NCBI RefSeq assembly: GCF_007990755.1
Contig: NZ_BJXA01000009.1
Span: 62,001-126,000 of the forward strand
DNA: 64,000 nucleotides
Origin: Nocardia ninae NBRC 108245
Lineage (GTDB): Bacteria > Actinomycetota > Actinomycetes > Mycobacteriales > Mycobacteriaceae
Direction: 5' to 3'
The notes under the pieces were generated by a model that did no database searches, was not told the origin of the DNA, and saw nothing but the letters and a program-made list of their open reading frames with translations. Made by a program: the position numbers and the translations under genes. Shown one piece after another: positions 1-64,000 of the stretch (position 1 is its first letter; each line of letters begins with the position of its first letter).

Positions 1-68
1 ATCAGCGGCGCGCAGAGCGACTTAGTTGGGACTTAGTCGGGAGTACAGCCAGATGGGCAGCACTCCAC

Positions 69-89
69 TGAGGCCGAAAATCGGCCTCA
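69..89 (-). terminator. hairpin downstream of tRNA-Thr
   Basis: A perfect 9-bp inverted repeat (TGAGGCCGA / TCGGCCTCA) with a 3-base loop lies about 10 bases beyond the 3' end of the tRNA-Thr. There is no long T tract, so it may be a 3'-end processing or weak terminator structure. Confidence 0.5.
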
Positions 90-99
90 ACTGGGTGTA

Positions 100-175
100 T
101 GGAGCCGCCTGCGAGAATCGAACTCGCGACCTTTTCATTACGAGTGAAGCGCTCTACCGACTGAGCTAAGGCGGC
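100..175 (-). tRNA. tRNA-Thr (anticodon CGU), CCA encoded
   Basis: Full cloverleaf on the minus strand: acceptor GCCGCCT/AGGCGGC, D arm with GGTAGAGC, anticodon loop CTCGTAA (anticodon CGU), T arm GCGAG-TTCGATT-CTCGC, then discriminator T and an encoded CCA at 100-102. The first anticodon-stem pair is a C-A mismatch. Unlike the phage cluster at 32-33 kb it looks like a normal chromosomal tRNA, so it could mark an integration site or host DNA at the window edge. That is inference; no duplicated core sequence was found. Confidence 0.93.
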
Positions 176-646
176 GTGCCTTTCGGCGTGGCGAGTCTAT
201 CGTCTCGGGGGGTGGATCGCGAAAACGAGTGGTCACCAGCCCCAACAGGCGACCCTACTGCGACCGAGCACCGTCTCAACGGACTACTCAGGCACCACAC
301 AGAGCCGACTGTTTCCGACCAAAATCCAGCCTGCCGGATCGTTTCGGCAAAAAGTCGGCAAAACAGGGATGGGCCACTGCTTCATGCCAGGGATAGCGAG
401 ACGTTCGCTAAGTCCGCCACGCTCCGGCGCACGCTTCGGATCGACATCGCTCTGACCTGGCGTTTTACGGACAGTGACCGAGGCTGATCACGTTGACCTC
501 TGCACATTCGCGTGTTCAGATCGAGTCGATAGCAACCCGGTTCGACGGATCTTGTCCATCCGCAGAACCACAACGAAATCAAAATGCCCCTCAGCGGATC
601 TTGTCCATCCGCCAAGGGGCTGCCAGGAAGATAGGAGCTTCCCGAC
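176..646. other. 470-bp stretch without a convincing gene
   Basis: The open frames here are short, lack ribosome binding sites and have unlikely composition. The stretch holds the repeated hairpin at 546-620 and ends with the ribosome binding site (ATAGGAG, 631-637) of the following membrane-protein gene. I see no clear promoter. Confidence 0.6.
546..620 (+). repeat. duplicated hairpin with identical loop CTTGTCC
   Basis: CGGAT-CTTGTCC-ATCCG at 546-562 recurs at 594-612 as GCGGAT-CTTGTCC-ATCCGC. The second copy is embedded in a longer stem, GCCCCT (586-591) with AGGGGC (615-620), separated by CA on both sides. The second hairpin ends 11 bases before the ribosome binding site of the next gene. 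Identical loop and inner stem in two copies suggest a protein-binding RNA or DNA site rather than a plain terminator. Confidence 0.6.
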
Positions 647-1498
647 GTGACGAGTATCGCAGAGCTGGTGCCGCGCAAGCGAACCAAGCACGCTCCCTAC
701 GACCCGTTCGGCCCTGATCTCAACCTCGACAAGCTGTTGTTAGACGCGCAGAGCCGTGTGGCGACGCAGCACTCCGAGGCGCTAACCGAAGCACGCTCCA
801 ACGACGAGATCCGCCGACGCCGTGAGGTCGCCGATGAGATCCGTGGATTGGACATCGAAGACGAGCTGGCAGGGGCTCGGGCTCGCTATGCCACAGCCCA
901 GTCCAGCCGTCGCGCCGCCGAACGACGGCACCGCCGGATGGTCACCGAAGCCGAGTGGCATGCCGACGCTGTCGCCGCTCGGCAACGCGCCACCAGCGAG
1001 TCCGCGCAGATTGCCGACACCCATCGCACGTCGACATGGATCTCCCGCGCGCTGATCGGCGTCATCGCCGCAGGCGTCGTGTGGGGCGCGGTCAACGTGC
1101 AGCACAACATGACGACCGGCGTTCCGATGTCGGACCCGCGCTTCTGGCTAGCGTTCCTCTACGAGCCTCTCGTCACCATCCCCCTGATTGTGGTGATGGT
1201 CACAGCGGCGACCGCTGCTCGTCGTGGCCGCCCGGTCAACAAACGCCAGATCATCAGTCTCGAAGTCGGCCTGCTGCTGCTGACCCTCGTCCTCAACGTC
1301 GGCCCGCACGTCATGTCCGCGAACTGGCACACCGCGATCGAATATGGCGTCGCACCGATCATGATCGCGGCAGTTGTATGGCTGCACTCGTGGACTTCGG
1401 GCACCTTCGCCGACCTCATCGCCATCGGGCCTTCGACTGATACCGACGTAGCCGAGGTACGTCCCACAGATCTGGTCGCAGTCGACACCGCAGCTTGA
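647..1498 (+). CDS. four-helix membrane protein, DUF2637/SpdB-like
   Basis: 283 residues from a GTG start with ATAGGAG 9 bases upstream. The first ~130 residues are hydrophilic and rich in Arg and Glu, with coiled-coil character. Then come four hydrophobic segments (roughly residues 132-150, 170-192, 204-224 and 234-252). The spacing and the short charged link after helix two resemble the DUF2637 domain of actinobacterial plasmid-spread (SpdB-type) proteins and phage relatives. The role is unproven; a membrane partner in conjugal or intercellular DNA transfer is the family precedent. The assignment rests on topology and general resemblance only. Confidence 0.5.
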   Translation: MTSIAELVPRKRTKHAPYDPFGPDLNLDKLLLDAQSRVATQHSEALTEARSNDEIRRRREVADEIRGLDIEDELAGARARYATAQSSRRAAERRHRRMVTEAEWHADAVAARQRATSESAQIADTHRTSTWISRALIGVIAAGVVWGAVNVQHNMTTGVPMSDPRFWLAFLYEPLVTIPLIVVMVTAATAARRGRPVNKRQIISLEVGLLLLTLVLNVGPHVMSANWHTAIEYGVAPIMIAAVVWLHSWTSGTFADLIAIGPSTDTDVAEVRPTDLVAVDTAA

Positions 1499-1772
1499 CT
1501 GCGCCCGGCCGGTCACTCCAGCCCGACAACTGAACAGGGGTTTGCGGAGCGTTCTGGCCGTGGTGGGCGACTGATAATGTCGGATGTTGCCGGGGCATTC
1601 TCCCCTTCGCCTCGGTCCGTCGAAGACTCGCACGGTCCTCGACGGACCTTCTGGGGAACTTATGATGATGCGCCTGCCCGATTACCCGGTTTGGGACATC
1701 GACGCCGGGGGCTTCGGCCCCCGGCGAACCCCCTTACCGCCCGCCCGCCCGGCCGATCACCACCACCGTGAA
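1499..1772. other. intergenic region with one ACAACTGAACA element
   Basis: Contains ACAACTGAACA at 1526-1536 followed directly by GGGG, the plus-strand version of the element found before many late genes. After it there is only a 10-codon TTG frame. A further start with GGGGAA upstream (ATG ATG ATG near 1662) opens a frame that runs antisense through the next gene, and I do not accept it. Confidence 0.4.
1703..1726 (-). terminator. GC-rich tetraloop hairpin
   Basis: Perfect 10-bp stem CGCCGGGGGC / GCCCCCGGCG closed by a TTCG tetraloop. It lies 47 bases past the stop of the small minus-strand gene at 1773-1946, which it probably terminates. Confidence 0.6.
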
Positions 1773-1946
1773 CTACAGGCCCATAACTGGCTCGTCGCCC
1801 GAAGATCGGCCAGCGCGTTCGAAGACTTCGGCCAGACCAGGTTCGATGTCGAGAACGTGGCGGAGCCTCTCCTCCAACGATCGATGCTGGTCTTCAAGCC
1901 ACTTCATGACCGCCTGATCCTTCGGCACGCTTCCCGGCTCGTCCAT
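1773..1946 (-). CDS. hypothetical small protein (57 aa)
   Basis: ATG start with GGAAGGAG about 9 bases upstream. The 57-residue product is charged and helical (WLEDQHRSLEERLRHVLD in the middle). No family is recognised. It is divergent from the gene at 2073 and shares with it a 127-bp promoter region. The strong ribosome binding site and the hairpin after the stop support it as real. Confidence 0.6.
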   Translation of the reverse strand: MDEPGSVPKDQAVMKWLEDQHRSLEERLRHVLDIEPGLAEVFERAGRSSGDEPVMGL

Positions 1947-1987
1947 GGTGTGTCTCCTTCCGCCTCCGTGATGGAGGTCCGTTCGGT

Positions 1988-2005
1988 CTCTACATATAGG
2001 TAGAG
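1988..2005. promoter_or_regulatory. operator-like inverted repeat in divergent promoter region
   Basis: CTCTAC-N6-GTAGAG with an AT-rich centre (ATATAG) lies between the divergent genes 1773-1946 and 2073-2429. The spacer could be part of a -10 box for either direction. This is a candidate operator for a small repressor. Confidence 0.35.
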
Positions 2006-2072
2006 GCAGAAATCCGCCCGACCGTGCACCTTCTAGCGGTAAAAAGACACGATTGATAGGAGTTGAGGAAGC

Positions 2073-2429
2073 GTGACGCCGGGCGATTCGAACCCACAGT
2101 CAGCAGACGGCTTGCCCATGTTGGTCGGTGCCGCCGCCGACATCGACGTAGCTCGGCAGATTCGCGCAAACAAGTTGGCTCTGCTGGATATGGTCGCAGA
2201 TCGGATAGCGAAGGCCGACGCATCCGGCGGCCCGAGCAGTCCGAGTGCCGCTCAACTTGTGCCGTGGTTTCGCCGAGTGTTCTTGGACCAAAAGGACCCC
2301 CGCGAGTGGATTGCGGTGGGCGAGCTGCCGCCGAACGCGATATTCCATCGCTGGATCACGGCCACTGAGATCGACGATCTGATCGCCGAGTACGGGGTGT
2401 ATTCGATCCCTTACTGGTTCGAGCGTTAG
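2073..2429 (+). CDS. hypothetical protein (118 aa)
   Basis: GTG start with AGGAG about 10 bases upstream. Mixed alpha/beta composition, with W-F-R-R near residue 65 and an aromatic C-terminal end (YWFER). No family is recognised. The first ~15 residues read like translated tRNA (D-S-N-P-Q), so the true start could be the ATG at 2118, though that has no ribosome binding site. Confidence 0.55.
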   Translation: MTPGDSNPQSADGLPMLVGAAADIDVARQIRANKLALLDMVADRIAKADASGGPSSPSAAQLVPWFRRVFLDQKDPREWIAVGELPPNAIFHRWITATEIDDLIAEYGVYSIPYWFER

Positions 2430-2483
2430 CAGACAACGGCATGGTTGATCTGACAAGATCCTTCACGGAGAGGGAGGATTATC

Positions 2484-2927
2484 ATGCGTTACAGCGCTGT
2501 TGGGGCTTGTCTAGCTGTCGGTGTCGCCCTGCTGGGTGGTGGCTGTTCGTCGAGTGAAGCGGCGGCATCGACGACGTTCACGGTGACCGGGAACTATGAG
2601 AACCGGGAGGTCAGCATCAACGATCTGGACTTCCCGGCTGCGGCTGCTGCGCAAGGTATCGGCTGCTCAGGATTTCGGTCGTCACCGATCCGCGAGGGCG
2701 CGCCGATCGAGGCAGTGAACGACAAGGGCGAGGTGGTCGCGACCGGCAAGTTCGGTTCAGGTCGTTGGCAGACCGGTAGGCCAGGATGTGTGTTTCCGTT
2801 CGAGATCACCAAGGTTCCTGCCGGACTGAAGGAGTACCGCGTGGTGGTGGGTAAGCAGGCCAACAACGGCCCATACAGTCAGCTGCAAGTACAGAGTCAG
2901 CTGAGCTTGATCTGGAAGGCGCGCTGA
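2484..2927 (+). CDS. lipoprotein (147 aa)
   Basis: ATG with GAGGGAGGA upstream. The N-terminus is a type II signal peptide: Met-Arg, a hydrophobic core, then lipobox L-G-G-G-C with Cys at about residue 21, so the mature protein should be lipid-anchored outside the membrane. The mature part (~126 residues) is predicted mostly beta and contains C-S-G-F and P-G-C-V-F, two cysteines that could form a disulfide. The function is unknown; phage lipoproteins are sometimes superinfection-exclusion factors, but nothing here shows that. Confidence 0.75.
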   Translation: MRYSAVGACLAVGVALLGGGCSSSEAAASTTFTVTGNYENREVSINDLDFPAAAAAQGIGCSGFRSSPIREGAPIEAVNDKGEVVATGKFGSGRWQTGRPGCVFPFEITKVPAGLKEYRVVVGKQANNGPYSQLQVQSQLSLIWKAR

Positions 2928-2928
2928 C

Positions 2929-2991
2929 ATGACGACGATGGTCACATCTTTCTGCCACCTGCGGGACGAGCCAGATCGGTCGGGATGTTGA
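2929..2991 (+). CDS. possible 20-residue leader peptide
   Basis: An ATG two bases after the lipoprotein stop opens a 20-codon frame whose TGA overlaps the ATG of the next gene (TGATG at 2989-2993). This layout would let translation pass from the lipoprotein to the next gene by termination-reinitiation. No ribosome binding site of its own is visible, so it is a weak call. Confidence 0.25.
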   Translation: MTTMVTSFCHLRDEPDRSGC

Positions 2992-3209
2992 TGGACGAGC
3001 AGACGCGAAAGATGTTGCGCGAGACCGTGTACTCGGTTCCGATGACGATTCGTGGGGTGTCGCACATGACCGGCTTTGTGTGTCCCGAGTGTCAGCGGTT
3101 CATCGAGTTCTATCCGGACACCCAAGAGCAGCGACGGGTCAACCCGCACTACGAAGACGGCTCCCGAGTGCTGTGCCCGTCGTCGGATGTAGTGGTGATT
3201 GACGCGTGA
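2991..3209 (+). CDS. small CxxC protein (72 aa)
   Basis: Contains C-P-E-C near residue 32 and one more Cys near the C-terminus, so one half of a zinc ribbon is visible. I chose the ATG at 2991 because it overlaps the stop of the tiny upstream frame; an in-frame ATG at 2985 is the alternative. No strong ribosome binding site is present. Function unknown. Confidence 0.45.
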   Translation: MDEQTRKMLRETVYSVPMTIRGVSHMTGFVCPECQRFIEFYPDTQEQRRVNPHYEDGSRVLCPSSDVVVIDA

Positions 3210-3428
3210 AAGCCCGCTAGAGCCGCAACGTCTACTACTCGCCGCCGGTCTGACGCTTCGAATGTTTCGTGCGGCGTTGGTATCGCTTTGCGTTGGGTAT
3301 CGGTGTCGCGGCGGCGCTGCGCCGAAGCTCGTGACGGCGTCTCCATGCGGCAAGGTCTGCGCGCTCGTCGTTGTGCCGACTTTGCACGCGCTGGCGTGGC
3401 TGTGCGGTCACGATATTCCTCTGTCTGA
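3210..3428. other. convergent intergenic region
   Basis: Lies between the last rightward gene and the leftmost late gene. A TTG-started frame (3199-3432) covers it and has a hydrophobic stretch, but it has no ribosome binding site and runs into the tail gene. No clear terminator hairpin is seen. Confidence 0.35.
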
Positions 3429-4391
3429 CTAGGCGATTGACAGGTAGGTGTTCGTTCCGGCGGCGACTTCGGGTTGGAACAGATCGCCGGAGTTCGACGA
3501 GATCTCCACTGTCACAACGCTTCCGTTGCTCACGTTGCGGTTGATCGTCGCAGTGAGAGGCGATGTCTCTATTGGTGTCGTCGTAACAACCACTGCGCCA
3601 TCAACTTTGATGCGTATCTGCATTGTTGCGCGGAACCCGACCTGGCCCGACCACGGGATGTTCGCGGTCAACACGGCGTTGGCTTTGCCGCCGTTCACGA
3701 CCAAGCCGTGGTTGTTCACGGTCGAGCCAGCTTGGGGGGTCCAGTTCGGAATCTGGGTCCAGGCGGCGGTACTCGATTTGAACGTACCGTTTTTGTTCAT
3801 TCGTGACGGGGTGAACAGGGTGCTGGTCGCTGACAGTGTTCCACTCATGGCGAGGCCCGCGAGCGCGCGTGGTCGGGCTTTGGTCGTGAGTGCGCCGGAG
3901 CCATCGTTTCGGGCACCGCTCAACCCTGCGATGAGTGCGGTAAAGGTGCCCGTGCTGGTTTGAGCCGCGCTGACGTAGACGCGGGCGAGAACATCCAGTG
4001 CAGGGCTCGGTGCGAATCCTGAGACCGTGCGTGCGCGACCAGCAGCAGAGAACTCACCTGTCGCCGCCAGCGCTGCGTGAGAGGCAGCAGTGGCGGCCAC
4101 CATCCATCCGCTGCCCGCAGCCTGAGCGACTGCACGCGCGCTCGCCTGTCCGGCGATTACACCAGCCCCCGCCAGTTGGGCAGCAGCCTCTGCGGCCGAC
4201 GCCGCTGTCAGCCGGGCGTAGCCCTGGAAGATCGCTGCAGTTTCCGGCGGATAGAACGGAATGTCGTCATCGTCCATGGCCGTGACGGTGCCGATCGGCG
4301 GGTCGGCCAACTGCCAGGTGCCTTGCGGAGGCTCAGCGACCATGTCGAGGGGCGAGGGGGATTCGGCGGTGAGTCCGTGGGCTGGTGTCAT
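3429..4391 (-). CDS. putative tail fibre protein, paralogue of the upstream gene
   Basis: 320 residues; TAGGTG precedes the ATG. Residues ~20-65 match residues ~5-55 of the upstream protein (pattern EPP-G---ADPPIGT-T-MD---IP-Y-PE--A-F-GY-RL-AASA). The middle is Ala/Ser-rich and low in complexity. The C-terminal ~115 residues are beta-rich (N-W-T-P-Q-A-G, T-I-N-R-N-V-S), like a jelly-roll adhesin. The last gene of the late operon and a variable end domain suggest a receptor-binding or fibre role; that is inference from position and composition. Confidence 0.6.
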   Translation of the reverse strand: MTPAHGLTAESPSPLDMVAEPPQGTWQLADPPIGTVTAMDDDDIPFYPPETAAIFQGYARLTAASAAEAAAQLAGAGVIAGQASARAVAQAAGSGWMVAATAASHAALAATGEFSAAGRARTVSGFAPSPALDVLARVYVSAAQTSTGTFTALIAGLSGARNDGSGALTTKARPRALAGLAMSGTLSATSTLFTPSRMNKNGTFKSSTAAWTQIPNWTPQAGSTVNNHGLVVNGGKANAVLTANIPWSGQVGFRATMQIRIKVDGAVVVTTTPIETSPLTATINRNVSNGSVVTVEISSNSGDLFQPEVAAGTNTYLSIA

Positions 4392-4399
4392 CTGTTCAC

Positions 4400-5548
4400 C
4401 TACACATCTGCTGCCGACCAGTCGTCAACACACCACGACGCCAGGTCATAGTTGCCGTTGCTGATCTTGCGAGCCCGCACAAAGAGCGCAGTCTTGCGGT
4501 AGTCGGGTCCGGTCGGGACGGCTCGGGGTACGGCGGTATCGGCCCACTGGCATCGTTGGATGCCGTTGACGTAGGCGGTGTAGGTGTTTCCGACTGCTGT
4601 GAGGCGTAGGCGCGATCCGGCTGCAATGGTGAGCCCTGTGGTCTTCTTGCGTTCGGTCCGTGTGCCATCGGCATTCCACGAGTAGATCGAAACCTGGTCA
4701 TCCCACATGTGGGCAGTGACGCCACTCCCACCCGGCCACAGCTTGAATCGCACGCCGACGCCCATCTCCAGCTCATTGGCATCCAGGACGACTTCAAGGC
4801 CGTTAACCGGGACGACCGCCTTTGCTGACACGTCGTGGTCGTCGGTGCCGAGTCGTTGATTCGGGAAACCCCAGTAGGTGTTGACGACGTTCGTGCTCTG
4901 TTCGTCAGGCTGGCCAGCGACGTTGTTGAAGATGACGAGGAACAGCCCGGTGCCTTGTTCGTAGCTGCCGCCGAGTGGGCCGTTGGCGCGATTGAAGTTG
5001 TCGGAGATCGAGACCTTCGTGCTACCGGCCAGCGTTGAGCTGCTCGCGAGGAGTGCAGACGCTTGCGGGCGATCGGCAGCCGTCAGCGAGCTAGCGCCGG
5101 TGAAGCGGGCGATACTGCTCGGGCGCGCCAGCGGGATGAAACGGGCATCTACGGAGTGCGGGTCGTGGCTGTAAACGGCTGTGCTGGCGTTAATTTGGGC
5201 GTCGGTGTGCGCTCGGGCGACGGGGTCGGCATTCGATGTCGCGTGCAGGCTGCCTGATGCCGCCGGGTTCAGGAACGATGCGGCGGTGGCCGCGATCATC
5301 CACCCTTCGGCCTGGGGTCGAATCGACGACGCGACCGACGCCAGACCATCCATCGACGCCGCGACCGCGAACGGGGCTGCAGCGCGCACTGCCGATGCGG
5401 GCTTGAGGCGCGGGTAGCCCGCGAACACAGCGGTGCACTCTGGCGCATAGGGCGGAATCAGGCTGGCGTCCATGAGTGTGGTGGTGCCGACCGGCGGATC
5501 ACCGATCGACTCGGCTCCGGTGGGCGGCTCCTGGGCTGCCCAGTCCAT
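4400..5548 (-). CDS. putative tail fibre protein with lectin-like C-terminus
   Basis: 382 residues. The ATG at 5548 overlaps the upstream stop (TGATG). Residues ~5-55 are shared with the next gene, a long Ala/Ser-rich stalk follows, and from ~residue 190 the sequence S-D-N-F-N-R-A-N-G-P-L-G-G opens a beta-sandwich of the concanavalin/LamG type, with W-P-G-G-S-G and Y-V-N-G-I-Q further on. This fits a carbohydrate-binding tail tip or fibre. The start is set by the overlap with 5548-5910. Confidence 0.65.
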   Translation of the reverse strand: MDWAAQEPPTGAESIGDPPVGTTTLMDASLIPPYAPECTAVFAGYPRLKPASAVRAAAPFAVAASMDGLASVASSIRPQAEGWMIAATAASFLNPAASGSLHATSNADPVARAHTDAQINASTAVYSHDPHSVDARFIPLARPSSIARFTGASSLTAADRPQASALLASSSTLAGSTKVSISDNFNRANGPLGGSYEQGTGLFLVIFNNVAGQPDEQSTNVVNTYWGFPNQRLGTDDHDVSAKAVVPVNGLEVVLDANELEMGVGVRFKLWPGGSGVTAHMWDDQVSIYSWNADGTRTERKKTTGLTIAAGSRLRLTAVGNTYTAYVNGIQRCQWADTAVPRAVPTGPDYRKTALFVRARKISNGNYDLASWCVDDWSAADV

Positions 5549-5910
5549 CAGGAGACCGTGAAAACCGGTGTGACAGTGACCGGTCCAGCGCCACCGAGAT
5601 TCTGTGTCGGGTTCAGCGGGCACTTGTCGATGAACACACCGCCGGTCTTGGCCGTCCACAGTGATGCGTGGGTGACGGGGCCGCCGGGGGTATTCACCGT
5701 TGTGGGCGGGCCGGAGATGGTGCCGCCCGTGCCGCTGGTCCAGGTGAATTCGACCCGCTCGTATACGGGAGATCCGCCGGACAGTTCGGCGAGCGCCCCG
5801 GCGTCGCCGGGGTCTGCACTGTGCAGACCGAGCCACGCTTTGCCCGACGCACCGATGGCCTTGTAGGCATCCGCCAGGATCTGACGGGTTGCTGCTGACG
5901 CAATAGGCAT
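5548..5910 (-). CDS. small tail protein (120 aa)
   Basis: Begins M-P-I-A-S-A-A-T-R and contains W-L-G-L-H-S-A-D-P-G-D-A-G, then beta-rich sequence with many Gly and Thr. This architecture is common in small minor tail proteins encoded next to fibres in actinobacteriophages. The start is preceded by AGGAAG and by two copies of the ACAACTGAATA element. It is coupled to the next gene by TGATG. Confidence 0.6.
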   Translation of the reverse strand: MPIASAATRQILADAYKAIGASGKAWLGLHSADPGDAGALAELSGGSPVYERVEFTWTSGTGGTISGPPTTVNTPGGPVTHASLWTAKTGGVFIDKCPLNPTQNLGGAGPVTVTPVFTVS

Positions 5911-5923
5911 GAGCTGTCTTCCT

Positions 5924-5948
5924 TATTCAGTTGTGTGTATTCAGTTGT
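5924..5948 (-). repeat. two ACAACTGAATA elements before a late gene
   Basis: Copies at 5924-5934 and 5938-5948, minus-strand sense; the proximal one is followed by AGGAAG and the ATG at 5910. Other copies in transcription sense: 6299-6309, 7931-7941, 13067-13077, 13081-13091 (AAAACTGAATA), 20600-20610 (ACAATTGAATT), 21484-21494, 21496-21506, 22509-22519, 22521-22531, 24682-24692, 25851-25861 (ACAACTTAATA), 27069-27079 (AAAACTGAATA), 31898-31908 (ACAACTTAATA), 59213-59223, and on the plus strand 1526-1536 and partial copies at 42050-42060 and 43791-43801. Confidence 0.8.
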
Positions 5949-5954
5949 GTCGCA

Positions 5955-6284
5955 TCACTGTTGGCGAGATACATCGCCGACGAACCAGCAGTGATCCAAA
6001 GGCGGGACTTCGGGATAGGCGACGTAGATTCGATAGTGGGCGCGGTCTGGAATGGCGTCGATCTGAGTCGATTCGACTTTCCATTCAGCTCGATCGGGAT
6101 AGACCGTCGCCGAGAATTGCCCGATGGACTGGGTGGTATTGGTCTTCCCTGGTGGATAGAACCGCAATACGATCGTCGTCCCGGAGGGGAACGTACGGTT
6201 CGTCGGCAAGCGGATCGTGTGCACGAAATCCGCTTCGAGAGTGAGGATCAGCTTCTCCCGAATGGGTGCGCGGCCAATCGCCAT
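5955..6284 (-). CDS. phage tail-region protein (109 aa)
   Basis: ATG at 6284 is preceded by CAGGAG, which itself directly follows an ACAACTGAATA element. The product is beta-rich (F-V-H-T-I-R-L-P-T, T-T-I-V-L-R-F-Y-P-P-G) and looks like a small jelly-roll or baseplate-type protein. A longer in-frame reading upstream would swallow the element and the ribosome binding site, so I reject it. Function unknown beyond tail location. Confidence 0.55.
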   Translation of the reverse strand: MAIGRAPIREKLILTLEADFVHTIRLPTNRTFPSGTTIVLRFYPPGKTNTTQSIGQFSATVYPDRAEWKVESTQIDAIPDRAHYRIYVAYPEVPPLDHCWFVGDVSRQQ

Positions 6285-6318
6285 CGTCACCGCTCCTGTA
6301 TTCAGTTGTGGTTTTCGG

Positions 6319-7185
6319 TTATCCGAGGTTGCCGCCGTTCGGCACAGTCGGGGTGTAATAGTTGTTCTGCACATCCCGCGACCAGCGCGAGGCAATGAGC
6401 CCGCTGGATTTGGTGCCGCCGCTCAATTTGCACGTCGCGCTGGCGAAGGTGCCGGTGGCGATCGGCTCATACCGCATGGTCAGCCGGACGTAAGCCCAAT
6501 GGTCAGGCGCTGCGGGATCATCAACGGGGGGCATGTTTTCCAGCACGAAGGTGTGGTTGAACGCCGTGGTTGCAGGATTGTTGACGACCGAGAGGACACC
6601 AGCGCCGTAGACCGCGACGTTGGGCAGAGTGTCGCAGGCTCGCACGGTGAGATGCTGGCCTTGCGCATTCATCACTTCCAGCCAGAATTTCGGCGCGATC
6701 GGATCGTAGGACGTGAGCACCGTGAAATACGGCGGGCTGATGATCGGGATGATCGTCTGATTGAGCGTGTAACCCGATAGCGTTGCCTGCGCGTCGATTC
6801 GCCACAAGCCGCCCGCTTTCAGCACTAGCCTGCCGTCCTCGGTGACATCAGCCTTCTTGTTAGGGCCGAGCTTGCCATTGAACGGGATCATCACAGTCGT
6901 CGAGGGCGACACAGTCCAGTTCTGCCCCATGAACGCCGAGGCGAATCCATCGATATCTTTGATCAGCTCAAGTCGTTGACTCTGTGCGTTCTGCCCGTTG
7001 ATGACGTACGCGAGTCGGTCAGAGTTGTTCTGCCACTGATCTTTCCACTCGACCTGCGCTTCCTTGAACGAGGCGAGGTCGCGATTGTTGATCGCTGTCT
7101 TGACCGACTGCTGTGTTTGGTCGGAGCCGTACTTGTCACCGACGACGTAGGCGCTGTCCGGCCGTGGCTGATGCGGGGTTGTCAT
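6319..7185 (-). CDS. putative minor tail protein, paralogue of 7182-7919
   Basis: 288 residues; the ATG overlaps the upstream stop by ATGA. The N-terminus (M-T-T-P...S-A-Y-V-V-G-D-K-Y-G-S-D) and the last ten residues (P-T-V-P-N-G-G-N-L-G) are nearly identical to the ends of the upstream protein. The region between has a short coiled coil (residues ~30-75) and then a beta-sandwich (G-G-L-W-R-I-D-A-Q-A-T near 140). It probably arose by duplication of a fibre or chaperone-like gene and then diverged in the exposed part. Confidence 0.6.
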   Translation of the reverse strand: MTTPHQPRPDSAYVVGDKYGSDQTQQSVKTAINNRDLASFKEAQVEWKDQWQNNSDRLAYVINGQNAQSQRLELIKDIDGFASAFMGQNWTVSPSTTVMIPFNGKLGPNKKADVTEDGRLVLKAGGLWRIDAQATLSGYTLNQTIIPIISPPYFTVLTSYDPIAPKFWLEVMNAQGQHLTVRACDTLPNVAVYGAGVLSVVNNPATTAFNHTFVLENMPPVDDPAAPDHWAYVRLTMRYEPIATGTFASATCKLSGGTKSSGLIASRWSRDVQNNYYTPTVPNGGNLG

Positions 7186-7919
7186 CCGAGATTCCCGCCG
7201 TCAGGCACGGTCGGCAAGTTGTGGTTGTTGTTGGTGCCGGTATCCCACTTGTTCACTGACAGAGCCGATCTCACGGTTCCGCCGTAGAGCATGTGCCAGT
7301 CGCGGGAGTGGCCTGCCTCTAGTCGGACGATGAACTTGTCGTCGTCCGGGATCACGAAAGTGTGTGAGAACGAGGCAGTTTCGGAGCCGTACGGGGTGAT
7401 GACCATGTCGAATCTGCGCTCGGTGTAAATGGTGAGCGTATCGGCGTAGACAACGACGACTCGTGCGGCGGCGGCAGTGTTGGATTGGCCCCAACCGCTC
7501 GGCGCGGGGTACCACGTGATGTGGGCGTCGCAGCGCCACAACCCTTTTCCCGCAAGCTTGATGCCACTCGCCTCCAGTGAGGTGCCCTTGCGCGGCCCGA
7601 GCTGGGTATCGAACGGCAGCAACCGCCACTCACCGTTTCCACGGAGGTTCCAGTTCTTCGACAGAAACAACGAGCAGTAGCCGTTGACCGATTCGAGCAG
7701 GTCCAGCCGGTCTTTCAGCGCAAGTTGGGAGTCTTCGAAGTTCTTCAGGTCGTCTTTGAACGCGTTGTCGACGGCTTTCAGTTCTCGCTGCGCGCCCTTG
7801 TACGGGGCGAGCATTCCGCCGGAGATGATGGCTTTGGCCGAGTCCTTGGTGATGTCGGAGCCGTATCGGCCGCCGACAACCCACGCGCCGTCCGGCGCGG
7901 ACCCTCCCGGAGTCGTCAT
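7182..7919 (-). CDS. putative minor tail protein, paralogue of 6319-7185
   Basis: 245 residues. Ribosome binding site GAGGT, directly downstream of an ACAACTGAATA element. N-terminus M-T-T-P-G-G-S-A-P-D and C-terminus P-T-V-P-D-G-G-N-L-G pair with the following gene. A coiled coil at ~40-80 is followed by a C1q/TNF-like beta region (G-K-G-L-W-R-C-D-A-H-I-T, S-F-S-H-T-F-V-I). This is a common plan for short tail-fibre proteins. The assignment is by architecture and location. Confidence 0.6.
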   Translation of the reverse strand: MTTPGGSAPDGAWVVGGRYGSDITKDSAKAIISGGMLAPYKGAQRELKAVDNAFKDDLKNFEDSQLALKDRLDLLESVNGYCSLFLSKNWNLRGNGEWRLLPFDTQLGPRKGTSLEASGIKLAGKGLWRCDAHITWYPAPSGWGQSNTAAAARVVVVYADTLTIYTERRFDMVITPYGSETASFSHTFVIPDDDKFIVRLEAGHSRDWHMLYGGTVRSALSVNKWDTGTNNNHNLPTVPDGGNLG

Positions 7920-7952
7920 CGGCTACCTCGTATTCAGTTGTGTGCCTGTCGA

Positions 7953-8252
7953 TCACAGGTCTTCGTAAATGTCCTGTGGCACAGGCGGAACCGGTGGCGT
8001 GCACCGTTCCAGCAAGACGGCAACGTACTTCAGAGCGATGCGGTACTTGCGTTCGGTCGTAGCGAGCTTGCCTTCGAGGCTGGCGACCCGGTCCCGTAGG
8101 TCACGGATCTCGTCCCGCAGCGGTTGCAGGACGGAGTTGAAGTCAGAGCGCTGGGATTCCAAGCTGGGGAGCCGCCCGCCGTAATAGGTGATCAGGGCGA
8201 CTGCCAGCGCGCTCAGCAGAGTGGCGACAGTCGCCAAGATCGCGGGCAGCAC
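7953..8252 (-). CDS. small membrane coiled-coil protein, possible lysis accessory
   Basis: 99 residues from a GTG two bases after the holin stop. One N-terminal transmembrane segment (A-T-V-A-T-L-L-S-A-L-A-V-A-L-I) is followed by a long charged coiled coil (L-R-D-E-I-R-D-L-R-D-R-V-A-S-L-E) and a Pro-rich tail. Its position next to the holin suggests a second holin, antiholin or spanin-like accessory, as in many actinobacteriophage lysis cassettes. The role is inferred. Confidence 0.6.
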   Translation of the reverse strand: MLPAILATVATLLSALAVALITYYGGRLPSLESQRSDFNSVLQPLRDEIRDLRDRVASLEGKLATTERKYRIALKYVAVLLERCTPPVPPVPQDIYEDL

Positions 8253-8255
8253 TGG

Positions 8256-8468
8256 TTACCGCTTGAACTCGTCGCGGTGGCCCCAGCTGACGTTCAGCTT
8301 GGCCATGAGCGAAGTGACGGCCACGAACAGAGTGCCCAGGGCGTTGAGGACGGTTTCGATGTCGCCGTCGATGCCCGCAGGCAGGACGTTCATCGCGACC
8401 AGCAGGCCAGCGACGGTGGTCGCGACGAGGTACAGCTTGTCGCGGACAGCGGGGGTGAAAGTGAGCAT
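8256..8468 (-). CDS. holin
   Basis: 70 residues with two hydrophobic segments (L-Y-L-V-A-T-T-V-A-G-L-L-V-A and V-L-N-A-L-G-T-L-F-V-A-V-T-S-L) joined by a short acidic turn, and a charged C-terminus, typical of class II actinobacteriophage holins. It lies 4 bases after the endolysin stop. The end of the endolysin gene (ACAACTGAAGAAGGAC) provides the ribosome binding site and also resembles the ACAACTGAATA element. It should open the membrane to let the lysins out. Confidence 0.75.
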   Translation of the reverse strand: MLTFTPAVRDKLYLVATTVAGLLVAMNVLPAGIDGDIETVLNALGTLFVAVTSLMAKLNVSWGHRDEFKR

Positions 8469-8472
8469 GTGA

Positions 8473-9462
8473 TCAGTCCTTCTTCAGTTGTGCGTCGATC
8501 GTGGTTTGCAGGTGCGCGACGGCCTGTGCCAGCGCGTCGAGCTTGTCGTTGGCATCCAGCGCGCTGCCGTGTGCTGCGGCGGCATGCCCCAAGACGGTCT
8601 CGGCGGTGTTGCGCTTAGCGCCGTCGCGATAGGGCAGGATGCGCAGGGTGGCTTCGAACACCAACTGGCCCAACGCCTCTGGCACCGAGAGCCGGTCGAC
8701 AATCCGCCCGAGCGCGACGGAGAATCCGTCGAAGGGCTTGAGGAACTTCCAGCCGGTGTTCCCGGCCAGCGAGTCGGTTGCGTCGCCGCGAATCTGGTAC
8801 AGCGCGTCTTCGGCTGTGCTCATCGAATCTCCTTCAATACCAAGCATTTCGAGTAGTTCCGGCAGGTCCATGCCGGTGTAGTTCATGTCGCACCGACCGA
8901 ACGGCGGGCACAGGATCGCGTCGCCGTACTGGTGGGCGAAGCGGCCGGGGAAGTCGTAGGAGTCGCCAGGGGTGCCGTTGTAGTGCGGGACCACCAGCAG
9001 CAAGTCCTGCGGTCGTGATTGCCACAGCGTCGGGTCGGCGCGCGGGTTGTAGTAACCGATCACACGTCGCGGGTCGCCATACCAACCGCGCAGCCGGGTG
9101 ATCTCATCGTTCGCCTCGGCGGACACATCCCCGGAAATCCGCCCGCCTGCGGACTCGACATCGACCATGCTGACCACGCGCGGATGCCGCCAGAGCCCGG
9201 ATTCTTCGAGCAACTGCCGATGGAGGTCACAGTTGGCTTGATCCGGCCACAGAAAGTAGTAGACGATCGCGACACGCAACCGGCCGTCGTCGAGCATTGT
9301 CCTTACCCGCCGGGCGTTCTCGGCGAATACCACGTCGGCACGGTCCCCGGAGTTCGAGCGGAAGGCGAAGACCGGGTGCGGATAGGTGTCGTCGATCGGG
9401 ATCGGCCGCTTGCTCGCGTCGACCTGGAACTGGCTCACATCGGCCCAGTACACCCCGCTCAT
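8473..9462 (-). CDS. endolysin, GH25-like muramidase domain
   Basis: 329 residues; the ATG overlaps the upstream stop (ATGA). The start M-S-G-V-Y-W-A-D-V-S-Q-F-Q, the M-V-D-V-E-S-A-G segment near residue 98 and G-Y-Y-N-P-R-A-D fit the TIM-barrel glycosyl hydrolase 25 lysozyme family (N-terminal Asp and the D-V-E acidic pair). The catalytic part runs to ~residue 205. The last ~115 residues are helical and end in L-K-K-D. They may bind the wall or multimerise, and can probably also be made on their own from an internal start. Confidence 0.78.
   Translation of the reverse strand: MSGVYWADVSQFQVDASKRPIPIDDTYPHPVFAFRSNSGDRADVVFAENARRVRTMLDDGRLRVAIVYYFLWPDQANCDLHRQLLEESGLWRHPRVVSMVDVESAGGRISGDVSAEANDEITRLRGWYGDPRRVIGYYNPRADPTLWQSRPQDLLLVVPHYNGTPGDSYDFPGRFAHQYGDAILCPPFGRCDMNYTGMDLPELLEMLGIEGDSMSTAEDALYQIRGDATDSLAGNTGWKFLKPFDGFSVALGRIVDRLSVPEALGQLVFEATLRILPYRDGAKRNTAETVLGHAAAAHGSALDANDKLDALAQAVAHLQTTIDAQLKKD
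8821..8835 (-). promoter_or_regulatory. internal ribosome binding site and start in the endolysin gene
   Basis: GAAGGAG, five bases, then ATG (8823-8821), in frame within the endolysin. It would produce the 116-residue C-terminal domain (8473-8823) separately. It is as strong as the true start sites in this operon and lies exactly at the domain boundary. Confidence 0.5.
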
Positions 9463-10001
9463 GCCGTGCCTCGGAGCTGGTCGACGACTGCGTCCCACAG
9501 TGGGTCGTTGTCGGCCTCGGCCGGAGGGGGGCCGTAGATGCCCAGGTGGCCGTTGTTCAGCCGCTCGGCGAACTCACCGATCCTCGAATCCCCCTCGGGC
9601 AGCGCCAACTGTGAATGCATCTGGTCCACCCGGTCCCAGTGCCCGCCCCAAAAGATCGTGCCTTCGAACAACCGCAGGCCGTGCTCGATGACAGCGATCT
9701 CGTCGTCGCTCATCGTCCAGCGCTGCCAAGGCAGCTCGCTCGCGTTCAAATCCACTGCGGTGCCGGACAAATGGTTGGAATTCCACACATCGTTGGTGGC
9801 GCTCCACCCCCAGTAGTCGCGCGGCCAGTAGGTGTCAATCGCCCGGACATTGACGTGCCACCACGCACACCAAGCGATCAGGATCGTGGCAGCGTCCCCT
9901 GCACGTACCTCTGGGCGTGCGCCATCGGTGCCGGGCACGACCGGGTTCACGCAGGCGGCGCGCCCGACCTGCGGCCAGCCGTTCTCCGTCATCAAAGTCA
10001 T
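9459..10001 (-). CDS. endolysin, M15-family peptidase
   Basis: 180 residues; GGGGGAGA lies before the ATG. The motif S-N-H-L-S-G-T-A-V-D-L-N (residues ~77-88) is the S-x-H-x-x-G-x-A-x-D zinc-binding signature of VanY/M15 peptidases, and the second ligand region is G-G-H-W-D-R-V-D-Q-M-H near 120. It should cut peptide bonds of peptidoglycan, complementing the muramidase encoded directly downstream with a 4-base overlap. A peptidase and a glycosidase on separate genes replace the usual multi-domain LysA. Confidence 0.8.
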   Translation of the reverse strand: MTLMTENGWPQVGRAACVNPVVPGTDGARPEVRAGDAATILIAWCAWWHVNVRAIDTYWPRDYWGWSATNDVWNSNHLSGTAVDLNASELPWQRWTMSDDEIAVIEHGLRLFEGTIFWGGHWDRVDQMHSQLALPEGDSRIGEFAERLNNGHLGIYGPPPAEADNDPLWDAVVDQLRGTA

Positions 10002-10097
10002 GGTTTTCTCCCCCGCATCCGGGCCGCGAGAGTGCGGGACGCCTGGTGGAATCGTTGAGTCAATTCTCTCTGGCCCTCCAGGGCGTTTCCAGATGAA

Positions 10098-10493
10098 TCA
10101 GCCGTCGATGACGAAGGCGAGGTTCGGTTCCGGTTTCGGGTCCTCGATGTCTCCCAGTTCACGCAGTTGGGCGAGGATTCCTTCGCGTTCTTGGCGCGTG
10201 TATTCCGAGATCTTCGGGATGGCGATCGGTTCGGGATCTTCCTCATCAAGTGGCACGTACCGTCCGGCGGGGTTGTAGGCCGATCGGGGGCCTCGGAACG
10301 GTGGCTGGTACTTCTTCGTCGCCAGCGCCGGGTCTACTCGGACACCCAACTCGTATTGGTGGATAGCGAACACTTCTGCCAGTGGTGGCGGAATCGTGCC
10401 GGGCGAGGAGCCCATGCCTGGCACGTTCACGAGTGTCGCTTTGATGGCGTCGATTTGAGCGCGTTGTTCTTGTTCGGCTTCTGTGTTGTTCAC
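10098..10493 (-). CDS. hypothetical tail-region protein (131 aa)
   Basis: GTG at 10493 overlaps the upstream stop (GTGA), with GGGAG six bases upstream. Helical N-terminal part (E-Q-E-Q-R-A-Q-I-D-A-I-K), a Pro-rich centre, and a second charged helix near the C-terminus (R-Q-E-R-E-G-I-L-A-Q-L-R-E-L). Small proteins with this layout follow the Gp37-like minor tail protein in many actinobacteriophages. Function unknown. Confidence 0.6.
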   Translation of the reverse strand: MNNTEAEQEQRAQIDAIKATLVNVPGMGSSPGTIPPPLAEVFAIHQYELGVRVDPALATKKYQPPFRGPRSAYNPAGRYVPLDEEDPEPIAIPKISEYTRQEREGILAQLRELGDIEDPKPEPNLAFVIDG

Positions 10494-11047
10494 AGCACTC
10501 CCAGTTCTTGCAGGATCGACAGGATTTCCTGGAGTCGTTCCCACGCCTCGATGACCGGGTCTTTGATGTCTCGCTGCCCGATCGTTATTTTCCAGATAGG
10601 CGCGTTGTCCCTATCCCATGACATTGCGACTTCGGTTACTTGGTCGACGAAGACCTTGCCCGGCTTCATTCCTTGGACGGTGGTGCCGACCCTGTCGCCG
10701 ACATAGAAGTGGCCGAGTCCGCGTTGCCCGATTCGATAAGGTGCACCGTCCGCCACAATTACCTCGTGGCCGGTTTGCTGCCGCGTCACCCACATGCCGG
10801 TTCGCATGGCTAACAACCATGCGAGGGTATATGCGCGGTCACCACCTTCGGCCCAATGTTCGCCATATGTGGACCATCCCAGCTTGCTTTTTCTGCCGGG
10901 AATACCTTGGGCACCGAATGCGAGCAGAACATCGGTATATAACGGGGCCAGCAAACTATCTGCAACACCCCCTAAGTCGGGCACGCCCGGAATGGCTCCG
11001 AGAATCGCGCCGACCAGGCGGATACTGGCAGAAATAGCTTCATTCAC
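10490..11047 (-). CDS. C-terminal part of Gp37/L5 gp28-like minor tail protein
   Basis: 185 residues from a possible GTG restart at 11047. It begins N-E-A-I-S-A-S-I-R-L-V-G-A and continues G-G-V-A-D-S-L-L-A-P-L-Y-T-D-V-L-L-A-F, which in mycobacteriophage L5 gp28-type proteins follows directly on the G-G-(x)-S-x-P-G-V sequence that ends the upstream reading frame. Both parts are in the same frame and separated by one TGA. So this is either a separate polypeptide started by GTG behind the hairpin, or the second half of a readthrough product. Confidence 0.7.
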   Translation of the reverse strand: MNEAISASIRLVGAILGAIPGVPDLGGVADSLLAPLYTDVLLAFGAQGIPGRKSKLGWSTYGEHWAEGGDRAYTLAWLLAMRTGMWVTRQQTGHEVIVADGAPYRIGQRGLGHFYVGDRVGTTVQGMKPGKVFVDQVTEVAMSWDRDNAPIWKITIGQRDIKDPVIEAWERLQEILSILQELGVL

Positions 11048-11054
11048 ATTCGAT

Positions 11055-11093
11055 CGTCCACCCCCTCTCGCTTTTCAGGAGAGGGGGTGGACG
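11055..11093 (-). promoter_or_regulatory. perfect 15-bp hairpin with the TGA codon in its loop
   Basis: Arms CGTCCACCCCCTCTC (11055-11069) and its exact complement (11079-11093) enclose a 9-base loop, CTGAAAAGC in the minus-strand sense. The in-frame TGA (11077-11075) lies in the loop. The 3' arm contains the only purine-rich sequence (GAGAGGGGGTGG) that could serve the downstream GTG, so pairing would hide it. Confidence 0.85.
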
Positions 11094-12184
11094 ACCCCCG
11101 GCATCGAATTCCCGCCTGCGACCACGCGCACATCTGTTGCCGGTTTATAGGTGAATTCCGACTTTTGTATTCCGGTGTGGATTCCGTCGCGATAGATCAC
11201 CCATGGGGCCTGGGGCAGCGTGCCCAGGAAGTCAGGGTCCGAGTACTCCGGCGGGGTGTTCGGGTCGCCGATGATCTCGGGGCTTTCCGTGACGCCGTCC
11301 GGCTCAATATGCACAAACGCGCTGACCAGGCCCGTGAAGAGGTCTCCGAAGAAGCTAGTGCCCTGCGGTGAGGTGTATCCCGATTTGTCCACCAGATCGA
11401 TGACCAGGCACCCAAAACGCAGCTTGGCTCCCGGCCACGGCGGTGGGTCGCCGGGCAAATACCGGCGGAAAGTCCAGGTCAGCTGAGCGTCTTCGACGAC
11501 TTTTCGGGTAGTTTCGTGAATGGATTTGAACCGAGCGTGCACGATAGCGAACTGGGAATTGTCTTGAGCGATCGCGCCGGGGGCGACGACCATGCTCCAG
11601 TTCTCAGGCTTGAAGTTCGCCCATCCATTCGGGTCCATCGGGTCGGGCGGGAGCTGCCACCACCCGTTCATCAACCGAGTTATTGCCAGTTGTGCGGTCA
11701 ATTTGCAAGCCCAGCGGGCAGGCCCGAAAAGGACCCATACCTTTGGAAATTGCACCTCGGGAGGCAAAAACGGATTTGCATAAACTAGAACGTGTTTCAG
11801 CTCTTCATAATCGTGCTTGAACAGCATTCTGAGCAGCCCGGTGCCGTCTTCGTTCTTGACAACGGTAAAGCTCTCCATGCGCCCGGACCAGCGGACTCCG
11901 TCTTTGTCGACCGTGCAATGGATATTGTCCGTAGTCCGGGTATCGACGTCGATTACCCATTCGGACATCCAATAGTCGAGTGGCAGTTCGAACGTCGCCG
12001 TGCCGGTTTCGTTGTTGACCTCACGGACATCAGCGGAGATGATGCGATGAACCGCGCCGCGCAGGTTCCAGTCGCCGTCCCAGAACCGCACCAACGGCGG
12101 TGTCAGGCGCGCTTCGCGTTCCAGCCACAGCGCGTTTTCCATCTCGGCGTAGACGGCATCGAAATCGATGGTTGTTACGGTCAT
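11075..12184 (-). CDS. Gp37/L5 gp28-like minor tail protein, N-terminal part
   Basis: 369 residues from the ATG at 12184, which overlaps the upstream stop (ATGA). Conserved W-D-G-D-W-N-L-R-G near residue 34 and a long beta-rich body are typical of the ReqiPepy6 Gp37-like / L5 gp28-like tail proteins that follow the distal tail protein. It ends G-G-N-S-M-P-G-V-V-H-P-L-S at the TGA inside the hairpin. The usual family member continues without interruption for another ~180 residues, which here form the next frame. Readthrough of TGA would give 564 residues. Confidence 0.75.
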   Translation of the reverse strand: MTVTTIDFDAVYAEMENALWLEREARLTPPLVRFWDGDWNLRGAVHRIISADVREVNNETGTATFELPLDYWMSEWVIDVDTRTTDNIHCTVDKDGVRWSGRMESFTVVKNEDGTGLLRMLFKHDYEELKHVLVYANPFLPPEVQFPKVWVLFGPARWACKLTAQLAITRLMNGWWQLPPDPMDPNGWANFKPENWSMVVAPGAIAQDNSQFAIVHARFKSIHETTRKVVEDAQLTWTFRRYLPGDPPPWPGAKLRFGCLVIDLVDKSGYTSPQGTSFFGDLFTGLVSAFVHIEPDGVTESPEIIGDPNTPPEYSDPDFLGTLPQAPWVIYRDGIHTGIQKSEFTYKPATDVRVVAGGNSMPGVVHPLS

Positions 12185-13056
12185 TGCAGCCCCCACGGGC
12201 GCGACCAGTTCCGTGGGCAACGGACCTGAAGCCCGACTCCGGCGGCGGCTTCGGTCACCGATACCGGAATATCGGTGTCCGGCGTCCACGGCGGGATGGG
12301 ATAGAGGAACGTGACGCCATTCATCAGCGACCACACCTGGCTGCCGTTCAGGTCACGCAGCTGATCAGCGAAAGGATCGGTGTTGATCCAGAAGACCTGA
12401 TTCGGATTGGCCCTCGGTGTGGAGATTTTGCGGTACTTGTCTTCCTCGGCGCGACGAAAACGGTTGTCACCCCAGGAGTAGTCCGGAATCACCCACCGGC
12501 CCGGCCCTTGCAGAACCCACTCCAACCAGATCTCTTGGTCGGTAGGATTCGACACGGTGACCATGCCCGAGGACGAAACCCCCGTCGCCACAAAGGAATC
12601 GGTGACCGGCTCCTCATACCACCAAGGGTCGGCGGCCACACATGTCATCACGACCTTTTCGACCTTGGTCATATTCGGGTCGTGTTCAGGAGTGAACTGC
12701 GGCTGCTCGGAGATCCGCAGCTTCAGAAACCGGCGCGAATCCTCGGTGGTAATCCAAAGTTTCGTGTCCTCGGAGTACGACCATGCCTTGCGCCACTCGC
12801 TGTCGTTCTCCTGCCACGAGCGAGACTCGGTGTTGCCGATGGCGACTCCGAATACGATGTCGCGCTGTAGATTTCGTTTCGCGTAGTACGTAGAGCCGAT
12901 CTGGCTGGCATGGCTGGCGTAGATTGTGCGCACCGGGGCGTCGTAGATGCCCTCGACATCTGTGCCGAGCCAGACGCCTTGTTCGCCCAGGCCGACGCCG
13001 CTGATGGTGAACCAGGAGCCATTGCAGCCCTCGACTTCGACAAGTGTCCTTGCCAT
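12181..13056 (-). CDS. distal tail protein (Dit-like)
   Basis: 291 residues. Directly downstream of the tape measure gene, the conserved place of the distal tail protein. Motifs G-V-G-L-G-E-Q-G-V-W-L-G-T near the N-terminus, A-D-P-W-W-Y-E-E-P-V near 140, and a beta-rich C-terminal half with W-L-E-W and F-L-Y-P-I-P-P resemble mycobacteriophage L5 gp27-type minor tail proteins. It should form the ring joining the tail tube to the tip. Preceded by two ACAACTGAATA-type elements. Confidence 0.75.
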   Translation of the reverse strand: MARTLVEVEGCNGSWFTISGVGLGEQGVWLGTDVEGIYDAPVRTIYASHASQIGSTYYAKRNLQRDIVFGVAIGNTESRSWQENDSEWRKAWSYSEDTKLWITTEDSRRFLKLRISEQPQFTPEHDPNMTKVEKVVMTCVAADPWWYEEPVTDSFVATGVSSSGMVTVSNPTDQEIWLEWVLQGPGRWVIPDYSWGDNRFRRAEEDKYRKISTPRANPNQVFWINTDPFADQLRDLNGSQVWSLMNGVTFLYPIPPWTPDTDIPVSVTEAAAGVGLQVRCPRNWSRPWGLQ

Positions 13057-13066
13057 GAGTCCCCGC

Positions 13067-13091
13067 TATTCAGTTGTCGCTATTCAGTTTT
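13067..13091 (-). repeat. two ACAACTGAATA-type elements before the distal tail gene
   Basis: Copies at 13067-13077 and 13081-13091 (the second is AAAACTGAATA), both in transcription sense, 11 bases or more upstream of the ATG at 13056, with the GGGGA ribosome binding site in between. Confidence 0.75.
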
Positions 13092-13103
13092 GGTGTTGCT
13101 TGC

Positions 13104-16100
13104 TCAGCGCCGGATGTATCCGGCCGCCTGTTGGCGTTGCCGCAGTTGCTCTTTGCGGATCGCCTCGTCCAAGTTGCTCACGTGGTAGTGGACGTGCTGC
13201 TCGATGACCTTCTGAATCTGTTGGCCGCCTTCGCGAATCGCGTTGTGGTTCTTCGCGATCTGGGAGAAGAACCCGGCGTCCCGCAGTCCGAGGTCACCCC
13301 GGAATCCGTCCCATTGCGCCTGGAAGAAATCGCCGACAATGCCCATCGCCTTCGGACCGAATGTGGCTCCGAACTGCTCGGGTGACATCGGCTGCTCCAG
13401 CGGCGGATCACCTGGGCCGTACCGGTCGCCAGGCGGCACAGGAGTGTCCGTGAAGTCGTCCGGGTTCACCGAGGTGTCCGGGCTCTCGGGCTCGGTGGCA
13501 ACAGCTGGGTCGGTGCTGGTTTCAGGGGTGTTGTTCGTCCCGGCGTTGGCGCTGCCGGGCTCCGGCGTTTCCTCGGTCCGGCCGCCCTGCTCGGCCTGTT
13601 TCATCCTGGCCATCAGCTTGCGGATCAGGTTCTCGACCTGCGGCAGGATCTTGGTCACGGTGTCGAATACCGATTGCGGGTTGGTGGGGTCGAGGTCGGG
13701 TACCGCGAGCTGGGCTGTGTTCGCCAGGGCTTTGACCAGCTTGCTCAGCCGTTGTGTCTGCTCGTTGGTCAGGACCAGTTCTGGTTTTCCGGAGGTGTTG
13801 AAGCCGATCCCGCCATGCGGCAGCCAGCCGCCCTGGTCGTAGCCTTTGCCTTGGAACGCAGCTGCCAGTGATCCGTATTTGGGGTCACGCAGGGCGTAGT
13901 TGATCGCGGCGCGAATGTTGGACTCGGGGTCCCAGATGTCTTCGTAGCCGGGATCTTTGTAGGTCTGGAACGTGGGATCGATGACCTGCATCAAGCCCTT
14001 GGACGGGATGCCCGCCTTGGCGTTGGAGTCCCACAGGTTGATCGCGCGAGGATTGCCGCCGGACTCCGACTTCATCTGCATCAAGACGCGGTTGGTCTCG
14101 GCGAGATTCTGGCCCTTTTCCTTGAGGATCTTTTCGACCAGGGGACGCCACTGTTCGACCCCGCCGGACAGGTCCCAAGCGCCTTGGAATGCCGCCATGA
14201 CCGGCGAGGACTGCACGGACTGAATGACGGAGTCGATCACCTGCTGCCCGAGGTTCTTGGGCAGGATTCCGCCGAACAACGAAGTTCCGGTGTCGGGGAT
14301 GTTGCCGCGCAGATCCAACATCGGGTTGACCAACAGTTCCTGGACCTGTTGTTGCAGCCCCGACAGGTAGTTCCCGGACCCTGCCGCCAGCGAGATCATC
14401 CGGCCATCGGAGAGGATCTGCCCCAGATTCGCCCAGTGGAGATGGTCGCGATGTTGGGAGTTGGTCGGCTCGCCATAGTTCGTCGGCTGGCCGTTCTTCA
14501 AGTTCTGCCAACCCGCGAGCGGCCAGTGGATGAGTTCGGTGCTCTGCGGGTAGCGCGAGTAGATCCAGCGCGCGATCTCTTGCATCGGGCCGCCGAGATC
14601 GATGGCTTTGCCCTGCATGTGGTAGTCGTAGCCCGCGCCGACCTCTTGGAATCGCTTGGCAGAGTTGAGGATTGCTCTCGGGAAGGCTGCGCGTACCGCG
14701 TCCCACAGTGAGCGCTGCACGGGGTCGATCGGATCGCTGGTGGCGACGATGCCGCCTGGTGTGATGCCTCCAGTTGCGTAGTGCTGCAACCCATCCTGGT
14801 ATCGGCGCACGCCACCGACGCCGCCTTCGCGTGCGGCGGCATTTGCACCGTGGATGTAGCTCGGCCCGACTGCGCGTACCCATTCCGGGCGCATGATCGC
14901 CTCACCGGGGCCGACCATGATTGTTTGGTTGTCGTGGCCGGGCCGGTAGCCAGGGATCAGGCCACCGCTGCTGTACCCCGTGATCAAGGGGACCTCGATT
15001 TTCCATTCGGGCAGGTCAGGCATTACTTGACGCAGTGCCGCCCAGGCATCCTTGAGGCCCTTGTTGATGACGTTGGTGATGATCCAGTTGATGGGATCAG
15101 CCACCGCACGGCGCATTCCGGACCACTGGAATCCGGCCGCGCCGACACCGGCCTGAAAGTTCGCCGCCAGGTCGGTGATGGCCTTGGTCAGCTTCGGCAG
15201 CATGTCCACGGTGATGTCGGCAATGTCCAAACCCATTGCAGGACGTAGTTTTTGGAACGCCGGGACGGCTCCCTTTTCGATCTGCTCGGCGAAGGTCACG
15301 TTCAATCCGGCTGCGCTCAAGCCGAGTTCGGTGATCGCCGGTCCGGACAGCGCGTTGGCGTCGACAATCGCTTTGGCCATGGCTGCGGCCTTGTCGGCGA
15401 TGCCGGTGAGCGCTGGCAGGATCTGCTTGTCGTACGCCTTCTCGATGGCGTCGGCGAAACCGTTGAAAGATGTAGTCGCGTTGCTGAAATCCGGCAGATC
15501 CAGTTTTGGTTGGGCAGGTGGCTTGTTCTTGGACTGGCTTGCCGGAACCTCGCCCTGCGGCGGAGTTGCCGCCGGGGGTTGTTGGCCGTTCGCTGGCGGA
15601 CTGGTCTGTCCCTCGGGAGGTGCGGCGGGACCAGGAGGCGGGGTGGCAGGGGGCTGCGTGGTCTGCGTGCCCGGCAGCGTGGGCGACGCGGGGAGGTTTT
15701 GCTCCTTGTAGATCCCGCCCAGGTAGTTCGGGTCCACGCCTAGTGCGCGGTTGAAGGCGGCGAGGTCGCCCACCACCTGGAATCGGTTGTGCCCGTTCGG
15801 GTTTTTCGCTAGCCATTGGATGGCTTGAGTCCGTGCGTCGATCAGATCGTCGCGGTTCATCGTCTTGATCGAGGGGAGTTTCGAGTTCAAGAACGGGCGG
15901 CGATCGGTGACTTGCTCGGTCGTGCCGGAGTTGACGGTGCCGATTTGGTCTCGGTCGGCCTGAGTGAGCTTTGCGCCCATCGGATCGGCGGCCGGGCCGA
16001 ACCAGGTCGGGTTGGAGACGGCGAGATCCTGGGCTTGCTGTGCCAGCGCGGTGAGCTTGTCTTGGGCGGGCTGGGTGTTGAGATCGACCTTCGGTGGGTC

Positions 16101-19100
16101 GCTGAGCGCTTCGGGGATCAGCTTGAATGATTCCAGCAGCTTGTCGATCTTCTGCTGCGGCACGTCGGCGTCGGCGAGCATCGTGCGCAGCCGGTCCTGC
16201 AGATCCTGCATCGCCTTGATCCGGGCCGCGTGCGCGTCTTCCTCGGACTTTCCCGCCTGCCGTGCTGCCTCGAACGCTGCGGCACCCACCTGGACGAAGC
16301 TTGGTGCCAACTGATCGCGCAGCAACGTGCGCAAGTCGCGGCCGGAGTTCTCAAGGGTGTTGATCTCGCCGTCAGCCTTGATCAGGCTGGCCAGCCACAG
16401 TGGGGCTCCGGTGTCGCTGAGTATCGGGCCTTTGACCAGTTGCTCGATGCTGTCGAGCGCCGAATTGGCGGACTGCTCGGCGTCTTCCAGGATCTTGGCG
16501 TCGCGGCGCTGCTGCTGGAACGCTTGGGTCAGTTTGTCGACAGCGTCGGCCGCTCCCACGCTGTTCTTGCGGATGGATTCATAGGCGCTCGACATGCGGC
16601 TGGCGCTGGCGACGGAGGTGTTGTATTCCGAGCGGAGGTACTGAAGTACCACCAGCAGGTCGTCACCCTCCTGGCCGGTGGCTTTCACTCGGGCGATCAG
16701 TGCGTCGTACTGGGCGTTGGTGCCGACGATGGCATCGGCAACGTCGCCGTAGCCGATCTTCAGCTTCTCCCACGAGTTGACCGCGTTGGCGGCGAAGTCT
16801 CTGCGCGCGCCCGCATTCGCCACTTCCCTTTCCGACACCCCGATGTCGGTGCCAGGGATGCCGGACAGAGCCCAGCCCTTGAACTTCTCGTCGTCGATGT
16901 TCTTGAAGCCCTCGATGCGCTCCTGGAAGCGGTTCCCGATCTTGGCGCGCACGTTCTGGTCGGCCACACCATCGGAGTCGTTCAGCGAGGCGGTCAGCTC
17001 ACGACGGAATTCCGGTTCGGAGGTCTGATAGTCCTTGAAGACATCAGCGCTCTTTTTGATCTTCTGCTCGACCTCTTCGGCTTTGGACGCGAAGTAGCTG
17101 AACGCGAGCGCCGCGATGGCGATGTAGCTGGCCCAGTTCCCGATGGCCGCACCGATACCGGCTGCGGCAGTAGACATTCGCGTCAGCCCGCCGTTGCGGT
17201 TCTGCAGCCCGCTCACTCGGGTGTTGAAGTTGTCGACGTGGCGGCTCGCGTTGCTGAATCCTTGCGCGATCCCGCCCACCAGGCCGACCAGGAAGTTGAA
17301 CGCCTTGATGGTGAGGATGAGCTTGATCAGGGTCTCAAACAGCGGAATCCACCGCTCGATCCCAGCGATCACCTCGGCGATGAGCCCGATCATGGTGAGG
17401 ATCGGTGCGCCCACCGCCTGGAACGCAGGCAGCACCGACTCGGTGAAGATCCTGGCGATATTGGCCAGCACGGGGTAGAGCCGATCCCACGCCAGGCGTG
17501 CGCCTTCGAAGAACTTCCTGATCGAATCCTGGCCGGACTCCGAGGCGAGCTTCTTGCGCAGGTTCGCCAGCTTGCGTTCCAGGCTGTCGAGCATGTTGTT
17601 GCCGTCGGTACTGGTCGCGCGGAACACTTCGCGCAGGACGCCGAACGAGTCGCGGATCACGCGGCCGAGTTGCTTGGTCTTCTCGATACCGTTGTCGATC
17701 ATCCGTGCCAGCGAGCCGTCCGCGCGCATTGTGGCGATCTTCGTGTCGAACTTCTCCACTGCTTCGGTCAATCCGCCGAAAAGCTGTGGCGCAAAGGCTG
17801 ATCCGGTGTTCGACAGGTTCAGCACTGCCCGTGTCAGTGGTTCGATGGCCTCGCCTGCCTGTACCGAGGCTCGGCCAGCGTTGACGAAGAATCCTTCGAG
17901 GTTCGTCTTGGCTATATCGGTGGACAGGTAGCGGATCGCGGCACGTAGTCCCCCGTTGATGCCGGTGGCTATGCCGGTAAGCCCGTTCTTGACGACGGGC
18001 AGTTGCTTGTCGCCGAGAGCGCGGATGTCATCGGACAAGCCTTCGAACAACCCGTCCTGGACCTGCATTCGCAAGTCGCGCCACGACCCGCCCATCGCGC
18101 GCACGTCTTCGACAAACCGGCGTGCATTGGGGCTTAAATTCGCCAGTGCCTCTTGGTATTTGCGTTCCCAGGTCGATACGTCCTCGGTCGACGCGCGCAG
18201 AGCCTCGCTCTGGTCGTCGAGTGCGTCGGCGACGCGACGCTGTGCGTCAGCGTTAGCTTCGGCGGCGTCGCGGACGGTGCGTTGCAGATCGCGTTGCGCC
18301 TCGGCTTGGCTTTCGATGGCGTCGGTGACGCTCTGCTTGGCGCGCACGACACCTTCATCACCCTCGATGCCTTTGCGGTTGGTGTCGGCGGCTTCCTCGC
18401 GCAGTTGGGCGTTGCGGCGCTTGACCTCGTCGTAGTTCTCGTCGGCGGCGGTGATGGCAACTTGTAGCTCTTGAATATCGAGTCCGGACGCGTCGCCGTC
18501 CTTGAACGCGTCAGCCAGGTTTTGGCGAGCACGCAGGGTCGCCAGGTACGCCTGTTTCTCGCTGGTGGCGGTTCCCCGGAGTGCGTCGTTCACGTCGCGG
18601 ATGCGGGTGGCGGCATCCTTGCGGGCCTGGTTGAGCGATTTCTGGGCGTCGATCGCATTGCGTTGCGCGCGTTCGAGATTGCGTTCACCGTTGGCGATGG
18701 ATTCTTGCCCCTGGGTGGCGCTGCGTGCGGCCGATCGGTAGGCGTCTTCGACGCCGCGCTGTGCCTGCGCGACGCGCTTGGCCGCTGATTCGCGAGCCTT
18801 CGCGTCGGCCTCGCCGTCTTTGCCCGCGTTCTTGGTCAATTCGGTTGCGGCCTTGAAAGCCGCGACGACGCCGGTACTGCCGACGATGATCGCCGCGATA
18901 CCGGCCGCCGCAGTGGCGGCCAGGGCGGGCAGCACAGCAAGCGCGCTTCCGGCCTGCAACAGTGAGCCGATCAGCGGGACCAGATTCACCGCACCCAGGG
19001 CCGCGAGAGCGGCACCAGCGCCGACCGCGACCTGCGTGGTAGCGGTCAACAACCGGCCTGACAGCAGCAGCTTTTCGGTGAACGCGGCCAGTGCGCGGGT

Positions 19101-20588
19101 TGAGCGTTCGTCGATGTTCTGGAACAGGCGGCGGTGCATGGGCATTGCGACGCGGGTGTCGAGAGCGTCTTCATCGCGGCGGCTGCGCGCCAGGGCGTGA
19201 GAACGATTGGATCGCGCGTGATTGAGGTCGGCGGCGGCCGAGGACCGACGTTGACGCAGCAGGAACAGCGCCCGCTCGGAGCGCTCGACTTCCTTGGCGT
19301 CGGTGGCGGAATTTCGTAGCAGCTCGCCATGGCGCTGCTCGGCCATGTTCACCGCAGTGGTGGCCGATTCGAAAGCCATCCGGGTCTTGGTGAAAGTCCG
19401 CTCGGCCGTGTCCAATTGGGTCGCCGAGCGGTGCGCGTTGGTAATGGCTCGCTGGTCGGCCTGGAGCAGTTTGCCCATGTCGCGGCCCACGAGGAGCCGT
19501 TCGGCCTTGCCTCGAATTCGCGTCGTAGCGTTGTTCCGTGACAAGAGCTGGTTGACTCTCGACTCCACGACAGACTTTTCGTCGCGTGCGTCTGGCTTCG
19601 ACTGCCTGAACACTTTGCGCGAGCCACGCAGCAGAGCCTCGGAGCGTTCGGCGCGGCGACGCATCGTTGCTTCGTTGTCCTGCGCGCGTTGATATGCGGT
19701 TTCGGCCCGGCGCAGCACAGCGGGCAGCCGTTCGCGGAATCGCTGGCTTGTTCGGCCGACCATCGATCCGATGGGGCCGCCGCGCTCGGTGTTGGTGAGG
19801 GCTTGCTGCAGCTCTTTGAGTTTGCGGGTCCGGGCACGCGCGGAGAGTTTGCGGCTGTAGCTGTCGGCGCGGTTCTTGACGGCGTTGAACTCGTCGTTCA
19901 GCGCCGCCCGGTAGGCCGAGCGGAGTTGCTTCTCAAGTTCGGTGCCCCGCGACGCCTTTACTGCGCCTTGGAGCACCTTCTGCAAGGCAGGCGTGTCGCC
20001 GGAGACGCGGTTGGCGCGGTTCATCAACTGGCGCACGTTGTCGACGCGTGCGCGTGCCTGCCGGGTGAACGAGCCCTGTTGGCCGAGGGCTGCTTTGTCC
20101 TCGTCGACCTGACGAGCCGCTGCGCGCAGCCGTTCGGCGAGGCGCTTCTGATTGGTGTCCAGGCGGCTGTAGCGAGCTAGGTCCTTAACGACCAAGCCTT
20201 CTCGTTTGCCCAGTCGTTGTGTGGCGCGGTCGTCGCCTTCCGCGCGGCCTCGGGCGAACTGTTCTCCCGCGATGCGGCCCGCACGGCGGGCGGCGTCACG
20301 GTCGGTAGTGGGGGCGACTCGACTAGCGCGATCAAGGTTGTCACGAACGTCTTTAGCTGCGCGGCGTAGATCGTTCCTGTCGGTTTCGACCTCGACTGTG
20401 ACGCGCTCGCCGTTGAGACCTTTGATCTCGGTGCGTGCTGCGGCGGTGTCGGCTTCGACGGTGAGGTTGATTTCAGCGTGGATACCGGCGATCGCGGCCT
20501 GGACCGCGATCTCCATCTTCTTTTTGAGGTCGGAGGCGTCGGGTACCACCTGCACCTTCGCGGTACCCGCGCTATACCTTGTAGGCAT
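13104..20588 (-). CDS. tape measure protein with peptidase and transglycosylase domains
   Basis: 2494 residues, the largest gene here. The first ~470 residues and ~620-860 are long Arg/Ala-rich coiled coils. Hydrophobic segments lie at ~520-590 and ~1146-1165, and a Pro/Gln/Thr-rich linker at ~1630-1700. Near 1955-2055 there is an M15-like zinc peptidase (H-M-Q-G-K-A-I-D-L-G and H-R-D-H-L-H-W). Near 2150-2260 there is a lytic transglycosylase (S-E-S-G-G-N-P-R-A, G-L-M-Q-V-I-D-P, N-I-R-A-A-I-N-Y). At ~0.15 nm per residue this predicts a tail of roughly 370 nm. The lytic domains should act during DNA injection. Confidence 0.92.
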   Translation of the reverse strand: MPTRYSAGTAKVQVVPDASDLKKKMEIAVQAAIAGIHAEINLTVEADTAAARTEIKGLNGERVTVEVETDRNDLRRAAKDVRDNLDRASRVAPTTDRDAARRAGRIAGEQFARGRAEGDDRATQRLGKREGLVVKDLARYSRLDTNQKRLAERLRAAARQVDEDKAALGQQGSFTRQARARVDNVRQLMNRANRVSGDTPALQKVLQGAVKASRGTELEKQLRSAYRAALNDEFNAVKNRADSYSRKLSARARTRKLKELQQALTNTERGGPIGSMVGRTSQRFRERLPAVLRRAETAYQRAQDNEATMRRRAERSEALLRGSRKVFRQSKPDARDEKSVVESRVNQLLSRNNATTRIRGKAERLLVGRDMGKLLQADQRAITNAHRSATQLDTAERTFTKTRMAFESATTAVNMAEQRHGELLRNSATDAKEVERSERALFLLRQRRSSAAADLNHARSNRSHALARSRRDEDALDTRVAMPMHRRLFQNIDERSTRALAAFTEKLLLSGRLLTATTQVAVGAGAALAALGAVNLVPLIGSLLQAGSALAVLPALAATAAAGIAAIIVGSTGVVAAFKAATELTKNAGKDGEADAKARESAAKRVAQAQRGVEDAYRSAARSATQGQESIANGERNLERAQRNAIDAQKSLNQARKDAATRIRDVNDALRGTATSEKQAYLATLRARQNLADAFKDGDASGLDIQELQVAITAADENYDEVKRRNAQLREEAADTNRKGIEGDEGVVRAKQSVTDAIESQAEAQRDLQRTVRDAAEANADAQRRVADALDDQSEALRASTEDVSTWERKYQEALANLSPNARRFVEDVRAMGGSWRDLRMQVQDGLFEGLSDDIRALGDKQLPVVKNGLTGIATGINGGLRAAIRYLSTDIAKTNLEGFFVNAGRASVQAGEAIEPLTRAVLNLSNTGSAFAPQLFGGLTEAVEKFDTKIATMRADGSLARMIDNGIEKTKQLGRVIRDSFGVLREVFRATSTDGNNMLDSLERKLANLRKKLASESGQDSIRKFFEGARLAWDRLYPVLANIARIFTESVLPAFQAVGAPILTMIGLIAEVIAGIERWIPLFETLIKLILTIKAFNFLVGLVGGIAQGFSNASRHVDNFNTRVSGLQNRNGGLTRMSTAAAGIGAAIGNWASYIAIAALAFSYFASKAEEVEQKIKKSADVFKDYQTSEPEFRRELTASLNDSDGVADQNVRAKIGNRFQERIEGFKNIDDEKFKGWALSGIPGTDIGVSEREVANAGARRDFAANAVNSWEKLKIGYGDVADAIVGTNAQYDALIARVKATGQEGDDLLVVLQYLRSEYNTSVASASRMSSAYESIRKNSVGAADAVDKLTQAFQQQRRDAKILEDAEQSANSALDSIEQLVKGPILSDTGAPLWLASLIKADGEINTLENSGRDLRTLLRDQLAPSFVQVGAAAFEAARQAGKSEEDAHAARIKAMQDLQDRLRTMLADADVPQQKIDKLLESFKLIPEALSDPPKVDLNTQPAQDKLTALAQQAQDLAVSNPTWFGPAADPMGAKLTQADRDQIGTVNSGTTEQVTDRRPFLNSKLPSIKTMNRDDLIDARTQAIQWLAKNPNGHNRFQVVGDLAAFNRALGVDPNYLGGIYKEQNLPASPTLPGTQTTQPPATPPPGPAAPPEGQTSPPANGQQPPAATPPQGEVPASQSKNKPPAQPKLDLPDFSNATTSFNGFADAIEKAYDKQILPALTGIADKAAAMAKAIVDANALSGPAITELGLSAAGLNVTFAEQIEKGAVPAFQKLRPAMGLDIADITVDMLPKLTKAITDLAANFQAGVGAAGFQWSGMRRAVADPINWIITNVINKGLKDAWAALRQVMPDLPEWKIEVPLITGYSSGGLIPGYRPGHDNQTIMVGPGEAIMRPEWVRAVGPSYIHGANAAAREGGVGGVRRYQDGLQHYATGGITPGGIVATSDPIDPVQRSLWDAVRAAFPRAILNSAKRFQEVGAGYDYHMQGKAIDLGGPMQEIARWIYSRYPQSTELIHWPLAGWQNLKNGQPTNYGEPTNSQHRDHLHWANLGQILSDGRMISLAAGSGNYLSGLQQQVQELLVNPMLDLRGNIPDTGTSLFGGILPKNLGQQVIDSVIQSVQSSPVMAAFQGAWDLSGGVEQWRPLVEKILKEKGQNLAETNRVLMQMKSESGGNPRAINLWDSNAKAGIPSKGLMQVIDPTFQTYKDPGYEDIWDPESNIRAAINYALRDPKYGSLAAAFQGKGYDQGGWLPHGGIGFNTSGKPELVLTNEQTQRLSKLVKALANTAQLAVPDLDPTNPQSVFDTVTKILPQVENLIRKLMARMKQAEQGGRTEETPEPGSANAGTNNTPETSTDPAVATEPESPDTSVNPDDFTDTPVPPGDRYGPGDPPLEQPMSPEQFGATFGPKAMGIVGDFFQAQWDGFRGDLGLRDAGFFSQIAKNHNAIREGGQQIQKVIEQHVHYHVSNLDEAIRKEQLRQRQQAAGYIRR

Positions 20589-20609
20589 ACCCGATCCTCA
20601 ATTCAATTG

Positions 20610-21469
20610 TCAGAAGCCAAGTTCCGCCAGGGTGTCTTCGACCACTTCCTTCTCCCGTTTCGCTCGTTCCCTGTCGACGGCGGATACCGGTCGCGGAACA
20701 GGTCGGAACTTAGGAGGTTTCTTGCCTTTCGGCAGATTCACGGCGATCAAGGTGGCGTTCAATTGCTGCATGTAGTCACACAGCATCATCAGTAGATAAA
20801 CTTCGTGGCTGAAACCGGCCGAGGACGAAACCTTCGGCAGGGCATCCGTTTCCGGTGATTCATCGAGTCCGGTGGCCTGCCTGATCATTTCGATGTCGAC
20901 GATTCGTTTCGCCAGTTCCTCGTCCATTTCCTGGTCGGCGCGGTAGCGCGCTCCAGTCGGCAAGTTGGCAAGGAATCGGTAGAGCTTCGGCCATGGATAT
21001 GCACCGCGAAGGAAATCGAGGAGGTCGATTCCCCAGTACTGGTGCAGATCCCACTCGATGGACTCGTAGTGGCTCTCCAGCAGTACTACGAGTCCTGCTC
21101 TCCCCCCGGCAGTTCCGCCGCGCTCTCGTCGGGTGCGTCGTCGTCGAAGTGCTGGTTGATGTCCTCGACCAGTGCCATGGTGACCTCAACGGGTTCGTCC
21201 CTGATCGCGTCCCACACGACGGGGAACGCCTCACGGCCGACGAGTGCGGCGATCATGCTTTCCAGGTCGCGGACTGCGACGGTACCGGCAGAATCGAGCA
21301 GCGACGCCAGCGCCAGGGAACGTTCCAGGCTATCCGGTGCGGTGATCAGGACCGGCGGATCGACCGCATCGAATTCGTAGGGTTCGGCGGGCGTGTAGTT
21401 CTTCTTCGCCTCGGCCTTGAGTTGCGCCCAACGGCTCAGCTTGGGTGCGGTGGTCTTCTTCGAAGCCAT
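20610..21469 (-). CDS. tail assembly chaperone, long frameshifted product (gpGT-like)
   Basis: The long form is made by a -1 ribosomal frameshift at G-GGG-GGA (21107-21101), five sense codons before the end of the short form. The -1 frame stays open from the slip site to the stop at 20610, with no start codon of its own near the junction. This gives about 286 residues: 123 from the first frame plus 163 from the second. The added part is acidic to basic and helical (W-D-L-H-Q-Y-W-G-I-D-L-L-D-F-L-R-G). As in lambda gpG/gpGT it should coat the tape measure protein during tail assembly. Confidence 0.85.
21086..21469 (-). CDS. tail assembly chaperone, short product (gpG-like)
   Basis: 127 residues, acidic, ending P-G-G-E-Q-D-S. 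It lies between the major tail region and the tape measure gene, the conserved place of the gpG chaperone. Two ACAACTGAATA elements lie upstream (21484-21506), followed by CGGGGAA and the ATG. Its 3' end carries the slippery heptamer that produces the long form. Confidence 0.85.
   Translation of the reverse strand: MASKKTTAPKLSRWAQLKAEAKKNYTPAEPYEFDAVDPPVLITAPDSLERSLALASLLDSAGTVAVRDLESMIAALVGREAFPVVWDAIRDEPVEVTMALVEDINQHFDDDAPDESAAELPGGEQDS
21101..21107 (-). promoter_or_regulatory. -1 frameshift site G GGG GGA
   Basis: Read in the short-form frame the codons are CCG GGG GGA. The heptamer fits X-XXY-YYZ with X and Y both G and Z = A. Shifting back one base reads AGA GCA GGA CTC and continues open for 163 codons. 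Confidence 0.85.
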
Positions 21470-21483
21470 TTGCGGTTCCCCGT

Positions 21484-21506
21484 TATTCAGTTGTGTATTC
21501 AGTTGT
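21484..21506 (-). repeat. two ACAACTGAATA elements before the tail chaperone gene
   Basis: Perfect copies at 21484-21494 and 21496-21506, one base apart, upstream of the ATG at 21469. This tandem arrangement repeats before the major tail gene (22509-22531) and before 5548-5910. Confidence 0.85.
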
Positions 21507-21515
21507 CAGCAAGTG

Positions 21516-21734
21516 CTACTTGGAATCTCGCGCAGCCTGGCGCGAATCAGGACCAGTCTTGACCGGCTTCACAGCACCATCGGAGGCATTCTCGGCGACC
21601 GGAACTCGCTGTGTGTTCTGCGTTTCAGTCTTCCGCACGTAACCGGACATCACAAGATCATTCAGCTCTACTGCGTTGTAGCAGAGGTAGTCACGGCCGT
21701 CAGGCGAGACGAGGGTGACAGGGAAATCAGGCAT
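21516..21734 (-). CDS. hypothetical small protein (72 aa)
   Basis: ATG at 21734 with GAGGAG upstream. The first half is compact (V-S-P-D-G-R-D-Y-L-C-Y-N-A-V-E-L-N-D-L), the second half Lys/Ser-rich. It sits between major tail protein and tail chaperones. The fold at the start resembles small head-tail or tail-tube accessory proteins seen at this place, but no family is recognised. Confidence 0.6.
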   Translation of the reverse strand: MPDFPVTLVSPDGRDYLCYNAVELNDLVMSGYVRKTETQNTQRVPVAENASDGAVKPVKTGPDSRQAARDSK

Positions 21735-21778
21735 GGCTTCTCCTCGACAGGTTCTTCTCCCCAAGAAAGCAGCAAAGG

Positions 21779-21819
21779 CCACCCTGTTGCAGGCCGGGGA
21801 GGAACCTGCAACAGGGTGG
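21779..21819 (-). terminator. strong terminator after the major tail gene
   Basis: Perfect 15-bp stem CCACCCTGTTGCAGG / CCTGCAACAGGGTGG with an 11-base loop, beginning 12 bases after the major tail stop and followed on the minus strand by a T-rich run. It probably lowers expression of the downstream tail genes relative to the major tail protein. Confidence 0.75.
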
Positions 21820-21830
21820 AGTTCAAGGGA

Positions 21831-22496
21831 TTACGGCGTAGCGGCTTCGAAACCGGCGTCCGCCGCGATGGCCTTCCACCCTGGGCCGCCGAAAATTGTC
21901 TTCACCGCATAACCGGCAACGTCATCGACGAATGCGCGACCGGTGATCGCGTATTCCACCGCGTTCTCTTGGTTGAGCTGCTGCTCACCGACTTCGGTGA
22001 CAGTGAACTTAGGCACCTCACGAATCATGTAGATGCGATTCGCGCCCGCACCGTCGACGCTGAGGAAGACCGCGCGCCGGTAAGTGATCGACGGCTCCAC
22101 CGGGTCGGCGAATTTGGTTTCCCCCGTGGTTGCATCGAACTTCACCGTCGACAGGTCGGCGTTGTGCCACAGTTCGAGGTTGAGCTTGTGGGTCTCCAAG
22201 CCGGTCCACGCAATGGTGGTCTTGCGCGAAATCATGTCGATTCGTGCCGCCTCCAGCAGACCCCACGCTTCGACCTCGCTGCTTTCAACTTCGGGCGTGA
22301 ATGTCGGAGCATTCTCTTTCGAGATGTGGCCGATACTCTTGAAACCCGCAGTCTTCAAGTCAGTGAGGTCGGAAGTGGCCCCGGTGAAATATGTCGCAGG
22401 GAGCACGGTCGCGTAGGGCGCGAGCAGGACAGCACCGGCCAGCGGCTTGCGAATGAGCTTTTGCTTCAGGTCGCGAATGGTGGCAAAATCCGCCAT
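21831..22496 (-). CDS. major tail protein
   Basis: 221 residues; TTGGAG lies before the ATG, with two ACAACTGAATA elements upstream. The N-terminus (M-A-D-F-A-T-I-R-D-L-K-Q-K-L-I-R-K-P-L) is followed by a beta-rich tube domain (W-T-G-L-E-T-H-K-L-N-L-E-L-W, E-Y-A-I-T-G-R-A). Together with its place after the tail terminator and before the chaperones, and a dedicated terminator, this identifies the tail-tube subunit. Confidence 0.8.
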   Translation of the reverse strand: MADFATIRDLKQKLIRKPLAGAVLLAPYATVLPATYFTGATSDLTDLKTAGFKSIGHISKENAPTFTPEVESSEVEAWGLLEAARIDMISRKTTIAWTGLETHKLNLELWHNADLSTVKFDATTGETKFADPVEPSITYRRAVFLSVDGAGANRIYMIREVPKFTVTEVGEQQLNQENAVEYAITGRAFVDDVAGYAVKTIFGGPGWKAIAADAGFEAATP

Positions 22497-22530
22497 GGCA
22501 AACTCCAATATTCAGTTGTGTATTCAGTTG

Positions 22531-22896
22531 TTAGGCCGCGAGCTGCGACCCGATGTACTCCGCCGCCCGGACCATCACCGCCGGGTCCTCACGCAATAGA
22601 CCAAGTGCGGCATTGCAATTCGCGCAGAGAAGGGCACGTACCCGCACCGGGTCAGAGAGGTGGCAGTGATCGACCACAAGCGGTCGGCCTTCGGGTGGAT
22701 GACCGCAGATCCGGCAGATGCCGCCCTGCTGGTCATACAGCTGCTCGTACTGGTCGCGGGTGATCCCGTAGCGGTGCATGAGCTTTCGCTCTGCGGCGCA
22801 GTCGCTGCATTGACGTTCGAGCCCACCGCGTTTGGAGGCGTTGCGGTGAAATCCACTGGGGGGCTTGGGTTTATGACATCGTGTACAGCGCCTCAA
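22531..22896 (-). CDS. free-standing HNH endonuclease of the endonuclease VII type
   Basis: 121 residues from a TTG overlapping the upstream stop, with GGGAG six bases before it. Zinc ligands are C-T-R-C and C-S-D-C at the start, then C-R-I-C-G, followed by L-V-V-D-H-C-H and L-C-A-N-C-N. This is the recombination endonuclease VII fold. An inserted endonuclease between tail terminator and major tail protein looks like a homing-type gene that moved into the tail operon. Confidence 0.85.
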   Translation of the reverse strand: MRRCTRCHKPKPPSGFHRNASKRGGLERQCSDCAAERKLMHRYGITRDQYEQLYDQQGGICRICGHPPEGRPLVVDHCHLSDPVRVRALLCANCNAALGLLREDPAVMVRAAEYIGSQLAA

Positions 22897-23276
22897 GACT
22901 GCTCCCGGAAGCTGAGGAAGAACGAGGCGTCAACGAATCGGTTGTCCTCGGTGATATCTGGGACTTGGGTATTGCCGATCGCTTCCTCGACGGAATCGAT
23001 GAGGATTCCGCCGACTTCTGTTCCGCCTGCGGCCAGCATCCGTTGCCGGACACGTCCGGCAGCCGACCACGCCTTGGGCCGGGTGTCCTCGACCACCACG
23101 ATGGCGACCAGTGCTCGATCGGTGATTCCGTCCGCATCGACACCTCCGCCGATGCGGTTGATCGCGATGAGCGGGAACTTCAGTGACCACTCATCGCCAT
23201 CAGGCAACGCGGTGCAGGTGTAGCCGAGGTCTGCCAGCAGCGACAAGCACACCAGTTCGACGTCAGGAAAGGCCAT
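22893..23276 (-). CDS. tail terminator protein
   Basis: 127 residues. ATG at 23276 overlaps the upstream stop (TGATG). Alpha/beta pattern with D-V-E-L-V-C-L-S-L-L-A-D-L-G near the start, a central beta strand (A-L-V-A-I-V-V-V-E-D) and a C-terminal F-F-L-S-F-R-E. Size and place, between the gp10-like protein and the major tail protein, match the lambda gpU-like tail terminator family. Confidence 0.65.
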   Translation of the reverse strand: MAFPDVELVCLSLLADLGYTCTALPDGDEWSLKFPLIAINRIGGGVDADGITDRALVAIVVVEDTRPKAWSAAGRVRQRMLAAGGTEVGGILIDSVEEAIGNTQVPDITEDNRFVDASFFLSFREQS

Positions 23277-23737
23277 CAGTGGCTCTCGATCCACGCGACC
23301 ACCGACTGCTGGCGACGGTTATCACCGCCGAAGGTGTGCCGACCTTGCCAGCGATGCGGAAACTGGCCTGGTTTGGGGCGCTCTTGCACCGCCGGGCGCG
23401 GGTAGTTTGGGATACCCCGTGCCGCGTTCATCCGGTTGCCCGCGTTATTGACCTTGCCGAACTCCACGGCCGCCGAGTACGGCATGACCGCTTCCACGAC
23501 CGCGACCCACCGGTCAGGTTCGGCACCGAAGTTGCCGCTGCCCAGCTGGGTGGTGACTCGCACGGTCTGAGCCATCGCGCCGGTACGGCGTGGTGCCCGC
23601 GCACCGTAGAGCGCTTGGGCGACGTAGCCGATCTTGCGGACCGTGTTACGCATCTTCTGCCCGACCATGATTTCGGCGATGCCAGGGTTGAACCATCCGT
23701 CATCGCCAACCGGGTGCCCGGCGTATTCGAACTCGGC
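23276..23737 (-). CDS. HK97 gp10-like head-tail or tail completion protein
   Basis: 153 residues. Contains the typical A-P-R-R-T-G-A-M-A-Q-T-V (R-T-G-x-L motif) and Y-S-A-A-V-E-F-G-K (Y-A-x-x-V-E-x-G motif) of the HK97 gp10 family. It is the fourth gene after the major capsid gene, as expected. Confidence 0.75.
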   Translation of the reverse strand, partial: AEFEYAGHPVGDDGWFNPGIAEIMVGQKMRNTVRKIGYVAQALYGARAPRRTGAMAQTVRVTTQLGSGNFGAEPDRWVAVVEAVMPYSAAVEFGKVNNAGNRMNAARGIPNYPRPAVQERPKPGQFPHRWQGRHTFGGDNRRQQSVVAWIESH

Positions 23738-23739
23738 CA

Positions 23740-24075
23740 TCAACCACTCACCCGCTTCGCTCTCACTTCGACCCCAGGAGCCCAACCGGTCATCGGTGAG
23801 CGCCACGGGGCCGGTTTGCCGACCACGGCATAGACCTGGCCGTCTGGCAGCTCGATCTGATCGCTGGCGAGGATGTCGGTGCCGCGAGGGCAGTACAGGG
23901 TGACGTCGCTACTCACGCTCGATCGGAAGTCGAGTTCGCCGGATGAGTTGTCGGCATCGGTTGCCCGCCAGTCGATTCCGACACCCGACACGGTGTGGTG
24001 GGCGTCGTAGGACTGGTCGCCGAACTTGTCGCGCGCTGGCCTGCGCAAGACGGTGATCGTTTCTCCGAAGGGCAT
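23740..24075 (-). CDS. head-tail stopper protein
   Basis: 111 residues. ATG at 24075 overlaps the upstream stop. Small beta-barrel-type sequence with V-G-I-D-W-R-A-T, Y-C-P-R-G-T-D-I-L-A-S-D-Q-I and Y-A-V-V-G-K-P-A-P-W. This fits a head-tail stopper of the SPP1 gp16 / phage head-completion kind, by size, fold pattern and position. Confidence 0.6.
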   Translation of the reverse strand: MPFGETITVLRRPARDKFGDQSYDAHHTVSGVGIDWRATDADNSSGELDFRSSVSSDVTLYCPRGTDILASDQIELPDGQVYAVVGKPAPWRSPMTGWAPGVEVRAKRVSG

Positions 24076-24458
24076 CACGGGGTCCACCTCGGAGCCTTTA
24101 CGCCGACCATCCCGAACCGGCGATGCTTCGGGACGAACACCGACAGCTCTTCCTCGGTGAACGAGATGGCCGCCGTGTGGTTTTCGGTATCGAACGTGAC
24201 CCGGAACGGGCCGACCGTCTGATCTCGTACACCCATCGGGTTGCGAGCCAATCTGAGCACCGCGTCCACGACAAGCCGACGCGCATTGGCCGCCGTGATG
24301 GCAGGCAGTCCGGCCGGACCGTTGGCGAGCAGTGGAACCTTCAGCCGCAGAAGCGATTCCGCGTCAATGATTCGTGCTTCCACCCATGCGGTCTGTCCGG
24401 GTGGAAGCTCGCCCTCGAATCGGTCCTTGACATCTTGAACGGTCGCGAAAACCCCCAC
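24075..24458 (-). CDS. head-tail connector, Gp19/Gp15/Gp42-like
   Basis: 127 residues from GTG at 24458, one-base overlap with the upstream stop. The helical start (V-Q-D-V-K-D-R-F-E-G-E-L), W-V-E-A-R-I-I-D-A-E-S-L-L and the C-terminal F-T-E-E-E-L-S-V-F match the family of phage adaptor proteins that bind below the portal. It is the second gene after the capsid gene. Confidence 0.7.
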   Translation of the reverse strand: MGVFATVQDVKDRFEGELPPGQTAWVEARIIDAESLLRLKVPLLANGPAGLPAITAANARRLVVDAVLRLARNPMGVRDQTVGPFRVTFDTENHTAAISFTEEELSVFVPKHRRFGMVGVKAPRWTP

Positions 24459-24697
24459 TAGCCACCGGACTTCGTGGCAGGTTTGCGGGTCGTGCGCTTG
24501 GGCGTCGCCTCAGCGATCTCAGGCTTATCGTCGGCAGCAAACCCGAAAGCAGGCTCCTCGGCGACCGGCGGGACTTCCCACACGTCCGGATTGGTGATCA
24601 GGGCGATAGCCCACGCAGGCACCTCAGTATTGGGGCCGAACTCGTGGGCGGTGCCGTCCTCGTCTTGGACGTGCACGAATGTATTCAGTTGTGGCAT
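24458..24697 (-). CDS. small head protein (79 aa)
   Basis: Starts M-P-Q-L-N-T-F; the codons for Q-L-N are themselves an ACAACTGAATA element (24682-24692), so here the element is inside the gene directly behind ATG. The protein has a short beta part (V-H-V-Q-D-E-D-G-T-A-H-E-F-G) and a Lys/Arg/Thr-rich tail. It lies between capsid and connector genes. Function unknown. Confidence 0.6.
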   Translation of the reverse strand: MPQLNTFVHVQDEDGTAHEFGPNTEVPAWAIALITNPDVWEVPPVAEEPAFGFAADDKPEIAEATPKRTTRKPATKSGG

Positions 24698-24751
24698 TAG
24701 GCTTTCCCCATTAATCGGAACGCATCAGAAGTCGCATTCCCGACCGAGCGC

Positions 24752-24784
24752 GTGGCGCGCTGAAACAACATTCACACGCGCCAC
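24752..24784 (-). terminator. hairpin after the major capsid gene
   Basis: GTGGCGCG (24752-24759) pairs with CGCGCCAC (24777-24784) about 20 bases after the capsid stop, with a 17-base AT-richer loop. Probably a weak terminator or 3' stabiliser. Confidence 0.45.
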
Positions 24785-24802
24785 AACGCTGCGCCAGATG
24801 AA

Positions 24803-25840
24803 TCAGAAAACGTCGGCCACCATCAGCGCCTCGGGGCGCTCCAGGACCGGCAGCAACAGCGAATCCACGAGCGTGGATTCCTTGTACGGGGGACCGCTCT
24901 TGATCACCACGCCGGTCAGACCGGGCGCGTCGGCGAAGGCCATATCAGTTTGCGCCGCCGACACCAGCTCCAGTGCAGTTGCGGTAATCCCCCACGCGAC
25001 ATAGCCGAATGGCGAAGACGCGGGCGGCAGGAAGATCACCTTGTCCTCGGGAATGACACGGGTGTCGATGCCCTGCACATTGATCACGGTGTCGTAGACG
25101 GCCGCGATCGGCGGCAAGTTGAAGTCGTCGAGAACATTGTTGACGATCGACTTCGACACTATCTGCGGAGTGCCCGCAACCGAATTGGCGTAAGCGCGGA
25201 ACTCTGCGTTCCGCTGGAGCAGGCCAGCAGTCTTGCGGGAGATGATCATCCCCGATGGCGGCGCACCGACATCGCGGGTGTACTTCTCAGTCCAGGTGGT
25301 CAGGTCGGTCACCACGGGCGCGGTTGCCACGGTCGTCCACGGGGTTGCGGCCGACACGAAATGATCTGCGGGAACCTGAAAGTCGGCGGTCAGGTAGACG
25401 CCGTTCTCAGCGAGGGTGATCTTGCCGGTAGTCAGCAGTTCGCCACGGGCGACCTCGACGCGGTTGCGGATACTCCGCACAGCGATTTCCAGATCGTTGT
25501 AGATGGCGTTGGTGATAGCAGCGGCATTGCCGCCGTCTTGGCGGACCTTTTCCAGCTGCAGCCGCTCCAATTCACCCTTGGTGCCCTGGATCGACATGGG
25601 CAGCAGATCCACTTCACGAGTCGACACGAAGTCGCGCTCGAGGCTCGGGATATTGCCGTCGAACGCTCGGAAGGTTGCGGTCCGGTTCACGCGGGTAGCG
25701 TTCGCGAGACGAATCGTCTGCTCCTGCACCAGCTTGTCCGGAATGAATTGTGCCAGAACATGGTCCGAAGGAGTCGGAACCTGTCGCACGAAATAGGTGG
25801 CATCGTCCGGGGTGACCGGACCATCGAAAATCAAAGCCAT
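24803..25840 (-). CDS. major capsid protein (lambda gpE-like)
   Basis: 345 residues. CGGAG ribosome binding site, directly behind an ACAACTTAATA element. The N-terminal arm (V-R-Q-V-P-T-P-S-D-H-V-L-A), the region with E-R-D-F-V-S-T-R-E-V, and the C-terminal V-K-S-G-P-P-Y-K-E-S-T-L-V are typical of the lambda gpE-type HK97-fold capsid proteins in actinobacteriophages. It follows scaffold and decoration genes as in lambda-like heads. Confidence 0.82.
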   Translation of the reverse strand: MALIFDGPVTPDDATYFVRQVPTPSDHVLAQFIPDKLVQEQTIRLANATRVNRTATFRAFDGNIPSLERDFVSTREVDLLPMSIQGTKGELERLQLEKVRQDGGNAAAITNAIYNDLEIAVRSIRNRVEVARGELLTTGKITLAENGVYLTADFQVPADHFVSAATPWTTVATAPVVTDLTTWTEKYTRDVGAPPSGMIISRKTAGLLQRNAEFRAYANSVAGTPQIVSKSIVNNVLDDFNLPPIAAVYDTVINVQGIDTRVIPEDKVIFLPPASSPFGYVAWGITATALELVSAAQTDMAFADAPGLTGVVIKSGPPYKESTLVDSLLLPVLERPEALMVADVF

Positions 25841-25879
25841 GGGAACTCCGTATTAAGTTGTAAAATCGACGACTTCGGC

Positions 25880-26284
25880 TCAGAAGAACTTGAACCAGGC
25901 CGCCAAGTCGACCTTCGCGGGTCCGTCCAACCCGTGACCGGGCGGCAGCTTGTTTTCCTGGATCAAACCGACACCGACCCACAAGGGCGCGGCTTCCTTG
26001 CCCGTCAGATCAGTGGGAGTGAATGCGTCCCACAAGAAACCGGCGGCGACCTCGCGACCATCAGTCGCGGTGTTGTCGTAGGGGCCATAGAGCCCGCTCG
26101 CGGTGATCTTGCCCAGCACGATCCCCGATGGCAGGTAGCCCTTCGGGTAATGGGTCGCCGCAACGAACTTCGTCATATCGAGAGTGACCGATGCACGGCC
26201 CCGCTGCTCGGACTGATCGGCATACACCCAAATCCGGGAATCGCCGTAACGAGTGCCGGTTTGGCGCACAGCAATATTGCTCAT
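25880..26284 (-). CDS. head decoration protein
   Basis: 134 residues; CCTGGAGGGG lies upstream of the ATG. Beta-rich sequence with Y-L-P-S-G-I-V-L-G-K-I, G-Y-Y-type turn and A-A-G-F-L-W-D-A-F-T, a pattern shared with lambda gpD-like decoration proteins. It is encoded directly before the major capsid gene. Confidence 0.72.
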   Translation of the reverse strand: MSNIAVRQTGTRYGDSRIWVYADQSEQRGRASVTLDMTKFVAATHYPKGYLPSGIVLGKITASGLYGPYDNTATDGREVAAGFLWDAFTPTDLTGKEAAPLWVGVGLIQENKLPPGHGLDGPAKVDLAAWFKFF

Positions 26285-26319
26285 AACAAACCCCTCCAGG
26301 GGAAATCAGGAAAAGGAAC

Positions 26320-27069
26320 TCACGGCTTCGAACCGAATCGGCGTTCAGCCTCGACGCGACCGCCGTCACCGCGTTTGGTCTTGGACTGACCGGATTGGCC
26401 CTGGCCGTAGTTGGAGTGGCGCGCGACCGGCGAGCCGGGCACCGGAGGCTTGTCGCCGTACATCTCGGTGAGGTGGGCGACGACCTTTTCGCCGTCGACG
26501 TGACCGTCCTCGTCAAGGAACGCATCCGCCTTCACTGTGTCGAGCCAGTTGTCCAGCTTCTTGCCTGTCAGCACGATCGACCCGAAGCCCCGCAACTCCG
26601 CGCTGCGCAGTTGTGGCAGCAGCTCGTCACGTGCTGCCTGCACTGCTTCGGCTTTCGCCGCTTCGATCGCGTCGGCGTGCGCTCGCTGCTCATCGCTGAG
26701 CGTCGAACTCTCCAGTTCGGTGATGCGGTCTCGCAGCAGCTGGGCCTCTTGCGCCGACAGGCCGTCTTTCAACGACTTGGCGACGCTCTCATGTTTGCGA
26801 GACTGGTGTTTCCAGTAGGCAAGCGCCTGTTCAACGTCCATCTCAGCCAGCGGAGTGTCCTCGGGATAGCCGAACTTGTTCAGCTTCGGCTGGTTACCTC
26901 CGTCTGCCGGATCGTCCACCCTGTCAGCAGGATCGGGGGGATTGTCGCCGCCCGGATCTGGATCGGGTGGTGTGTCGACGGAACCTCCGAGGATCGGCCA
27001 CACCGGCTTGCCGCCGACGATGCCAATGGCCTGTAGTCCGGTAATCGGGTGAAGCGGCAGATCATTCAT
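26320..27069 (-). CDS. capsid scaffolding protein
   Basis: 249 residues from the ATG at 27069, which lies directly behind an AAAACTGAATA element; AGGGA is 9 bases upstream. It has an acidic Pro/Asp-rich N-terminal third, a long coiled coil (residues ~85-160), and a basic C-terminus (S-K-T-K-R-G-D-G-G-R-V-E), the standard layout of scaffolds. An upstream in-frame start would read through the element and has no ribosome binding site. Confidence 0.75.
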   Translation of the reverse strand: MNDLPLHPITGLQAIGIVGGKPVWPILGGSVDTPPDPDPGGDNPPDPADRVDDPADGGNQPKLNKFGYPEDTPLAEMDVEQALAYWKHQSRKHESVAKSLKDGLSAQEAQLLRDRITELESSTLSDEQRAHADAIEAAKAEAVQAARDELLPQLRSAELRGFGSIVLTGKKLDNWLDTVKADAFLDEDGHVDGEKVVAHLTEMYGDKPPVPGSPVARHSNYGQGQSGQSKTKRGDGGRVEAERRFGSKP

Positions 27070-27131
27070 ATTCAGTTTTCCCTGTCGGGTTTGAGATTGG
27101 CCGGACGCGCCGTGGCGGGCATCCACACGAA

Positions 27132-28187
27132 TCAGCGAGACAGAATCGCCTTGTAACGGTCGATCTGAGTGCGCTGGTACTGGACTGGGGAGGAATCCTC
27201 ACCCAACCCTTTCGCGAGAGTCTGGCGAAGGTGGCGTTCCATCAACGGCAGTTGCCGTGACGCCACTTCGTACTCTCGCGCAAACTCATCGAGGTCCACC
27301 GGCTGTGGCACGGTCGGGTCGCGATAGTGCGGGACCTTCTGGCCGCGACGTGCCGGAACAAGGACTGCCTGCAGCTCGCCGTGCTCGTCGAACTTGTACC
27401 GGGTGCGTTTCAGCTGGAACTTACTGTTGCCGCCCGCTTCGTCGTAGAGACGATCCAGATCGTCGCGGTTCAGTTCGTCGCCGGGATCGTCGTCAGCGGT
27501 CACCGGCAATGTTTCACACCGGCAGTGATCGTGGATCGCCTTCATCGCGTCGGTCTTGTAGAGCCGATCCGATGCTGCGACACACAATCCGCACGAGCCG
27601 GACTTCGATGCCTCTGGATGGATGACGCGCCGCCAACCGATCACACCAATTCGTTGCCGCGCGGCTTCTTTATAGATCAGGTGCTCGGCTTCGCGCTCCG
27701 CTAGAGACAGATTGGTCCCAGAAACAAGTTTCACACGATTCACGGAATCTTCAAGAGCAATAGCCGGGTCCGTCCCGGAGGAGACCGCCGCACGATATTG
27801 GCGTGCAGGCCGGTTGAATACTTCCTCCACCGGAAGCCGCAGTGATTCGACACCGCCGGACACCACATTCTTCGGCTTGGTGAACTCGGATTCGAACGCC
27901 CCGAACAGCCTGACCTCCGGCGGCACCTCGGGAAAGAAGTCGGCCAACTCCACCTCAAGCTCACTGAAGTACGCCAGCTGCGCGGCGGTGGCCAGCGACA
28001 CGATCGCTGCCTGCGCCGCCATGGACAGCTCAGCGGCCGACTCCGCGAACTCGCCCACCTGGTAGCCGTCGAAAGGGTCGGTCAGCCGCCACTGGGATTC
28101 GATCCGATCCGCAGTGCGCGACATGATCAACTCACGCCGCGCCGCCCGCGACAGCAGCACCCGAATCAACGTGGCAGAGACCGCCAT
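27132..28187 (-). CDS. MuF-like minor capsid protein
   Basis: 351 residues. ATG overlaps the portal stop (TAATG). The helical N-terminal half is followed by S-G-S-C-G-L-C-V-A-A-S-D-R near residue 200 and H-D-H-C-R-C-E near 225, the Cys/His cluster of phage Mu protein F-type head morphogenesis proteins. It should enter the head with the DNA, or help portal assembly. Confidence 0.8.
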   Translation of the reverse strand: MAVSATLIRVLLSRAARRELIMSRTADRIESQWRLTDPFDGYQVGEFAESAAELSMAAQAAIVSLATAAQLAYFSELEVELADFFPEVPPEVRLFGAFESEFTKPKNVVSGGVESLRLPVEEVFNRPARQYRAAVSSGTDPAIALEDSVNRVKLVSGTNLSLAEREAEHLIYKEAARQRIGVIGWRRVIHPEASKSGSCGLCVAASDRLYKTDAMKAIHDHCRCETLPVTADDDPGDELNRDDLDRLYDEAGGNSKFQLKRTRYKFDEHGELQAVLVPARRGQKVPHYRDPTVPQPVDLDEFAREYEVASRQLPLMERHLRQTLAKGLGEDSSPVQYQRTQIDRYKAILSR

Positions 28188-29716
28188 TACGCCGCCGCTC
28201 GCTCAGGCACCTGCGCGCCGGTCGTCGCTGGCTGCGCCGAGTTGCGTGCACTCGCCGACGCGGTCGCCGGGGCCGGACTGAACGAGTTGTCCAGCGCCAT
28301 CGATTCCTGGATCAATTCGGCCTCGTTGAGTTTGGCTTCCTCCGGCGTCAACTCCAAGATCGAGATCAACTGGCGCTTGCGCGAAAGCACACCCTTGGTC
28401 TTGGCGATCGCGTCAGCACGAGCCTGCAAACTAGAGCGATCGACCTTGGCCCACAACAGCTTTACACCCTTTTGCCGGGCTTCCTGCTGCGCGAGACTAA
28501 AGGCGATCTGCCAGACCAGCACCCACGGCGAACTCTGCCGGGCCTGACGGTCAGTGATCTTGTCTACGAGAGCCTCACGCATCAGCGACGCTCCCTCGGC
28601 GGTTTGGTTGGCCGCGTCCGGAGTGATGATGTGCATGGGAGTTCGTGTCGCAGCGGCGAACTCTTTCACATCGTCTCTGATCGCATTGATCAGCGGCGTA
28701 AGGTCGGCCTGCTCTGACTCCCAGAAATCCACGCCTTCGGGGACCAGCCACAGCGCACCAGGGTCAGCTTGAAACAGATCCACCAACTCGTCGTCAGCCA
28801 CAGTCCGGATGAAGTTCGTTGAATCGTTGTCAACAGTGAAATCCTCAGCACCATCGAGGTTTCCGCGCACTGCGCGTTGCCGGAAACTCTGGTACCAGCC
28901 AATGACAATGCGCTGGAAGACCCCATCCATGATGCGGTCGAGCAGATCAATATGTGGCTCGAACTCCCCCATCGCCAATTTGTTCTCAAACCGTACGGCG
29001 GGCACACCCCCCATCAGCTCCAACCCTTGCACAGCCTCGGTATCGGTCAGCTCCCACTCGTCGAGCTTGAATGATTTCGAGGTCTGGCCAGGCTCGCGCC
29101 GCCAGGTGTATTTGGCGTTATCGACGAACAGCAGCGCTACCTGTTGGTCGGCGATCTCGTCGAGGTAATACTTGACGAACGCCCGCAGATAGCGCGGGTT
29201 CGCCGGATCACGCTGGCCTACAGCGAATCTCGGGTCTTCAGCCATGATCATCGGCATCGCGTCGGGCACACCTTCGAGCGGGGACGCCACCAGTGCGTAC
29301 GCCTCACCGCACACGAACAGATAGGTTTGCAGGTCGCGCTGTAATGCGGCCCAGCCGGATTCGTCGGCGATCTGGCGGCTGATATCGTCGCCGTCCAAGT
29401 CCTTATCGGCCTCGGTCGATACACCCTGCAGAATGCTGCGATCGGTCATCACATCCACGGACATCGTGGCGTAGTTGCTGCGAGCCTTCCTCATGACTTC
29501 TTTGAAGGTCGGCTTGTATTTCTCGCTCACAGTCGGCAGCGGCGGATCGCCAATGTAGTAGGACCACAACAGATCCAACCGTTCGCGCCGCGTCTTCGGG
29601 GTATTCACCGACACTGCCCGGCGCTCGCCGGGAATCTTCTCATCGAATTTCTTCATCAGGAATTCGAACCATTCGTCCGGTGTCCAGTCGGCACCGGAGA
29701 CAGCTTCTTCAGCCAT
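28187..29716 (-). CDS. portal protein (SPP1 gp6-like)
   Basis: 509 residues. W-S-Y-Y-I-G-D-P-P-L-P near residue 50, V-C-G-E-A-Y-A-L-V, and R-A-V-R-G-N-L-D-G-A-E-D near 280, with the long helical stem and a low-complexity Ala/Pro tail, are typical of actinobacteriophage portals. It lies between TerL and MuF. It forms the dodecameric DNA gate of the head. Confidence 0.85.
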   Translation of the reverse strand: MAEEAVSGADWTPDEWFEFLMKKFDEKIPGERRAVSVNTPKTRRERLDLLWSYYIGDPPLPTVSEKYKPTFKEVMRKARSNYATMSVDVMTDRSILQGVSTEADKDLDGDDISRQIADESGWAALQRDLQTYLFVCGEAYALVASPLEGVPDAMPMIMAEDPRFAVGQRDPANPRYLRAFVKYYLDEIADQQVALLFVDNAKYTWRREPGQTSKSFKLDEWELTDTEAVQGLELMGGVPAVRFENKLAMGEFEPHIDLLDRIMDGVFQRIVIGWYQSFRQRAVRGNLDGAEDFTVDNDSTNFIRTVADDELVDLFQADPGALWLVPEGVDFWESEQADLTPLINAIRDDVKEFAAATRTPMHIITPDAANQTAEGASLMREALVDKITDRQARQSSPWVLVWQIAFSLAQQEARQKGVKLLWAKVDRSSLQARADAIAKTKGVLSRKRQLISILELTPEEAKLNEAELIQESMALDNSFSPAPATASASARNSAQPATTGAQVPERAAA

Positions 29717-29728
29717 ATCAATCCATCA

Positions 29729-31432
29729 CTAACGCAGCCGTGCCGCGACTCGTCGTTTACGCGGCAATCCGATCCCCTTGGCGACAGCGTCCAGACGGCA
29801 TTGCCATGCCAGCACGGCCGCAACAGCGGCGTCGATTTTGTTGGGGCTGTCAGGGTTTTCTTTTGCAATCTGAACGCCCTTGGTGGTGATTCGCCGACGT
29901 GCGTTCAAGACATGGGCGGTCAGTGTCGGGTCGCCGTCGTGGCGCAATTGCTGATCGAGTACGGCGTTCTCGAATTCTTCGAGTGCCTTAACCGATTTCG
30001 TCGCGCGCTCCCCGGTCATCCACCACTCAATCGGATGTGGCCCAGTGGATTTCACGAGCAGGTGTGGGCCGTACCGGGCTTCCCAGTTGGCTACGACCGA
30101 CTCCCAGCGGGCGGGATCGGCGTAGAATCCGACGACACGAAAGTCTGTGAACGCCTTGCGGACTGCCGCCTCGACATCATGTTCAGGCACTTCCCAGCCG
30201 TCCGTGTGGACGCCGGGCGGCTGCTCCCACACCTTGACCGGAAAGACCAGCCCATCCGCGACGCGGCAGCCAATCAATGCTGATGCGTCAGTGACGCCGC
30301 GTCGCCGTTTGCGGCTGCCGTCGAAGCCGAGAACGATCACGTCGTTCGGCTGAATAGGCTTGGTGTCCAACACTTCTGGACCGCACGAGTCCCACTCGTA
30401 CTTCGCGAGCCAGGCATTCTCCGCCGAGGTCGCGGTGTTGAACCAGTAGCGGAAGCTGCTGATCACGTCGTTACGTGGGTCCGCGATGGCCTCCACGAGA
30501 CCGTCGAGGTCGTTCCAGGCCGCCGTGTCGCCGTAGGACTCGGTCAGCGCCTGGCGGACTTTGTCTTCGTCCTCCAGCTCCTCGGGCGTGATCGATCCGT
30601 AGCGGTGGTCGAACAGCTGGCGCGGGTGTTTCTTCAACTTGCCCGCTACTGCGTCGGCGACCAGCTTGTAGGTTTGCTCGGCAATGGAGTCTTCGCCGGG
30701 CGCGTACATCGTGCTGGTTTCCAGTGCGAATGTTTGCGCGGACTTGCGGCGTTTGCGCAGGTTGCGGGTCAGCGTTTTGTAGACCTGGCGCAGTTCAGGC
30801 TTGTTGTAGAGGTGGGTCTCATCGAAGAGAACCAGCGTCTCCTTACCGCCATCTTTGGATGCCGAGGACGCCGAAATCGGGAGGATCTTGCCGCCGCCCG
30901 GAATGAGGATGCGCGTCAGTCCGGCGTCGTCGCGATGACGCATCGCAGCGACGAGCGGACCTTCGGTCACGTTCAGAAGGATGGTGTCGTATACGAGTCC
31001 GGCTTGTCCTTCTTCAGTTGCGACGCAACGGATTTCAGGGGTTTTGAGTACTTTTCCCATCGGTTCGCCGGGCTGGTAGGTGTATTCGAATCCCTGACCC
31101 CACGGATCACGGAACACTTCGCCGCCGGATGCCCAGCCATCGAACCGGCACGGGCCGAGCCCCTCGAAAAGACCTATGTAGGAGGCGATTTCGCTTTTGG
31201 CTGCCCCTTTGGGCCTGCTTAGGAACGCGTGGTCGTAGAGCCTTCTGCCCTCGGTGTCCTGGGCGTACAGATCGACCAGGAATGCGCAGTACTCGTCGAT
31301 GATCGGTGCGCAGCTTTCGCCGCCGACATCACCGGGGCCGTGGACGGCGAAGAACTCCAGCCAGGAGACGGCTAACCATCCAAGGCTGCGATCACGGTCG
31401 TGTTCTGGGTGGGTGACGACATCATGCGGCAC
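29729..31432 (-). CDS. terminase large subunit
   Basis: 567 residues from a GTG overlapping the TerS end by 11 bases. Walker A region R-P-K-G-A-A-K-S-E near residue 70 (K-S/T after a G-A-A loop), Walker B L-V-L-F-D-E-T-H near 200, and the nuclease acid in V-L-G-F-D-G-S-R-K-R near 350. It is the ATP-driven DNA packaging motor and nuclease. Confidence 0.92.
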   Translation of the reverse strand: MPHDVVTHPEHDRDRSLGWLAVSWLEFFAVHGPGDVGGESCAPIIDEYCAFLVDLYAQDTEGRRLYDHAFLSRPKGAAKSEIASYIGLFEGLGPCRFDGWASGGEVFRDPWGQGFEYTYQPGEPMGKVLKTPEIRCVATEEGQAGLVYDTILLNVTEGPLVAAMRHRDDAGLTRILIPGGGKILPISASSASKDGGKETLVLFDETHLYNKPELRQVYKTLTRNLRKRRKSAQTFALETSTMYAPGEDSIAEQTYKLVADAVAGKLKKHPRQLFDHRYGSITPEELEDEDKVRQALTESYGDTAAWNDLDGLVEAIADPRNDVISSFRYWFNTATSAENAWLAKYEWDSCGPEVLDTKPIQPNDVIVLGFDGSRKRRRGVTDASALIGCRVADGLVFPVKVWEQPPGVHTDGWEVPEHDVEAAVRKAFTDFRVVGFYADPARWESVVANWEARYGPHLLVKSTGPHPIEWWMTGERATKSVKALEEFENAVLDQQLRHDGDPTLTAHVLNARRRITTKGVQIAKENPDSPNKIDAAVAAVLAWQCRLDAVAKGIGLPRKRRVAARLR

Positions 31433-31898
31433 GGTTGCGGCCCGTCAGGCGCGCCCGGCGTTCCTCAGCGAAGGACACGACCTCGGCATCCGGCCCGTCG
31501 TCCACCTCGTCGTCGCCGGTCTCGGCAACGACCTTGATCCGAGCCTTGGTCAGGTCGTCTTCGGTCAGCCGCAGCCCGACCCCCCACGCAGAGATCAACG
31601 CCTTCAGCCCCTCGCTGGAACCTCCACCGAGATAGCGCGACGCAGCCGGAAGAGACAGGTGAAGTTCCAGCCACGTACCTGGTCCCCACAAACGGGCCTG
31701 GGGCAGTCGAGCCAATTCGGCGTAGAGCATTCGTGCTTCATCGCTGCAAATGACCCACTCAGGAACCGGCGGGATTTCACCGTCGAATGGTTCGTTGGGT
31801 ACTTCAGTCCAGCCGTCACCACCGATGTACGGGTCCGCGTTTGTACGCACCCGCTCATCCGGGTTCTTCGGCGCTGGTCCAGGTCGTCGTCCAGCCAT
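31422..31898 (-). CDS. terminase small subunit
   Basis: 158 residues. Start M-A-G-R-R-P-G-P-A-P-K typical of P27-like small terminases; R-L-P-Q-A-R-L-W-G-P-G-T-W and a charged C-terminus follow. AGGGAG lies upstream, and an ACAACTTAATA element sits between it and the ATG, touching the start codon. It recognises phage DNA for packaging. Confidence 0.78.
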   Translation of the reverse strand: MAGRRPGPAPKNPDERVRTNADPYIGGDGWTEVPNEPFDGEIPPVPEWVICSDEARMLYAELARLPQARLWGPGTWLELHLSLPAASRYLGGGSSEGLKALISAWGVGLRLTEDDLTKARIKVVAETGDDEVDDGPDAEVVSFAEERRARLTGRNRAA

Positions 31899-31968
31899 AT
31901 TAAGTTGTCTCCCTGCCGGGTTCGCTTCTCCGCGTTCGGCTCCCTGCCGGGTGTGCCATTAACGTGGG

Positions 31969-32052
31969 GTGATCGACGAGACTTGAACTCGCTTTCCCCG
32001 TTCCGGGGCCAGGATCACAACCTGGTGCCTCGACTCTTCGTGCCTCGATCAC
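31969..32052 (-). tRNA. tRNA-His (GUG) with 8/4 acceptor branch and long variable arm
   Basis: Minus-strand fold: acceptor GTGATCGA / TCGATCAC (8 bp, including the G-1:C73 pair expected for His), T stem of 4 bp (CGAG-TTCAAGT-CTCG), anticodon arm CCAGG-TTGTGAT-CCTGG (anticodon GUG), and a long variable arm CCCCG/CGGGG. Eight plus four base pairs instead of seven plus five is the 8/4 structure reported for some serine and histidine tRNAs of bacteria and their phages. The D arm is short and poorly paired. No CCA is encoded. Confidence 0.75.
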
Positions 32053-32054
32053 AG

Positions 32055-32126
32055 TCCCTTCGGCACGATTCGAACGTGCACAGGCGTCTCAACGAAGACG
32101 CCGCACCGCCACTGGTGCGTAAAGGG
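32055..32126 (-). tRNA. tRNA-like RNA with 8-base anticodon loop, identity unclear
   Basis: Acceptor CCCTTTA/CGAAGGG (one mismatch), D arm GCAC-CAGTGGCG-GTGC, T arm GCACG-TTCGAAT-CGTGC. The anticodon stem is GGCGTC/GACGCC (6 bp) with the loop TTCGTTGA, eight bases. No 7-base loop gives a normal U33, three-base anticodon and purine 37; reading it as UU-CGUU-GA would be a four-base anticodon. It lies 2 bases before the tRNA-His, so both come from one transcript. It could also be a decayed tRNA. Confidence 0.55.
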
Positions 32127-32242
32127 TTCAGGCACATGCTCGCTAGTTTCCTATTCGACGCATTTAGCCTTATTTGCTAGGTTAGGCGGCTTAATTAAGA
32201 GTGCAAGATGATCGATAGCATTTCCCGAATCCTCTTGATACG

Positions 32243-32437
32243 ATGCCGATCATGAGCCATATCACTCTTCAACCACACAGCCTTACCAATCCGTCCGACA
32301 AATATCGAGTCGTGAGATTCGACGACTGGCGGGCATTCGCGGATGGCGAATTGCACCATCTTCCCTGCGTTGCCGAATTCACTGAATCCGCAGTCGCCGA
32401 CGCGCACCGCGACGAATTGAACGATGCCGACAGCTGA
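32243..32437 (+). CDS. possible small protein (64 aa) opposite to the operon
   Basis: The only plus-strand gene candidate inside the tRNA cluster. The translated sequence is protein-like (Y-R-V-V-R-F-D-D-W-R-A-F-A-D-G-E-L, acidic C-terminus), but there is no ribosome binding site and it opposes the surrounding transcription. A minus-strand frame over the same bases looks less natural. Confidence 0.3.
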   Translation: MPIMSHITLQPHSLTNPSDKYRVVRFDDWRAFADGELHHLPCVAEFTESAVADAHRDELNDADS

Positions 32438-32456
32438 TCGTCGGCACGTTCCGCAG

Positions 32457-32527
32457 CCAGGACGGGGAGAATCGAACTCCCGCAAGCGGTTTTGGAGACC
32501 GCCGCTCTACCACTGAGCTACGTCCCA
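32457..32527 (-). tRNA. tRNA-Trp (CCA anticodon)
   Basis: Acceptor TGGGACG/CGTCCTG (G-T pairs at the end), D arm GCTCAGTGGTAGAGC, anticodon arm GCGGT-CTCCAAA-ACCGC (anticodon CCA), T arm GGGAG-TTCGATT-CTCCC, discriminator G as expected for Trp. The 3' CCA is not encoded. Confidence 0.9.
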
Positions 32528-32565
32528 TCAGCCGGACCAGCACGCACGTACCGGCCCAGCGGTGA

Positions 32566-32844
32566 TCACGCAGCCGCAGGCAGATCCGGGATCTCAGCGT
32601 CCGTGGCGGTGGTGTGGTCCTTGAGGTTCTGGAGAAGGTCGTCCAGGCGCGAGAAGTCGAGGCCCTCCGCCGGAGGATTTGCCTTGATGTGCTGGATCTC
32701 CGCATGAATCTTCACGACCAGGTCGCGGACACCGGCGATGGTGCTGGTAATACTGTTGATCTTGTCCTGATTGCTCATGAGCAACTCCCTAATCTCTGCC
32801 AACTGTTCGGCCATGGTGGGCGTGGCCTCGGTGATGATCCACAC
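32566..32844 (-). CDS. small coiled-coil protein (92 aa)
   Basis: GTG with AAGGGG upstream, inside the tRNA cluster between tRNA-Gln and tRNA-Trp. Residues ~12-75 form a heptad-like helix (L-A-E-I-R-E-L-L, I-N-S-I-T-S-T-I-A-G-V-R-D-L-V-V-K-I). An in-frame ATG at 32814 is an alternative start. Function unknown. Confidence 0.6.
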   Translation of the reverse strand: MWIITEATPTMAEQLAEIRELLMSNQDKINSITSTIAGVRDLVVKIHAEIQHIKANPPAEGLDFSRLDDLLQNLKDHTTATDAEIPDLPAAA

Positions 32845-32876
32845 AGCACGACCCCTTCCATGCGTTCACTCCCCGG

Positions 32877-32947
32877 CTCCCCCACCAGGATTCGAACCTG
32901 AGCTACCAGAACCAAACTCTGGCGTCCTGCCACTAGACCATGAGGGA
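32877..32947 (-). tRNA. tRNA-Gln (UUG)
   Basis: Acceptor TCCCTCA/TGGGGGA, anticodon arm CCAGA-GTTTGGT-TCTGG (anticodon UUG), T arm TCAGG-TTCGAAT-CCTGG, discriminator G. CCA not encoded. Confidence 0.9.
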
Positions 32948-32953
32948 AATGAG

Positions 32954-33026
32954 CTGACCCGCCAGGACTCGAACCTGGAACGAGCCGCTTAACAGGCGGC
33001 TGCTCTGCCAATTGAGCTACAGGCCA
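32954..33026 (-). tRNA. tRNA-Asn (GUU)
   Basis: Acceptor TGGCCTG/CGGGTCA, D arm GCTCAATTGGCAGAGC, anticodon arm GCCGC-CTGTTAA-GCGGC (anticodon GUU), T arm CCAGG-TTCGAGT-CCTGG, discriminator G. Six bases separate it from tRNA-Gln. Confidence 0.92.
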
Positions 33027-33031
33027 ATAGG

Positions 33032-33108
33032 TCTGGGTGGCGGGATTCGAACCCACGTTCCTCGCTCCCAAAGCGAGAGTCCTGGACCTAGCTGGACGAC
33101 ACCCGGCT
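33032..33108 (-). tRNA. tRNA-Pro (UGG)
   Basis: Acceptor CCGGGTG/CACCCAG with one C-A mismatch, D stem GTCC/GGAC, anticodon arm CTCGC-TTTGGGA-GCGAG (anticodon UGG), T arm GTGGG-TTCGAAT-CCCGC, discriminator A. First tRNA of the leftward cluster. Confidence 0.88.
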
Positions 33109-33146
33109 GGCAGTTTTTCGTCTTGCCATCGACGCCTACCCGCCCG

Positions 33147-33245
33147 TTAGCCGGACTGGCTTACCAGGAACTCCGCAACGTACGGGAGGATGAGAATGCC
33201 GAACTTCAGCAGTGCGATAGCGGCGGCCACAAATGGATCGATCAT
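33147..33245 (-). CDS. tiny membrane protein (32 aa)
   Basis: ATG overlaps the HNH stop by ATGA, and GGGA lies 7 bases upstream. The product is one hydrophobic helix (F-V-A-A-A-I-A-L-L-K-F-G-I-L-I-L-P-Y-V). The overlap and a single clean transmembrane segment support a real gene; the role is unknown. Confidence 0.5.
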   Translation of the reverse strand: MIDPFVAAAIALLKFGILILPYVAEFLVSQSG

Positions 33246-33544
33246 AGTAATCCCGGATGCTTTCTTCGATGGTCCCGATGAATAACCGCGCGACGGTTCC
33301 TCTTCCACGCCGCACGTGACTCCCCATGGGTTTTCAGTTTGTGACAGTCAGCGCATACTGCCTGCAGGTTGTCCAGGGCATCACTGCCGTAGGACTTGCG
33401 GTTCACGATGTGATCGACCTCGGTCGCCACCTTCGTACAAACTCCGAATCGGAGTTGGCAGCGCCCACGATCACGAACCAGCACAAGCGGACGATTCCGC
33501 ACAAACTCGACAGAATCGACCTGCCCCTCATCCGACCACGCCAC
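33242..33544 (-). CDS. HNH endonuclease next to the terminase genes
   Basis: 100 residues from GTG with GGGGG upstream. Motifs: C-Q-L-R-F-G-V-C, E-V-D-H-I-V-N-R (HNH first His), N-L-Q-A-V-C-A-D-C-H-K-L-K-T-H-G. It is the first gene of the late operon; HNH proteins next to TerS/TerL are needed for specific cos cleavage in several phages, so a packaging role is likely. That suggests cohesive ends. Confidence 0.85.
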   Translation of the reverse strand: MAWSDEGQVDSVEFVRNRPLVLVRDRGRCQLRFGVCTKVATEVDHIVNRKSYGSDALDNLQAVCADCHKLKTHGESRAAWKRNRRAVIHRDHRRKHPGLL

Positions 33545-33644
33545 ACCACACCCCCGCGCACAAACCTATTGCCCTACATCATGATCCCAGCCCCGAACAG
33601 CCTCGGCCAGATGATTGGCCGGTCGCCGTTTTGGTTCCTACTGC

Positions 33645-33650
33645 TAAACT
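33645..33650 (+). promoter_or_regulatory. -10 box for leaderless XRE gene
   Basis: TAAACT with TG one base upstream (extended -10 TGC-TAAACT), seven bases before the ATG at 33657. No ribosome binding site is seen, so transcription would start at or next to the ATG, as in leaderless actinobacterial mRNAs. No clear -35 box. Confidence 0.45.
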
Positions 33651-33656
33651 CCAGGC

Positions 33657-33935
33657 ATGGCAACACGCACGAACATGTCAGCCCTTGACCTAAAGGTGCG
33701 CCTGCAGTTCGCCACAGCAATCTGGGACCGGATCAGCGAACTCGAACTCAGCGGCGTCGAGGCTGCGGCACGTCTCGGCTGCGGTTCCACGGAGATCACC
33801 CGCATCAAGCAGCAGAAGGTCGAAGGCTTCAGCGTGAGCAAGCTTTGCGAATGGGCCGAGAAGCTCCGCCTCGACGTGGACGTGGTGTTCACAGGCCCGT
33901 CGACAGATGCGCATGCCGAACGTCGCCACGCCTAG
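33657..33935 (+). CDS. XRE-family helix-turn-helix regulator (HigA-like)
   Basis: 92 residues. The helix-turn-helix is seen in L-S-G-V-E-A-A-A-R-L-G-C-G-S-T-E-I-T-R-I-K (residues ~32-52), followed by F-S-V-S-K-L-C-E-W-A-E-K-L-R-L-D-V-D-V-V-F, which resembles the C-terminal part of HigA2/XRE antitoxin-like proteins. First gene of the rightward operon, divergent from the late operon, so it may control the switch. An in-frame ATG at 33675 is an alternative start. Confidence 0.75.
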   Translation: MATRTNMSALDLKVRLQFATAIWDRISELELSGVEAAARLGCGSTEITRIKQQKVEGFSVSKLCEWAEKLRLDVDVVFTGPSTDAHAERRHA

Positions 33936-33959
33936 AGAACCGAACGGAGACAGGACCGA

Positions 33960-34901
33960 ATGGCCAAACGTAAGCCTGGTCGCGAGTGGTCCGCAGCTGG
34001 CATGCCCCAGCTGCGTGACCGCATGGTGGGCCTGATCAACTACGCCGTCGACACGATCGAAAGCCGAGGCGCTGACACGACTCGACATACGGTGCAGTCC
34101 GTCGATGAGACCATCCACCAAGCGAAACGCGACCTGTCGACGTTGCCAAATGCGCCGCTCTACTGGGTCACACCCAATCTAGTCGACCTCGTGGTCCATG
34201 CCGCCGGTACTGAAATGCCTGACTGGACACCGACATTGGCAATGCCGTCACCCACCGGACTCATGTTGTGGGCCAAGCCGATAGCGAAACAGCCATGGAC
34301 CGATGACTATGATCAACAGCGCGAAGTCACCATCGACGGAGTCAGTTGGGCGATGCATCCGGACGGCCTGAAGCTCGCGGTCTGGTCACGGCTCGGTGAG
34401 CACCGCGAAGGCCAGCGGCCACACATCCGACGACGCTCTTCGCTAGCCGAGATCTATGCCTTCCACAGCCCGGACCCAGACACCTCCGCCAAACTGAGCC
34501 TTGACCTCGATCGCCAGGACCAAGGGCTTTCGATCATGTCTCTGGTTGGCGCGACTTGGCTGATGCAGGGGCAAGAGCAGATCACTACTTCGCGAGTGTT
34601 GAGGGGTGATTCAGGCCGAACGGCCAAGGCTGGCGAGGCGAACGACGCCCCGACCGTACAGATTGTTGACCTCCGCCTGTATCCGGCCGTGGAGAATCCC
34701 AAGGATGACCAGCCCGCCGACCGCGCCGACGCCGAATCCCGATGGACTCATCGCTGGTGGGTCGGAAAACCGCACGGATTCTGGAGACAGCAGGCTTGCG
34801 GGCCAGGCCACAGCCAGCGCAAACCCAAGTGGATTGCGCCATTCATAAAAGGCCCCGATGACAAGCCGGTCGTGGCAGAACGCGTACACCTGCTGCGCTG
34901 A
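33960..34901 (+). CDS. conserved actinobacterial protein, partner of the XRE gene (313 aa)
   Basis: ATG with GGAGACAGGA upstream, 24 bases after the XRE gene. The C-terminal region has H-R-W-W-V-G-K-P-H-G-F-W-R-Q-Q and then W-I-A-P-F-I-K-G-P-D-D-K-P, a motif pair I associate with uncharacterised proteins of actinobacterial plasmids and phages. The N-terminal half has L-Y-W-V-T-P-N-L-V and P-T-G-L-M-L-W. No enzyme family is recognised. Together with the XRE gene it could be a toxin-antitoxin-like or regulatory pair; this is not shown. Confidence 0.65.
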   Translation: MAKRKPGREWSAAGMPQLRDRMVGLINYAVDTIESRGADTTRHTVQSVDETIHQAKRDLSTLPNAPLYWVTPNLVDLVVHAAGTEMPDWTPTLAMPSPTGLMLWAKPIAKQPWTDDYDQQREVTIDGVSWAMHPDGLKLAVWSRLGEHREGQRPHIRRRSSLAEIYAFHSPDPDTSAKLSLDLDRQDQGLSIMSLVGATWLMQGQEQITTSRVLRGDSGRTAKAGEANDAPTVQIVDLRLYPAVENPKDDQPADRADAESRWTHRWWVGKPHGFWRQQACGPGHSQRKPKWIAPFIKGPDDKPVVAERVHLLR

Positions 34902-35236
34902 TCAGACGTCACCGTGACACTGGCCGTGACTCAGGAAGAGCTTCCGCCGCCTCTATCGACGCCGAAGTAAAGTATCCCCGAACGCCCCAGTGCCGCCTCT
35001 GCCCCTGCATGCGCCTGGGGCTTCGTCATATCCGTAGGACCCTGAGATCCCGTATTCACCGCGAACCACAGAGCGGTGCGGGACGGGCTATGACCTGGGG
35101 GGAGGGGGTCCTCCCCCACCCATGAAATAGCTGGCGACCTGGGGAAACACAATGCCGGCGGTTGCTGGTAACAAACCGCTGAGTTCTTTTCCCGCAAAGC
35201 CGCATAGCGCTGCTAGGTGTGCTATCACGCTTGCCC

Positions 35237-35304
35237 AGCGGGCCGACAGCGCCAGCGGGCCGACAGCGCCAGCGGGCCGACAGCGCCAGCGGGCCGACAG
35301 CGCC
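35237..35304. repeat. four tandem copies of a 17-bp repeat
   Basis: Unit AGCGGGCCGACAGCGCC repeats exactly at 35237, 35254, 35271 and 35288. The unit length is not a multiple of three and no good frame crosses it, so it is not a protein repeat. Iteron-like spacing of 17 bp (about 1.6 helix turns) is compatible with a protein-binding array, or simple slippage. Confidence 0.85.
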
Positions 35305-35443
35305 AGTCCGAGCCCCATTCGTGAAACGAATTTCAAGGCATTCATCAGGCGTTTAGTCGCTAGTGCCAAATTGGGGCTTGCGCATCTTTGGTCGGTAGTG
35401 CCTAATTGAGTCACAGCAGCCCACCGGGGGCAGCGGAAACGGG

Positions 35444-35451
35444 AAGGAGGT
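35444..35451 (+). promoter_or_regulatory. orphan strong ribosome binding site AAGGAGGT
   Basis: A full anti-16S match followed after five bases by ATA, which opens a 22-codon frame with three Cys and stops at TAG (35519). No ATG, GTG or TTG lies at the right distance. Either a rare ATA start, a non-translated ribosome-binding decoy, or chance. Confidence 0.3.
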
Positions 35452-35886
35452 ACCAATAGCAAAAGCGCAGCGCACGATATGTGCGCAAAGGTGCACTACT
35501 TGTGCACATCTCGGGCCTAGCACGTAGGAATGTGGACGTTGCGAAGAGTGCTCTGTACGGGATATCACCTGTACGACCTGCGTACGTTTGATCGCAGGAT
35601 TCCAGGAAAGCGGCGTTAGCCGAACTACCTGGTTTGCGGGGCGGTGTGAGAGGCAGCCGTATCGGATCGGGAGCGATCCGTTAGCCCTACAAAACAATAG
35701 ATTCTGTAGTGGATACTTCCGCGCAGCGTGTTCATGCCTGAACTCTGGGCAGCGGCGGATTGAAAACAAGGACTAGTGAGCAGTCACCTAGGGACAGGTG
35801 TGCTGGTAGACGCCCCGAACGGGGGTTACGGTCCATACGGAGACGGCTACAGAGAGCGTTTACTCACGCTCGATACTTGAACAACC

Positions 35887-35963
35887 GGGCTACGGCAGGT
35901 TTGCCAGGGAATGGAACGAATAGGTTCCATTCTCGCTAGGTTCAATTCCTAGGTAGCCCACCA
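35887..35963 (+). tRNA. tRNA-like RNA with encoded CCA and abnormal anticodon arm
   Basis: Acceptor GGGCTAC / GTAGCCC (7 perfect pairs), discriminator A and encoded CCA (35961-35963), T arm CTAGG-TTCAATT-CCTAG (5 perfect pairs), D arm GGCA-GGTT-TGCC. Where the anticodon arm belongs there is a 9-bp stem GAATGGAAC / GTTCCATTC with a 6-base loop GAATAG and no U33-anticodon. Overall length is normal for a tRNA. It ends about 48 bases before the first early gene. A tRNA mimic or a non-decoding tRNA is more likely than a decoding one. Confidence 0.65.
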
Positions 35964-36011
35964 ACTTTCATTCAGATTGCATTCATCGAATGCGTACCAC
36001 AGGAGGAGTCT

Positions 36012-36458
36012 GTGAAGAATACGGACATCTATGTGCATCCTCGAACGGGTGCGCAGGTCGCCGTCGTCACATTCACGTACAAGCGCGACGACGGGCAAAA
36101 GGTGCACGTGAGCAACGTGCGCGTAGACGCTCCACTTAACGGCGGTGTTCGCAAAGGTATCCGCAAGCTCGGATACAGGAATGTCCTGGAGGTGTCGAGC
36201 TACCGCTATCTCACCAAGCGTGAGGTTGATCAGACCACAGTCTTAAGGACTGAGGACTCGGTGGCTACGTATGCCCGTGAATCGCTCACAAAGCGGAGCC
36301 CTGGGACTGTGGCGGCCGATGCGTTCGCGTCGGGCGCAGTGAGTGCTCGTCGATACGACCGAGCTAAGGCAAGGCGTAAGAATCTCGCTCCCTCTCAGAT
36401 CACCAAGGGGCAGGTTGACGCAATGGCTCGGGCGTCTGTCCGTGCCGGAATCGCGTAG
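36012..36458 (+). CDS. hypothetical early protein (148 aa)
   Basis: GTG with AGGAGGAG five bases upstream. A beta-rich N-terminal part (A-V-V-T-F-T-Y-K-R-D-D-G-Q) is followed by a strongly basic, helical C-terminal half (R-R-Y-D-R-A-K-A-R-R-K-N). First gene of the rightward early operon. A nucleic-acid-binding role is plausible from charge only. Confidence 0.65.
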   Translation: MKNTDIYVHPRTGAQVAVVTFTYKRDDGQKVHVSNVRVDAPLNGGVRKGIRKLGYRNVLEVSSYRYLTKREVDQTTVLRTEDSVATYARESLTKRSPGTVAADAFASGAVSARRYDRAKARRKNLAPSQITKGQVDAMARASVRAGIA

Positions 36459-36470
36459 GAGTTGTACGAC

Positions 36471-36758
36471 ATGAACGAAATCCAGTCGTCTCCGGATGAC
36501 GAGTTGGTTGCGGCTCGGGCTGCCGTATTTGCCTACGATTGCAGTCCAGCGGTGTGCGCGTTCGAGGCGATAGCGTTCGGCAAATGGTGGGTTCAGTTTG
36601 GTCGGCGCGAGAGGTCTGGGATGGACCCCGGCGGCGCGTACTACGACAAGCGGTTCCTTGCAATGCGCCGCGAGGAGGGGAAGAAGACGAGCGGGGCTGC
36701 CTATGTGGAAATCCTTGCTGCGCGCCAGATGCTGGCTGACGCGACTGTGGCCGGTTAG
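36471..36758 (+). CDS. hypothetical protein (95 aa)
   Basis: I chose the ATG at 36471, 9 bases after TAGGAG, rather than the TTG at 36462. Contains G-K-W-W-V-Q-F-G-R-R-E-R and a C-terminal helix. Twelve bases after the previous gene. No family is recognised. Confidence 0.6.
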   Translation: MNEIQSSPDDELVAARAAVFAYDCSPAVCAFEAIAFGKWWVQFGRRERSGMDPGGAYYDKRFLAMRREEGKKTSGAAYVEILAARQMLADATVAG

Positions 36759-36779
36759 CGCATTTTGACGAGTCGGTAG

Positions 36780-36814
36780 GTGAGCCCGCGTCCATCTCAC
36801 GGACGCGGGCTCAC
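36780..36814 (+). terminator. 14-bp perfect hairpin
   Basis: GTGAGCCCGCGTCC and its exact complement with a 7-base loop, 21 bases after the stop at 36758. No T tract. One of a series of hairpins between early genes. Confidence 0.6.
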
Positions 36815-36867
36815 TCGTCGATTCGACCGAGTCGGCGGTTATGGCCTGATCTAGGGGGACTTCGACC

Positions 36868-37074
36868 ATGAAAGCCATAGCTAAGAAGGTCCATTCGTCC
36901 GTTACCGCACACGCTCACATTGTGACAAACCATAAGTCTCATTTGCCGATCGCTATGGCGGGTGGCATCTATGGGTCGATGGCAATTGGGTTCTACAGCC
37001 ACGTTCTGTACGCGGCGCTTGCTGGCGCGTATTGGTTGGAGTACTGGATTGAGGGGCGCAAGCACCGGGATTAA
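36868..37074 (+). CDS. small membrane protein (68 aa)
   Basis: ATG with AGGGGG upstream. Basic, His-rich N-terminus (H-S-S-V-T-A-H-A-H-I-V-T-N-H-K-S-H) followed by one or two hydrophobic segments (M-A-G-G-I-Y-G-S-M-A-I-G-F-Y-S, V-L-Y-A-A-L-A-G-A-Y-W-L). Function unknown. Confidence 0.6.
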   Translation: MKAIAKKVHSSVTAHAHIVTNHKSHLPIAMAGGIYGSMAIGFYSHVLYAALAGAYWLEYWIEGRKHRD

Positions 37075-37171
37075 CTGAGTATTCGGTTCGGGAGCCGTCA
37101 TCTTTCGGGGTGACGGTTGCCATGTCGACTACTTGGGTTGACGGTCTATCAATTTCACACAGGGGATAAGT

Positions 37172-37378
37172 ATGTGCAAGGTCGATATGTACAAGTGGAG
37201 CGGACAGCAGACCGCTGCCGTCCGGTCCATGTGCCAGCTGTACGGACAACCGTTCAATCCGGTCGACCACAAGGTCACTGATGATGGCGCAGTCGTCGCG
37301 ATTGTTCCTGATGCCAAGGGCGACGTGGTGACGGTCATCGTGAACCGTGACGGGCGCGGGATGGTGGCAGCCGCATGA
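37172..37378 (+). CDS. hypothetical protein (68 aa)
   Basis: ATG with AGGGG upstream. M-C-K-V-D-M-Y-K-W-S-G-Q-Q-T-A-A-V then a beta hairpin ending V-V-T-V-I-V-N-R-D-G. Overlaps the next gene by ATGA. No family is recognised. Confidence 0.6.
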   Translation: MCKVDMYKWSGQQTAAVRSMCQLYGQPFNPVDHKVTDDGAVVAIVPDAKGDVVTVIVNRDGRGMVAAA

Positions 37379-37596
37379 CCAGAACGGATGACGTGGTTGC
37401 GCCGACCGTTGAGGAGTTCGGGGTCAAGTTGACGTACGACGACTTCCGATGCTTGGAGGCATTCGTCGGTCAAATTGCTGGGCACTGGGCTCGAAATGGT
37501 GACGCGACTGAACGCGCGCAAGCCGCTTACGAACGGATTTGGCGGGCGTTGCGCGACGCACGTATTGAGACATTCGGAGAACTTGAGCGCTTCTAG
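37375..37596 (+). CDS. hypothetical protein (73 aa)
   Basis: ATG overlaps the upstream stop by four bases, indicating coupled translation. Acidic and helical (E-E-F-G-V-K-L-T-Y-D-D-F-R-C-L-E-A-F-V). No family is recognised. Confidence 0.6.
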   Translation: MTRTDDVVAPTVEEFGVKLTYDDFRCLEAFVGQIAGHWARNGDATERAQAAYERIWRALRDARIETFGELERF

Positions 37597-37622
37597 CTGT
37601 TCTCTATCGGTCTTTTAGTTCG

Positions 37623-37648
37623 GGCATCGACCTTTACGGGTCGGTGCC
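37623..37648 (+). terminator. hairpin between early genes
   Basis: GGCATCGACC / GGTCGGTGCC (10 bp with one G-T) 26 bases after the stop at 37596, loop TTTACG. Confidence 0.55.
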
Positions 37649-37691
37649 TGTTCTCGTTTCAGGGACTGTTCTTCAACAGAAGGTTCAACTA

Positions 37692-38255
37692 ATGGCTATT
37701 GGTGCACGGACTAAACGGATTCGCCGGATCGCGAAGGTGTATCCGATTGTGGAGAAGTTTCAGGCATTCGGCAAGGAATGTGATGGCGTGTGGTGGTCGC
37801 GGCGCTGTGGCCGTGGCGAACCGTTCGAGTTGTCTTTACCTTTGTCGGTCAACGCTCGTGGTGATGAGCCGTACGTCGAATCGAATTACGAGATCGCGCA
37901 GGAGCGGTTGGATAAGGTTTCGGCGTTCGGTGCCGACTATCGCGTCGATCTGTGGCCGGGTGGGTCGATCTATACCTTGACTGTGCGCGCGGATGACGCT
38001 CTCGCGGTGCGGGAAGCCCAGGAGATCGTGGATGCGTTGCAGAACTATCCGTTCCTGAGTGACGACGATGTGTCGCGGCGGGAATGGGACAGAGATCATC
38101 CTGATGACTTCACTTGCGATTCCGAGTATGCCGATGACGAAACCGGCGACTGTGGGTGCGGTAATGCAAAACGAAAATGGGCACATGATCACCCGGATGA
38201 GTCATCTTGCGATTCGGATGATTGGGAATGCCCGTGCGGACGGAACGCCGAATGA
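37692..38255 (+). CDS. hypothetical protein with duplicated Cys/Asp-rich tail (187 aa)
   Basis: ATG at 37692 with GAAGG upstream. Residues 1-130 form an alpha/beta domain (Y-R-V-D-L-W-P-G-G-S-I-Y-T-L-T-V-R). The last ~55 residues contain an internal duplication: W-D-R-D-H-P-D-D-F-T-C-D-S-E and W-A-H-D-H-P-D-E-S-S-C-D-S-D, each ending in a C-G-C-G or C-P-C-G element. The two halves may each hold a metal ion. Function unknown. Confidence 0.65.
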   Translation: MAIGARTKRIRRIAKVYPIVEKFQAFGKECDGVWWSRRCGRGEPFELSLPLSVNARGDEPYVESNYEIAQERLDKVSAFGADYRVDLWPGGSIYTLTVRADDALAVREAQEIVDALQNYPFLSDDDVSRREWDRDHPDDFTCDSEYADDETGDCGCGNAKRKWAHDHPDESSCDSDDWECPCGRNAE

Positions 38256-38459
38256 CGTTACCGAAGCTATGTGTCGTATCTACAAGGGGGAGATGCGTCC
38301 ACGCGCCTCGCGCTGGGCACTACGACATGCGTTGGTGAGTCTGATCTAGCGGAGATGGCGGGGCACGGGATTCGTTCCGTACCTCGGCCACCGCGCTACA
38401 TCTGTGCGGGTCGAAGCCTTCGCGGGTTTCGACGTGAAAGCGAGAAAGCGAATCGAGCA

Positions 38460-39572
38460 TTGTCTACTTTTACTGCTGACCTGAAGGTGCTGAAGGGTGA
38501 CCTTTTGTTCATCAAGCGGGCTGCCGGATTCCGGCGGGGGTTCCATCCTGCGCTCAACCTGCTGGCAGTCGCCGTCGAGGATGGTTATGCAACGACCAGG
38601 TTCTACAATTACGAGGTTGCTGTGACGGTGAGTATGCCTGCCGTGGGCGATAGTACGTCTTTCGCGGTGGACATGACGGCATTGGTTGATGCCGTGAAAG
38701 CTGTGGGCGCGAAAGATATCGGAACGTTCACGGTGAATGGCGACACGCTGACGGTTTCGGCGGATGGCGTGGCTGTTACGGTGCCGCTCGCTGGCGCTGG
38801 GTTGCGTGAAGACATGCCAGCGCGGCCCGTGGTGGACGGGGGGCCGATGATAGCCATGGCGGGTGCTGAGTTTGCGCGTATCGGCTCGGTTACTGCTACG
38901 TCGGTCGGGCAGGACGACACGCTGCCGGTACTGACTGGTGTTCGTGTCGAATGCAGTGGCAACGAAGTGGTCGCAGTCACCACGGACCGCTTCAAGCTCG
39001 CTGTAGTCGAGGCGACAAATCAGATTGCGGCGGCGGATGCATTCGTGTTGCTGATTCCTGGTCGCCCGTTCCACCATTTCGCCAAGCGAGCGGACAAGTC
39101 GAGTGAGGCGTCGGTCACTGTCGGCGCGAACGGCATGGTTTCGCTGGTGTCTGACACTTGTACTGTCGTTGTGGAACAGCTCGATTACGATTTCCCGAAG
39201 TGGCGCGGCTTGCTGCCTTCCGAATTCAAAGCATCTTTTGTATTCGATAGCTCGGCGTTGTTGCGGGCGGTTAAGGCACTGCCGAAGGGTGCGTCGACTA
39301 TCAACCTGCATATCGAGTGGGGCGCGGTCGAAGTGGTTGGTTACAACGGACGTGACGAGTCTCCGTTTTCGTCGATGTCGCTCGATGTCACCGAGGCGGA
39401 ATGCGATTACGGGATGGTCATCAAATTCAGCGCCGAGCGCGTGGCTGCGATACTTAACTCCATACCCAAGGGTGTGAAGGTGCGCTACAGCGGCACTACG
39501 CCCACTCGTCCCGCTGTGTTCGCGTGGGATGGCGCGCGCGTTCTGCTGATGCCGATACGGATTCCCCAGTGA
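38460..39572 (+). CDS. phage DNA sliding clamp (DnaN-like)
   Basis: 370 residues from a TTG start at 38460 (M-S-T-F-T-A-D-L-K); upstream in-frame sequence does not look like protein. P-V-L-T-G-V-R-V-E-C and V-V-A-V-T-T-D-R-F-K-L-A-V are the hallmark of the second domain of bacterial beta clamps (L-x-G-V, A-T-D-x-x-R-L-A). The three-domain length is right, though the C-terminus (M-P-I-R-I-P-Q) differs from the M-P-M-R-L end of hosts. It should tether a phage or host polymerase. Two weak tiny frames (38252-38338 and 38272-38349) precede it. Confidence 0.8.
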   Translation: MSTFTADLKVLKGDLLFIKRAAGFRRGFHPALNLLAVAVEDGYATTRFYNYEVAVTVSMPAVGDSTSFAVDMTALVDAVKAVGAKDIGTFTVNGDTLTVSADGVAVTVPLAGAGLREDMPARPVVDGGPMIAMAGAEFARIGSVTATSVGQDDTLPVLTGVRVECSGNEVVAVTTDRFKLAVVEATNQIAAADAFVLLIPGRPFHHFAKRADKSSEASVTVGANGMVSLVSDTCTVVVEQLDYDFPKWRGLLPSEFKASFVFDSSALLRAVKALPKGASTINLHIEWGAVEVVGYNGRDESPFSSMSLDVTEAECDYGMVIKFSAERVAAILNSIPKGVKVRYSGTTPTRPAVFAWDGARVLLMPIRIPQ

Positions 39573-40150
39573 ACGTGGACGACAGCCTGAAATTGATGCG
39601 GGAAAGGTTGGATGAGTTCGCTGCACAGATCCCGTCGTACACCCGATGGGATCGCCATTACAGCGAGCCTGAGTGCCCACGGTGGTGGTACCTGAATCAG
39701 ATTGTCACTCTGGCTGAGACCGGGGAGGTACCGGCGCTGGAGGCGTGGCGGAGGATGGTTGCGCTGCTGACGGCTGAAGATCTCAACGATGTGATCTGGG
39801 TGAAGTGCGCTCGGCGGAACATGTGGGTGGCAGCTGTGCGCGGCGAGACATGGGAGTACGGCGATCCTCGGCCGCAGCTGCCCGCGCTCACGCTGACGGC
39901 GGTATTCCATCCGCTGCGCTGGTGCGGCGAAGCAGATGTGGTTGAGGGGCCGGACAGTTGGGTTGTCTCGGATCGGAAGTGGGGCGTGCTGGGTAAGTCC
40001 TTGCGGCGCATCGCTCAGCATCCGGATACCTACGATCTGAGCTTCCTGGCCAATGATCCTGACGCGCCGGACTGGGTGCGCGCGCGTGCGTGGCGTGGCG
40101 AGTTTTCGATCACCGCTGACCTCGAAGTGGAGAGCAACGACGCGGATTAG
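39569..40150 (+). CDS. hypothetical protein (193 aa)
   Basis: GTG overlaps the clamp stop (GTGA). Helical N-terminus, then R-R-N-M-W-V-A-A-V-R-G-E-T-W-E-Y-G-D-P-R-P-Q-type beta region. Translationally coupled to the clamp, so a DNA replication accessory role is possible, but no family is recognised. Confidence 0.6.
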   Translation: MNVDDSLKLMRERLDEFAAQIPSYTRWDRHYSEPECPRWWYLNQIVTLAETGEVPALEAWRRMVALLTAEDLNDVIWVKCARRNMWVAAVRGETWEYGDPRPQLPALTLTAVFHPLRWCGEADVVEGPDSWVVSDRKWGVLGKSLRRIAQHPDTYDLSFLANDPDAPDWVRARAWRGEFSITADLEVESNDAD

Positions 40151-40175
40151 AGCGATATTGTTCCAATTCTATTGT

Positions 40176-40204
40176 GCGACGCCGGATCTCATGTCCGGCG
40201 TCGC
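40176..40204 (+). terminator. rho-independent terminator
   Basis: GCGACGCCGGA / TCCGGCGTCGC (11 bp) followed immediately by TTTTT. It also stands just before the ribosome binding site of the next gene. Confidence 0.85.
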
Positions 40205-40231
40205 TTTTTGTTTGAAGGGATGTGCCTGGAT

Positions 40232-40825
40232 ATGGGCAAGAAGTCTCCGAAGCAGACCGTTGCTTCGGCGCAAGCGATTCTGGAGCAGTTGGAAAGCTTC
40301 GGCGGCGAGTTCGATCGGATGCATTGGGCGGATGTGGAGATCCGGAAGGCGGTCGATCGCTATCCGGACAAGCGAAACATCTTGTACCACTGCTTCTCTC
40401 CGGATTTGATGAGAGCCACCCATGAGTTGATGGGTGAGGAGCTGGTGTTCCGGGCGCACTGCCGGGAACTGCTCGAACGCGTCGCAACCGGAAGGTCGAC
40501 AAAGCCGGGTACGGCTGTCGAGGTCGCGTTGGCGTGCATGGAGAACAGCTTGAAGGCTCCGCTGTCGACAGCGGCGGCGGGGCTGTACATGCGGATGTGG
40601 AAACAGGCCGAATTCGGCTTCTCGCAGCAGTTTGAGGGTGTGGCTGACGACCTCCAGTACTACGAGGCTATTGCGGGGAGCGAGATCGACGAGCTGGAGC
40701 GGGTATCGCGCGTCAAGCTGGCGGTCGCTGACCGGGTGCTGCACGACATTGAGTGCGACGGGATTCACTGGGGCGAAAGGGTGGACTGCGAGTTCGCGGA
40801 CAAGCCGGTGAAAGCGGCGGCGTGA
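40232..40825 (+). CDS. hypothetical helical protein (197 aa)
   Basis: ATG at 40232, 12 bases after GAAGGG; an ATG at 40220 lies too close to that site. Almost entirely helical, with A-I-L-E-Q-L-E-S-F-G-G-E-F and V-A-L-A-C-M-E-N-S-L-K-A. No family is recognised. Confidence 0.6.
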   Translation: MGKKSPKQTVASAQAILEQLESFGGEFDRMHWADVEIRKAVDRYPDKRNILYHCFSPDLMRATHELMGEELVFRAHCRELLERVATGRSTKPGTAVEVALACMENSLKAPLSTAAAGLYMRMWKQAEFGFSQQFEGVADDLQYYEAIAGSEIDELERVSRVKLAVADRVLHDIECDGIHWGERVDCEFADKPVKAAA

Positions 40826-40891
40826 CGGGCGAACAGGTTGGCGGCGGCGCGGTGGGACAGCGGGAGCCGTTGTGAAGACGGCGAATTCGTG

Positions 40892-40972
40892 ATGGCGGTG
40901 TTGCCGCTGGTGTTGATGGCTGCGGCTGGTCTAGCGGCGTTGATTGTGTTGGTGGTCTTGATGTTTCGGTGA
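40892..40972 (+). CDS. tiny membrane protein (26 aa)
   Basis: ATG (or the adjacent GTG at 40889) opens a frame that is a single hydrophobic helix (V-L-P-L-V-L-M-A-A-A-G-L-A-A-L-I-V-L-V). Two very short frames (40823-40876 and 40874-40894) lie between it and the previous gene with overlapping stops and starts. Plausible, without a clear ribosome binding site. Confidence 0.4.
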   Translation: MAVLPLVLMAAAGLAALIVLVVLMFR

Positions 40973-40985
40973 ATGGGCTCTACTC

Positions 40986-41011
40986 GACCGCATCCGATAT
41001 CGGGTGCGGTC
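40986..41011 (+). terminator. 26-bp palindrome after the tiny membrane gene
   Basis: GACCGCATCCGAT pairs with ATCGGGTGCGGTC (13 bp with one G-T). No T tract. Terminator or operator. Confidence 0.5.
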
Positions 41012-41065
41012 TGCGGGGTGCCTATCCCCCTTGTTGGAAGTCCGAATTTGAGAGTGAGGTGTCGG

Positions 41066-41719
41066 ATGAGCGCGAAGGATGAGCGCGGCAAGATCGTTGA
41101 GGTTCTGCGCGACAGAGTCGATGAAGAATCCGCCGAGGTTGTCGAGGACTACGCGTGGGGCAGCCACAAGAATCAGCACGTGAAGATGCGGCACTGGGTC
41201 GAGACAGCAACGTCCGGCCAGTACAAGGGGCAGATGCGCCTTGTGCACCAATCGACGAACCCTCGACGAGACAACACGGTGTGGTTCAAACCGCAGCGGG
41301 GTCAGTACGGCAACTGGTTCATGTTCCTTGTTCGCTACGAGAACGGCCACGTCGATGGTGTCGGCCTCAGTACTTATCTGTCGGGCGAGCGCTGGGTTGA
41401 GTTCTACAACTCGGGGATCTGGGAGTTCCTCACCGAGAAGGAACGCGGGACGATCGCGTACCTGTTGCGTCGGTACAACCACGGCTCACCAAACGTGTGG
41501 GCGGACTGGCATGCGAAGGTCGACGAGGTGCGTACCTTGAGCATTCCCACCCTCGACGAATGGAAAGGGCTGAACGAGGGGCGGTACGTCAACGAATCAG
41601 ACTACGAGCATCTTCGTACCTACCTCGAGATGGGCGGGCCGGACATTCGCACCGCGCAATGGTGGGGCTCGACAGGCAGGGTTGTAGACCTGGACGCAGG
41701 GGCAGAGGTCACCGCGTGA
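41066..41719 (+). CDS. early protein, paralogue of 44095-44763 (217 aa)
   Basis: ATG with GAGGT upstream. Shares with the protein at 44095 the pattern W-(V/I)-E-T-A-x-S-G near residue 40, then a beta domain, G-(I/L)-W-x-(F/L)-L in the middle, and an end with G-G-P-D-(I/L)-R-x-x-x-W-W. Neither has a recognised family. Overlaps the next gene by GTGA. Confidence 0.65.
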   Translation: MSAKDERGKIVEVLRDRVDEESAEVVEDYAWGSHKNQHVKMRHWVETATSGQYKGQMRLVHQSTNPRRDNTVWFKPQRGQYGNWFMFLVRYENGHVDGVGLSTYLSGERWVEFYNSGIWEFLTEKERGTIAYLLRRYNHGSPNVWADWHAKVDEVRTLSIPTLDEWKGLNEGRYVNESDYEHLRTYLEMGGPDIRTAQWWGSTGRVVDLDAGAEVTA

Positions 41720-42042
41720 GCGCATCGCGAAACTTCGAGTGCTGCCCTACCGGCGACGAGCGCCGACGCCGTGCTCATATCAAGAAGATGGGTGCGTATG
41801 CGGCAAAGTTCGCTGCCGAAACTGTTTCGTACACAGACGATCCGCGATGGGAGGAACCGACTGACGAGGCGTTCGCGGAGCACTTCAAGGGCTGCGTCGT
41901 CCCAGCCCCGCTCGTGACGTACACGCATATCCGGGACATCTTCATGACCGAGTACGCCGAGGAGATCGCACTGTGCCGCAGGGAGTTCCACACCGATTGG
42001 AGTGACCGCCGGGCTGATGAATCAGCGGTCGATGAGGAGTAG
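41716..42042 (+). CDS. hypothetical protein (108 aa)
   Basis: GTG overlaps the upstream stop. Basic N-terminus (C-C-P-T-G-D-E-R-R-R-R-A-H-I-K-K), acidic C-terminal end. No family is recognised. Confidence 0.6.
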   Translation: MSASRNFECCPTGDERRRRAHIKKMGAYAAKFAAETVSYTDDPRWEEPTDEAFAEHFKGCVVPAPLVTYTHIRDIFMTEYAEEIALCRREFHTDWSDRRADESAVDEE

Positions 42043-42049
42043 ATAGCTA

Positions 42050-42098
42050 CCACTGAATACCGAAATTAGTTGGGACGCCGTATGTTCGGCGTCCTTTT
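42050..42098 (+). terminator. terminator behind an ACTGAATAC element
   Basis: CCACTGAATAC at 42050-42060 (plus-strand form of the recurrent element), then hairpin GGACGCCG / CGGCGTCC (42073-42094) and TTTT. The GAGAGGTG site of the next gene follows. Confidence 0.75.
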
Positions 42099-42116
42099 GC
42101 ATGAGAGGTGGTTATT

Positions 42117-42797
42117 GTGGATAACGTTGAGGTGCTGGAAGCGGCGAAGCGGTTGTTCGAGGAGTTGCGAGCGGCCGGGGTTGATGCGTCGTTCGATGCA
42201 AATCCGGTCGAGCGCTATTGGGAACCGATCGTCGACGTCAAGACGCCGGGGCACGTTTATCAGATCTGGGCGTTGAGTATCGAGGATTCCTACGATGTCT
42301 ACGAACTCGTGAATGAGCGCCAGGGCTGGGCGGACTCCCCCACGGTCGCTGGCAATGTCGATTCGCGGCACGTGCTGGCACTGTTTCTCGGCTTGCGGGC
42401 TATGCACGAGGCGCAGGCCCGGTCGGAAAGTGAGAACGAGACGCGCTGTGGTGGTGCCGTTATCGAGGCTGGAGTCAAGTACGCCCAGTGGATTACAGCG
42501 ATCCGTACGGGGCGCGAGCGGCCGGGGTGTGCCGAGATGTTTGCCTACTTCGCTGCGAAGGACCTTGCGGTGGCCGAGACATGCCGAGTCAACAATGAGT
42601 CGTTGGCGGAGTCGACGCCGGAGAAGCTTGCCGAGATCGGGATGTCGGCGCAACCGTGGAATCCGCAGGGGCTGACTGTCGATCAACGCCTGTTCATCGA
42701 TGAGCGGGTCACGTCCGAAGCGGTGGAGTACCTGATCCGGATTGCGATGACTGGTCAACCGGGTCCGCAAGCTCCAACCGTAGTGAGCGATCGTTAG
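42117..42797 (+). CDS. hypothetical protein (226 aa)
   Basis: GTG at 42117 with GAGAGGTG six bases upstream; an earlier GTG at 42108 overlaps that site. Mixed alpha/beta start (V-L-E-A-A-K-R-L-F-E-E-L-R-A-A-G-V-D-A), Y-E-L-V-N-E-R in the middle, helical C-terminus. No family is recognised. Confidence 0.6.
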   Translation: MDNVEVLEAAKRLFEELRAAGVDASFDANPVERYWEPIVDVKTPGHVYQIWALSIEDSYDVYELVNERQGWADSPTVAGNVDSRHVLALFLGLRAMHEAQARSESENETRCGGAVIEAGVKYAQWITAIRTGRERPGCAEMFAYFAAKDLAVAETCRVNNESLAESTPEKLAEIGMSAQPWNPQGLTVDQRLFIDERVTSEAVEYLIRIAMTGQPGPQAPTVVSDR

Positions 42798-42809
42798 CGA
42801 GGATTGGGT

Positions 42810-43322
42810 ATGTACGACGTTGGTCCTGAAGAGATGTGGGCTCGGATCGGTGCGCGGTGTGCCAATCGGTTCGATCGCGCGTGGTCGGCGCGCCTGGGTG
42901 CTGAGGGGTGGGCTGATCAGTGTCCGGGTGCCGATTGGTTCGAGGTGGCGGTGCGTCGGTTCGTTGATCTGTGCCATGAGCGAGATGTTGATCCGGCGCT
43001 GTACACCAACGAGGACAACACAGCATGGTTCGAGGTCGCACGCCAGCCGCAGTCCCTGCCGGGCTCCAAGTGGGTGAATGTGTACAGCTTGACTCGCCAC
43101 TACGGCGGGCCGGAGGAGGGCGGCTGGTGGTATGACGAGGGCGAGTTGATGCTGTCGATCCAGGTGACCGACGAGGACGAGGTAGCCAGCACGGTGGAGG
43201 AGCTTGAACAGATCTATCCGAGCACCAAGGCGAGGTACAACTACCACGGCGGCGATGATCACTCGATCTACATTGAGGACAAGCCGGGTGCGGATTGGTC
43301 GAATCATCGACCGTGGGAGTAG
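42810..43322 (+). CDS. hypothetical acidic protein (170 aa)
   Basis: ATG with GAGGA upstream, 13 bases after the previous gene. W-F-E-V-A occurs twice (V-R-R-F and R-Q-P-Q contexts), and the end reads Y-N-Y-H-G-G-D-D-H-S-I-Y-I-E-D. No family is recognised. Confidence 0.6.
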   Translation: MYDVGPEEMWARIGARCANRFDRAWSARLGAEGWADQCPGADWFEVAVRRFVDLCHERDVDPALYTNEDNTAWFEVARQPQSLPGSKWVNVYSLTRHYGGPEEGGWWYDEGELMLSIQVTDEDEVASTVEELEQIYPSTKARYNYHGGDDHSIYIEDKPGADWSNHRPWE

Positions 43323-43328
43323 GGAGTT

Positions 43329-43781
43329 GTGTTGAACGATTGTTGCGGGCCGCTGTGCAGGAAGATCGCGGCCGGTGCCGATGCTCCCGAACGTGGTGAG
43401 GCGTTGCCGACCGAGCAGTGCGGCGACGCCCCGATGGTCGGTGACCTGCTGATATTGGAGTCCGACTTCCGGTGCGTGGATCGGGAAGGGCCGAAGCGCT
43501 TCCACCATTTCGAGGTCGCGACCGCTGCGGCGGTGTCGTCGGTTGGGCAGGTTGAGTCGTTGAGGTTCTTGTGCGCGAAAGCGCCGCATTCCCGCTACTC
43601 ACTGCATGCGAGATTCGGTGTCCTGCACGTGATCTCGCAGGCTCGCATCGATTCCGGCGCGGTGATGAATCTGGCTGACCGGCGACTGTTTCGGGGTCTG
43701 ACGAGGCAGTCACTGGTTCGGCGGCCGTTCGGCTCGTGGGCGGAGTTCTGGAAGGAGGCAGCCCCGTTCCGTCTAGGTTGA
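43329..43781 (+). CDS. hypothetical protein (150 aa)
   Basis: GTG at 43329 or TTG at 43332, after GGGAG. Cys-rich start (N-D-C-C-G-P-L-C-R-K), basic C-terminal half. No family is recognised. Confidence 0.55.
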   Translation: MLNDCCGPLCRKIAAGADAPERGEALPTEQCGDAPMVGDLLILESDFRCVDREGPKRFHHFEVATAAAVSSVGQVESLRFLCAKAPHSRYSLHARFGVLHVISQARIDSGAVMNLADRRLFRGLTRQSLVRRPFGSWAEFWKEAAPFRLG

Positions 43782-43790
43782 GTTCTTCCC

Positions 43791-43847
43791 TTAACTGAAT
43801 ACCGTTGTATTGGACTGACTCCGACGCCTTGGCGTTGGAGTCTTTTT
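43791..43847 (+). terminator. terminator behind an AACTGAATAC element
   Basis: TTAACTGAATA at 43791-43801, then GACTCCGACGCC / GGCGTTGGAGTC (43817-43842) and TTTTT. Followed by CAAGGAG and the next ATG, the same order as at 42050. Confidence 0.8.
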
Positions 43848-43865
43848 GTATTGCAAGGAGTTTCG

Positions 43866-44102
43866 ATGGAGCAAAGGCGAATGAGCACGTTGGTGGCGAA
43901 AGGCAAGGACGGCAATGTCGTCGCGCCTGGTAGCCCGGTTACCGATTTCCGTGGCGAGACAGCCGAATTCAAGTATGCGTCGCGGGCCAACACTGAGGGA
44001 AAGGACGGAAAGGTCGTCGTCAGGATGGTCGATGGTTGGGAGCCCGAGCACTACGCGAGGGTATGGGGGCTCACTGTCGAGCAGGAGGCCCGTCGTGGTT
44101 GA
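43866..44102 (+). CDS. hypothetical protein (78 aa)
   Basis: ATG with AAGGAG upstream. Pattern V-V-A-P-G-S-P-V-T-D-F-R-G-E near residue 20 and D-G-W-E-P-E-H-Y-A-R-V-W-G-L at the end. Overlaps the next gene by 8 bases; its last codons contain that gene's AGGAGG site. Confidence 0.6.
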   Translation: MEQRRMSTLVAKGKDGNVVAPGSPVTDFRGETAEFKYASRANTEGKDGKVVVRMVDGWEPEHYARVWGLTVEQEARRG

Positions 44103-44763
44103 GGTTGTCGGCGGTCGGATCGTCGCGGTGCGCCGGGATGCTCGCGACTGGGAGTCGGCGGTGACTACATCTGGAAACGTCGACCAGACGCCAGCAGGCG
44201 CGTGGACATCGCGGGTGTGGATCGAGACGGCGGAATCTGGCGGGTTCGCTGGCCAGTGCCGCTTCGTCTGCCGGTCGACCGTCGTTCCGCGTGGTGACAC
44301 GGTGGAATGGGGGCCGATATCGCGTGGGGATTGGCAGCCGCCTCGGCTATTCCTGGTGGAGACCGATCAGGGCGTGGTTACGACCCGCAACTATGAGGAC
44401 GGTTTTACCCTGTGCCGATGGCTGGAGGTTCACGCGTCCGGGCTGTGGGCGTTGCTGAACGCGCCCGAGCGGTCTGCATTGGCTGAGGTGGTGGACTACG
44501 GCGCATTGCGGGACCTGAACCTTCGTCTGGCTTTTATGCGGGTGATCGATGCTGTGGAGGCCGCCGAGGTCGGTTCGACCGAGCAGTACCGCCAGCAGAA
44601 TCCGTGGTCAGTCGTCGGCGATCCCGGTCACGAATCTCTGTACTTGCCGGACACCGACAAAAGGATGATGCCGATCGACGGTTACGTCTTCGACCTGGCC
44701 TGCTCCTACATCGAGAACGGTGGGCCAGACCTTCGTAGGGAGGGGTGGTGGCTATCCAGCTGA
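44095..44763 (+). CDS. early protein, paralogue of 41066-41719 (222 aa)
   Basis: GTG with AGGAGG seven bases upstream. W-I-E-T-A-E-S-G-G-F-A-G-Q near residue 43, R-W-L-E-V-H-A-S-G-L-W-A-L-L near 108 and E-N-G-G-P-D-L-R-R-E-G-W-W at the end align with the protein at 41066. The small gene in front of each copy differs, so only this gene was duplicated. Function unknown. Confidence 0.65.
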   Translation: MVEVVGGRIVAVRRDARDWESAVTTSGNVDQTPAGAWTSRVWIETAESGGFAGQCRFVCRSTVVPRGDTVEWGPISRGDWQPPRLFLVETDQGVVTTRNYEDGFTLCRWLEVHASGLWALLNAPERSALAEVVDYGALRDLNLRLAFMRVIDAVEAAEVGSTEQYRQQNPWSVVGDPGHESLYLPDTDKRMMPIDGYVFDLACSYIENGGPDLRREGWWLSS

Positions 44764-44790
44764 TCTAGCCCGAGCGAGGTCAGGAGAGGA

Positions 44791-44852
44791 GTCTCGGCAG
44801 GTTAGCCGCTACCGGTTGTCGGTAGCGAGTGGTTCGATTCCACTGCGAGACG
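44791..44852 (+). tRNA. short tRNA-like RNA
   Basis: Acceptor GTCTCG / CGAGAC, T arm AGTGG-TTCGATT-CCACT, D arm GGC-AGGTTA-GCC, and a 7-bp stem GCTACCG / CGGTAGC with loop GTTGT in the place of the anticodon arm. At 62 bases it is too short for a decoding tRNA, and no CCA is encoded. The D arm matches that of the RNA at 35887 (GGCAGGTT-GCC). Both lie between early genes on the plus strand. Confidence 0.5.
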
Positions 44853-44899
44853 CGACGTGGCCGCCATCGGGGCAGTCACAATGCGGAGAAGGAATCACG

Positions 44900-45232
44900 A
44901 TGGACGAGGTCATCTCGGAGCAGTCCCAGGGCGATGGACTGTCGATCCGTCTGGAGAAAGGCATGTGGCCGCTCCTGTACGCCAACAGCGACGGGCAAGA
45001 CCTGCTCCACGTCGCGGTCTGGTTCAGCAGGGAAGACGACGCGCTGGTCGTGCAGATCGATACGACTGAAGAAGACCCGCGACGGCTGCGGGTGTACGTC
45101 AACGACGGCGCAGTGTTCGACCGGACGGTATTCGACGCCCGCGCCGACCATGGCGACCATCGCGACACGGTCGGCGACTACTACCGCGAGCTGAAGGCAC
45201 GGCTCGAGCCGGTAACGGCAGACGCTGCCTGA
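44900..45232 (+). CDS. hypothetical protein (110 aa)
   Basis: ATG with GAAGGA upstream. Beta-rich acidic centre (L-L-H-V-A-V-W-F-S-R-E-D-D-A-L-V-V-Q-I-D) followed by a C-terminal helix (Y-Y-R-E-L-K-A-R-L). Lies 47 bases after the tRNA-like RNA. No family is recognised. Confidence 0.6.
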   Translation: MDEVISEQSQGDGLSIRLEKGMWPLLYANSDGQDLLHVAVWFSREDDALVVQIDTTEEDPRRLRVYVNDGAVFDRTVFDARADHGDHRDTVGDYYRELKARLEPVTADAA

Positions 45233-45288
45233 TCGGCACTTCGGCGTGACAGGCTGGTGGAAACACAGAGCGAAGGGGTGACGACACA

Positions 45289-45570
45289 GTGGACGACGAG
45301 GATGTAGTGGGGTTCCGACCGTGGCGACACATTGGCGACTTGGGAGAAGCAGACCTGATGCATTACGACTGGGCTCAGATACTGGCGTCCGCCGAAGACC
45401 TCGGTGAGGGGTGGAAGAAGGCGGTCGTGGTCCTCAAGGAGGGGGATTCGGCGCATTCACCGCTCTCATCGAAATGGGACTTTCAGGGTGCGGGCGAAAT
45501 CACGTACAAGATCCATCCCTCGGGAGTCGACGTTTCGGTCGGCAATGGAATAAGGAAGTCTTACAAATGA
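45289..45570 (+). CDS. hypothetical protein (93 aa)
   Basis: GTG with GAAGGGG about 10 bases upstream. W-R-H-I-G-D-L-G and a Gly-rich beta C-terminus. Overlaps the next gene by ATGA. Confidence 0.55.
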   Translation: MDDEDVVGFRPWRHIGDLGEADLMHYDWAQILASAEDLGEGWKKAVVVLKEGDSAHSPLSSKWDFQGAGEITYKIHPSGVDVSVGNGIRKSYK

Positions 45571-45950
45571 CAACACGGAGCGAACTGCGGCAAACGTTCT
45601 ATGAGAACATGCTGTCCGATTCCCCCTCGTCCGTGCGCTATTGGGCGCTGACCGAGTGGGATGAAAAGCCGGGCGAACCAGAGTTTAGCCGTCTGGTCGT
45701 GAAGGAGTTCGGTGACGAAGATGTGAACGGTCCTGCGCTATCGCGTCACGAGGTGACTGTGGACGACATGGCGCGGGGTTGGCAGCTTCTTGTCAAACAT
45801 GAGGCAGATGGCAAGTTCCATCATTGCGGTTCGTCGGATTCCGTGCGCACAGCGGAGAAATCGATCAACGCGGACGCCGCTGACTATGATGCGTGCGTGA
45901 TTGACGCTGTCATTCAATTGGCCATTCTCGGCGAAGTAAGATACGGGTAG
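45567..45950 (+). CDS. hypothetical protein (127 aa)
   Basis: ATG overlaps the upstream stop. Contains Y-W-A-L-T-E-W-D-E-K-P and H-H-C-G-S-S-D-S; C-terminal helix. Translation looks coupled to the previous gene. No family is recognised. Confidence 0.55.
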   Translation: MTTRSELRQTFYENMLSDSPSSVRYWALTEWDEKPGEPEFSRLVVKEFGDEDVNGPALSRHEVTVDDMARGWQLLVKHEADGKFHHCGSSDSVRTAEKSINADAADYDACVIDAVIQLAILGEVRYG

Positions 45951-45954
45951 GACA

Positions 45955-46197
45955 ATGGGTATGGTGGGTGAGTATCTGACGTGGGAGCAGGCGGCGGGCG
46001 AAGTCCCGATCTCGACTGAGTTTGTTGCTGGAGTGGATTTCGATCCGGCCGACTTCGACGAGTGTGAGATTGTCCGAGAAGCGTCTGCCCGGCATGGGCA
46101 GGAGCGGGACTCAGTATTGCTGCGCCAAAACGACGACTTGCGGTCGGAAGTCGCTCAGTTGCGTCAGCAGCTGGCGGATTTGACTGGTACAGAATAG
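45955..46197 (+). CDS. small acidic coiled-coil protein (80 aa)
   Basis: ATG at 45955 (or 45961), with GGTAGGA just upstream. Acidic N-terminal half, then a coiled coil (L-R-Q-N-D-D-L-R-S-E-V-A-Q-L-R-Q-Q-L). No family is recognised. Confidence 0.55.
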   Translation: MGMVGEYLTWEQAAGEVPISTEFVAGVDFDPADFDECEIVREASARHGQERDSVLLRQNDDLRSEVAQLRQQLADLTGTE

Positions 46198-46236
46198 CTC
46201 GATCTAATCGACTTACAGACGAAGAGGTGGAATAGC

Positions 46237-46419
46237 ATGGCACTGCACGACAGGGAAACCCTCGATATCACGCCGGATCGCGATGGAATGCTGAACTACG
46301 CGCGGGCGATACTGAAGCAGGCGGAGCCGGGCAGCCCGGATGTAGATGTCGCCCACAAGATCCTGTCGGAGTACGGCATCGATCCGACAGACTTCGCCCA
46401 GAACCTCAACAAGAAGTAG
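46237..46419 (+). CDS. hypothetical small protein (60 aa)
   Basis: ATG with GAGGT upstream. Helical (N-Y-A-R-A-I-L-K-Q-A, A-H-K-I-L-S-E-Y-G-I), typical of small phage accessory proteins. No family is recognised. Confidence 0.55.
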   Translation: MALHDRETLDITPDRDGMLNYARAILKQAEPGSPDVDVAHKILSEYGIDPTDFAQNLNKK

Positions 46420-46462
46420 TTCACCCACCGGTGACGATCTGGCACTTGAAGTAAGGGATGCA

Positions 46463-46642
46463 GTGGAAGACATCGAGTACTACGAGATGATAGATCGCGT
46501 GTGCGAGGATTTGGCACGGAACGCGAAATACGGATACGACATCAACATCGATTTCTTGAATCGCGGTGGCCTCGAAACTCAACGACGACTGAAGGCCGCC
46601 CGAGATGAGGTAGACACAGAAGCGACAGAGGTGATCGGCTAA
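46463..46642 (+). CDS. hypothetical small protein (59 aa)
   Basis: GTG at 46463 with AAGGG seven bases upstream; sequence in front of it in this frame does not look coding. Acidic and helical (E-D-I-E-Y-Y-E-M-I-D-R-V). Two bases before the next gene. Confidence 0.5.
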   Translation: MEDIEYYEMIDRVCEDLARNAKYGYDINIDFLNRGGLETQRRLKAARDEVDTEATEVIG

Positions 46643-46644
46643 TC

Positions 46645-47076
46645 GTGAGTGATCAACAGAAACCTCCCCCAGGGCGCGTGATGATTCCCGGACTGAACAG
46701 GTCAGTGCCGGATCGCACCGAAACTCCAGCTCAACGCCCGCAGCGGCCTACCATGTCCGAGAAGTACGGCATCCCGTTCGGAACCTATGATGTCAATGGG
46801 CGACGCTTCCGATTCAAGTACGATCCACAGTTGTTTGGCACCAAGGTGCACGAATACGTCAACGGCAAATGGGACTGGCATGTTATGCCCGGCGACGTCT
46901 CGGACGCCGTTGCGACGATCAAGGCGGAAACCATCCCGTCAGAAACGTGTACGGAATGCGGGCGTCCACTCTCCGACCATGAATCCGTCGCGCAGGGCAT
47001 GGGCGAGACTTGTATCGCAAAGAAGGCAGCGGAGCGGGAATGGGCTATGCAAGACGAGCCGAGAGATCGTGGCTGA
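46645..47076 (+). CDS. DUF6011-like zinc-finger protein (143 aa)
   Basis: GTG start. The C-terminal C-T-E-C-G-R-P-L-S-D-H-E-S-V-A-Q-G-M-G-E-T-C is the C-x2-C-G-R-x-L...G-x-G-x-x-C signature of the DUF6011 zinc-binding domain found in many actinobacteriophage early proteins. The middle (Y-D-V-N-G-R-R-F-R-F-K-Y) is a beta domain. Possibly nucleic-acid or protein binding. Confidence 0.7.
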   Translation: MSDQQKPPPGRVMIPGLNRSVPDRTETPAQRPQRPTMSEKYGIPFGTYDVNGRRFRFKYDPQLFGTKVHEYVNGKWDWHVMPGDVSDAVATIKAETIPSETCTECGRPLSDHESVAQGMGETCIAKKAAEREWAMQDEPRDRG

Positions 47077-47170
47077 CTACGATTCTTCGCTGGCTCGTGA
47101 TTCTGTGGTGAAACGATTGAACGATAGATTAGGAGGCGACGATGGGAAGTCGATTCGCTCTACATACTGA
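47069..47170 (+). CDS. possible small protein (33 aa)
   Basis: GTG inside the last codons of the previous gene opens a 33-codon frame (V-A-D-Y-D-S-S-L-A-R-D-S-V-V-K-R-L) that overlaps the next gene by 29 bases. Composition is protein-like, but the overlap on both sides makes it uncertain. Confidence 0.3.
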   Translation: MADYDSSLARDSVVKRLNDRLGGDDGKSIRSTY

Positions 47171-47618
47171 CGAATCCTTTGTGCACGATGACGGTGTGTA
47201 TGTGATCGCGGTCGAGGATGGCGTCAAGGGGTATCAGCGACATGATGGCCCGTGGCCCACTCTTGAGGAAGCGCAGGCTTACGTCGACGCGCAGAATGCG
47301 GACTTGGGCCTGTCACCAGAGCAGGCGCGGGCGATGGTTCAGTCCAGCCACTTCGGCGTTCCTTCAGCTGTCATTCTCGCGGAGCAGAACCCGGCGGGAC
47401 GCGACGGCGAGGTCCGGTGTCGGCACGGCAACGCGATCGGTTCTCAGATCGGGTGCCAGCAATGCCAGGAGCAAGAGCGCGCGAAGCACTTGGCCGAGGT
47501 CGTGGGCATTGAGGTCCCCTGGCTCAGTGACCGAATCCAGGTGCGATGTGTCCTATGTGGTTGTGCGGCTGACGATTCCGGCCACGTGGGCACTCCTATC
47601 TCTGCGATGGCGGGATGA
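47142..47618 (+). CDS. hypothetical protein with Cys-rich C-terminus (158 aa)
   Basis: ATG with AGGAGG five bases upstream. The first half is alpha/beta (Y-V-I-A-V-E-D-G-V-K-G-Y). The second half has C-R-H-G-N-A-I-G...C-Q-Q-C and C-V-L-C-G-C, so two zinc sites are likely. Overlaps the next gene by ATGA. Confidence 0.6.
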   Translation: MGSRFALHTDESFVHDDGVYVIAVEDGVKGYQRHDGPWPTLEEAQAYVDAQNADLGLSPEQARAMVQSSHFGVPSAVILAEQNPAGRDGEVRCRHGNAIGSQIGCQQCQEQERAKHLAEVVGIEVPWLSDRIQVRCVLCGCAADDSGHVGTPISAMAG

Positions 47619-48466
47619 ACGACCTTGTCGGCCGGTTACTGGTCGTTGATTGGGACTACTTCTTCCCGAACCCCGCGATGATGACCGGTCCGGCGGGCGT
47701 GGATGCGTTCAACTACGACTGGGGCCACGTCGAGTCGCCGTTCATGATCAACGACGTTTGGCAGACACGACTGACTCCGTTCGTGGAGCAGAATTTGCCG
47801 TTACCCCGTTGCGAACGATTCGAGGGCTTCTGGTCCCGGTTCGGCCTGTCGCAGTGGGAGGTCGGTTCGATATTCGTGTGTGAGTCGAACATGGAAGCGG
47901 GAGAGATCTTTCCAGCATCGTCGGTCCTCGATGCGTCAGACGACGCGGACGGATGGGCGGAGGTGTGGCTGTTCGACGCTCACCATGACTGCGGTTACCC
48001 CTCGGCCCTGCACCTCCGAGAACGGAGCCAATACGACTGCGGTAGCTGGATGGCCGAACACGCCGAGCGCGGTTCGGAACTCCACGTGCGCTACCCATGG
48101 TGGCGCGCCACCGAAGACGGCTCGACATTCGCCGAAGTCGAGCCAGAGCCGTGGGTGCCGGTTGATCGGCGGTTGGATCAATGGCCCGATGCCGCAGAGG
48201 ACTTGCCGGACAGTTGGGATGCGGTGGTGGTGTGCCGCAGCGGCGCATGGGTGCCATCCTGGAACGACGACCAATTCGATGTCTTCGTCGAATCCGCCGG
48301 GATACGCACTGTGTGGATCGACTCCAACTTCGAAGCAGGGCCACGGAAGCAACCCGACCTTGCGCTGGCTCGGGCCGAATTGGACATCCGAGCAGAGCAG
48401 TATGCAGAGATCGCTGAAGCTAACCGGCGTCTGACCGTCCCGGCTAGTGATCAGGATGCTCGGTGA
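47615..48466 (+). CDS. UPF0489/arginase-fold-like protein (283 aa)
   Basis: ATG overlaps the upstream stop. L-L-V-V-D-W-D-Y-F-F-P near the N-terminus and L-F-D-A-H-H-D-C-G-Y near residue 123 resemble the D-x-D and D-A-H-x-D metal-binding motifs of the ureohydrolase (arginase) fold and UPF0489-type proteins. Further on come V-P-S-W-N-D-D-Q-F and I-D-S-N-F-E. A metal-dependent hydrolase is possible; the substrate is unknown. Confidence 0.6.
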   Translation: MNDLVGRLLVVDWDYFFPNPAMMTGPAGVDAFNYDWGHVESPFMINDVWQTRLTPFVEQNLPLPRCERFEGFWSRFGLSQWEVGSIFVCESNMEAGEIFPASSVLDASDDADGWAEVWLFDAHHDCGYPSALHLRERSQYDCGSWMAEHAERGSELHVRYPWWRATEDGSTFAEVEPEPWVPVDRRLDQWPDAAEDLPDSWDAVVVCRSGAWVPSWNDDQFDVFVESAGIRTVWIDSNFEAGPRKQPDLALARAELDIRAEQYAEIAEANRRLTVPASDQDAR

Positions 48467-48768
48467 GTGCCGGTTTTCCGACCGAGGCAGACGTAGCCGA
48501 TGGCTGGGAGATCAAAGAGTTGCCCGAAGTTGGTCGGGTGCTGGCGAAATGGGCCTATCGCCGATGGATGATCGTCTGGTGGGCCGAGAAGGAAGGGCGT
48601 TTCCAATGGCAGGTGCAGACCGACAAGAAGGCGCTGGACGGCGGGCCGAGTAAGACGGCAGCGGCGGCGAAGTCGGCGGCAGTCGCGCGCGCAAAACCGA
48701 AGCCGAAGCCGAAGCCGCGAGGAAACTTGTCGAGTCTGAAAGAGCGGCTGACGCTAGACGACTACTGA
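48463..48768 (+). CDS. basic-tailed hypothetical protein (101 aa)
   Basis: GTG overlaps the upstream stop (GTGA). Trp-rich middle (W-M-I-V-W-W-A-E-K, F-Q-W-Q-V) and a basic tail with K-P-K-P-K-P-K-P-R. The tail suggests nucleic-acid binding. No family is recognised. Confidence 0.6.
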   Translation: MSAGFPTEADVADGWEIKELPEVGRVLAKWAYRRWMIVWWAEKEGRFQWQVQTDKKALDGGPSKTAAAAKSAAVARAKPKPKPKPRGNLSSLKERLTLDDY

Positions 48769-48823
48769 GTGTTTAGGCGTGGCCGCCAAGGGATCGGCTG
48801 CGTGTTGTTCGAAGGAGGGGAAG

Positions 48824-49153
48824 ATGCCCGAATCGGTACGGATCGGCGGCAAACGACTACATCAGATGTCGCCCGTGGAACGGGGCAATTGGCTGAGGCG
48901 CATTGGGGCGCGACTTGACCAGCTGGATAGACGAGGGCGAACGGCAGAGGCTGCGATCGTCGCGGCGAAGAGCCGGATTGTTGTCGCGCGGGCAGAATTG
49001 GAAGCTGCGGAAGCGGCGTACGAGGATGCTTTGCAGCACCGATCTGGCATCGATGACGATATCAATGCTGTGCGCTCCTCATTGCAGGATTTCGATGTTA
49101 ATGAGCTGGCGGCAATAGGGATCGTTCTGCCAGCCTTCGATACGGATCGATAG
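48824..49153 (+). CDS. coiled-coil protein (109 aa)
   Basis: ATG at 48824 with GAAGGAGGGG upstream. Residues ~25-85 are a continuous helix with heptads (L-D-Q-L-D-R-R-G, A-R-A-E-L-E-A-A-E-A-A-Y). No family is recognised. Confidence 0.6.
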   Translation: MPESVRIGGKRLHQMSPVERGNWLRRIGARLDQLDRRGRTAEAAIVAAKSRIVVARAELEAAEAAYEDALQHRSGIDDDINAVRSSLQDFDVNELAAIGIVLPAFDTDR

Positions 49154-49172
49154 CCACACGAAGCGATAAACG

Positions 49173-49206
49173 ACAGGGTCTGTGCTCAACTGAGCACAGA
49201 CCCTGT
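49173..49206 (+). terminator. 16-bp perfect hairpin terminator
   Basis: ACAGGGTCTGTGCTCA and its exact complement, then TTTCTG. Ends the run of closely packed early genes and precedes AGGAGG and the gene at 49250. Confidence 0.85.
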
Positions 49207-49249
49207 TTCTGTTGCGGCAGAGATTGGAATGCCGGTTAGGAGGAGATTG

Positions 49250-49480
49250 ATGTCGTTCTTCGGAGCGTTGGCTCAAATGCGCGACGAACAGGATCGCAGG
49301 ACGGAGGAAGCTGCGAAGTATCGGTTCTCCGTCGAGGACAGCCGAAAGACTTGGCACAGTTTGGTTGCCGAGGCCCAGAGTGCGCTTGCGGCCGGAGACC
49401 ACGACCGAGCTGATGCTTTAGCAGAGCAGGCCGAGATAGCCGAGGAGGTGTATACGGCGTCTGTGTGCGGCACTTTGTAA
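49250..49480 (+). CDS. small helical protein (76 aa)
   Basis: ATG at 49250 with AGGAGG upstream. All-helical (L-A-Q-M-R-D-E-Q-D-R-R-T-E-E-A-A-K, A-L-A-E-Q-A-E-I-A-E-E-V-Y). Last small early gene before the metabolic cassette. Confidence 0.6.
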   Translation: MSFFGALAQMRDEQDRRTEEAAKYRFSVEDSRKTWHSLVAEAQSALAAGDHDRADALAEQAEIAEEVYTASVCGTL

Positions 49481-49819
49481 GCCGCGTGCGTCCCATCTTC
49501 GGCATCGAATGCATGTCGGAAGTTTCCCAGTGCAGCTCTGCGAACGATTCAATTGTCGAGATCCACGGATGATTGGTTCGCAGAGTTTCCACACTCGGGA
49601 ATCAACGAAACAGACCACAGGCACAGGGATCGACTGTAGACTTGCTTAGTCCCCCGAATCACCTGTGTATGACACGGTCGCGTGAAAGTCATTGACCGCG
49701 TGCGTGAACAGTTCGAGAGTGCGGTTCACAATCCGTGATCTTCGAGAGATTTTTCCATGAGGCACACACCTTTTCTGGTGTGTGCCTCATTTGTCTTTAC
49801 AGGAAGGGATATAGACCTG
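49481..49819. other. intergenic region before the metabolic cassette
   Basis: No gene seen. A weak promoter-like pair (TTGCTT near 49643 and TATGAC near 49668) may drive the cassette. It ends with the terminator-like hairpin at 49757-49790 and the GGAAGGG site of the methyltransferase gene. Confidence 0.4.
49757..49790 (+). terminator. 14-bp hairpin at the cassette boundary
   Basis: ATGAGGCACACACC and its exact complement with the loop TTTTCT, followed by a T-rich run. It stands between the early genes and the cassette, 30 bases before the first ATG. Confidence 0.8.
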
Positions 49820-50497
49820 ATGAGCAATGACGAGCTCAATTACTACACCACTCCACGTTCAACACCCTCGGGCAGCGAGACGATCTTCGGAATTTGGGAG
49901 CGTGGAGACTCTTTCAACGATTCGGTGACGCCGTCAACCTTCGTCCCCGAATACCGATACCACATGATGATGAAACTTCTGTCGCTAACCAGCGAGGGCG
50001 ACGCCGTATTCTCAATCGGCTGTGGAAATGCCGCCGTCGAGGGCGCTCTTGTCGAGCGTGGACGGCTGGTCCACGCCGTAGATCTGTTCCCTGAAGCCGT
50101 TTCGCTCGCGCGGGCGAAGGGCGTCGATGCGCATGTCGCGGACTTCTTCCAGACCTCGGCTGCCGACGTTGCGGGCTGCTCGGCGCTGTACGCCGATGGC
50201 ATTCTTGGCCACCTGTTCGACCGCCACGACGGCGTAGGCCCAGCGATTGACAAGCTCACCGATCTCGACCTGAACACCGGTATGCAGCTTGTGTTTTCGA
50301 ACGATGCACCACCCGACCGGAACGCGCCATACGCGGAGCATGAGCGGGTGCCAGGTTTCTGGTACGTCTCCAAGGACTACCTCGCCGAAGAGTTGACGGA
50401 TGCCGGACTCTCCGTCAGCGAGAGCTACTACTTCCCGTATGAGCGACCACTGAGCGGTCTCCGTAACCGCTCCATCTGTGTCGCTCACATTCGATAG
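49820..50497 (+). CDS. SAM-dependent methyltransferase
   Basis: 225 residues; GGAAGGG lies 11 bases before the ATG. Class I methyltransferase fold: motif I V-F-S-I-G-C-G-N-A-A-V-E near residue 60, motif II V-H-A-V-D-L-F-P-E-A near 82, then H-V-A-D-F-F. First gene of the six-gene cassette. It should methylate a small-molecule or DNA-linked intermediate; the substrate cannot be told from sequence. Confidence 0.8.
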   Translation: MSNDELNYYTTPRSTPSGSETIFGIWERGDSFNDSVTPSTFVPEYRYHMMMKLLSLTSEGDAVFSIGCGNAAVEGALVERGRLVHAVDLFPEAVSLARAKGVDAHVADFFQTSAADVAGCSALYADGILGHLFDRHDGVGPAIDKLTDLDLNTGMQLVFSNDAPPDRNAPYAEHERVPGFWYVSKDYLAEELTDAGLSVSESYYFPYERPLSGLRNRSICVAHIR

Positions 50498-50542
50498 AAC
50501 ACATTCTCAATTTCGCTCGAATTACCTGAAAGGGATTCGTCC

Positions 50543-51697
50543 ATGCCATCTTATTCAGACGATGGGATCGCTGAAAGAAGTGAGCACCGAGACCGTCTGT
50601 TGCAGATCGTCTCTAGCGTCGCCGATTCATTGTGGGAGGGTGCCGACGCCAGCGAAGACAGTCGCGTTCTGGTCCCGGAGTCGATACGAATTCTCCGAGA
50701 GTCCGGGCTGATCAAGGCGTTGGCACCGGTAGATGTCGGCGGGTTCCAGGTTGACCCTGTGACCGAGATGGAACTGATCGCCGCTGTCACGGCGATCGAC
50801 GGCGCAACAGGCTGGATGTTCTGGGCGCTGGCTGGCAGCACTGCGCGAGCAGCGTCCATGCTGCCCGAGGACGCGGTCACTGAGGTGTTCGGCAACGGGC
50901 AGTTCCCGCTCATCGCCTACGACGAACGCCCGTACGACAACGTGATTCGCATCCGCGATGGCCTCGCGGAGATCAACGGCACTTGGCGGTTCGGCACCGG
51001 AGTCAGTTGCGCCGACTGGGTGGTTGCGATCGCCCACGCCGAAACATCGTCGACAGGAACCCCATTGATCGCGGCGATTGTGCCAACCAGGCATGTCGAG
51101 ATCATCGACAGCTGGAATGCATCCGGACTGTCGGGCACCGGCACAGTGGGCTATCGGATCGACGGCCTGGTGGTGCCGGAGCTACACACCTGGCCGTATC
51201 CGCCTTCGATGCCGGTACGCGGGGGCGCTCATTTCATCAGTCGCCGTGCGGCGATCAAACACCTCGGCTTCGCGTTGGGTCTGGCGCGCAGTTCCCTCGA
51301 GTGGTTCACCGACCACGTCATCGGTCGGCAACGCACAGCGGTGGTGTCGGCTTCGCTGTTTGCTGACCTGGCACGAGCGCGGCTGGACTTGGACGCCGCG
51401 TATGCGCTTGGCCTGAGCGAGGTCAGCACGATCTGGATCGAAGCGGTGCGAACAAGCCACGTCACCGACCAGTCGTATCTGCGGTTGCGGGCAGTCGCCC
51501 GCCGAGTAACCGAAATCGCTATGGATGTGTGCGCACTGGCGGCGCGGTACGGGGATGCGTCGATGCTCGCCCGTCAGAACCCCCTGCAGCGGAACCTGCG
51601 GGATATCACGGCCGCCGCCGCGCACGCCGAGGTGAGTGCTGTGGTCCTGGACGAGTTCGGGACAGAACTGATCAAACAAGGTGGGGAGGAACGTTAG
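50543..51697 (+). CDS. acyl-CoA-dehydrogenase-fold flavin monooxygenase
   Basis: 384 residues; GAAAGGGA lies before the ATG. The signature L-A-P-V-D-V-G-G-F-Q-V-D-P near residue 60, A-I-D-G-A-T-G-W-M-F-W near 88, and P-L-Q-R-N-L-R-D-I-T-A-A-A-A-H at the end (the N-L-R-D-I helix) belong to the group D two-component flavin monooxygenases (HsaA/DszC/KijD3 kind), not to true acyl-CoA dehydrogenases. Such enzymes hydroxylate carbon or oxidise amino groups, with a separate flavin reductase that is not seen in the cassette. Confidence 0.8.
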   Translation: MPSYSDDGIAERSEHRDRLLQIVSSVADSLWEGADASEDSRVLVPESIRILRESGLIKALAPVDVGGFQVDPVTEMELIAAVTAIDGATGWMFWALAGSTARAASMLPEDAVTEVFGNGQFPLIAYDERPYDNVIRIRDGLAEINGTWRFGTGVSCADWVVAIAHAETSSTGTPLIAAIVPTRHVEIIDSWNASGLSGTGTVGYRIDGLVVPELHTWPYPPSMPVRGGAHFISRRAAIKHLGFALGLARSSLEWFTDHVIGRQRTAVVSASLFADLARARLDLDAAYALGLSEVSTIWIEAVRTSHVTDQSYLRLRAVARRVTEIAMDVCALAARYGDASMLARQNPLQRNLRDITAAAAHAEVSAVVLDEFGTELIKQGGEER

Positions 51698-51699
51698 CT

Positions 51700-53613
51700 A
51701 TGAACAACCCTGTGATGACAGCGTTGCGGCCGGTGTACGCGCCGATCGTCGATGCTGAGGGCGGGTACTTCACGCTCAGGGATGGTCGCCGTTTCATGGA
51801 TCTGGCATCGCAAACGCTGAATCTGGCTTTCGGGCAACGCGCGGCGGCTGTCACCGACGCTGTGATCGGACAGGCTCGATGTGTCCAGTTCGCCTCCAGT
51901 CGGTTCTCCACGGTGCCGTTTCTGGAGTTGAGCGCTGAACTTGCCCGGCTGGCCCCAGCGGGCTTGGATGCGGTGTCGCTGAAGATGAGTGACGGAAGCG
52001 ACGCCGTGGAGACTGCGATGAAGATCGCGATGCTGCACACTCGCCGCCCCCATATCGGATGCCTGCCGGGAGCGTGGCACGGAGAAACCCACCTGACTCT
52101 CGGTCTGGCCAGTAGCCATCGTGGACGCATCCTTGCCGACGACCGTGTCGCGGTGCATGCCGATGAGCCGACGATCGCGGCACTGACGCAGCTGGTCGCG
52201 GCTCGCCGCGATCTGGCAGCGGTGATCATCGATCCGTTGATGGTGGCTCAGGGCCTGCCTGTCGAGGACATGCGCGAACAGCTACAGCGGCTGCGCGAGA
52301 GATGCGACGGCGCGGGAACGCTGCTGATCTTCGATGAGATCCAAGCGTTCGGATGGTCGGTTGGCGGGCTTTTCACCACTGATGTGCACGGAGTCTCCCC
52401 TGACATCGTGTGTCTGGGTAAGGCGTTGGGGGCAGGTATGCCGCTGGCGGCCGTCGTCGCTCGCGACGAGCTATCGGCGGTGCTGGGTTACAACGACGCG
52501 GAGTTCACCGGAGGTGGTGGGCCGTTGGCTTGTGCGGCCGGGCTGGCGGGGCTTGAGGCATTGATCGGGATACAGGACGAGCTGCCGGTGCGGGCTGAGC
52601 AGTTCGGTGCCGCGCTCTGTGAGGTCTTCGACCGGTCGAAGTTCGACGTTCGCCGGGTGGGTCTGGTTGCCACGATCGCTCCGATTCAGGGGCGTTTGCG
52701 TGAGACCTGGGCCAATCAGGTCGTCGAGGGGGCAGCTGCCGCTGGGCTGTTCGTTCGCCTCACCGATCAGAATCGGCGATTGCTGGTCAAGCCTCCACAC
52801 GTCCTGGCGATGGAGGAATTGCGGGCAGGGCTTACGCGGTTGGGGCGCATAGCCGATGAGGCGGCCAGTCGCGTGTTGTGGCGGCTGCCGGGATCGCTCG
52901 CCGACGAGACGACAGTGGTACGCAAACCTCTGAGGTCGAACCGGCATGCGGGTTACGTGACCGCGCTGCTGGACGTTGCCGCCGGGGATCTGGGAATGAA
53001 GGTCCGTGGGCCGGGTGCACAGCAGAAGCTCACCAGGGACCTGGCGGGCATCGGCGTTCCTGTGGCACCGATGTACGCGGTGCCTGGTGCAGATGCCGTG
53101 GACTACGGCTTCGTGCCTGGGCGCACCCTTCAGTGGGTGCTGTCGGCGCCGGAGACACCCGATTCGTGGGTGAACGGACTGGCATTGCGGCATCTGGAGG
53201 TGGTGGTTCGTGCCCACGACAACGGTATGGTGATTGGCGATCGGTGGCCAGGTAATGCCATTGTGAACAACCGCGCCGAGCTGACGCTGATCGATTTCGA
53301 GCTTGGCTACGACGGGCCGATCCATGTCGCGGCGCTGTTCGAGGAGGCATTCTGCATCTTGCAGACTCTGGTAGCGATTCCCGCTGATCGGAGGATCAGA
53401 GACGATCTGTCGGCGCGGATGCTGGACCAGCTGGTAGCGCGGCACGGGAGCCAGCAGGCGGCAGCGATGCTGCGCGGACTTGTCCGGTTCTACGGTGATC
53501 CGGCTCGGCCGGTGCATTCGCACTCGGACCCCGCGTCGCATTACACCGGGCTACTGTTGGCGGCATTGTCTCGGGTCACAGGCGATCAGCACCAGGACAA
53601 CACACCGAATTGA
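51700..53613 (+). CDS. class III aminotransferase fused to a kinase-like domain
   Basis: 637 residues; GGGGAGGA lies 9 bases before ATG 51700. Residues 1-~400: PLP aminotransferase of the ornithine/glutamate-semialdehyde type, with S-D-G-S-D-A-V-E-T-A near 105, L-L-I-F-D-E-I-Q-A-F-G near 210 and the PLP lysine in C-L-G-K-A-L-G-A-G near 245. Residues ~440-637: protein-kinase-like fold with R-A-H-D-N-G-M-V-I-G-D and P-G-N-A-I-V-N-N...L-I-D-F-E, matching the H-x-D...N and D-F-E catalytic elements of small-molecule kinases. It should transaminate and phosphorylate one pathway intermediate. Confidence 0.82.
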   Translation: MNNPVMTALRPVYAPIVDAEGGYFTLRDGRRFMDLASQTLNLAFGQRAAAVTDAVIGQARCVQFASSRFSTVPFLELSAELARLAPAGLDAVSLKMSDGSDAVETAMKIAMLHTRRPHIGCLPGAWHGETHLTLGLASSHRGRILADDRVAVHADEPTIAALTQLVAARRDLAAVIIDPLMVAQGLPVEDMREQLQRLRERCDGAGTLLIFDEIQAFGWSVGGLFTTDVHGVSPDIVCLGKALGAGMPLAAVVARDELSAVLGYNDAEFTGGGGPLACAAGLAGLEALIGIQDELPVRAEQFGAALCEVFDRSKFDVRRVGLVATIAPIQGRLRETWANQVVEGAAAAGLFVRLTDQNRRLLVKPPHVLAMEELRAGLTRLGRIADEAASRVLWRLPGSLADETTVVRKPLRSNRHAGYVTALLDVAAGDLGMKVRGPGAQQKLTRDLAGIGVPVAPMYAVPGADAVDYGFVPGRTLQWVLSAPETPDSWVNGLALRHLEVVVRAHDNGMVIGDRWPGNAIVNNRAELTLIDFELGYDGPIHVAALFEEAFCILQTLVAIPADRRIRDDLSARMLDQLVARHGSQQAAAMLRGLVRFYGDPARPVHSHSDPASHYTGLLLAALSRVTGDQHQDNTPN

Positions 53614-53626
53614 CGGAGGTTTTCGA

Positions 53627-55459
53627 ATGTGCGGCATTGTGGGGATGACCTCACCAAATGCGAACGTCACCGGATCGGCGGCGACGCGTTTGGCGGTCCT
53701 CGAATACCGCGGCTACGACTCCTGGGGCGTGGTCGCCCTAACCGAGGATGCTGGGCTATCGGTTACCAAGGACGTGGGGTCCATCGGCAGGGCGCTCGGA
53801 GCGGGTCTCAATGACCGGCTCCCGGCGTCGTCGCTGGCGCTCGGGCATACCCGATGGGCTACCCACGGCGGTGTCACTCAGGCCAACGCGCACCCGCACC
53901 TGTCCTTCGACGGTTCGGTGGCGATCGTTCACAACGGAGTGATCGAGAACCACGCGCAGCTGCGCCGGGAGTTGGAAGCCGACGGCATCAGTTGTGTGTC
54001 TGGCACCGATTCCGAGATTGCGGCGCACCTGATCGCGCGCTTCCTCGGACAGGGGCACTCGATTGTGGAAGCCATTGCGGCGGCGACGAGGCGGCTGACT
54101 GGCGAGTACGCGTTGGCGGTATTGGCCGTGGCTGACCCGGTGACGGTGTGGGGAGCCAAACGCAAGAGCCCGCTACTGGCTGCGCACGACGGCACGCTGG
54201 GTGTGTTGGCTTCGGATCAGATGGCGTTGGATGCGACCAGCGTTCTGATCCTGGAGGACGGTGACATTGTGGCGCTTCGCCCTGATGGAGCCGAGCTGTT
54301 CACCACGGGCACCGATGGCGCTCCCGAGCCGATTGAGCGTGCGTACACCCGCCTCGATGGCGGGCACGAGAAAGCGGACAAGGGCCAGTACCCGCATTGG
54401 ATGATCAAGGAGATCCACGAGACCCCGGATGCGGTTCGCAACGCGCTGACCTTGCCCGCTGATCAGTTCTCCTCGGTTCTGGCCAGCGACCGTCCGGCGA
54501 CGATCATCGGTGCGGGCAGCGCCTATTACGTGGCGTCGATGGGGTCCTACTTGTTGTCCTCGCTGGCGGGTGTGCGAGCAACAGCACTTCCTGCCGACGA
54601 AGCGGAGTACTTGACCCATTTTCGGGCCGGTGACCCGCTCATCGCGGTGTCACAGAGCGGGGAGACCTTCGACACCTTGGAAGTGTGTCGCGCTGCTGTC
54701 GCTGAGGGCGCGGTGCTGACTTCCATCTGCAACGTGCCGAATTCGACCCAAGAGCGGTTGGCCACCCACCGATTGCAGCAGCGCTCCGGCCCGGAGATCT
54801 GTGTGCTGTCGACCAAGAGCATCGTTTCGCAGGTCGTGCTGCTGGCGCGTCTGGCGTTGGAAACCGGCCGCGCGAACGGCACCGTGACCGATGCGGGGTA
54901 CCGCCAGCACATGGAGTCGCTGGAGCGGCTGCCCGAGACCCTGACCAACTGCATCGCAACCCTCAGCACAGCCGTGCAAGGGCTGGCGGCGAAGTACTCG
55001 ACGGTGGCCGACTGGTTCTTCCTTGGTCGGGGCATCCTTTACCCCGCAGCGTGCGAAGGCGCGTTGAAGTTCAAAGAAGTCAACTACCACCATGCCGAAG
55101 GCATGGCGGCTGGGATGTTCAAGCACGGCACCATCTCGTTGATCGACGAGAATTTCTACACGGTGGCGTTGTTGCCGTCCAAGCAGGCTGCGCCGGACCG
55201 CTACGGGGCAACGTTGGCAGCAGTGAGCGAGGTCGCGGCCCGCAGCGGACCGGTGATCGGTATCGGTCCTGCCGACATCGAGGCCGACGACGTGGCCGAC
55301 TTCGTGGAGTACCTGCCGCTGCCCTATCACGGCGACGACATCGCCGATCTGGTGTTGCAGCTGGTCGCCGGGCAGATGCTTGCCTACTACTGCGCGCTGG
55401 ATCTGGGCCGTGAGATCGATCAGCCCAGGTCGCTGGCCAAGTCGGTCACCGTGCGTTAG
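53627..55459 (+). CDS. glmS: glutamine-fructose-6-phosphate aminotransferase homologue
   Basis: 610 residues, full length for the family; GGAGG lies before the ATG. Starts M-C-G-I-V-G with the nucleophile Cys2, then L-E-Y-R-G-Y-D-S-W-G, H-T-R-W-A-T-H-G and H-N-G-V-I-E-N (glutaminase domain), two SIS sugar isomerase domains (S-Q-S-G-E-T near 390) and the C-terminal P-R-S-L-A-K-S-V-T-V-R. All key residues look intact. It should make glucosamine-6-phosphate or an analogue, or serve as a second, resistant GlmS. Confidence 0.93.
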   Translation: MCGIVGMTSPNANVTGSAATRLAVLEYRGYDSWGVVALTEDAGLSVTKDVGSIGRALGAGLNDRLPASSLALGHTRWATHGGVTQANAHPHLSFDGSVAIVHNGVIENHAQLRRELEADGISCVSGTDSEIAAHLIARFLGQGHSIVEAIAAATRRLTGEYALAVLAVADPVTVWGAKRKSPLLAAHDGTLGVLASDQMALDATSVLILEDGDIVALRPDGAELFTTGTDGAPEPIERAYTRLDGGHEKADKGQYPHWMIKEIHETPDAVRNALTLPADQFSSVLASDRPATIIGAGSAYYVASMGSYLLSSLAGVRATALPADEAEYLTHFRAGDPLIAVSQSGETFDTLEVCRAAVAEGAVLTSICNVPNSTQERLATHRLQQRSGPEICVLSTKSIVSQVVLLARLALETGRANGTVTDAGYRQHMESLERLPETLTNCIATLSTAVQGLAAKYSTVADWFFLGRGILYPAACEGALKFKEVNYHHAEGMAAGMFKHGTISLIDENFYTVALLPSKQAAPDRYGATLAAVSEVAARSGPVIGIGPADIEADDVADFVEYLPLPYHGDDIADLVLQLVAGQMLAYYCALDLGREIDQPRSLAKSVTVR

Positions 55460-55478
55460 CCGACCACCCCCCAACCAT

Positions 55479-55514
55479 AAGAACCCCGACCGGTTTCGAC
55501 CGGTCGGGGTTCTT
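55479..55514 (+). terminator. 16-bp perfect hairpin after the GlmS gene
   Basis: AAGAACCCCGACCGGT with its exact complement around a TTCG tetraloop, 20 bases after the GlmS stop. Ends in TTCTTTCG. Strong intrinsic terminator within the cassette. Confidence 0.85.
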
Positions 55515-55579
55515 TCGTTGTGGGCGTATGGCGGCGGAAAACCACACAGAATCCATTGATACGAAAGGGGTTATCTCAA

Positions 55580-57127
55580 TTGCGTTGGCTACTGATTCCC
55601 ATGCAACCCACACCGAACGGCCGCCTGCACATCGGGCACGGAGGCGGACCGTACCTGCGAGCCGATGTCATCGCCCGCGCGTTGCGCCGCGACGGCGAAC
55701 ACGTCGAGATCATCAGCGGCAGTGATGCTTACGAGAACTGGGTACTCGCCGATGGCCTCGCCACTGGGCGCACGCCCGAACAGACCTGCGCGGTGTATCA
55801 CGCAGGGATCAAATCTGATCTGGATCGGCTTGGTGTCGAGCTGAATCTGTGGGTCGACCCTCTCAGCGCCGAGCACAACAGTGGCTACGTCCACGTTCAG
55901 GAACGATTGCTCTCGACGCTGTCTGATAGTGGTCGCGCCGAGCTGTTCACCGAGCGGGTGCCTTTGGGTGTGGAATCCGGTCGGCCGCTGATGGGAGTGT
56001 GGATCGCGGGCGAGTGCCCCAACTGTGGCGCGGCGGCAGGCGGGAACTCCTGTACCGCATGCAGTGACAGCTTCTCCCCCGACTTGCTGCGCAATCCGCG
56101 CTCGCGGTTGACGAACGAGCAGATCACTTGGGTTGATCGCCCGAATTGGTTCGCTCCTGCCCCCCGCGCGGTGTTGGAAGCGTTGGCCGCTACCGGCCTG
56201 CCGGGGCAGTTCCAGGTTCCGGTGCAGACGTTCCTCGACAGAAAGGGCGCGCGAATCCGGTTGTCGCTGCCTGGCGAATGGGGCGTGCCTAGCTCGCTGG
56301 CTCCGACTGATTCGGTGCTGTCGAACACCTACTACGGCTATAGCGTGTATTGTGGCCAGCTCTACAGCGACCTGCGTTCCGGTGTCGGCAACGCGTTGGA
56401 CCGCGATTCCGGAGTCACCGTGGTCGGGCTGTTCGGCAGCGACAACTCGATCGCCGGGTTGGTGGCTCCGCAGGTGCTGGCGGTTGGTACCGCGTTCAAG
56501 GCGTTCGACCACACGGTGATCAACCACATGCTGCATTTCGAGGGCCGCAAATGCAGCACCAGCCAGCAACACGGCATCTGGATCGAAGACGTGATCGACA
56601 AGACCAACGTCAGCAGCGACGAGCTGCGCTACTGCCTGACCCAAATCCCGTTGGACCGCAACGTTTCCGACATCGATACCGGAAGGATCGTCACCACGGT
56701 CAACCGGCTGAGGGTGTGGCGAACAGCCACATTGGGGCCGGTGCTGGAGGCGCTGAAGCCTGGTGCCAGCACTCCGACAGCGCCAGTTGAGTTGCGGGCA
56801 GCACTTGAGCGCCAACAGCAATACTTGCGACCTCCGGTGGTGGACCTGGTCGATGCAACCGATGTTCTGACTGACTGGATGTTCAAGCGCGATCCCCAGC
56901 ATTGCGAGACTGAGGCCGTTGCCGAATGGCTGCTCGGTGTCGCACTTCTGGGCGCGCCGATCCTGCCGATATTGGCCGGGCAGCTGTGGACGGAACTCGG
57001 GTTGCCTGGTGTCCCATCGCGTTCCGTACTGAATCACGCGGTGCAGCTGTCTCGAACGTCAGCGGGGCTTGATCTGAGGATGCATACGCCTCTGAATGCC
57101 GAGGACATCGCGGGCATCGCCAGATAG
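55580..57127 (+). CDS. methionyl-tRNA synthetase-like protein with altered KMSKS motif
   Basis: 515 residues from a TTG with AAAGGGG about 9 bases upstream. P-N-G-R-L-H-I-G-H-G-G-G carries the HIGH motif, and C-P-N-C-G...C-T-A-C the zinc knuckle. The KMSKS loop reads K-C-S-T-S-Q-Q-H-G-I-W, so the second lysine is lost. The C-terminal helical domain lacks the usual anticodon-contact sequence (N-x-Y-I-D...P-W). This fits a duplicated MetRS recruited to activate an amino acid in a biosynthetic pathway, or a drug-resistant copy. Length is close to a normal MetRS. Confidence 0.85.
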   Translation: MRWLLIPMQPTPNGRLHIGHGGGPYLRADVIARALRRDGEHVEIISGSDAYENWVLADGLATGRTPEQTCAVYHAGIKSDLDRLGVELNLWVDPLSAEHNSGYVHVQERLLSTLSDSGRAELFTERVPLGVESGRPLMGVWIAGECPNCGAAAGGNSCTACSDSFSPDLLRNPRSRLTNEQITWVDRPNWFAPAPRAVLEALAATGLPGQFQVPVQTFLDRKGARIRLSLPGEWGVPSSLAPTDSVLSNTYYGYSVYCGQLYSDLRSGVGNALDRDSGVTVVGLFGSDNSIAGLVAPQVLAVGTAFKAFDHTVINHMLHFEGRKCSTSQQHGIWIEDVIDKTNVSSDELRYCLTQIPLDRNVSDIDTGRIVTTVNRLRVWRTATLGPVLEALKPGASTPTAPVELRAALERQQQYLRPPVVDLVDATDVLTDWMFKRDPQHCETEAVAEWLLGVALLGAPILPILAGQLWTELGLPGVPSRSVLNHAVQLSRTSAGLDLRMHTPLNAEDIAGIAR

Positions 57128-57141
57128 CCGCGAACACCAAG

Positions 57142-57176
57142 GCGGGGCGGGCAGTGTGCCCGCCCCGCTTTTGTTT
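57142..57176 (+). terminator. 12-bp hairpin and T tract after the MetRS-like gene
   Basis: GCGGGGCGGGCA / TGCCCGCCCCGC with a GTG loop, then TTTTGTTT. The next ribosome binding site (AAAGGAG) follows at once. Confidence 0.9.
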
Positions 57177-57194
57177 GAAAGGAGCAGTGACATC

Positions 57195-57983
57195 ATGTAT
57201 TTCGACAAACTGCACGGGGCTGGCAATGACTTCATTCTCGTCGACAGCGTCGAAGCCGGTTGGGCAGATAGAGCAGAAGAGCTGTGCGCTCGCCGCACCG
57301 GCATTGGTGCGGACGGACTGGTCATTGTCAGTCGGCTCAGCGCCGATCCGGTGGTTGTGGATGTGGCGGTGTTCAACCGCGATGGTTCGGTCGGTCCCAT
57401 GTGCGGCAATGCGTTGCGCTGTGTGGCGTGGGTCGTGGCCAGGGACTCGTCGGTGGCGGAGATGACGCTGATCATGTCCGGCGTTGAGCATCAGGCGCGG
57501 GTAGACGCTGCGGGGGTATGGGTGACCGCCGAGGTCGGCGAGGTTCACTCGGAGTTCCTGCGTGCCGAGGTGGATGGGCACACGATGTGGTTCGACTCGG
57601 CTTACACCGGCACCGAGCACATGGTGACGATCGTGGAGAACGTCGATGAGGTCGATGTAGTCCGATGGGGCCGGGTAGTTCGCCACGATCGCGCACTTCC
57701 GTTGGGAGCGAACGTCAACTTCATCGAAGCTGTCGGCCCTCGAGAGCTCAAGATCCGGACCTATGAACGAGGAGTGGAGCAGGAGACCCTGTCCTGTGGC
57801 AGTGGAGCCGTTGCTGCGGCGGCGATTGCGAGTACACGTGATCTTCTCGAAGGTGATGGGCAGATAACCGTCCACAATCGTTCCGGGACACCACTGTTGG
57901 TGCGTCCCCACTCCGTACGGACCGCCCGAACTCGCTGGCTCGGCGGCCCTGTTACCCACGTCTTCTCCGGTCGGCTGACCTAG
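57195..57983 (+). CDS. diaminopimelate epimerase-like protein
   Basis: 262 residues; AAAGGAG lies before the ATG. Both catalytic cysteines are present: G-P-M-C-G-N-A-L-R-C near residue 73 and L-S-C-G-S-G-A near 200, with F-D-K-L-H-G-A-G-N-D-F at the start and G-I-G-A-D-G-L near 37. This is a complete cofactor-independent DapF-type amino-acid epimerase. In the cassette it could invert an alpha-centre of a diamino acid, or it could back up host meso-diaminopimelate synthesis. Last gene of the cassette. Confidence 0.9.
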   Translation: MYFDKLHGAGNDFILVDSVEAGWADRAEELCARRTGIGADGLVIVSRLSADPVVVDVAVFNRDGSVGPMCGNALRCVAWVVARDSSVAEMTLIMSGVEHQARVDAAGVWVTAEVGEVHSEFLRAEVDGHTMWFDSAYTGTEHMVTIVENVDEVDVVRWGRVVRHDRALPLGANVNFIEAVGPRELKIRTYERGVEQETLSCGSGAVAAAAIASTRDLLEGDGQITVHNRSGTPLLVRPHSVRTARTRWLGGPVTHVFSGRLT

Positions 57984-58047
57984 CCTGCTGCCCGCAATCC
58001 CAATCGGAACGGCGAGCCGCAGGCGGAGTACCTCGGTGAGAAGCCGG

Positions 58048-58368
58048 TCAGCGGCGGGTGGTGTCGATGATGTTGGGGAAGCTGCTGGCGGCTCCTGAGC
58101 GGCGGCCGTTGGTGCGGATGTCCCAGCGGGTTCCGGGTGTCAGCTGCGCGTAGCGGTCGAAAGACCGGTTGCCTGCGCCGTATCCGTCGTTGACTGAGAA
58201 CGTTCCGCAGGAGGTGATGACGCGTTTGTCGCCTTGGCGGCCGTCGATGATCATGCGGTCTTCGATGCGGCAGTTGGTGTGGAGTTGTTCGTTGCCGGGC
58301 GAGCAGCCGGTGGTGAGGGCCAGTGCTGCGAGAGTGGCCGCGATCAGTGCGGCGCGGGTGGTGGTCAT
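58048..58368 (-). CDS. lipoprotein (106 aa)
   Basis: ATG with GGAGA upstream. Signal peptide with lipobox L-T-T-G-C (Cys at ~22). The mature part has three more Cys, and a beta-rich pattern (R-M-I-I-D-G-R-Q-G-D-K-R-V-I-T-S-C-G-T-F). Last gene of the leftward right-hand operon, convergent with the cassette. Function unknown. Confidence 0.7.
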   Translation of the reverse strand: MTTTRAALIAATLAALALTTGCSPGNEQLHTNCRIEDRMIIDGRQGDKRVITSCGTFSVNDGYGAGNRSFDRYAQLTPGTRWDIRTNGRRSGAASSFPNIIDTTRR

Positions 58369-58469
58369 GGGGTGTTCTCCAGGTGTTGGGCCGCAGCGGA
58401 TGCTGCGGCCGGGTGATCATCTTGCGGAGCTGGCCGGCATATGGTTGACCTGCGCTTTTCGTGCGGTGA

Positions 58470-58838
58470 TCAGGCTTTTTCCCAGATGTCGACGAGCTTG
58501 GTGGCGGGCCGGACTTCCTCGAATGCGCCGTCCCAGTGGCTGCCGCCGTGGGATTCGTAGACGCCGTGTTTGCGGAAGTGCTGGATATCGCGGTTCGTGT
58601 GTTCGACCTGGAAGACCATGTAGGTGGGCTTTTCCCAGTCGCCTTCGCCGCCGCCTTCGCAGTCGGACACGGTGATGCTCATGTCGCCGAGGGTGATTTT
58701 CGTGTCGTCGGACCAGACGAGGTGTTCATGGACCGTCCACCAGCCCTGGCTACCCCGGTATTCCTGACGGACCTTGGGGTCACGCTCTCCGGTAGGCCAG
58801 TTCGCCAGCAGCTCTTCGAGTTCGGAGGCGGTGATCAC
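58470..58838 (-). CDS. hypothetical protein, paralogue of 58835-59200 (122 aa)
   Basis: GTG overlaps the upstream stop (GTGA). From G-G-E-G-D-W onward it aligns with the neighbour: both have a beta strand, F-(R/K)-(K/R)-(H/N)-G-(V/W)-Y-(E/A)-S-H, then a short acidic part and V-D/T-(I/V)-W-E at the end. Function unknown; the conserved aromatic and His residues suggest a small folded domain. Confidence 0.65.
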   Translation of the reverse strand: MITASELEELLANWPTGERDPKVRQEYRGSQGWWTVHEHLVWSDDTKITLGDMSITVSDCEGGGEGDWEKPTYMVFQVEHTNRDIQHFRKHGVYESHGGSHWDGAFEEVRPATKLVDIWEKA

Positions 58839-59200
58839 GCGATGGCCTCCCACACGGTGACGACCTTGTCCACGCCGTGGACTTCCTCGGTCGGTCCTTC
58901 GTAGTAGCCGCCGTCGTGGGAGGCGTACCAGCCGTTGCGCTTGAAGGTGCGGACCCTGTCGTGTTCGTCGGTGATGGTGAAGATGAACCAGTAGTCGTCG
59001 CCGGAGCCTTCGCCGCCGAAGTCGTCGACGATGCGGGCGGTGCCGATGTTGGGCAGGATGGCGGCTTTGTCGCCGTAGCTGATGGCCTCGTAGAACTCGT
59101 CCCATGCGGTGTTGCTGGCGTCGCTGTGGTAGTCGTCATCCCAGTCCTCGTCGTCGAGGCGGGCAACGGCTGCGCCGATGTCATCGATGGTGTAGCTCAT
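58835..59200 (-). CDS. hypothetical protein, paralogue of 58470-58838 (121 aa)
   Basis: ATG at 59200; GGGAA lies upstream and an ACAACTGAATA element at 59213-59223 touches it. Acidic N-terminal half (D-D-E-D-W-D-D-D-Y-H), then the shared domain G-G-E-G-S-G-D-D-Y-W...N-G-W-Y-A-S-H-D. Function unknown. Confidence 0.65.
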   Translation of the reverse strand: MSYTIDDIGAAVARLDDEDWDDDYHSDASNTAWDEFYEAISYGDKAAILPNIGTARIVDDFGGEGSGDDYWFIFTITDEHDRVRTFKRNGWYASHDGGYYEGPTEEVHGVDKVVTVWEAIA

Positions 59201-59212
59201 CGTCGTTTTCCC

Positions 59213-59223
59213 TATTCAGTTGT
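59213..59223 (-). repeat. ACAACTGAATA element
   Basis: A perfect copy 12 bases before the ATG at 59200, directly followed by GGGAA. It shows the element also serves the right-hand leftward operon, 26 kb from the nearest late-operon copy. A variant (AAAACTGAACA) lies just before the ATG at 62726. Confidence 0.8.
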
Positions 59224-59444
59224 GGGTGTTTGGTTTTCAGTGGCGTTTGTGGATGAGCGGGCAGTCTGGTGTCGGAGCCGTTATTCCGGTTCGTTGCCAG
59301 CGCCTTCCGTGCGGGCTACGCTGTCGGCAACTCCCTTTCCGAGGACGACGCAAGAGCGTCGTTTGTGGCGAGAATCGGCGAGCCAGAGGACCGTCTACCC
59401 TGCGCACAGCGGGAGAGATATAGGCGGTCCTCGCTCATGGAAGT

Positions 59445-60629
59445 TCACGCCGCAGTTGCGGTGACCGGTTCGTAGACCGTGCGGGTTTCGGTACGGGGTG
59501 TGACCTGGTAGAGCCTGCCGTCCCAGGTGCAGTCCCAGGAGTCCCAACAGCCGTCGATCCGGTAGTGGAGCTGCCCGCCCGTCTCGAAATCGATTGCCAC
59601 GACCAGGTACTGGTGTGTCCTGCCAGCGTTGCAGCCGTGGTCGGTTTGGCGAACGTGGCCCAGGCCGGGGACATCGAAGCCGTCCGGGTGCTTCGCGCAC
59701 ATGTCCCTGATGGCCATCCAGCCGGTGCCGGGTCCATACGAGGTGTCGAATTCGTGGGCGAGCAACAGCCGCTCGACGTGCTTGTCATCCATGTCGGTTG
59801 TTTCCTTCCGGGCGGGGAGATCGGTTGGTGCGGTATCGAGTTCGATCAGGTAGCTGGTGTTGGAGAGGTGGTGGGCCAGGTAGTCGTGGTCGGGGCGCAG
59901 GAACGTCAGGTAGTTCTCGGCGACGAAGCGGGAGGACCAGCCTTTGAGCAGGCTGGTGATGGTGCGTTGCAGCGCCCACCTGTAGGCCCACGTCGGGGAT
60001 GCGGTGTAGCCGGAGGGGATGAGGATGCGCTCCAGCGCGGTCGCATAGATCTCCTCCCGAAACAGTCGGACCTTCTCTTCGAATGCCAGTGCGCGGATCT
60101 TGCCCATGTCCATCTCGACTTCCGCGCCATCACGAAGCACGTTCTCGTACAAAGGCTTTCCGGGCGTGTAGGCCACCGACCGGTGCAGGCTGTCGTGGTC
60201 GTAACGTCGTTGCACAGCGTCGGTGAAGAACGAGCGGCTGTCCTGGTTGAGGTTGATGGGTTTGCGTCCGTGCAGCCGTTCCCAGGCCGGGCGCAGCAGC
60301 TTGTAGAGGTCCTCGTCGACCTTGCCGCCGCAGGCGCGCAGGATCACGAAGTCGCGCATGTGTTTGCGCCAGGAGCCGTTGCGCAGCTCCCACGCCGAGT
60401 GGCTGAGCTTGAGCGTTGTCAACTCGTCGAGCGTGGCCACGCGGTTGGTACCTTCGGGCAGCCAATCCTCGAAGGTCACGTCCCACAAGATGTCGACCTT
60501 GAAGCCGAAATCCTCATTGCCGATACGCATTTCGACGTTGTCGGCGATGTAATCCCAGTCCTTGGGGTCGCGACCGAAATCCACGCGATGTGAGTGGGCC
60601 GCCCATGACCCGATCAGCAGAGTGCGCAT
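59445..60629 (-). CDS. nucleotidyltransferase-like phage protein (394 aa)
   Basis: ATG overlaps the upstream stop (ATGA). N-terminal L-L-I-G-S-W-A-A-H...D-W-D-Y-I and F-K-V-D-I-L-W, then T-L-D-E-L-T-T-L-K-L-S-H: the G-S...D-x-D...D arrangement of nucleotidyltransferases, as in the DUF7275-type proteins common in actinobacteriophages. The C-terminal ~130 residues form a second beta-rich domain. Given the kinase-phosphatase and ligase in the same operon, it may act in RNA end processing; that is inference. Confidence 0.6.
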   Translation of the reverse strand: MRTLLIGSWAAHSHRVDFGRDPKDWDYIADNVEMRIGNEDFGFKVDILWDVTFEDWLPEGTNRVATLDELTTLKLSHSAWELRNGSWRKHMRDFVILRACGGKVDEDLYKLLRPAWERLHGRKPINLNQDSRSFFTDAVQRRYDHDSLHRSVAYTPGKPLYENVLRDGAEVEMDMGKIRALAFEEKVRLFREEIYATALERILIPSGYTASPTWAYRWALQRTITSLLKGWSSRFVAENYLTFLRPDHDYLAHHLSNTSYLIELDTAPTDLPARKETTDMDDKHVERLLLAHEFDTSYGPGTGWMAIRDMCAKHPDGFDVPGLGHVRQTDHGCNAGRTHQYLVVAIDFETGGQLHYRIDGCWDSWDCTWDGRLYQVTPRTETRTVYEPVTATAA

Positions 60630-60958
60630 CAAGCCGCCTGCTTGTAGTGCACGGCGTGGAGGAGTTGGCGGGCGTAGCTGACCGCGCCGACGACGATGGC
60701 GTTTTCCACGGTCATGCCCAGGTATTCGGCGGCTTCGTAGCAGACGGCCAGCTCGTCGTCGGTGAACCGCAGATCCATGCTCTCGACAGTCGGTCCTGTC
60801 CGCTCCAACCTGGCGAACACGGTGTCGAAGGTGTCGGTGGTCGGAAGGGTGCCGGAAGCGAGCAGCGGGCGTTCGATCTCGGTCACGAAGTACCGGATGA
60901 CGGCGCAGAAGTCCCGGACACGCTCGCTGTGCGTGGGGTTGGTCAAGTCAGTGTCCAA
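60629..60958 (-). CDS. hypothetical protein (109 aa)
   Basis: Mostly helical (V-R-D-F-C-A-V-I-R-Y-F-V-T-E-I, V-C-Y-E-A-A-E-Y-L-G-M). Overlaps both neighbours. No family is recognised. Confidence 0.6.
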   Translation of the reverse strand: MDTDLTNPTHSERVRDFCAVIRYFVTEIERPLLASGTLPTTDTFDTVFARLERTGPTVESMDLRFTDDELAVCYEAAEYLGMTVENAIVVGAVSYARQLLHAVHYKQAA

Positions 60959-61220
60959 TCGTCGTGCCCATGGCGTGGTAGAGGTCCACGCGGGGCGGCA
61001 GGATGTTGAGAATGTGTGCGGCGGTGTACACCACAGCGAACGTCGTTGCAGTGCGGTGTCTTTCGAGGAGACGATCGAAGGCGTGGGAGATGAGTTGCCC
61101 TTCGGGGGCGGCGATCTCGTAGGCCAGGATCGCCACCGCCAAGCCGATGAGTGCTCGCTCCCCCGTGAGGTGCCGTCTCCACACGATCGGTCCGGTCGTG
61201 GCCGGTGTGGGTGAATCCAT
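60948..61220 (-). CDS. hypothetical protein with hydrophobic segments (90 aa)
   Basis: ATG six bases after the upstream stop. Two moderately hydrophobic stretches (A-L-I-G-L-A-V-A-I-L-A-Y-E-I and F-A-V-V-Y-T-A-A-H-I-L-N-I-L). Weak ribosome binding site; probably coupled translation. Confidence 0.5.
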   Translation of the reverse strand: MDSPTPATTGPIVWRRHLTGERALIGLAVAILAYEIAAPEGQLISHAFDRLLERHRTATTFAVVYTAAHILNILPPRVDLYHAMGTTIGH

Positions 61221-61225
61221 GCCGG

Positions 61226-61453
61226 TTACCGGGTGAGCAGGGTTTCGAGTTCAGCGAAGATCGGCTTGGCCAGTTCCCGCATGGTTTCGCGGATCTGGCC
61301 TTGCACGTCGGCCAGGTCGGCGGCCGAGGGCTCGGGGCTGGCCGAGAGTTCGTGGTCGACGACGATCAGCCAGATGTCTGCGAGGGGGCAGACTTCGCCG
61401 AGCTGGTAGGTCACGGCGTAGAGCGCGGCGAGGCGCTTCTGGAGATCAGTCAC
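61226..61453 (-). CDS. hypothetical protein (75 aa)
   Basis: GTG at 61453 overlaps the end of the small gene upstream, with AGGA about 10 bases before. Helical (L-Q-K-R-L-A-A-L-Y-A-V-T-Y-Q-L-G-E-V-C). The longer open frame to 61564 is not used because its added part is Thr-rich antisense-like sequence. Confidence 0.55.
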   Translation of the reverse strand: MTDLQKRLAALYAVTYQLGEVCPLADIWLIVVDHELSASPEPSAADLADVQGQIRETMRELAKPIFAELETLLTR

Positions 61454-61583
61454 AGTCGAAGTCCTCAGTCTCGCGCGGGTATTCGTCGTCGGCGTCGTAT
61501 CCGTCGTAATCGGTGTAGTAGTCGCCGCAGTCGCATTCGCACGGCTTGCCGAAACGGGGCTCATAGGGATCGCAGCCGCTCAC
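61446..61583 (-). CDS. small acidic Cys-rich protein (45 aa)
   Basis: GTG at 61583 overlaps the upstream stop (GTGA), and the stop overlaps the next start. Sequence P-C-E-C-D-C-G-D-Y-Y-T-D-Y-D-G-Y-D and a C-terminal D-C-D: five Cys and many Asp/Tyr. Overlaps on both sides make it convincing. Perhaps a metal-binding or charge-mimic protein. Confidence 0.6.
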   Translation of the reverse strand: MSGCDPYEPRFGKPCECDCGDYYTDYDGYDADDEYPRETEDFDCD

Positions 61584-61801
61584 CGGGTCTCCTCCAAGTC
61601 GATGATGAAACGCAGCCCGAACCGGCGCGCGATCAGGTCGAGGTGGCGCAGCAGCTGGCCCGCGATGGCGAGCAGTTCTCCAATCGGAGGTTGGCCCCCG
61701 CCATCGGCCGGGGTGTCTGCCAGGGGGATGCCGATCACCTTCGCGGGTGCGGGTTCGCGCTGGAACCGGTCGGCCACGGGGTTCGGGTCAGAAGCTGGCA
61801 T
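61580..61801 (-). CDS. hypothetical protein (73 aa)
   Basis: ATG at 61801 with GGGAG upstream, overlapping the end of the kinase-phosphatase gene by 14 bases. Pro-rich start and a C-terminal amphipathic part (L-L-A-I-A-G-Q-L-L-R-H-L-D-L-I-A-R-R-F-G). No family is recognised. Confidence 0.6.
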   Translation of the reverse strand: MPASDPNPVADRFQREPAPAKVIGIPLADTPADGGGQPPIGELLAIAGQLLRHLDLIARRFGLRFIIDLEETR

Positions 61802-62726
61802 CAGGGTCTCCCACCCGGAACACGGTGAGCCCCAAGGCATGCCACATCCGGACAACCTGCTGCCGGTCGTCGATGACACCGATGATGTGGTAGCGGTCGC
61901 GGACCTCATCGAACATCTTGTACTTGACGACCGCGTCGGGCCTCTTGTCTCCCTCGTCGCGCAAAGACAGTTCGTCCCAGGCGATTTCCTCGTTGTCGAG
62001 CCACTGGGCGCAGTCTTCGATGCAGATGTCGTCGCGTCCGGAGAAGATCAGGATGTTGATGCCGTCGTTACCGGTGTCGTAGTCGTGGTCGCGGTCGTAG
62101 TGCCAGGCAAGGGCGTTGACAAGGGTCTTGGTGGCCTCGATGACCGGGTCTTCGAGGACGCGGGTGTAGTCGAACGGATTGCGCCAGGAGTTGTCGGCCA
62201 GTGTGCCGTCGAGGTCGACGATGATGGCCCTGGGCTTGGTCACGTCCGGCACGTACGGGGTCAGGTCGAGCCGGTCGAAGGTGGGGGTGATCGGTGGCCA
62301 CGGCGGCGGGAACCGCCGGAAGTAGTCCTTGATCGCTTCCGCCGGAACGGTGTGCCCGCCAGCGGCGGCGCGGGCCTCGACGTTGGCGATGCACTGCTCT
62401 TCGGTCGCGACCACATCCAGGCAGCGGAACTGCGCGCCGTGGGCGTGTGCGAAGTCGGCCCAGCGGCGACCGTCGCGGACGCGTCCATGGGTGGCGTCGA
62501 TGATCGGGCTCCAGCCTTTGCGAAGCCCTACTTCGGCGCACGCGGTCATCAGCTCGGTGATCAGGTTTTCCTGCCGGTAGGACAGGATGCCGGACTGGCC
62601 GAAGACCATCCGCCGGAAGTCGTCGCGGGAGAAGCGGGCGGAGCCGGGTTCGGAGCGGACCAGGGAGTACGCGAGTTCGGTCTTACCTGCGCCTTGCGGG
62701 CCGCGCATGATGGAAAGTGTTGTCAT
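61788..62726 (-). CDS. polynucleotide kinase-phosphatase (T4 Pnkp type)
   Basis: 312 residues. N-terminal P-loop kinase: M-R-G-P-Q-G-A-G-K-T-E (Walker A), S-R-D-D-F-R-R near residue 33, D-A-T-H near 77. C-terminal HAD phosphatase: V-D-L-D-G-T-L-A-D-N near 170, F-S-G-R-D-D near 228 and G-V-I-D-D-R near 287. Kinase-then-phosphatase order is that of T4 polynucleotide kinase. It heals broken RNA ends (5' kinase, 3' phosphatase). An AAAACTGAACA element lies directly before its ATG. Confidence 0.9.
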   Translation of the reverse strand: MTTLSIMRGPQGAGKTELAYSLVRSEPGSARFSRDDFRRMVFGQSGILSYRQENLITELMTACAEVGLRKGWSPIIDATHGRVRDGRRWADFAHAHGAQFRCLDVVATEEQCIANVEARAAAGGHTVPAEAIKDYFRRFPPPWPPITPTFDRLDLTPYVPDVTKPRAIIVDLDGTLADNSWRNPFDYTRVLEDPVIEATKTLVNALAWHYDRDHDYDTGNDGINILIFSGRDDICIEDCAQWLDNEEIAWDELSLRDEGDKRPDAVVKYKMFDEVRDRYHIIGVIDDRQQVVRMWHALGLTVFRVGDPDASF

Positions 62727-62729
62727 TGT

Positions 62730-62927
62730 TCAGTTTTCGATCTCGATGTCGGCATCAAGGGGCAGCGCGACCTTCAGCAGACCCTTGGCGGGGTAGTCGA
62801 CGGTGGCCAGGACGTAGGAACTCGCGGTGAAGTCCAGATCACGGATCGTGCCGCGTTTGCGTTTGCTTCCTTCTCCGGTGACCAGGATCTTGTCGCGATG
62901 CTCGACGGTGAGGTGTTGTGCTTTCAT
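62730..62927 (-). CDS. hypothetical small protein (65 aa)
   Basis: ATG overlaps the upstream stop (ATGA). Beta-rich SH3-like pattern (D-K-I-L-V-T-G-E-G-S-K-R-K-R-G-T-I-R-D-L). The next gene starts 4 bases after its stop. No family is recognised. Confidence 0.6.
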   Translation of the reverse strand: MKAQHLTVEHRDKILVTGEGSKRKRGTIRDLDFTASSYVLATVDYPAKGLLKVALPLDADIEIEN

Positions 62928-63262
62928 GCCGCGTCCGCCATCTGCGCCCAAGCGCGTTGTGCCTGAATGATTTCGGTGCGCGAGACGACGAAGCTGCGTT
63001 CGCGGGTCATCATGCGGTTGGTCAGCACGACGACCACGCCGCGCTGGGTGACCATCGGGTTGCCCTTCCAGGTGCGATCCACGGCCCCGATGCGTGCGCG
63101 GATGATCAGGGCGGCGGTGGCCAGGTCGGTGCGCTTCCCGGCGTCGCTTTCGCGCAGCTTCAGCAACGTCCGGTCCGGAGAGATCGCGACGGTGGTGTAG
63201 CCGGTCGGGCTCACCTTGACCTCCAACGTGGGGGTGAGGGTCGCGGGCTTGCACGGGGTCAT
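62924..63262 (-). CDS. hypothetical protein (112 aa)
   Basis: ATG with AGGAG upstream, overlapping the previous stop. Beta-rich N-terminal half, R-T-W-K-G-N-P-M-V-T-Q-R in the middle, helical end. No family is recognised. Confidence 0.6.
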   Translation of the reverse strand: MTPCKPATLTPTLEVKVSPTGYTTVAISPDRTLLKLRESDAGKRTDLATAALIIRARIGAVDRTWKGNPMVTQRGVVVVLTNRMMTRERSFVVSRTEIIQAQRAWAQMADAA

Positions 63263-63681
63263 GACGGGCTCCTGTTCACGAGGGAGGGATGGCCGAGTGA
63301 GTGCGCGGCGGTGATCAGCCGGGCAGCCAGATAGAGGGATTCGTCGGGGGTGAGCCACAGTTCGCGCTCGTCGTCGCCGAGGGAGACCATGCGCGGTTCG
63401 TGGCAGGCGATGACGCTGTGGCGGTCGGCGACCGGCCATTCCACGTAGCCGGGGGTGATGGTCGCCTTGTCGGCGGCGTCGGGGAGTTCGACGACCACGA
63501 CCCGGCTGCGCAAGCGCTCGGCGATGTCTTCGAGATCGAAGAACCCTTCGAGACGTACTTCGTCGGTCGCGCCGTCGCTGCTCACTCGTGGTGAGGTGGC
63601 CCAGTACTGTTCTGCGGCATGGTCTTCGAACGCGCCCAGCAGTGCTTCGCCGATCTGCTCTTCGGTCAGGAACCCGCTCAT
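63259..63681 (-). CDS. hypothetical protein (140 aa)
   Basis: ATG overlaps the ligase stop (ATGA). Acidic and helical at the start (F-L-T-E-E-Q-I-G-E-A-L-L-G-A-F), then a beta part with W-L-T-P-D-E-S. No family is recognised. Confidence 0.6.
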   Translation of the reverse strand: MSGFLTEEQIGEALLGAFEDHAAEQYWATSPRVSSDGATDEVRLEGFFDLEDIAERLRSRVVVVELPDAADKATITPGYVEWPVADRHSVIACHEPRMVSLGDDERELWLTPDESLYLAARLITAAHSLGHPSLVNRSPS

Positions 63682-64000
63682 GCGGCGTCCGCGAGTTCGG
63701 TTGCTGATTCCACGGATTCGATGTCGGCGACACCTGCGTCGAGTTCGCCGGTTTCGTGGCGCAGGAACGCGGGGGACTTGGCCTTGAGCAGGGTCGGTTT
63801 GAGGCCGTCGCGGCGGATCACGACGCCTTCGTCGACGAGGTCGCGGTTGCCGAATTCCATCGGGATCGCCTGCACGTGTCCGGCGTCGAAGTAGCGGATA
63901 TCCATCCACTCGTCGACGGCGAAGTCACCGGCCTTGCCGCGCCACAGGACCGGGACCGGGTTCAGGCCGATGGTGTGGCAGAACTCGACGAGCTGATCCC
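63678..64000 (-). CDS. RNA ligase, C-terminal part (runs off the window)
   Basis: The frame is open to the window end, so only the last ~107 residues are visible. V-D-E-G-V-V-I-R-R-D-G-L is ligase motif IV (E-G-V-V-I-R) and L-L-K-A-K-S-P-A-F-L is motif V (K-x-K), as in phage RNA ligases of the Rnl2/RNA_ligase family. The active-site K-x-D/E-G lies outside the window. With the kinase-phosphatase in the same operon it makes a T4-like tRNA or RNA repair pair. Confidence 0.75.
   Translation of the reverse strand, partial: DQLVEFCHTIGLNPVPVLWRGKAGDFAVDEWMDIRYFDAGHVQAIPMEFGNRDLVDEGVVIRRDGLKPTLLKAKSPAFLRHETGELDAGVADIESVESATELADAA

Follow-up and report, generated by a model that had tools for sequence, protein, structure and literature searches.

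A temperate-phage genome integrated in the host Nocardia ninae NBRC 108245 carries a cassette of six intact open reading frames, all on the + strand, spanning 49820-57983 of the 64,000-nucleotide stretch analyzed here (the window). We tentatively read it as a set of lysogenic-conversion genes whose product would be a small, modified amino-acid compound, possibly an aminoacyl-hydroxylamine (hydroxamate) or a related antimetabolite, and we infer the chemistry throughout from sequence. The preliminary description had placed six same-strand genes at this span on a phage and had suggested synthesis of a modified amino acid or amino sugar. The genes, strand and span were borne out, family scans of the six proteins agreed with the names that it had given, and modified amino-acid chemistry remains the best reading of the gene set.

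Prophage setting and layout of the cassette

The prophage is Bantamvirus-like and about 93.6 kb long, and its ends are marked by 82-bp att repeats at a tRNA-Thr. The left repeat (135..216), a perfect direct repeat, lies over the 5' half of tRNA-Thr(CGT) (100-175, - strand). The right copy, whose identity to the left copy was checked, lies beyond the window (window coordinate 93655-93736, corresponding to C9:155655-155736), and an empty, contiguous attachment site (attB) was found in relatives. The large terminase (29729-31432) showed 65% identity to Bantamvirus, and the structural genes were co-linear with those of Gordonia phage Bantam; the Bantamvirus-like region on the - strand (24803..31432) also contains the portal (28187-29716) and major capsid (24803-25840) genes. 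Bantam proteins mapped on both flanks of the cassette on the same contig, and comparison of the Bantam integrase region with the prophage gave no match at E 1e-8. The att repeats, the empty site and the Bantamvirus-like genes on both sides support the earlier view that the cassette is phage-borne.

To the right lie phage genes for DUF7275, DUF7427 and polynucleotide kinase (58835..62726, - strand). An adjoining RNA-repair operon had been described at this place; the polynucleotide kinase (61788-62726, - strand) and an RNA ligase (about 63.7-65.1 kb, - strand, extending beyond the window edge) do exist, but on the strand opposite to the cassette, which is positioned at the junction between convergent + and - phage gene blocks. 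Two related prophages lacked the cassette. Its composition was ambiguous: its GC3 matched that of the + strand phage genes (0.749 and 0.743, respectively), and its codon-profile distances to the early phage genes (0.151) and to the host (0.166) were close to each other. Because the right-hand phage genes also have a host-like GC3 (0.858, with 0.862 for the host), composition leaves the residence time of the cassette in the phage undecided.

In order, the six genes encode a SAM methyltransferase (MT; 225 aa, 49820..50497), a group-D-type flavin monooxygenase with an acyl-CoA-dehydrogenase fold (FMO; Acyl-CoA_dh_2/HsaA-like, 384 aa, 50543..51697), an aminotransferase-kinase with a class III aminotransferase (Aminotran_3) and a C-terminal kinase-like domain (ATK; 637 aa, 51700..53613), a GlmS paralogue (610 aa, 53627..55459), a cupin-less MetRS-like putative amino-acid-activating ligase with a TTG start (515 aa, 55580..57127) and a DapF-like epimerase/racemase with both Cys motifs, MCGN and SCGSG (262 aa, 57195..57983). 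Three long + strand hairpins lie beside or within the cassette: one of 14 pairs with a T-rich tail immediately 5' of the cassette (49757..49790), one of 13 pairs, GC-rich and with a T-rich tail, in the GlmS-like/MetRS-like gap (55481..55512; read from the sequence, the scan having given its inner part), and one of 12 pairs, GC-rich and followed by TTTTGTTT on the + strand, in the MetRS-like/DapF-like gap (57142..57168). Loose terminator-like sites were no commoner than in shuffles (6 versus 5.6), so only the 12-14-pair stems were counted as signals. A promoter scan found no sigma-70-like promoter, and Rfam gave 0 matches over 47-60 kb. Neither an exporter nor a flavin reductase was recognized among the cassette genes.

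A recurrent four-gene core and two added genes

The four central genes (FMO-ATK-GlmS-MetRS) recur with identical order and strand in five further loci, four in Nocardia and one in Frankia, which argues against a chance grouping. MT and the DapF-like gene were absent from all five, so the six genes are not established as one six-step pathway; what had been described as a six-gene unit consists of a core of four genes and two additional ones. Among the eight loci with a full-length or nearly full-length ATK, six have the core, Thiothrix has ATK-GlmS, and L042 has ATK alone. Two of the other four Nocardia core loci lie on megabase contigs, and the Frankia contig is 16 kb. No phage structural genes were recognized among the flank genes sampled at the five other loci, and the core is therefore not phage-specific. 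The preliminary description had regarded a chromosomal copy in relatives, free of nearby phage genes, as evidence against phage carriage; this was half borne out, for the core and as far as phage structural genes in the sampled flanks go, and the flanks of the present cassette are phage. The core is rare in actinomycetes, ATK being present in 5 of 150 genomes of the genus (the present one included) and in 1 of 396 across the phylum, which was again the present genome.

The MetRS-like protein belongs to the tRNA-synt_1g family, in agreement with its earlier name, and has a HIGH motif and a four-Cys zinc-knuckle pattern; however, KCSTS replaces KMSKS, and its lineage is that of the hydrazine synthetases. 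In the tree it fell within the MetRS-like lineage associated with cupins (clade of 9 rows, 100/100), a placement obtained with cupin-bearing loci rather than with PyrN or Spb40 sequences, and the separation of the core proteins from the cupin-bearing L035 was without support (60/6). The loci compared share the K-[FC]-S-T-S motif, and the core resembles the MetRS-like/cupin hydrazine synthetases (PyrN, Spb40/Tri28 and the RHS1 system) also in having a flavin monooxygenase within the gene set. It differs from them in three respects. A cupin was present at 10 of 11 other MetRS-like loci (three of them HMM seeds; the sole miss, L006, covers only 3.2 kb), whereas none was found in the stretches examined at the six core loci, which represent two genera. 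Hydrazine synthetases use a lysine/ornithine-type N-hydroxylase; none occurs among the six cassette proteins, which include the acyl-CoA-dehydrogenase-fold FMO instead. Finally, the GlmS paralogue and ATK are extra. The structure model of the MetRS-like protein was unusable (pLDDT 43). The protein also matched 307 plasmid records, of which the neighborhoods of two were examined.

The GlmS-like protein exceeded the NCBIfam glmS cut-off with complete glutaminase and isomerase domains, as had been stated, but it is not an ordinary GlmS: it fell into a separate clade (support 100/100) that includes a Thiothrix copy, which a Thiothrix plasmid pairs with ATK. All seven clade members had SQSGETFDT (0 of 13 ordinary GlmS) and PRSLAKSVTVR (at the C-terminus of the cassette protein), in place of the PRNLAKSVTVE of all 13 ordinary GlmS. 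Of the 15 viral GlmS loci offered to this tree, L160, L197 and L213 were dropped by the length and C-terminus filter. In ATK, the GKALG motif of the aminotransferase half was conserved. The kinase half gave no Pfam match and only weak protein-kinase-fold matches with its structure model, and it carries the motif IGDRWPGN...IDFE. Phosphorylation is not universal, since the kinase catalytic motif is degenerate or lost in the Frankia and L042 proteins.

FMO was 50.5-54.5% identical to the copies at the other core loci. VlmH has an acyl-CoA-dehydrogenase fold. Among described flavin enzymes for amine N-hydroxylation, AlnG of alanosine (AlnG/AlaD), annotated as acyl-CoA-dehydrogenase-like, is proposed to N-hydroxylate an amine, and the VlmH/VlmR pair of valanimycin offers a precedent in which VlmH is assigned this step; the likeness to the cassette enzyme is one of description only. 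FMO differs from them in that its closest solved relatives were Rv3094c, XiaF and HsaA, with nitrososynthases scoring far lower, and C- or S-oxidation is just as possible as N-hydroxylation.

MT was confirmed as a methyltransferase, barely clearing the Methyltransf_11 cut-off, and its assignment can be refined. It was 65% identical to a homologue in the Nocardia-genus genome G554 and 58% identical to one in Nonomuraea gerenzanensis, both of which sit in tabtoxin-type gene sets; judged by the gene order of these best relatives, MT is of the TblA type. In Gloeothece, as in the cassette, an acyl-CoA-dehydrogenase-family gene lies in direct association with the MT homologue, there immediately 5' of it. 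Tabtoxin-type beta-lactam clusters, known also from P. syringae, are tied to lysine/DAP-pathway paralogues, a link that the DapF-like protein, which exceeded the DapF cut-off, would fit. Those clusters have LysA-, DapD- and beta-lactam-synthetase-like genes, whereas the prophage lacks these and has the DapF-like gene instead: when the prophage contig was compared with seven G554 cluster proteins (TabC-, LysA-, DapD-, aminotransferase-, AsnB- and TauD-like, and MT) at E 1e-5, MT was the sole match.

Searches of viral collections turned up neither the cassette nor its core. In viral_contigs, no relatives were obtained with the MetRS-like protein or its alignment or with the FMO alignment, and 37% was not exceeded by any of the 80 GlmS relatives retained out of 164. 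These distant viral copies, together with the motifs and trees, led us to reject ordinary GlmS and MetRS acting as phage metabolic helpers. Phage records matched ATK (56), the MetRS-like protein (9) and FMO (2) without reaching 80% coverage; 29 matched the DapF-like protein (best 38% among the 8 matches listed), and none matched MT. Our literature search for this gene combination found no paper that brought together three or more of its five terms.

Proposed chemistry and alternative explanations

The favored route would begin with the GlmS paralogue and ATK, which may build and phosphorylate an amino compound by glutamine- and PLP-dependent amination. FMO, served by a host flavin reductase, could then N-hydroxylate it, and the MetRS-like protein would adenylate an amino acid and pass it to the hydroxylamine without tRNA. 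Because no cupin lies near the core, we propose that the resulting O-acyl ester rearranges to an N-acyl-N-hydroxy (hydroxamate) amide; the isolated MetRS-like domain of PyrN is reported to give such an amide independently of tRNA (PMC8664883). In the phage version, the TblA-type methyltransferase and the DapF-type epimerase might tailor a DAP/lysine-like amino-acid part, and the likely purpose would be to favor the lysogen through a diffusible compound such as an amino-acid antimetabolite.

The main rival to the hydroxamate route is a normal hydrazine pathway, in which a host cupin-MetRS protein supplies the cupin in trans and an N-N product is formed. The host genome does encode two other cupin-MetRS frames (C34 and C100), cupin and MetRS parts are reported to function as separate proteins, some cupins accepting a non-native partner (PMC8664883), and L035, the nearest non-core relative, keeps a cupin-like gene adjoining its MetRS-like gene. 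We nevertheless regard this as unlikely, because no cupin was found in the stretches examined at the six core loci and the MetRS parts of C34 and C100 are only 27-30% identical to the cassette protein. There is a smaller chance that anti-phage chemical defense (superinfection immunity) by the product is the selected function. Actinomycete natural products can stop phages, and lanthipeptide clusters are reported in defense islands (PMC12360287); G529 encodes, past its core, a large protein with an NTPase-like stretch (AAA_16, below the Pfam cut-off), and G469 encodes, on the other strand, a large protein with such a stretch, an HNH match below cut-off and effector-type PADLOC matches over the HNH part. 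However, such neighbors were seen at 2 of 5 other core loci, and PADLOC matches in the cassette were confined to MT and ATK, where they were weak and short.

It is quite improbable that the copies of GlmS, MetRS and DapF serve in target-type resistance, guarding the host, rather than in synthesis. Each of the three is paralogous to an essential enzyme, and residues are changed in the sugar half of the GlmS-like protein, but this protein shares just 37% identity with host GlmS, belongs to the deep clade common to Thiothrix and lies between ATK and the MetRS-like gene in 6/6 core loci, and the MetRS-like protein lacks KMSKS and is of the lineage of tRNA-independent PyrN (PMC8664883). Modification of phage DNA or tRNA, for host takeover or anti-restriction, is very improbable despite the nearby RNA-repair genes and the presence of aaRS-like and methyltransferase genes: beyond the MetRS-like fold itself the family scans matched no nucleic-acid-acting family in the six proteins, the relatives of MT belong to tabtoxin-type clusters, and at the other core loci no phage structural genes were recognized in the flanks sampled. 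The DNA-base modification considered in the preliminary description found no support; family scans of the cassette gave no DNA-base- or nucleotide-acting enzymes, and DNA modification was rejected. Least credible is an assembly artefact or an ordinary host cluster taken for phage. The genome is a draft of 204 contigs, the core sits on megabase contigs in two relatives, and the codon use of the cassette is nearly as near to host as to phage; yet we reject an artefact, since the cassette shares a single contig with the att repeats and with phage genes on either flank, and relatives have empty sites.

A broader and more doubtful possibility than the lysogenic-conversion reading is a natural-product pathway of a new class, carried and diversified by the phage. 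A MetRS-like ligase lacking a cupin would here work with a group-D flavin N-oxygenase, a dedicated GlmS paralogue and an aminotransferase-kinase to yield an aminoacyl-hydroxylamine (hydroxamate) amino-sugar or amino-acid antimetabolite; the tabtoxin-type methyltransferase and the DapF-type epimerase would be additions made by the phage, and lysogens would gain a chemical weapon or shield. Biosynthetic clusters on phages were reportedly described by Dragos in 2021. Few actinobacterial prophages are reported with such clusters: in one survey, which names class I lanthipeptides, 13 of 2112 genomes had small putative clusters (PMC10023795). The present cassette shares prophage carriage with these accounts but, set against the types that they name, its gene set is not of the lanthipeptide type. 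If the MetRS-like ligase acts without a cupin, it would represent a branch of the ligase family whose bond-forming outcome differs, and a prophage with a dedicated small-molecule pathway makes it testable whether phages trade metabolites, beyond toxins and peptides, with their hosts.

Genomic setting of the cassette

The cassette consists of six intact genes at 49820–57983, encoding in order a methyltransferase (MT, 225 aa), a flavin monooxygenase (FMO, 384 aa), an aminotransferase-kinase fusion (ATK, 637 aa), a GlmS-like protein (610 aa), a MetRS-like protein (515 aa, TTG start) and a DapF-like protein (262 aa). All six lie on the + strand, and family scans agreed with the names given in the preliminary description. 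Hairpins of 12–14 pairs were present upstream of MT and in the GlmS-like/MetRS-like and MetRS-like/DapF-like gaps; around the cassette, an Rfam search returned zero elements and a promoter scan found no sigma-70-like promoter.

The window corresponds to G000:C9:62001-126000 of the 9.7-Mb draft genome. The large terminase was 65% identical to its counterparts in Gordonia phages DatBoi and Bantam, and Bantam proteins matched on both flanks of the cassette, comprising structural and lysis genes to the left (9.6–33.6 kb) and polynucleotide kinase, RNA ligase, WhiB, lysin B, helicase, RecT and RecE to the right (61.8–84.1 kb). No match to the Bantam integrase was obtained when Bantam proteins were compared with the prophage. 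A perfect 82-bp attachment repeat overlaps tRNA-Thr at 135–216 and has its second copy at window coordinate 93655–93736; the prophage is 93.6 kb in size, with a GC content of 0.620 versus 0.684 and 0.680 in the host stretches on either side. Relatives matched the joined prophage flanks unbroken across the attachment site (repeat copy at query 196–277), the best empty-site match being in genome G548 (query 23–592, 93%), followed by G501 and G478 (85% each). Some match to the joined flanks occurred in 116 of 118 genomes including our own, part of these not across the junction. Bantam-like genes on both sides, the repeat pair and the unbroken site in relatives bear out the earlier claim that the cassette is phage-borne. 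The joined flanks matched in split form in G464:C1:205-50091, G534:C23:732310-778056 and G558:C414:53623-69998, which suggests that this attachment site holds candidate insertions there too, with sizes near 49, 45 and 16 kb. Beside the terminase, at 32456–33106 (−), the phage carries four tRNAs (Trp, Gln, Asn, Pro).

The cassette is located where a + gene block and a − gene block converge. Another genome, G035, carries two related prophages (terminases 75% and 69% identical), both free of cassette genes over the 40 kb of each that was compared. The second of these (contig C3) has + genes matching our 31–45 kb and − genes matching 62–74 kb, with the two blocks about 34 bp apart when genes were called by a basic GC3 method. 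Close to the equivalent junction of Bantam there is a Doc-type toxin-antitoxin pair. The natural reading is that the cassette is a moron inserted at the +/− junction. Composition evidence was mixed: GC3 was 0.749 for the cassette, 0.743 for + phage genes, 0.772 for structural genes, 0.858 for right-hand phage genes and 0.862 for the host, and the codon-profile distance of the cassette was 0.151 to + phage genes and 0.166 to the host.

Distribution of the four-gene core

FMO, ATK, GlmS and MetRS recurred with conserved order and strand in five other loci, namely Nocardia bovistercoris (L040 = G475), genomes G529, G469 and G549, and Frankia sp. AiPa1 (L041), with identities of 50.5–54.5% (FMO), 49–59% (ATK), 61–75% (GlmS) and 51–58% (MetRS). 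The cores of G529 and G469 are on megabase contigs and the other three on 494-, 52- and 16-kb contigs. The search for joint occurrence suggested in the preliminary description was thus positive for these four genes but not for MT and DapF, which were absent from all five loci. Ten flank proteins sampled from five core loci included no structural phage gene by PHROG; they matched regulator-type, DNA-binding or unknown-function families, or nothing. The counter-reading of an ordinary chromosomal cluster therefore fits the core, insofar as it recurs without structural phage genes in the sampled flanks, but not our copy, whose own flanks are phage. A large protein beyond the core was seen in G529 (L136:707-4441, −; AAA_16 match under the Pfam cut-off) and in G469 (L137:93-3764, +; HNH under cut-off, PADLOC effector-type matches).

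Within the genus, 5 of 150 genomes carried ATK, our own among them; in a phylum-wide set of 396 genomes, our own was the only one with it. Scanning of genome contigs gave 62 ATK relatives, near-whole-length only in L040, L041 and L042, the last lacking the other core genes. At L042:9027-13988, ATK (kinase half degenerate) adjoins an inositol-phosphatase-family gene, a zinc alcohol dehydrogenase and a P-loop kinase-like gene (called by eye), with no GlmS, MetRS or FMO. Of 1402 plasmid records, only that of Thiothrix unzii had a match covering at least 80% of ATK; on this 14-kb plasmid GlmS directly follows ATK. The two-gene unit (pTunz7, L037:3274-6969) is preceded by a DUF3800 gene.

In viral and phage collections, which may omit records of our own or a very near genome, a pattern scan of viral contigs gave zero relatives of MetRS-like and FMO; ATK had 16 relatives there, every one matching the aminotransferase part only, and GlmS had 164 (best among 80 kept, 37%). 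Among 50,697 phage records, MetRS-like, FMO, ATK and DapF had remote or partial matches only, and MT had no match.

The MetRS-like protein and its core partners

The MetRS-like protein has the HIGH and four-Cys patterns, with KCSTS in place of the KMSKS of the host's true MetRS. In a midpoint-rooted tree of 28 proteins, several of its branches long, it grouped with cupin-associated proteins; a nine-row clade (the six core copies plus loci L035, L036 and L038) had support of 100/100, and the core MetRS alone were unseparated from L035 (60/6). Of 11 other MetRS-like loci, 10 had a match to a profile built from three adjacent cupins (three being its seeds, and two matches weak, E 2e-4 and 4e-4); the one without a match, L006, was covered over 3.2 kb only. 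None of the six core loci had a cupin even at E 10 (164 kb of our own contig; 16–22 kb each for the others). The MetRS-like domain of PyrN alone, tRNA-free, forms an O-acyl ester, which then becomes N-glutamyl-N6-hydroxy-lysine, an amide, and the N-N bond is the cupin's work (PMC8664883). Because of this division of labor, a system without cupin could end at a hydroxamate-type product, unless aided by a host cupin. The host genome has two cupin-MetRS frames of about 930 aa, with their MetRS-like proteins at G000:C34:37324-38379 and G000:C100:14111-15205 (the second cupin match weak).

Identity between the GlmS-like protein and the GlmS of the host was 37%. A single clade (100/100) united it with the Thiothrix copy and those of the five other core loci, and 13 ordinary GlmS (host and 12 viral) fell outside. 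SQSGETFDT and a PRSLAKSVTVR end were found in 7/7 of this clade; ordinary GlmS had the former in 0/13 and a C-terminal PRNLAKSVTVE in 13/13. The substitutions are located in the sugar half and, given what we take to be the role of these positions, the sugar substrate is probably altered. All eight ATK copies compared carry GKALG, whose Lys presumably holds PLP. The kinase half reads GDRW[PA]GN...IDFE in five Nocardia copies and GDRWPGN...IDF in Thiothrix, and the motif is lost in Frankia and L042; the predicted kinase domain (pLDDT 80, three sequences) gave weak protein-kinase-fold matches (best E 0.009).

The solved relatives nearest to the FMO core profile were Rv3094c (3e-31), XiaF (8e-31) and HsaA (8e-25, listed as 3-HSA hydroxylase), followed by 4kcf (8e-12), which we take to be the nitrososynthase KijD3, and DnmZ (1e-5). 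N-oxidation by FMO is therefore suggested by the partner MetRS and by AlnG and VlmH, precedents among flavin enzymes (PMC11705231, PMC7347517).

Tabtoxin links and the proposed product

MT occurred in 2 of 148 genus genomes (our own and G554), 1 of 396 phylum genomes (our own) and 3 of 72,556 plasmid records. Its top relatives were in G554 (65%) and Nonomuraea gerenzanensis (58%). In G554, MT is preceded by a 458-aa HELGH protein without Pfam/NCBIfam match, putatively TabC-like by position only, and followed by LysA-like, DapD-like and DapC-like aminotransferase genes, with AsnB-like and TauD-like genes nearby. Nonomuraea has consecutive MT, LysA-, DapD-, aminotransferase- and AsnB-like genes, with TauD-like, GMC oxidoreductase and TabC-like genes on the opposite strand. 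By gene content, both neighborhoods match the tabtoxin set, TabC-TblA-TabA-TabB-TabD plus TblS, TblC and TblD (reviewed in PMC3927611). High homology to the tabtoxin cluster has been published for a cluster of Nonomuraea gerenzanensis (PMC5431353), which, judged by gene set, is probably this stretch. Further genes of the G554 region (L229, G554:C5, reverse-complement ~0.4–18.6 kb) encode a chlorinating enzyme (TIGR01762 above cut-off), a fatty-acyl-AMP-ligase-like protein and, by eye, a KASIII-like one. On a Yersinia frederiksenii plasmid MT is paired with a DAP decarboxylase; this stretch (L231:9842-16365), with a TblA-type methyltransferase, ATP-grasp, DAP decarboxylase, aminotransferase and a 30-residue DapD-like match, is a tabtoxin-related set. 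On a Gloeothece plasmid, the gene directly 5' of MT is of the acyl-CoA-dehydrogenase family, although its product shares just 21% identity with our FMO across 244 residues. The DapF-like protein was 38% identical to the host's own DapF over 214 residues and 56% to a copy in G510, whose neighborhood lacks the other cassette genes; at E 1e-40 it was present in 2 of 148 genus genomes, our own included. In tabtoxin, the methylase probably supplies a carbon derived from methionine. Taken jointly, MT and DapF suggest a putative DAP/lysine-type amino-acid part.

We infer every chemical step of the proposed pathway. GlmS-like and ATK would carry out amination, ATK (though not all copies of it) phosphorylation, and FMO with a host reductase N-oxidation; the MetRS-like protein would activate and transfer an amino acid, giving an aminoacyl hydroxylamine or hydroxamate, and the phage version would add methylation and epimerization. 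NTPase-like and HNH proteins beside two other cores, matched under Pfam cut-offs, hint faintly at a defense role.

A full-text literature search for the gene combination returned no paper, and other searches gave literature on the separate parts only. In a prophage survey, 13 of 2112 genomes were reported to have putative clusters, all described as small (PMC10023795). Compared with the hydrazine-synthetase family, the architecture lacks two defining features, a cupin at the core loci and a lysine/ornithine-type N-hydroxylase among the six proteins. We read the gene set as a phage-borne natural-product cassette with a ligase from a known lineage.
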